16,996 bases of DNA, from positions 1 through 16,996 of the forward strand of contig JASEGY010000030.1 in the NCBI GenBank assembly GCA_030019105.1. The letters run 5' to 3'. Shown in pieces: positions 1 through 16,996 of the stretch (position 1 is its first letter; each line of letters begins with the position of its first letter). The notes beneath the pieces are model-generated. The model was not told the origin of the DNA. It did not search any database and saw only the letters and a list, made by a program, of their open reading frames with translations. The DNA is from a bacterium. GTDB taxonomy: Bacteria; UBA9089; JASEGY01. The position numbers and the translations under genes are program-made.

Positions 1-55
1 TCAGGGCCCAGACCTATCTTAAGAACGGCACCACCCTGCTTAACACGGCCGCAGT
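1..55. repeat. 55-bp direct repeat, copy 1 (identical to 379-433)
   Basis: Bases 1-55 are identical to 379-433, an offset of 378 nt or exactly one DUF11 unit. The match breaks down sharply after base 55 (many differences up to 134). The copy may extend further to the left, beyond the window. Confidence 0.95.
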
Positions 56-3000
56 GACTTCAGTTGATTCTGATGCCGGGTCTCACAGCGATACTGACTC
101 TGACACCCTGACCGTGGTTGAGCCTTACGCCGCCATCCAGGTGGACAAGGTGGCCGATGCCGGAACTATCACCGCCGGCGAAGAGGAGAGCTACCATATT
201 ACCGTGACCAATTACGGCAATGCCGGCCTGGGCACTGTCACCCTGGTTGATACCTTAGACACGACCGGTCTGGTCTATGTTGAGGCCGAACCGGCCTGGA
301 CAGCCTCCTCGGATACCCAGTGCACCTGGACAATCGGCTACTTAGCTCCGGGCGAGGCCTACGAGATAAGACTGACCGTCAGGGCCCAGACCTATCTTAA
401 GAACGGCACCACCCTGCTTAACACGGCCGCAGTCACTTCAGTAGATTCTGATGCCGAAGTTCACAGTGACCGAGATGCAGATACCCTGACCGTCACAGAG
501 CCTTATTCGGCCATAAACATCCAAAAGACAGCCTCTCATGGCAAGATCGAGACCAATAGGGAAGAGTCCTATACTATTACGGTAGAGAACATCGGCCGTC
601 AACCCCTGACGAATGTAGTAGTGACCGATACCATCCCAACCGGGCTCAATTATATCTCCTCTGATCCGGTCGGAGACACGAGCGCTTTACCCATAATCAG
701 GTGGACAAGCACCGAGATTCCGGTCCTGGCATCTCTCATGCCAGGTCAATCAATAGAGATGAGACTGACTGTCCACGCTGATCCTGACCTGACCGATGGC
801 GCTTTAATTACTAACCTGGTTGATGTAACCTCATTAGATGAGCAAAGCGATACCATCGCTGATGCTGCTGAGGCGGTCATCGAAGTAGTAGAGCCTATGG
901 CCTCGATTGATGTGGAAAAGACGGCGGTTACCGGGATGATTATTCCCGGTGAGCAGGTGACTTACACCATTACCGTGCTTAATGACGGCAGTCAGAATCT
1001 GACTGATGTTACGGTGATTGACACCCTGCCGGCTGGTTTGACTTATTATTCGACGACCTTTGATTCTGATACGGTGACGCATCCGGCTGGTCTGATCTGG
1101 CAGATAGCCGGCCTGCCTATCGGGGCCTACGAAGAGATTCGGCTTACGGTCAACAGTGACAGTGATGTGGCTGCTTACGGAGGAACGACGACACCGACCA
1201 ACTTAGTCGTGGCTGTAGGCACAGACGAATCCGGTGACATTCAGACCGATACGGCCACCGAGACCTTACCCTTAAAGATCAAACGGGCCTCCATCAACAT
1301 TGAAAAGAGCGCGGTCCAGGGAGTAGCGGTGATAGGAGAAGAAGTCAGCTATATCCTGACTATTACCAACAACGGCGATCAGGTTCTTTCGGGAGTTGAG
1401 ATGACTGATACCTTCAGCCGGGGGTTAAGTTTTGGAGAGGCTAATTATGATCCGGCCGTAGTTACCTTCATAGGAGCGACTAATGATACTGCTGCGGCCA
1501 ACACTTGCGCTTTCCGTATGGCCGATTCGTTTAGACCGGGCGATATAGAAGAAATCCGGCTGACTTTTACTATCAATGAAGACCCGACCCAGGTTGATGA
1601 CCCGGTAGTCAACTTAGTTACCATTACGTCCTTAGACGAATCAGCCGGAATTGTGACGGATAATGCCGGGGAAACCGTTGGATTGACCATACCGAAGCCC
1701 TCGATACAGGTGGAAAAGACGGCGACAGAATCGGTTGTGCCGCTGGGCAAAACGATTACTTATATCCTGACTATCATTAACGATGGCTCCCAGAAGCTAA
1801 CCAACCTGACTGTTGTCGATACTATCCCTCGCGGGTTATATCATCGCACTTCCACCTACGATGAGGTGGTATTTGACACCTTTATTCAGACAGCCACTAC
1901 CCTCCAGTGGGAGTCGCCTCCCGGTTATGAATTTGTGCCAGGGACTATTCATGAAATAGAGGCCATCTTTGACATTGACAAGAATCCCAACGAGGTAGGT
2001 GATACACCTACTCAAACGGTAATGAATGCAGTCACCGTTTCCGGTTACGACCAGGCGAATGATTTACAGGAAGATACAGACCGCTTGACTTTGGTACTGG
2101 GCATTCCGCAGCCGACGATAGATGTCCAGAAGGTAGCCTCCCAGAGTGAGATTGTCCTGGGTGAACCGGTCACTTATACCCTGACCGTAAGCAATATTGG
2201 CGGACAGGAGATAAGAGACTTAGTTATCTACGAAGATGTACCGCCAGGGTTGACCTTCCTCAGCGCTCAATTTGATGCGAACAACTTAGACTTTAACGAC
2301 AGCGCGGCCAATCCAATCTGGACACTTGACAGCGTGAACAGTGACACGGTCTTTATGCCGGGTGAGAAGGAAGAGATTCGGCTGACTTATAGGGCCAGTA
2401 AGAACATAAATGATTACGCCAACCCGAATACGGTAGAGAATACTGCCTGGGCTACCGGTTACGATCAGGCCGACATCCTGCGGGCCGATACGGATACGGA
2501 GGTGCTGCCTCTGGTGGTTTCCAAGGCGGCCCTGGATATTGAGAAGGTGGCGGCCCAGTCCTTAGTTGTGCCGGGAGAGCTGGTTACTTATATCCTGACC
2601 GTGACCAATAACGGGGAACAGGATATGACCAATGTGGTCATTACCGAACCAAGCCTGATTAGCCAGGGATTGAGATTTGTTTCCTCTGAGTTTGACAGTA
2701 ATAATCTGGCCTACGACGGCCTGGTGAATGGGAATTACCAATGGCATGTAATCGGCAATTTTGAGGCCCACGAGATAGAGACCATCCGTCTTACCTTTGA
2801 GGCCTCTTCTGATTACGACCTGGTGCCTGTTGAGGTGATCAATATCGCCTCAGTGACCGGAGTGGATGAATCCGGCAATAATGTCTTTGACAATGACCGG
2901 GAATCCTTGCCCAGGAAGGTGAAAGGGGCCGGCTTTGATATTGAGAAGGTGGCCTCAGCCGGGGTGATCGTGCCAGGAGAGCAGATCACCTACACCCTGA

Positions 3001-6000
3001 TCATAACCAATATCGGGGATCAGAAACTGACCCAGGTGGTGGTGACTGAGCCTATCCCGGCCGGGCTGACTTATCACTCTTCAAGCTATAATCCAACTGT
3101 GTCTGAAACAAGAAGCGCTGCCCAGATAACCTACACTGTGGCTGAACTTCCCGTAGGCGGGTTTGAGCAGATCAGGATTACCTTTAATACTTCGGCCAAC
3201 ACCAACGACTACAGACTGCAAAATGGCCTGGTAGTTAACTCAGCAACCGGTACCGGCTTAGATGAAGGCGGCAACTCGATCACCGGCGGCTCTGCCCTGG
3301 AAGAATTGCCTCTCCAACCCAAGAAAGCCGGTTTTGACCTGGAAAAGATTGCCAATGCCGGGGTAATTGTTCCCGGAGAAGGAATCAGCTACACCCTGGT
3401 AGTGACTAATACCGGACGGCAGACCTTGACAGAGGTGACGATCACTGATCTTATTCCGAGCGGGCTTACTTTCCACTCGGCCTCCCATGATCTGAGTATA
3501 AGCAGGACAGTCACAACGGATCAGGTGGTCTTTACCATCTTTGAACTGGCGCCTGACGCCTTTGGAAATATCCGGCTTACCTTTAATACTGACCCGGATG
3601 TAGGGACTTATCGTCTGGTTGACCCGTCTGAAGATTCTGTGGTCAACACCATCACCGGCACGGCCCTGGATGAATCCGGCAACTCGGTGGCCGGTGACCC
3701 GGCCACGGAAGCCTTACAGCTTCAGGTCAAGAGCGCCGGGTTTGATCTGGAAAAGATGGCCACCACCGGGGTAATCGTTCCGGGTGACCCGATCAGCTAC
3801 CTCATTGTCGTAACCAATACCGGTAAACAAAATCTAACCAATGTTGTGGTTCACGAACCCATTCCGGCCGGTCTGAGCTATCAATCCGCCTCTTACGACG
3901 CCAGCGTAGCTGAAACCGTCTTACCAGATAAGGTAATCTTTACCATCGCCAAGCTGCCCATGCTGGCCTTTGAAGAGATGAGGGTCACGTTTGGAACCGA
4001 TTCCAATATCAATAATTATGGTCTGGCTAATCCTGCGACTGATTATGTGATCAATGCCGTAACCGGTACAGGTCTTGACGAATCCGGCAACATCGTCACT
4101 GGTGATAAGGCCCAGGAGTCCTTGAGGCTCCAGACCAAAGGCGCTGGCTTTGAGATCGAAAACGTGGCCACCTCAGGTAAAATCATTCCTGGTGAACCGA
4201 TTACATACATTATTACGGTTACTAATACCGGGGATCAGGCTTTACACGACCTGGTCATAACCGAACCCATCGCTGATGGTCTGATCTACTCCTCATCCAC
4301 CTTTGATTCGAGTGTATCCGAACAAGTAACCACGAAAAATATCATTTACACCATTAAGGACCTTCCGGTAGGCGGTTTTGAACAGATTCGGCTGACCTTT
4401 GATTCTGAGGCGAATGTCAATCTCTTTAACCTCCTCAATCCAGCCACCAATCCGGTTATCTCCAGGGTGACCGGTACCGGCCTGGATGAGAGCAATCAAA
4501 AAGTCTCTGGTGGAATCGGGCTCGAAGAACTCCTCTTAGCGATCAAGCGGGGCAGTGTTGATATTGCGGCTAAAGCCACTTCCAATACTATTGTAACCGG
4601 CGGAACAGTTGATTATCTGATCACGGTGAAAAATACTGGAAACCAGAAATTAAGCGGTGTCGTTATCAGGCAAGTCATTCCACCCGGCCTGACCTACGAT
4701 GATAAGGCCTCCTTCTATGATTCCAACAAGATAAAATTAGTCAGTGTCTCTGAGGATAAGGTTATCTGGAAAATGAAAGACGGTGTCATCCTTGAGCCGG
4801 GTGAATTAGAGCAACTCAGGGCCGGCTTTGCGGCTTCCTCTTCTGAAGATGACTTTGAACTCACCATGCCGGACCATGATGTGGTCAGCACAGTGAGTGT
4901 AACTTCGATAGATGAATCAGGCTTGGCAGTGACTGACCAGGTCTCGGAATCCCTGTCCCTGAAAGAAGCTAAAGCAGCCATTAATATTGAGAAGATGGCG
5001 GCCCAGGGTGAGGCCTACGTCGGAGGCGAGGTTACCTACAGCCTGACCGTAACCAATATCGGCGATCAGCCCCTGCACGAGGTTAAGGTCAGCGAGACTG
5101 CACCTCCTGGTCTTACCTACGAGGCCAGTAAATATGATTCGGCTAATGTAAACTTTACCGGCACCACAGAGTCTCCGAAATGGAGTATAACCGGCAACTT
5201 TAATCCGGGTGAGATAGAAGATATCCGGGTTACCTTCCGGATCGATCCTGATCCGACTAAGGTGGCTGACCCGATTAGCAACACGGCTTCGGTTACTTCA
5301 CTGGATGAGTCTAACGATGTGATTGCGGATGCAGACGAAGAAAGCCTGCCGGTTAAGATTCCGAAGGTGGCCGTTGACATTACCAACACGGCCTTAGATG
5401 AAGCGGTCTATCCGGGCGAAGAAATCAGCTATCTGATCCAGGTCACCAATACCGGTAAGCAAGTTTTGACGGATGTGATTATATCTGAACCGGTTCCGCC
5501 CGGGCTGAGCTATGTCTCATCCAGCTTTGATAAAGACAAGCTGGTCTTTGTCGGCACCCCGGAGGCCCCGGCCTGGCAGGTCATTGCCCCGCTCGAACCA
5601 CAAGATTTAGAAGAGATCAGGGTCGTCTATCTGGCGGATACCAACCCGGATAACATCACTGATCCGATAGAGATTACAGCCAGGGTGACGGCTGTTGATC
5701 AAGCCGGCAATGAGGTTACCGATCAGCAGACAGAAACACTTCCGCTTAATGTCCCTGAACCCTCTATTCAGGTGACAAAGACCTCTCCCCAGTCAGCCGT
5801 AGTAGCCGGGCAGGAGGTGGTCTATTTCCTGACAGTCAGAAATGACGGTAATCAGGATTTGACCGGCATCAATATCAGCGACCGGATACCGGAAGGACTG
5901 ACCTACGTTAGCTCGGAATTTGAAGAGGATGTGGTCTCCTTTACCGGCCCGGAAGCCAATCCGGACTGGCAGGCCGAGCCGGCCTGGCGGGCCGAGCCGG

Positions 6001-9000
6001 CCTGGCGGATTGACTCCTTAGCCCCAGGCGAGGTGCATGCAATCAAGCTGGTGCTCTTAGCGGATTCCAATGCTACCCTGATCGATGATCCGGTGATAAA
6101 TGGGGTCGAGGTCACGGCCCTGGATCAGGCCGGGCAGGCCATTACTGATTCTGCCCGAACGAGCCTGCCGCTTCAGGTCCCGGCTTCCAGTATTCGCATC
6201 CGGAAGCTGGCCGCGCAAGGGGTGGTTATCCCCGGAGAAGAAGTGATCTACCTTATTATGGGGGCGAATGATGGGAATCAACAACTCCACGAGGTAGTCA
6301 TCACCGAGGATGTCCCGGTTGGTCTGACCTACCTAGAAAGCAGCTTTGATTCAGAGAAGATAGAATTTACTGGCACAGCCGATGCCCCGTCCTGGCGTCT
6401 CAAGGAAATCTTTGGCATAGGTGGATCAGAGCAGATCAGGGTCAGATTTATGGCTGATGCTAATTCAAAGAACATCCCTGATCCGGTAACCAACCATGTC
6501 CAGGTCAGGGCCAAAGATGAATCAGAGATAGAGATCAGTGATCTGGCGGATGAATCCCTGCCGCTTCAGGCAGAGGAGTCCCGGATAGATGTGGAGCTTG
6601 TCTCTACCCAGGGCGTGATTATCCCTGGCGAGCCGATTACCTATCTAATAACCGTAATTAATAATGGTGACCAGGCCCTGTCCGAGGTTCAGGTTACTCC
6701 TGATATTCCGGCCGGGCTGACCTACCAGAGCAGTCAGTTTGATGAGACCGTCAGTAGGGGTTTGATTAATCAAACCCCTACCTTCACTATCCCTGACCTG
6801 CCCATTGGTGGTTATGAAGAGATCCGGATCACCCTGACCACAGATCCCAATGTGGACACCTACACCTCTGATCCGGTCATAATCGCGGTGACAGCAACCG
6901 GCGTTGACGAGGCCGGGGATTCGGTCAGCGATACTACTGAGGCCGGTCTGCCGCTTCAGATCAAGCGGGCCAATATCGACCTTGAGAAGACGGCGACTGA
7001 ATCGCTCATTATCCCTGGAGAATATATCAGCTACATTCTCACGATCACCAATAACGGCAACCAGGAACTGACCGACGTGATGGTGACCGAAGAGGTGCCG
7101 GCCGGTTTGACTTACCTTGACTCTCAGTTTGATAAGATCCATGTGATTGAACTGGGTAATATGCAGTGGTCGATTGCCTCGCCCTCCCAGGCGCGCCTGT
7201 TTAAGCCGGGTGAAGTGGAGACCATTCGGGTCAGATTCTTAGCCTCTTCCAACCCGGCCTTGATCTCTGATCCGGTGGAAAATATCGCGACAGTCACGGC
7301 CAGGGATGAATCCCGGCGCGAGGTTCAGGATTCGGACGATGAGTTGGTTCCGCTCAAGGCCACCCTGAGCAAGCTGGAGGTCTGGAAGACAGCAACTACC
7401 GGGGTGCTTATCCCTGGTGAACCGATCACTTACCTGCTTACTGTCCTCAATGCCGGAGACCAGGAATTGCACAATCTTACAGTAGTCGAAGATATTCCGC
7501 CAGGGCTGAGCTACCTGCGTTCCGGCTTTGGTCCGGGAACAACCCAGCCTGATCCGGCCATACCTGCTTACCGGATCGACCGGCTCTCGGTTGGCTCGTC
7601 TCAGAAAATCTGGATCACCTTCAACACTGATCCCAACACCAATAACTACGCTTCGGATCCGGTCTTGAACACGGTAACGGCTTCCGGCACCGATGATGCC
7701 GGTGAAGTCATCACGGCCAGCGGGATTGAAGAACTGCCCCTCCAGGTGAAGCGGGCCAGGATAGATATCGAAAAGGTAGCCACTACCGGGGCCATCAAGA
7801 CCGGCTCACCCATTACCTATCTCTTGACGATTATCAACAACGGCAATCAGGACATTACGGATGTGGTTATTACCGAGGATGTGCCGCTGGGTCTGACCTA
7901 TGCTGCTTCTCATTATGGCAGCAACGTCACCTTTACCGGCACGGCCGGCTTCCCTAAATGGACGATTGCTTCACCCAACCAGGCGCGCCTGTTTGAGGTA
8001 GGCCGGATTGAGCAGATCAGGGTCACCTTTGAAACTGATATTAATAGAAATCACTACGCGCCTGACGCCGAAGGCCGGGTGCTCAATACTGTCTGGGTAA
8101 CCGGGTTGGATGAATCCGGTGAGCAGGTGGGAGACCTTTCCACGGAAAGACTCCCGCTCCAGGTACCCAGGGCGGCCATTGATCTGGAAAAGACAGCCAC
8201 TGGCATGGCCACCCCCGGCCGGTACTTAGCCTATACCCTGACCGTAACCAACATCGGTATTCAGGCGCTATCGCCGGTAACTGTGACTGACCGTCTGCCA
8301 GGCAGCCTGACCTATCTTTCCTCTGATCCATTAGTGATCTCTATCAGCCGCGATCCGGGAACCGGCCTGACTACCCTTATCTGGAAATTCAGGCAAGGGG
8401 CTAAAATCACCGGTCTCATGCCCGGTGAGTCAAAGGAGATCAGCCTGATTGCCAGGGTGGATTCGAACCTGGCTTTAGGCGAGACCATAGAAAACGTGGC
8501 TGACGTTACCGGTATCGACGAACAGGGTCAGCCGGTAACCGATCAGGATGATGCCAGATCTGAGGCATACACGGCCATGCTTGACCTCCGGAAGACAGCC
8601 GATCTCTCTTCAGCCAAACCAGGGGATGTCATTACCTATACCCTGCTTTACGCTAATAAGGGTGATATTGTGGCCACGGATGTAATGATCCTGGATCAGG
8701 TTCCGGCCGGCACAAGTTATCTGCCTGGAACCATCACTGGAAAAGGGGCCTACGAAGAGGGCAAGAACTTAGTTTCCTGGCATATCGGGAATCTGGAACC
8801 AGGCGAAAGCGGTGTGGCTACTTACCGGTTAGTGGTCAATCCCGGACTGGTTGACGGAGATAAGATACCCAACACAGCCACCATCTATTCCAACGAGACT
8901 GAGGCAGAGGAGAGTAATGAGGTTATCATTCCTATTACAACCATTGGTCTTAACATCCAGAAGCAGGTGGATAAATCTGTGGCTACGGCCGGTGACATCC

Positions 9001-12000
9001 TGACTTACACCCTCAGGTATTGGAATGATTCTCAAAATACCCTGACCGGCGTGACCGTAGCCGATGTCATTCCGGCACGTACGGTTTATTTGCCCGGCAG
9101 CGCCACCGGCGCCGGCTCATACAACCCGGGCAAGGCCACCCTCACCTGGTATATCGGGGACCTTGGTCCGGGTAGATTGGGCGAGGTTCGATATCAGGTA
9201 ACCATCAGATCTGATGCCCGGGATGGGGACTGGATCACTAATACCGCCCTGATCAGCAGTATTGAGAGTGGCGGGCAGCAAAGCAACGAGGTGGTTACCT
9301 CTATTACTGCCCCGGAGGAAGGCGGCCTGTGGATAAACAAGGCCGTCTCGGCTGAAACGGCTGAAGTGGGTGATGAGATCACCTATCAGCTCAACTTAGG
9401 CAATCCTTCCCGGATACCGGAAGAAGACGTGGTAGTTACTGACCAGGTTCCTGCCGGCTTAGAATACATCTCAGGCTCGGCCGGCCACGGAGGTATCTTT
9501 AATCCCAATACCAGGATAATCACCTGGAATCTGAAAACCCTCTGGTCTGAAGGCAGCGAGACCATCTCTTACCGGGCCAGGGTAGGCGCCGGCCTGGCCG
9601 GGCAAATCGTGAGAAATACGGCTGAACTGAGTTCCCGACACGTGGTTTCTGTGCTGACTAATGAGGTTCAAACCTACATCTATCCTGAGGAAGTGGGCCT
9701 CATTGATGTGGATAAGAGAAGCTCTACCGGTTCGGTTGAGCCGGGTGGGGTGATCAGCTATTCTATCCTTTACCGCAATCTGGGGCGGTCTTCGGTCAAT
9801 AACCTGGTAATTACCGATCCTCTGACGGATCAAGTGACTTATCTGACCGATAGCGCCTCGGCCGGAGGCCTCTATGATCCATCGACTCGAACCATCAAAT
9901 GGGAATTCCCGGCTGTTGCTGGCGGAGAGAGCGGTCTGGTCAGCTTCCAGGTGCGGGTAAATAAGGATGTGCCGCCGGGAACAATTATCGGGAACGAGGT
10001 TAAAGTTGAAGCTGATGAGTTAGACAAACCGGTTATTGACGGGGTTGGTGTGGGAGTCAGCCTGGCCGAGCTCAGGATCAGAAAGGATGTAGATAAAGAC
10101 AAGGTTGGCCCGGGCGAGGAATTAAGATATACCCTCTTCTACTGGAGCAGTGGGAACACCCCATTAACCGGGGTAACTATTACGGATGCGGTCCCTGATT
10201 ACACCACCTTCAACTGGGTGGATGAACAGGGTGTTTATGATAAGGCCACCAACACCATTACCTGGTCAGTGGGCGGCTTGACCCCCGGCGGGTTTGGGGA
10301 TGTGAGCTTCGGCGCGGTGGTAAATACCGAGGTGCCCAATGGCACCTGGATACTCAATACCGCCCGGATCGAATCTGATCAAACTGAACCGGAAGAAAGC
10401 AACAAGGTGGTGACTACCTTTATCCCGCCTGAATTACCGGGTATCTATCTGGAGAAGGCCGTGGATAAGAGCTTAGCCCAGGAAGGCGAGGTGCTTACCT
10501 ATACCCTGACCTACACCAATTCAGCCCGTAGCGCCCCTGAAACCAATGTGGTTATTACCGATAAGCTGCCTGACCTGGTGGAATATATGACAGGAACGGT
10601 TACCGGCGGCGGCAGATACGACCCGGCGAGCCGAACTCTAAGCTGGCCGATTGGCACTGTCTGGGCCGGCCAGAGATCTTCTGTCAGTTGTCAGGCCAGG
10701 GTAGTCGAGGGTTCAGCCGGACATATTATTCCCAATGACGCCAGGATCACCGGAGATAATACCCTGCCTGAGGTGAGTAATACCGTCTTTACCACGGTGG
10801 GCAGGCTTAACGTGGCTGAGCTGAATATTAACAAGACGGCGGATGTGGGGGCGGTTGAATTCGGCGATACCATCACCTATTCCATTTCTTACCGGAATGT
10901 AGGCAACAGCCCGACTACCCAGACGATTCTGGTAGATACCCCTCCGGAATGCACTGAATATATCCCGGGCACGGCTTCAGGTAATGGGAGTTATGACCCA
11001 ACCAGCAATCTAATTACCTGGGAGAGAGGAACCCTGGAGCCTGGCCAGGGTGGAGTAGTCACTTATCAGGTCCGGGTCGTTTGTGAACTTACGGCCGGAC
11101 AACTAATTCAGGGTGAGGCTACCTTGGACAGCTTAGAGACTGACCCTGTATCTGCCGATGCGGTAGTGGCTTACAGCCGGATCAAGCTCAAGAAACAGGT
11201 CAACAAATCTGAAGCTGTGCCAGGGGAGGAGATCGCCTACACTATTCATTACTGGAATTCAGGATCAGCCTTCTTGACTGATCTGGTCATTACCGACACC
11301 CTGCCGGATCGGACCAGCTTAGTAGAGGTCGGAGAAGACGGCGGTTATGATCCGAAGGCCGGCTTAGTTACCTGGTCGATTGATGAACTGGGGCCTGGCG
11401 GTTACGGGATGGTTACTCTTAAGGTGCGAATAGATAAGGGATTATCGGGTGGCCTGCCCATCATTAATACCGCTCAGATCGGCGCCCCGGCGATTGACCT
11501 GCCGGTTATTGGCCAGGCCACCTCGGTGACCGTTATTGCGGCAGAAAAACCGCAGCCCTTTATCCTGAAAGAGGTAAATACTGAGTTTGCCTCGCCGGGA
11601 GATGTGCTTACTTACACCCTGAATTACCGGAACTTCTCCCGTGCTTCTGAAACAGGGGTGGTGATCACTGATAAACTGCCGCCGGAGGTTACTTACCTGC
11701 CAGGAAGCGCCACGGGAGAGCAGGGGAGCAGAGGGGCAGGGGAGCAGAGGTTTACTTATGAGAATAATACTTTAAGATGGGAGATCGGGCTCCTTCCTGG
11801 TGATGCCAGGGATAGCGTCAGTTACCAGGTGAAGGTAAAGGCCGGAACCCTGGGCAAGACGATCCGGAATGTGGCCTCTCTGGAGGGCCGAGCCGGCCTG
11901 GCGGGTGAGGCTATTGGCACGGTCATCTCTAACGAGGTGCGCACCTACTCACAGGGCCTGGTTGATCTGGCCATTGACAAGATAGTCGATGTCTCTACGG

Positions 12001-15000
12001 TGGAATTGGGTGATACGGTTACTTACACTATTTTCTATGGAAATACCGGTAATGCCGGGGCCACAGAAGTGGCCTTAGTGGATGAGATTCCGGACGGTTT
12101 GACCTACGTCCCCGGCAGCGCCTCTTCCGGAGGGATACACGGTGTCAGCCCCGGGGCCATTGCGGCTAAGTATAAATATGCCAGATACCAGGGGGCGGTT
12201 GCGCCAGTACTGGCCTATCATGCCCCGGAGAAGGAAGAAAACGAGGCCATCCTGTGGGAGGTTGGCAAACTGGCCCCTGGTGAGGGCGGCAGCTTTATCT
12301 ACCAGGCAGTAGTAACCAAAGACCTTACCGCCCGGGGTGAAGTGAAAGAACCGGCCACGATCTATTCCTTAGAAACGGAACCGAAACAGGATGAAGAGCC
12401 GATTGTCTTTTCTGCCCTGAAGCTCTGGAAAAAAGTGGACAAGACCCAGGCGGCCCCCGGCGAGGAATTGACCTATCGTATCCACTTCCAGAATAGGGGG
12501 GCGTCTAAATTGACCGGGGTAGTATTGATCGATACTGTGCCGGGCGGCTATGTAATTTATCAGGAAAGTGATCCGGCCGGGAGCTATGATTCCAGGACAG
12601 GTGTTCTTTCCTGGTCATTAGGTGACCTCCAGCCTGGTGAATACGACTTTGTTACCTTTAAAGCGACCATCAAGGAAGGGGTGGCTGAAGGGACAAAGAT
12701 TACCAATCAGGCCCGGATTACGACACCTGATCTGGATCAGTCCCTCTTTGCCAAAGCAGTCGCCGTAACTACGATCACCGCACCCTTGCCGCAAATCGGT
12801 ATCTGGATAAAGAAACAGGTGGATAAATCCGAAATAGCCCCGGGGAATGTGCTTACCTACATCCTGAATTACGGCAATGCCGGCCGAAGCCCAAGACTGG
12901 CCGTAGTCATTACGGATCAGCTTCCTTACCGGACAGAGTTTATTACGGAAAGTGATCCCGCAGCCGTGTACGAGTCCGTTAGCCAGACCTTGAGATGGAA
13001 TCTGGGTACCCTGACCCCTCAAAGCCAGGGTAGTCTAAGCTATCAGGTACGGGTAAAAGAGGCTGTGCCGAATAACGAGGTGATCATCAATGACGCCCTT
13101 ATCCAGAGCCAGACGACTATTCCTCAGCGGAGTAATGAGGTGCGGACCATTGTCCGCTATCCGGGCATAGAGATCAGTAAGGGTGTTTATCCGGATGGGG
13201 CTTACCTTGGCGACATAGTTGACTACACGGTAACGATCAAGAACAAGCGGGCCGGGGATGCCTTCTCCTGCGTGGTGGAAGATGCCATGACCCCCGGCCT
13301 GACATATAAGCCGGCCACAACCACCCTGCAGATCGGAGACGGCAGGATTACAGACTTTGTTGATCCCCAGGGTGAGAATCCCTATCGCTGGAACTTAGGA
13401 ATGATCAAAGGGTATTCCACGGTTACCTTGAGGTACAAGGTGCTGGTAACGGCTGAGGCCCCTGAGAGTGTGGATACCAATACGGTGACTATCATTGGTA
13501 AAGATATTTCCGAGAACACGATTTACGATCAGGCAACAGCCGATCTCTTAGTCATCAAGCCCAGGTTGACCATCAAGAAGAGCGCTTCGCGGCCGTCAGC
13601 TAAGCTGGGTGATGTGGTCACCTACACTATTGAGATCAATAATATCTCGGCCAGAGAGATCAAGGAAGTAGAAGTAGTTGACGAGGTGCCGCCAGGGTTT
13701 ACGGTTCTTCGAGAGACAATAGAGCCTGAGCCGGCTAATGAGAAGAGTCCTTTTATCTGGAAGCTGGGTGATCTGGTGGCCAATAGCCGGAAGACGATTA
13801 TCTATCAGATAGTTATCGGAACCAATGCCGTGGCCGGCCTCAACGAAAATCTGGCGTCAGTCAGGGGTCGAGATCTCCTGGGAGGCGAAGTAACAGCCGG
13901 CCCGGTCATTGCCCCGGTCAATGTAGCAGCCGAGGTCCTGCCCGGGCGGATACTGGGCTGTGTGTTCTTAGACTGCAATGGAGACGGCCGGCCGGATACG
14001 GGAACCAAAGGGGTATCAGGAGTTACTATTACCCTTGACGACGGACGCTCGGCAGTAACAGGCTCGGCCGGTTGCGCCACCTTTACCTCAGAATATGGTG
14101 ACCATGCGGTCATATTAGATGAGCGAACCCTGCCGAAGGGATTTGTCCTGACGAAAGAGGGAGATTATTCCCGCTTTGTTTACGTGCTGGAGGGCGGTGA
14201 GGCCAGGGTTAACTTTGGCGTCTGCGGCTCGTTAAGCCTGGGCTTGAGCAAAGAGGGAGGAAGAGATAAAGTTAAACCGGATGAGACCATTACTTATACC
14301 ATCAAGATCAAGAACCGCTCCGATGCCGATTGTTTCGATATCCAGGTGACTGACCAATTACCGCAAGGATTTGTCTACCAACCTGGAACAACGACTATTA
14401 ACGGTAAGACTGTTCCTGATCCGGAGGAAGGTTTGTGGAAGATAGAAGGATTAGAGGCCCATCGCAATATCGAGCTTACCTACCAGGTCAAAGCCACATG
14501 GGAGGCCGTCTCTAAGATAAACGTCAACACCGCGGCTTTAACGGCCAGAGATGAATTGGGCACCCGGATAAGCGCCGGGCCGGTTGAGGCTGAGATGGAA
14601 CTGCTTGTGCCTATGCCGGCCATGGTCATTACTAAAACGGTGGGTTATTACCCACCCTACAAGGCAGACAAAGTTAAGGCCGCCCCGGGAGACATAGTCG
14701 AATACACCCTCACGATCAAAAACGAGGGTGACGGGGGCCGAGCCGGCCTGGCGGCGGCGGCGAACTCTGTCCTGATTGATACCTCCGCCAACGGCTTCGA
14801 GTATCAGCCCGGGACAACAACCATAGATGACGTAAGTGGGACAGACCCGGTAGTAGACTCAGTGTTGACTTTCAACTTAGGCACCCTTCACGAGGAGTCA
14901 ACCAGGATTGTTAAATACCGGATGAAGATAGGTGCGCAAGCCAAAGAGGGCCTGAACCAAAATGCGGCTGTAGTCAAGGGAGAATACGGTCGAGGCAGAC

Positions 15001-16664
15001 CGGTGAGTTCCAACGAGGCCAAGGCTGAAGTCGAGGTCATCTATTCCAGGCTTTCTATAGCCAAGTCTGTGGCCAGCGTAGAGCGAGCGCCGCTTAAGGT
15101 TCTTATCCTGCGGGGAGTACTCTTTGATACGGCTAAAGCCACTTTGCGACCGGAGGCATTTCCTGCCCTGGCTGAGGCCGCCGAAACCCTGCGGGCCTAC
15201 GCGGATCGCAAAGTGCGAATCGAGGGCCATACCGATATTCGGCCCATCCGGACTGAGGAGTTCCCGTCCAACCAGGAACTGTCCGAGGCCAGGGCAGCCG
15301 CGGTGCTCAATTACTTAGTTAAGGAAGAGGGCATTGATCGAGCCGGGTTGACCTCGGCCGGTTATGGCCCGGATCGGCCGGTGTTCCCCAATGATACCTT
15401 AGAGAATATGCAGTTCAACCGCCGTACCGAGATCATCATCCTCGACGAATACGTAGAAGGCAAAGAACCTGAATCCGCAATCCCGGGTACCCCCGAAGTG
15501 GGTGTGCAATCCGCAATCCAGGAGGTTCAGTCTGGCAGCAAAGTCACTTACCAGGTAGAAGTAAAATACACCGGGCTCGGTTCAGTATCCGATCTGATGA
15601 TCGAGGACATCCTGCCGGCCAGATTAAAATATCTGCCCCAGAGCAGCCGGATAGACGGCAAACCTGTCCATGACCCGGAGATAGCAGATGGCAGACTTAT
15701 CTGGAAGGATATTACTTCCTACTTCTCACTTCCCACTTCCTACTTGATTTACCAGGCAGCGGTTGTTGGCGGTGAAGGCGAAGAGCTGACCAACCAGGCC
15801 TGGGTAATGGCCTATCGCGACCCGGCTAAGACAGTCAAGATCGAGGCTGGTCCGGCTAAATCAACGGTCAAGATTGAAGGGGCAAAGATAGAGATGCGAA
15901 GGGGGATCAAGAAGATCGAGCGAAGGCCATTGCGGGTCATTAGCCTGGGGGGAGTGCTCTTTGACACGGCCAGGGCCACCTTGCGGCCGGAGGCATTCCC
16001 TGTCCTGGCTGAGGCAGCCCGGGCCATTCGGGAAGAAGCCGGCCGGCTGATCCGAATCGAAGGCCACACTGACAACCGGCCTATCCATACTTCCCAATTC
16101 CCCTCCAATCAGGAATTATCTGAGGCCAGGGCAGCCTCTGTCCTCCACTGGCTGGCTGAACAGGAAGGCATCGAAAGAGAGAGAATGACCTCGGCCGGCT
16201 TCGGCTCTGACCGTCCGGTAGTTCCCAACGATACCCCTGAGAATCTCCAGAAGAACCGCCGGGTAGAGATCATCATCACAGCCGATTTCCTCCCAGGCCA
16301 GGAGCGGGAAGAAGACCTGCGCCAGGGCGACAGGATCACCTATCAGATAGCCGTCGAATACCCCGGCACAAAACCGCTTTCTGAGATAAAGCTAATGGAT
16401 ATCCTGCCTTCCGGCCTGACCTATCTATTAGGGACAAGTAACTTAGACGGATCAGCCGTGCCGGATCCTCAAGGAGAAGAGGAATTAACCTGGGAGATCG
16501 GAAATAAGGAGGGTAGTTTTAGCCTTACCCTGGGCTATCAGGCTGAGGTAAAAACATCTGCTATTTCTTTAACAGCGATTAAAGCGGGCGAATCAAAACT
16601 AACGGCGAGGACAAAGGAAGGAAAATCACTGGAGGCTACACCAAAAAAGACCAGGGTAAGATAG
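1..16664 (+). CDS. Giant DUF11-repeat surface protein with two nested OmpA/MotB-like peptidoglycan-binding domains (5' partial)
   Basis: One uninterrupted frame runs from the left edge (first full codon at 3) to TAG at 16662-16664, giving 5,553 visible residues. The true start lies upstream: codons before the GTG at 54 already encode a repeat end identical to that at 381-431. In order, the protein holds the tail of one DUF11 repeat, 35 full DUF11 repeats (135-13943), an SdrD_B/Cna_B-like domain (13944-14228), two more DUF11 repeats, and two DUF11 repeats each split by an OmpA-type domain. The recurrent DUF11 signature is I-x-[IVL]-x-K near the start, then [PG]-G-[ED]-x-[IV]-x-Y, N-x-G and P-x-G-L-x-Y. 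Cysteine is rare. No beta-barrel, LPXTG motif, C-terminal transmembrane helix or type IX sorting domain is visible; the protein ends in basic residues. DUF11 proteins are generally surface or secreted, and OmpA-type domains bind peptidoglycan. I infer a wall-anchored rod-like adhesin or surface fibre. The ligand and the export route are unknown. Confidence 0.93.
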   Translation, partial: RAQTYLKNGTTLLNTAAVTSVDSDAGSHSDTDSDTLTVVEPYAAIQVDKVADAGTITAGEEESYHITVTNYGNAGLGTVTLVDTLDTTGLVYVEAEPAWTASSDTQCTWTIGYLAPGEAYEIRLTVRAQTYLKNGTTLLNTAAVTSVDSDAEVHSDRDADTLTVTEPYSAINIQKTASHGKIETNREESYTITVENIGRQPLTNVVVTDTIPTGLNYISSDPVGDTSALPIIRWTSTEIPVLASLMPGQSIEMRLTVHADPDLTDGALITNLVDVTSLDEQSDTIADAAEAVIEVVEPMASIDVEKTAVTGMIIPGEQVTYTITVLNDGSQNLTDVTVIDTLPAGLTYYSTTFDSDTVTHPAGLIWQIAGLPIGAYEEIRLTVNSDSDVAAYGGTTTPTNLVVAVGTDESGDIQTDTATETLPLKIKRASINIEKSAVQGVAVIGEEVSYILTITNNGDQVLSGVEMTDTFSRGLSFGEANYDPAVVTFIGATNDTAAANTCAFRMADSFRPGDIEEIRLTFTINEDPTQVDDPVVNLVTITSLDESAGIVTDNAGETVGLTIPKPSIQVEKTATESVVPLGKTITYILTIINDGSQKLTNLTVVDTIPRGLYHRTSTYDEVVFDTFIQTATTLQWESPPGYEFVPGTIHEIEAIFDIDKNPNEVGDTPTQTVMNAVTVSGYDQANDLQEDTDRLTLVLGIPQPTIDVQKVASQSEIVLGEPVTYTLTVSNIGGQEIRDLVIYEDVPPGLTFLSAQFDANNLDFNDSAANPIWTLDSVNSDTVFMPGEKEEIRLTYRASKNINDYANPNTVENTAWATGYDQADILRADTDTEVLPLVVSKAALDIEKVAAQSLVVPGELVTYILTVTNNGEQDMTNVVITEPSLISQGLRFVSSEFDSNNLAYDGLVNGNYQWHVIGNFEAHEIETIRLTFEASSDYDLVPVEVINIASVTGVDESGNNVFDNDRESLPRKVKGAGFDIEKVASAGVIVPGEQITYTLIITNIGDQKLTQVVVTEPIPAGLTYHSSSYNPTVSETRSAAQITYTVAELPVGGFEQIRITFNTSANTNDYRLQNGLVVNSATGTGLDEGGNSITGGSALEELPLQPKKAGFDLEKIANAGVIVPGEGISYTLVVTNTGRQTLTEVTITDLIPSGLTFHSASHDLSISRTVTTDQVVFTIFELAPDAFGNIRLTFNTDPDVGTYRLVDPSEDSVVNTITGTALDESGNSVAGDPATEALQLQVKSAGFDLEKMATTGVIVPGDPISYLIVVTNTGKQNLTNVVVHEPIPAGLSYQSASYDASVAETVLPDKVIFTIAKLPMLAFEEMRVTFGTDSNINNYGLANPATDYVINAVTGTGLDESGNIVTGDKAQESLRLQTKGAGFEIENVATSGKIIPGEPITYIITVTNTGDQALHDLVITEPIADGLIYSSSTFDSSVSEQVTTKNIIYTIKDLPVGGFEQIRLTFDSEANVNLFNLLNPATNPVISRVTGTGLDESNQKVSGGIGLEELLLAIKRGSVDIAAKATSNTIVTGGTVDYLITVKNTGNQKLSGVVIRQVIPPGLTYDDKASFYDSNKIKLVSVSEDKVIWKMKDGVILEPGELEQLRAGFAASSSEDDFELTMPDHDVVSTVSVTSIDESGLAVTDQVSESLSLKEAKAAINIEKMAAQGEAYVGGEVTYSLTVTNIGDQPLHEVKVSETAPPGLTYEASKYDSANVNFTGTTESPKWSITGNFNPGEIEDIRVTFRIDPDPTKVADPISNTASVTSLDESNDVIADADEESLPVKIPKVAVDITNTALDEAVYPGEEISYLIQVTNTGKQVLTDVIISEPVPPGLSYVSSSFDKDKLVFVGTPEAPAWQVIAPLEPQDLEEIRVVYLADTNPDNITDPIEITARVTAVDQAGNEVTDQQTETLPLNVPEPSIQVTKTSPQSAVVAGQEVVYFLTVRNDGNQDLTGINISDRIPEGLTYVSSEFEEDVVSFTGPEANPDWQAEPAWRAEPAWRIDSLAPGEVHAIKLVLLADSNATLIDDPVINGVEVTALDQAGQAITDSARTSLPLQVPASSIRIRKLAAQGVVIPGEEVIYLIMGANDGNQQLHEVVITEDVPVGLTYLESSFDSEKIEFTGTADAPSWRLKEIFGIGGSEQIRVRFMADANSKNIPDPVTNHVQVRAKDESEIEISDLADESLPLQAEESRIDVELVSTQGVIIPGEPITYLITVINNGDQALSEVQVTPDIPAGLTYQSSQFDETVSRGLINQTPTFTIPDLPIGGYEEIRITLTTDPNVDTYTSDPVIIAVTATGVDEAGDSVSDTTEAGLPLQIKRANIDLEKTATESLIIPGEYISYILTITNNGNQELTDVMVTEEVPAGLTYLDSQFDKIHVIELGNMQWSIASPSQARLFKPGEVETIRVRFLASSNPALISDPVENIATVTARDESRREVQDSDDELVPLKATLSKLEVWKTATTGVLIPGEPITYLLTVLNAGDQELHNLTVVEDIPPGLSYLRSGFGPGTTQPDPAIPAYRIDRLSVGSSQKIWITFNTDPNTNNYASDPVLNTVTASGTDDAGEVITASGIEELPLQVKRARIDIEKVATTGAIKTGSPITYLLTIINNGNQDITDVVITEDVPLGLTYAASHYGSNVTFTGTAGFPKWTIASPNQARLFEVGRIEQIRVTFETDINRNHYAPDAEGRVLNTVWVTGLDESGEQVGDLSTERLPLQVPRAAIDLEKTATGMATPGRYLAYTLTVTNIGIQALSPVTVTDRLPGSLTYLSSDPLVISISRDPGTGLTTLIWKFRQGAKITGLMPGESKEISLIARVDSNLALGETIENVADVTGIDEQGQPVTDQDDARSEAYTAMLDLRKTADLSSAKPGDVITYTLLYANKGDIVATDVMILDQVPAGTSYLPGTITGKGAYEEGKNLVSWHIGNLEPGESGVATYRLVVNPGLVDGDKIPNTATIYSNETEAEESNEVIIPITTIGLNIQKQVDKSVATAGDILTYTLRYWNDSQNTLTGVTVADVIPARTVYLPGSATGAGSYNPGKATLTWYIGDLGPGRLGEVRYQVTIRSDARDGDWITNTALISSIESGGQQSNEVVTSITAPEEGGLWINKAVSAETAEVGDEITYQLNLGNPSRIPEEDVVVTDQVPAGLEYISGSAGHGGIFNPNTRIITWNLKTLWSEGSETISYRARVGAGLAGQIVRNTAELSSRHVVSVLTNEVQTYIYPEEVGLIDVDKRSSTGSVEPGGVISYSILYRNLGRSSVNNLVITDPLTDQVTYLTDSASAGGLYDPSTRTIKWEFPAVAGGESGLVSFQVRVNKDVPPGTIIGNEVKVEADELDKPVIDGVGVGVSLAELRIRKDVDKDKVGPGEELRYTLFYWSSGNTPLTGVTITDAVPDYTTFNWVDEQGVYDKATNTITWSVGGLTPGGFGDVSFGAVVNTEVPNGTWILNTARIESDQTEPEESNKVVTTFIPPELPGIYLEKAVDKSLAQEGEVLTYTLTYTNSARSAPETNVVITDKLPDLVEYMTGTVTGGGRYDPASRTLSWPIGTVWAGQRSSVSCQARVVEGSAGHIIPNDARITGDNTLPEVSNTVFTTVGRLNVAELNINKTADVGAVEFGDTITYSISYRNVGNSPTTQTILVDTPPECTEYIPGTASGNGSYDPTSNLITWERGTLEPGQGGVVTYQVRVVCELTAGQLIQGEATLDSLETDPVSADAVVAYSRIKLKKQVNKSEAVPGEEIAYTIHYWNSGSAFLTDLVITDTLPDRTSLVEVGEDGGYDPKAGLVTWSIDELGPGGYGMVTLKVRIDKGLSGGLPIINTAQIGAPAIDLPVIGQATSVTVIAAEKPQPFILKEVNTEFASPGDVLTYTLNYRNFSRASETGVVITDKLPPEVTYLPGSATGEQGSRGAGEQRFTYENNTLRWEIGLLPGDARDSVSYQVKVKAGTLGKTIRNVASLEGRAGLAGEAIGTVISNEVRTYSQGLVDLAIDKIVDVSTVELGDTVTYTIFYGNTGNAGATEVALVDEIPDGLTYVPGSASSGGIHGVSPGAIAAKYKYARYQGAVAPVLAYHAPEKEENEAILWEVGKLAPGEGGSFIYQAVVTKDLTARGEVKEPATIYSLETEPKQDEEPIVFSALKLWKKVDKTQAAPGEELTYRIHFQNRGASKLTGVVLIDTVPGGYVIYQESDPAGSYDSRTGVLSWSLGDLQPGEYDFVTFKATIKEGVAEGTKITNQARITTPDLDQSLFAKAVAVTTITAPLPQIGIWIKKQVDKSEIAPGNVLTYILNYGNAGRSPRLAVVITDQLPYRTEFITESDPAAVYESVSQTLRWNLGTLTPQSQGSLSYQVRVKEAVPNNEVIINDALIQSQTTIPQRSNEVRTIVRYPGIEISKGVYPDGAYLGDIVDYTVTIKNKRAGDAFSCVVEDAMTPGLTYKPATTTLQIGDGRITDFVDPQGENPYRWNLGMIKGYSTVTLRYKVLVTAEAPESVDTNTVTIIGKDISENTIYDQATADLLVIKPRLTIKKSASRPSAKLGDVVTYTIEINNISAREIKEVEVVDEVPPGFTVLRETIEPEPANEKSPFIWKLGDLVANSRKTIIYQIVIGTNAVAGLNENLASVRGRDLLGGEVTAGPVIAPVNVAAEVLPGRILGCVFLDCNGDGRPDTGTKGVSGVTITLDDGRSAVTGSAGCATFTSEYGDHAVILDERTLPKGFVLTKEGDYSRFVYVLEGGEARVNFGVCGSLSLGLSKEGGRDKVKPDETITYTIKIKNRSDADCFDIQVTDQLPQGFVYQPGTTTINGKTVPDPEEGLWKIEGLEAHRNIELTYQVKATWEAVSKINVNTAALTARDELGTRISAGPVEAEMELLVPMPAMVITKTVGYYPPYKADKVKAAPGDIVEYTLTIKNEGDGGRAGLAAAANSVLIDTSANGFEYQPGTTTIDDVSGTDPVVDSVLTFNLGTLHEESTRIVKYRMKIGAQAKEGLNQNAAVVKGEYGRGRPVSSNEAKAEVEVIYSRLSIAKSVASVERAPLKVLILRGVLFDTAKATLRPEAFPALAEAAETLRAYADRKVRIEGHTDIRPIRTEEFPSNQELSEARAAAVLNYLVKEEGIDRAGLTSAGYGPDRPVFPNDTLENMQFNRRTEIIILDEYVEGKEPESAIPGTPEVGVQSAIQEVQSGSKVTYQVEVKYTGLGSVSDLMIEDILPARLKYLPQSSRIDGKPVHDPEIADGRLIWKDITSYFSLPTSYLIYQAAVVGGEGEELTNQAWVMAYRDPAKTVKIEAGPAKSTVKIEGAKIEMRRGIKKIERRPLRVISLGGVLFDTARATLRPEAFPVLAEAARAIREEAGRLIRIEGHTDNRPIHTSQFPSNQELSEARAASVLHWLAEQEGIERERMTSAGFGSDRPVVPNDTPENLQKNRRVEIIITADFLPGQEREEDLRQGDRITYQIAVEYPGTKPLSEIKLMDILPSGLTYLLGTSNLDGSAVPDPQGEEELTWEIGNKEGSFSLTLGYQAEVKTSAISLTAIKAGESKLTARTKEGKSLEATPKKTRVR
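379..433. repeat. 55-bp direct repeat, copy 2
   Basis: Partner of 1-55. It encodes the end of R1 (RAQTYLKNGTTLLNTAA). Most neighbouring units differ at many silent sites, so this block was copied or converted more recently than the others. Confidence 0.95.
5973..6008. repeat. Perfect 18-bp tandem duplication in R15
   Basis: The unit gccgagccggcctggcgg occurs twice head to tail (5973-5990 and 5991-6008), encoding AEPAWR twice. R15 is 12 residues longer here than R14, which is exactly two units. A degenerate relative precedes it (ccggactggcag), and a 14/15 match encoding AEPAW lies at 285-299 in R1. Confidence 0.95.
6585..8177 (+). repeat. Two-domain super-repeat R17-R18 / R19-R20
   Basis: R17 resembles R19 (Y[TA]SDPV, TA[TS]G.D[ED]AG, LPLQ[IV]KRA). 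R18 resembles R20, and these two alone share IASP-x-QARLF before the PGE/VGR turn. The two units are 6585-7373 (789 nt) and 7374-8177 (804 nt), which suggests duplication of a domain pair. Confidence 0.65.
6754..6781. repeat. Perfect 28-bp palindrome in R17
   Basis: The arm gtaggggtttgatt (6754-6767) is followed directly, with no loop, by its exact reverse complement (6768-6781). It is translated as part of SRGLINQTPT. Sibling repeats R8 and R11 have the same protein length here but unrelated sequence, so the palindrome replaces residues and adds none. Domain homology does not explain it. Confidence 0.97.
11719..11750. repeat. 16-bp tandem repeat in R30
   Basis: Two copies of gcaggggagcagagg, each with one preceding base (11719-11734 and 11735-11750), differ only at that first base. 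Because 16 is not a multiple of 3, the copies are read in different frames, as EQGSR and then AGEQR. The loop between YLPGSATG and the W strand is eight residues longer than in R23 or R27. Confidence 0.9.
11885..11904. repeat. Dispersed 20-mer, copy in R30
   Basis: The 20-mer gggccgagccggcctggcgg recurs here, identical to 5989-6008 and 14735-14754. Here it is read as GRAGLA, a different frame from the AEPAWR copies. R30 is about six residues longer than R33 at this point. Confidence 0.93.
12138..12245. other. Insertion of about 30 codons in R31
   Basis: R31 has 49 residues between the Tyr of YVPGSAS and the Trp of LWEVG, where siblings have 19. The whole repeat is 450 nt against 360 for its class partner R28, a 90-nt excess. 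The extra segment is rich in Ala, Tyr and Lys (AAKYKYARYQGAV) and includes a 12-bp palindrome, gccagtactggc, at 12203-12214. No domain is recognised. Confidence 0.75.
13167..13943 (+). repeat. DUF11 block C, repeats R34-R35
   Basis: These two repeats (starts 13167 and 13566) share K-x-[AP]-TTT-like or EPEPA text before the W-x-LG strand and end with xGKD/xGRD followed by TA-rich strands. They resemble R36-R39 more than the preceding block, so a subtype switch occurs at 13167. They immediately precede the SdrD_B-like domain. Confidence 0.75.
13944..14228 (+). other. SdrD_B/Cna_B-like domain with Ca-binding-type loop
   Basis: This 95-residue segment does not fit the DUF11 pattern. It begins GRILGCVFLDCNGDGRPD and continues KGVSGVTITLDDG, the arrangement of SdrD_B domains (G.V..D.N.DG..D..E.G..GV.VTL.D). 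The DxNxDGxxD loop at 13971-13997 would be the calcium site by family analogy. The second half, including GCATF and VNFGV, fits the later strands. Four cysteines (codons at 13959, 13974, and within GCATF and FGVCG) are striking in a protein otherwise poor in cysteine, so disulfides are possible. It sits between R35 and R36 and may act as a rigidifying spacer before the anchor region. Confidence 0.75.
14639..14662. repeat. 24-bp hairpin-plus-tail element in R37
   Basis: The arms ggtgggt (14639-14645) and acccacc (14650-14656) flank a 4-nt loop and are followed by ctacaa. On the minus strand it reads ttgtagggtgggt, loop, then the other arm. It encodes the core of GYYPPYK. R37 has eight residues (24 nt) more than R35 and R36 between the strand-A Lys and the next Tyr, matching the element's length. 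Confidence 0.75.
14735..14754. repeat. Dispersed 20-mer, copy in R37
   Basis: Identical to the copies at 5989-6008 and 11885-11904, read as GRAGLA and followed by three further gcg codons (AAA). R37 is about six residues longer than R36 in this loop. Confidence 0.93.
15093..15443 (+). other. OmpA/MotB-type peptidoglycan-binding domain, copy 1
   Basis: This is an OmpA_C-like domain of about 117 residues, with GVLFDTAKATLRPEA, EGHTDIRPI, FPSNQELSEARAAAVLNYL, SAGYGPDRPVFPNDT and a final NRRTEIII strand. The residues that hold diaminopimelate in this family are present: the Asp of GHTD (codon 15234) and the Arg of EARA (codon 15291). The FPSN loop and the PNDTxEN ending are closer to MotB-type domains than to the short TDxxG form of outer-membrane porins. 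It should bind peptidoglycan and so anchor the protein to the wall. Confidence 0.92.
15472..15519. repeat. 12-bp direct repeat aatccgcaatcc in the OmpA1-DUF11 linker
   Basis: Copies at 15472-15483 and 15508-15519 are 36 nt apart. Each is itself 1.7 turns of the heptamer aatccgc. They encode SAI twice in the linker that makes R38 longer than R39. Confidence 0.8.
15714..15746. repeat. Heptanucleotide tandem repeat in R38
   Basis: Four full units and a partial one, acttcct, acttctc, acttccc, acttcct, acttg, run from 15714 to 15746. The 7-bp period shifts frame at each unit, giving TSYFSLPTSYL. Protein length here is close to that of R39, so it substitutes for sequence and adds almost none. Confidence 0.9.
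15888..16664 (+). other. R39: terminal DUF11 repeat split by a second OmpA-like domain
   Basis: IEMRRGIKKIE starts the repeat at 15888. The OmpA-like domain follows at 15930, and the DUF11 fold resumes at DLRQGDRITYQIAVEYPG (16314 onward). It ends with GYQAEVK and a lysine/arginine-rich tail before the stop. There is no further sorting signal after it. Confidence 0.8.
15930..16277 (+). other. OmpA/MotB-type peptidoglycan-binding domain, copy 2
   Basis: This aligns without gaps to copy 1 over 116 residues; I count 81 identities (about 70%). It contains GVLFDTARATLRPEA, EGHTDNRPI, FPSNQELSEARAASVL, SAGFGSDRPVVPNDTPEN and NRRVEIII. The ligand-binding Asp (codon 16071) and Arg (codon 16128) are conserved with the same 19-residue spacing as in copy 1, so both copies look functional. 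Confidence 0.92.
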
Positions 16665-16691
16665 TTACCATAAGGGAAGATAGGTGGTCTG

Positions 16692-16996
16692 TTAAGCACT
16701 TTCTACGGCAACGTCTGCTATTTTCTTGCGGAGAATAAAGAGAAAGCCAAGTGGTTCAGTAATCTGAATATTATTGTATCTACCACCTAAAGTGTCAAAG
16801 TGAGAATCATAAGTAATAAGATAATCAGCTCTTCCTGTTACTGCAGAAGCTAAGACTGTATCATCGTCAGGGTCTGCTGTAATGACAGGACAAATATCCC
16901 CGGATGTGAGAATAACTTCTTGTCCAAGAGTAAGAATGTGAGCTATAGTGGTTAAGAAAAAGATTTTGGGGTTGGCTATCCTTTGGAGTTCAGGCT
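16692..16996 (-). CDS. PIN-domain (VapC-like/COG1569-type) putative RNase toxin, C-terminal part
   Basis: Reading the minus strand from the right edge, an open frame of 100 codons ends at TAA (complement of 16692-16694). It has no start codon because the gene continues past the window, so a start-based ORF search misses it. The fragment contains PDDDTVLASAV, then ADYLITYDSHF, then a strand plus ITEPLGFL. This matches the C-terminal half of PIN_3/COG1569 proteins, usually written as DPDD..FLe.A..a.aDYivtgD..l followed by I.tP.eFL. PIN domains are Mg-dependent RNases of toxin-antitoxin modules. The acidic residues of the PDDD and TYDSHF segments would be two of the metal ligands; the N-terminal ligand is not visible. 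A cognate antitoxin, if present, would probably lie to the right, outside the window. The gene converges on the giant gene with 27 bases between the stop codons, and its sequence is visibly more A+T-rich than its neighbour. The fold is fairly certain; toxin activity is inferred. Confidence 0.8.
   Translation of the reverse strand, partial: PELQRIANPKIFFLTTIAHILTLGQEVILTSGDICPVITADPDDDTVLASAVTGRADYLITYDSHFDTLGGRYNNIQITEPLGFLFILRKKIADVAVESA

Follow-up and report, generated by a model that had tools for sequence, protein, structure and literature searches.

What places identical DNA at three loci of a single gene and lets it be read in two different frames? The window analysed here, a stretch of bacterial DNA taken at its full length of 16,996 nucleotides, carries the 18-mer GGCCGAGCCGGCCTGGCG as one two-unit array and two single copies, all within one DUF11/OmpA-type frame of 5,553 aa (Table 1), and a first, sequence-only reading had proposed that these mark insertions of an 18-bp unit that preserves frame whatever its phase. 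We followed the unit through the source draft genome (G000; 4.34 Mb, 1,053 contigs), one same-genus genome of a sister species (G001) and 17 other genomes of their poorly known phylum. In light of the results presented below, the 18-mer is probably an insertion element, non-autonomous and dispersed, that belongs to a single bacterial genus and enters genes with hairpin-locked ends in both orientations and in six frames.

Table 1. Host frame and copies of the 18-bp unit in the window
Feature	Position	Strand	Remarks
Host reading frame	3..16664	+	still open at the window's 5' edge; carries all window copies
Two-unit array	5972-6007	+	phase 2, AEPAWR AEPAWR
Single unit	11886-11903	+	phase 0, GRAGLA; +6 residues vs sibling repeats
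Single unit	14736-14753	+	phase 0, GRAGLA; +6 residues vs preceding sibling repeat
Possible decayed old unit	284-301	+	3 mismatches, read (E)AEPAWT; chance possible

Results

The unit within the window gene

All three positions first given for a 20-mer spanning the unit (5989-6008, 11885-11904 and 14735-14754) were recovered, and the tandem extra copy reported beside the first of them appears as a one-mismatch match at 5971-5990, the pair forming in register the two-unit array of Table 1. At up to three mismatches the 20-mer has four matches in the window against 0.01 expected from shuffles, and the two reading frames described for its copies, one for the pair and another for both single copies, are as claimed. 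A domain scan of the last 1,783 aa of the host frame returned DUF11 repeats and two OmpA domains, and the sibling DUF11 repeats allow the excess length to be counted by eye: from N to the NEV/NTV anchors the repeat with the first single unit spans 20 residues vs. 14 in its siblings, from N to YQPGTTTI the repeat with the second spans 26 vs. 20 in the only sibling to share the anchor, and the two-unit array adds 12 ± 1 residues, where the uncertainty arises because sibling spacing there differs by one. These counts agree with the proposed six residues per single copy and about twelve for the tandem pair, as do comparisons with solved homologues of other carriers, in which the insert amounts to exactly 6 residues in a NuoF-type protein and exactly 12 in RecQ. 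The sister genome holds no close orthologue of the window gene, only distant DUF11/OmpA matches, and the empty-site evidence given below therefore comes from loci other than the three window sites.

Copy number and distribution

Searched on both strands at up to two mismatches, the 18-mer gave 270 matches in the source genome, where the reversed-pattern control gave 0, and is thus abundant far beyond the window; it has five matches in the sister species and none in the remaining 17 from the phylum. A degenerate tandem pattern of the unit likewise had no match in genome_contigs or viral_contigs, which may omit the source genome. A Der-like GTPase, so named by eye, matched nine loci at 38-43% identity, eight being from Bacteroidota.

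The 61 source-genome loci fetched for the array survey, about a tenth of the genome, contain 124 arrays of one to six units each (233 units), of which 51 are single units at dispersed sites and 121 lie within ORFs of at least 150 aa, in all six frames and in 74 different reading frames. For the 107 arrays that are non-composite and lie in ORFs no shorter than 200 aa, the six frames are used 21, 21, 20, 20, 16 and 9 times (chi-square p 0.29), in line with the claim that phase is immaterial to frame preservation. Host genes include those for PriA, RecQ, MutS2, HypF, NuoF-type and UbiD-type proteins and IleRS. Predicted coding sequence wholly contains 118 of the 124 arrays, more than its 82% share would give (p 4e-5); a preference for genes as such is nevertheless rejected, as the excess vanishes once the GC-rich composition of the targets is counted (coding share 92/96 vs. 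91-92% expected, p 0.11-0.19). Seven of nine other repeat words tested lie mostly outside genes, unlike the 18-bp unit.

Sequence and folding of the unit

The 18 bp consist of a 5-bp hairpin, GGCCG-AGC-CGGCC, plus TGGCG, and inserts begin and end in one fixed register relative to the hairpin, with a single rotated-register locus set against 124 canonical arrays. The hairpin is predicted for single-stranded DNA and is short, with an unexceptional folding energy (z -1.4). Diverged and compensated variants of the unit are present in the source genome; pairing is kept in 88% of cells among distinct units, a level reached by 30 of 500 shuffles, and compensatory changes are moderately above shuffles (five measures, reached by 11 to 30 of 500). 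No GTAG or CGTC tag was found on either strand of the unit or in flank composition.

The length of the unit is a multiple of three and no stop occurs in any frame, so that host reading frames remain open while six different peptides are encoded, depending on frame. The idea of a frame-tolerant mini-element is supported to this extent, but its stop-free sequence is not to be taken for an adaptation: 90% of same-base shuffles are equally open in six frames, and the property is therefore mostly a by-product of GC content. Random genomic 18-mers are open in six frames in 16% of cases.

Empty sites and targets in the sister species

Mapping to the sister genome took in 43 of the 124 arrays, with 81 unmapped. 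At 20 of the 43 the flanks meet in the sister species with zero gap, and the net insert is therefore exactly 18n bp, with one to four units added per site; the remaining 23 have further length differences close by. At these 20 unrelated sites, units entered at a single position and the flanks show no net gain or loss, which amounts to twenty natural before-and-after experiments and bears out insertion of 18-bp units as first proposed. No target-site duplication beyond a possible 1 bp was found at the 20 clean sites; the first hint of a one-base duplication, an association of A at -1 with A at the array end, owes much of its signal to a composite repeat present in 13 copies (p 0.07 without them).

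Protein-level comparison points in the same direction. With strands collapsed, 31 of the 52 source-genome-specific insertions of at least 5 aa relative to the sister species contain the unit core, and insertion length is a multiple of 6 aa in 25 of these 31 vs. 5 of the 21 others. The sister species' own copies include one site common to both species and one three-unit insertion that it alone carries. More distant homologues, consulted for a few genes only, suggest gain in the source genome rather than loss in its sister.

Units insert at short, GC-rich targets that look like the junction between two units and in most cases have a G to either side. At 16 sites the pre-insertion targets in the sister species match that junction at 5.4/12 vs. 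2.9 for control offsets (0/20,000 permutations). Hairpin or cruciform targets were also considered and rejected, since inverted-repeat stems are no longer there than at neighbouring offsets (p 0.45 for 16 empty sites, p 0.15 for 93 flanks).

Discussion

Our preferred reading of the 18-mer is a frame-neutral mini-element, akin to the palindromic elements known from inside genes but a very small version of them. A trans-acting activity would recognise the hairpin and then place one unit, and our first, tentative guess for this activity is transposition of single-stranded hairpins as by Y1/RAYT enzymes. Since a G follows the terminal TGGCG of the unit, every insertion would restore a target; arrays could then lengthen through re-insertion or slippage, and the element would survive as near-neutral DNA within genes. 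If so, and we put this forward as speculation more apt to fail than to hold, the 18-mer may be smaller than any mobile DNA unit yet described: a hairpin of 18 nt (17 nt plus one site base), precisely inserted by a single-strand recombinase, recreating its own target to yield arrays, its length and stop-free composition allowing it into genes in each of the six frames without detectable cost.

Movement of the unit might also require no dedicated enzyme. In microhomology-mediated template switching, a possible but rather doubtful route, the nascent strand at a GC-rich site would pair with an array, copy one or more units and return. The junction-like state of targets already in the sister species is what such pairing would call for, and source-genome flanks are more unit-like than those of the sister species at -1 and +3 (discordant 5 to 0 and 5 to 1), as if the copy ran into the flank, although these are the two strongest of 24 positions and some others lean the opposite way. 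Against it stand insert ends kept to one register and clean sites free of net flank gain or loss, and template switching alone leaves the multiplication of one sequence in one species unaccounted for.

No better than possible, too, is that the unit is a REP-like element mobilised by the source genome's one RAYT-like Y1 transposase. The hairpin unit, its clusters and the lack of a long target duplication would suit this, as would the RAYT/REPIN precedent in the part of PMC3116915 drawn on here. However, the only Y1 transposase-like gene found in that genome (contig C175, 319-642) is not flanked by any unit, the nearest being about 2.3 kb off, and the unit is untagged and intragenic rather than extragenic. 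It speaks for the idea that the source genome has one Y1_Tnp gene where the sister genome, with its five copies, has none, but a single presence/absence contrast is no evidence of cause. Eight genomes from elsewhere in the phylum carry Y1 genes that pass the cut-off and zero copies of the unit.

Local minisatellite growth, that is, slippage inside each gene with no movement between genes, is very improbable. Tandem arrays do share one period at sizes of one to six, and slippage is a likely source of array length, but as a cause of dispersal it is excluded by genome-wide copies, the six-frame spread, empty sites and the many single-unit arrays; the same 18-mer recurs at more than 100 sites in 74 reading frames, with both strands and six frames represented, and independent origin is therefore impossible. 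Hardly more credible is an assembly or library artefact: the source genome is a draft and several of its contigs end in arrays, but unit variants are diverged and compensated, the clean sites show exact multiples, and the sister species, a separate genome, also has copies, one at a site in common. Most improbable of all is inheritance of AEPAWR/GRAGLA as part of the DUF11 repeat, which the confinement of all window copies to one repetitive protein might suggest but which, as the sequence-only reading had argued, is refuted by identical DNA in different frames, and further by copies in unrelated host proteins and by sibling repeats that lack the unit.

The data show that genes of one bacterial genus have taken up DNA insertions often and recently, whatever the frame and orientation: about a tenth of the genome has 74 array-bearing reading frames, and of the 52 larger protein insertions counted against the sister species, 31 are due to the unit. 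The unit is also a defined substrate with which to look for the enzyme, or the copying error, behind the movement of very small repeats.

Cyanobacterial small dispersed repeats (SDR; Elhai, 2008) are reportedly 21-27 bp long. In the part of PMC4390886 drawn on here, one of them, SDR5, inserts within HIP1; the likeness lies in very small size and precise insertion (here empty sites with zero gap for 20 of the 43 arrays mapped), but the host differs and the two are likened by description, not by sequence. As far as the cited portions of PMC10969869 and PMC2996958 go, Rickettsia palindromic elements (RPEs) and the coding palindromes of Wolbachia and Methanocaldococcus are palindromic DNA inserted in frame in many unrelated genes, RPEs being about 150 bp long and each encoding a conserved peptide (PMC10969869). 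The 18-bp unit also enters unrelated protein genes in frame (121/124 arrays, counting ORFs from 150 aa upwards) but differs from RPEs in its length, its six frame-dependent peptides, its tandem multiples and its single-position empty sites. PARCELs, as presented in the excerpted text of PMC2996958, share the palindromic, coding and repeated character but are repeat-protein domains, whereas the 18-bp unit enters unrelated globular proteins.

REPs fall into two super-families defined by a GTAG or CGTC tag, and intragenic examples, such as those of Opitutus terrae and Rickettsia conorii, are small clustered palindromes that sometimes lie in ORFs, repair genes among them (PMC3733652, for the sections used). 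The 18-bp unit matches them as a small palindrome found in clusters and within ORFs, repair genes included; REPs, by the same sections, are mostly intergenic and tagged, whereas 118/124 arrays of this untagged unit lie wholly in predicted genes. REP/REPIN hairpin units measure 20-40 bp at high copy, and here a high-copy hairpin unit measures 18 bp; their RAYT gene is flanked by the repeat, while the one RAYT-like gene here has no adjoining unit. Unlike MITEs, the unit is a single hairpin with neither separate terminal inverted repeats nor duplication beyond the possible 1 bp, and unlike tandem minisatellites its copies are not confined to tandem arrays, 51/124 being dispersed single units.

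Results

Insertion of whole units

Whole copies of a dispersed 18-bp unit have been inserted into the window's own draft genome (G000) in both orientations, with fixed ends, flanks without net change and a weak GC-rich target. Empty sites for comparison come from the single same-genus, sister-species genome (G001), of which 1.77 Mb was compared (about 57% of its length read). Both flanks could be mapped there for 43 of the 124 arrays, and at 20 of these the G001 flanks meet at zero net gap, so that G000 is longer by exactly 18n bases, n being 1 to 4 (for example, G000 ttccttctttt[54 bp]gaaggtcggttt versus G001 ttccttcttttgaaggtcggttt). The remaining 23 mapped arrays have other differences nearby (offsets -134 to +152), with no recurring small offset that would mark a 2-9 bp duplication (-6 and -9 each occur a single time). 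When insertions of ≥5 aa were listed without bias from strand-collapsed alignments of 111 frames (43,276 alignment columns), 52 were specific to G000, 31 of them with the unit core; lengths are multiples of six residues in 25 of these 31 versus 5 of the 21 others. Of 19 insertions specific to G001, one, 18 aa long, bears the unit's peptide. Both species have a unit at one site in a TssM-like gene (locus L097); the G001 copy is perfect and the G000 copy carries three mismatches. The family therefore appears older than the species split.

Across 16 empty sites, G precedes the insertion point in 12 and follows it in 13, and the sites match the junction CCTGGCG^GGCCG at 5.4 of 12 positions versus 2.9 at control offsets, a likeness reached in 0 of 20,000 permutations. 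Random copying of tandem arrays would be expected to leave rotated registers of the unit; all 17 such registers (≤2 mismatches, away from arrays) together gave one locus, and the ends therefore look specific.

Copy number and anatomy

At ≤2 mismatches the 18-mer matches G000 (4,337,204 bases, 1,053 contigs, 95% complete) 142 times on the forward strand and 128 times on the reverse, probably a lower bound because the assembly is a draft, and the two-unit 36-mer has 110 matches there (≤3 mismatches); the reversed control of the 18-mer gave none at ≤2 mismatches. Run on 60 relatives, as had been proposed for the 20-mer first noticed in the window, the 18-mer gave five matches in G001, none in 17 other genomes of the phylum, and 1 to 19 in 17 of 42 more distant genomes, where reversed controls gave 0 to 8 and no exact match was among those listed. 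The 36-mer is present in 2 of 19 phylum genomes; its degenerate form, which would also miss the G001 array, found no contig in genome_contigs or viral_contigs, collections that may omit this genome.

Sixty-one G000 loci chosen for holding matches, the window included (493,634 bases), contain 124 arrays and 233 units at ≤3 mismatches, with 129 perfect units; 51 arrays are single, 47 double and 19 triple, five have four units, and one each has five and six. As single-stranded DNA the unit is predicted to form a GGCCG-AGC-CGGCC hairpin that excludes TGGCG, at -5.4 kcal/mol (z -1.4), and the 36-mer fold is predicted at -14.2 kcal/mol (z -2.3). Stem variants, among them GACCG/CGGTC, GGCCA/TGGCC and GGCTG/CAGCC, keep the pairing, whose retention across 40 distinct units is in moderate excess over shuffles. 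In one array an additional GCG separates the units, giving a 21-bp period that stays in frame.

Genes, reading frames and host proteins

By ORF-based gene calls, 118 of 124 arrays lie wholly in predicted coding sequence (coding DNA, 82%) and 121 within frames of ≥150 aa. Weighting for target-like sequence raises the expected share to 91-92%, versus 92 of 96 observed for non-redundant arrays outside composites (other repeats holding the 18-mer at a fixed point), so that genes are neither preferred nor avoided. The 107 non-composite arrays in ORFs of ≥200 aa occupy all sense (21, 21, 20) and antisense (20, 16, 9) frames (p 0.29). The 18-mer core is coding at 100 of 107 loci; of nine comparison repeat words from the same DNA (eight from frequent words, one from a composite), seven are 0-18% coding (e.g. 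0/50, 0/42 and 8/44 loci) and two, both heptamer-type, largely coding (23/33, 5/6), a contrast rather than a clean control, since some of the intergenic words may be between-gene signals.

Ten hosts were searched against NCBIfam: HypF, MutS2, NuoF-type, UbiD family, IleRS, a B12-radical SAM protein and an XrtA-system deacetylase passed the cut-off, two fell below it (type VI sheath subunits; nucleotidyltransferase) and one had no match. Against solved chains, the insert is an exact gap of 6 residues in the NuoF-type protein and of 12 in RecQ; in PriA, 18 inserted residues lie inside a 22-residue gap, and the epimerase insert falls within a gapped stretch of the alignment.

All window copies lie inside a single frame, with DUF11 and two OmpA domains matched in its last 1,783 aa. 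The sequence-only reading had placed a 20-mer at three loci, one with a tandem partner, in two reading frames, with six extra residues per single copy and twelve for the tandem; its placement holds (4 matches at ≤3 mismatches vs 0.01 expected), as do the frames and length excesses. Two more apparent length excesses in the DUF11 repeats look like other inserts: one is a stretch rich in GGGGAGCAG (EQGSRGAGEQ), the other the additional sequence HGVSPGAIAAKYKYARYQGAV...

Positions of features (window coordinates unless a locus is named; excess over sibling repeats counted by eye)
Feature	Position	Phase	Excess (residues)
Window frame, 5,553 aa	3-16664
Tandem pair	5972-6007	2	12, give or take one
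Single copy	11886-11903	0	6
Single copy	14736-14753	0	6
Apparent length excess	11715-11755
Apparent length excess	12140-12240
Array with GCG spacer	L095:6617-6694
Composite loci, G000	L046, L052, L084, L085, L088, L089, L093, L095, L100, L101, L108, L113, L117, L119
Composite loci, G001	L062, L074, L133, L159, L168
Third-repeat copy	L040:4834-4851
Third-repeat copy	L095:3209-3226
Third-repeat copy	L102:4970-4987
Third-repeat copy	L113:3253-3288
RAYT-like Y1 transposase gene, the one found in G000 (contig C175)	L100:51-693

Discussion

Mechanism and related systems

We infer an activity that would recognise the hairpin in trans, and arrays may have grown by re-insertion at the recreated target or by slippage. 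Template switching is the main rival to such a hairpin-recognising activity. The Y1_Tnp product might be the activity that moves 18-bp units in trans, the gene occurring once in G000 and not in G001; yet Y1 genes score above cut-off in eight phylum genomes outside the genus that hold 0 unit copies, and none of the units adjoins the G000 gene.

SDRs, a class treated in PMC4390886, come nearest to the 18-bp unit in size. The closest described cases found are RPEs and intragenic REPs (PMC10969869 and PMC3733652). Volvox mitochondrial palindromes are placed by PMC2670323 in intergenic and intronic DNA only, save one rRNA module. Literature text matching to the core sequence and three peptides led to one paper, on mycobacterial genomospecies; for intragenic palindromes in candidate phyla it gave PMC2996958 and PMC8144416, neither of which appears to concern the 18-bp family.

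Other repeats

A second dispersed repeat has one position, CGAAACYCGACGACCCGCMA^[18n]^GCGGGTGCCCCGAACYCGAA, that is occupied by 14 of the arrays. A pattern-based search, which would miss diverged copies, found this composite (CGAAACYCGACGACCCGCMA..GCGGGTGCCCCGAACYCGAA) filled in 14 of 15 copies in G000 and 0 of 5 in 1.17 Mb of G001; at three orthologous places (L046/L075, L085/L168, L095/L074) it is empty in G001 and filled in G000. Either the composite is a favoured target or empty copies were converted by filled ones.

In four copies of a third repeat, GGACTCTATCCCGACTG..GCCCAAAC, the 18-mer likewise occupies a constant position, and three of these are the sole arrays outside ORFs of 150 aa. 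Further short families in the fetched G000 loci include AAACCTGGTTTCT (69 hits), AAGGCTAAAGCCT (50), AATTTCCAATTTC (54) as well as heptamers, AATCCGC among them. The AAACCTGGTTTCT repeat also accounts for an insert in HypF and, judged by eye, for one in MutS2. Different families dominate the fetched G001 stretches (ATCGAGN heptamers, 500 and 244 hits; GCTGAACGGTTAC, 136), and repeat families therefore turn over within the genus.
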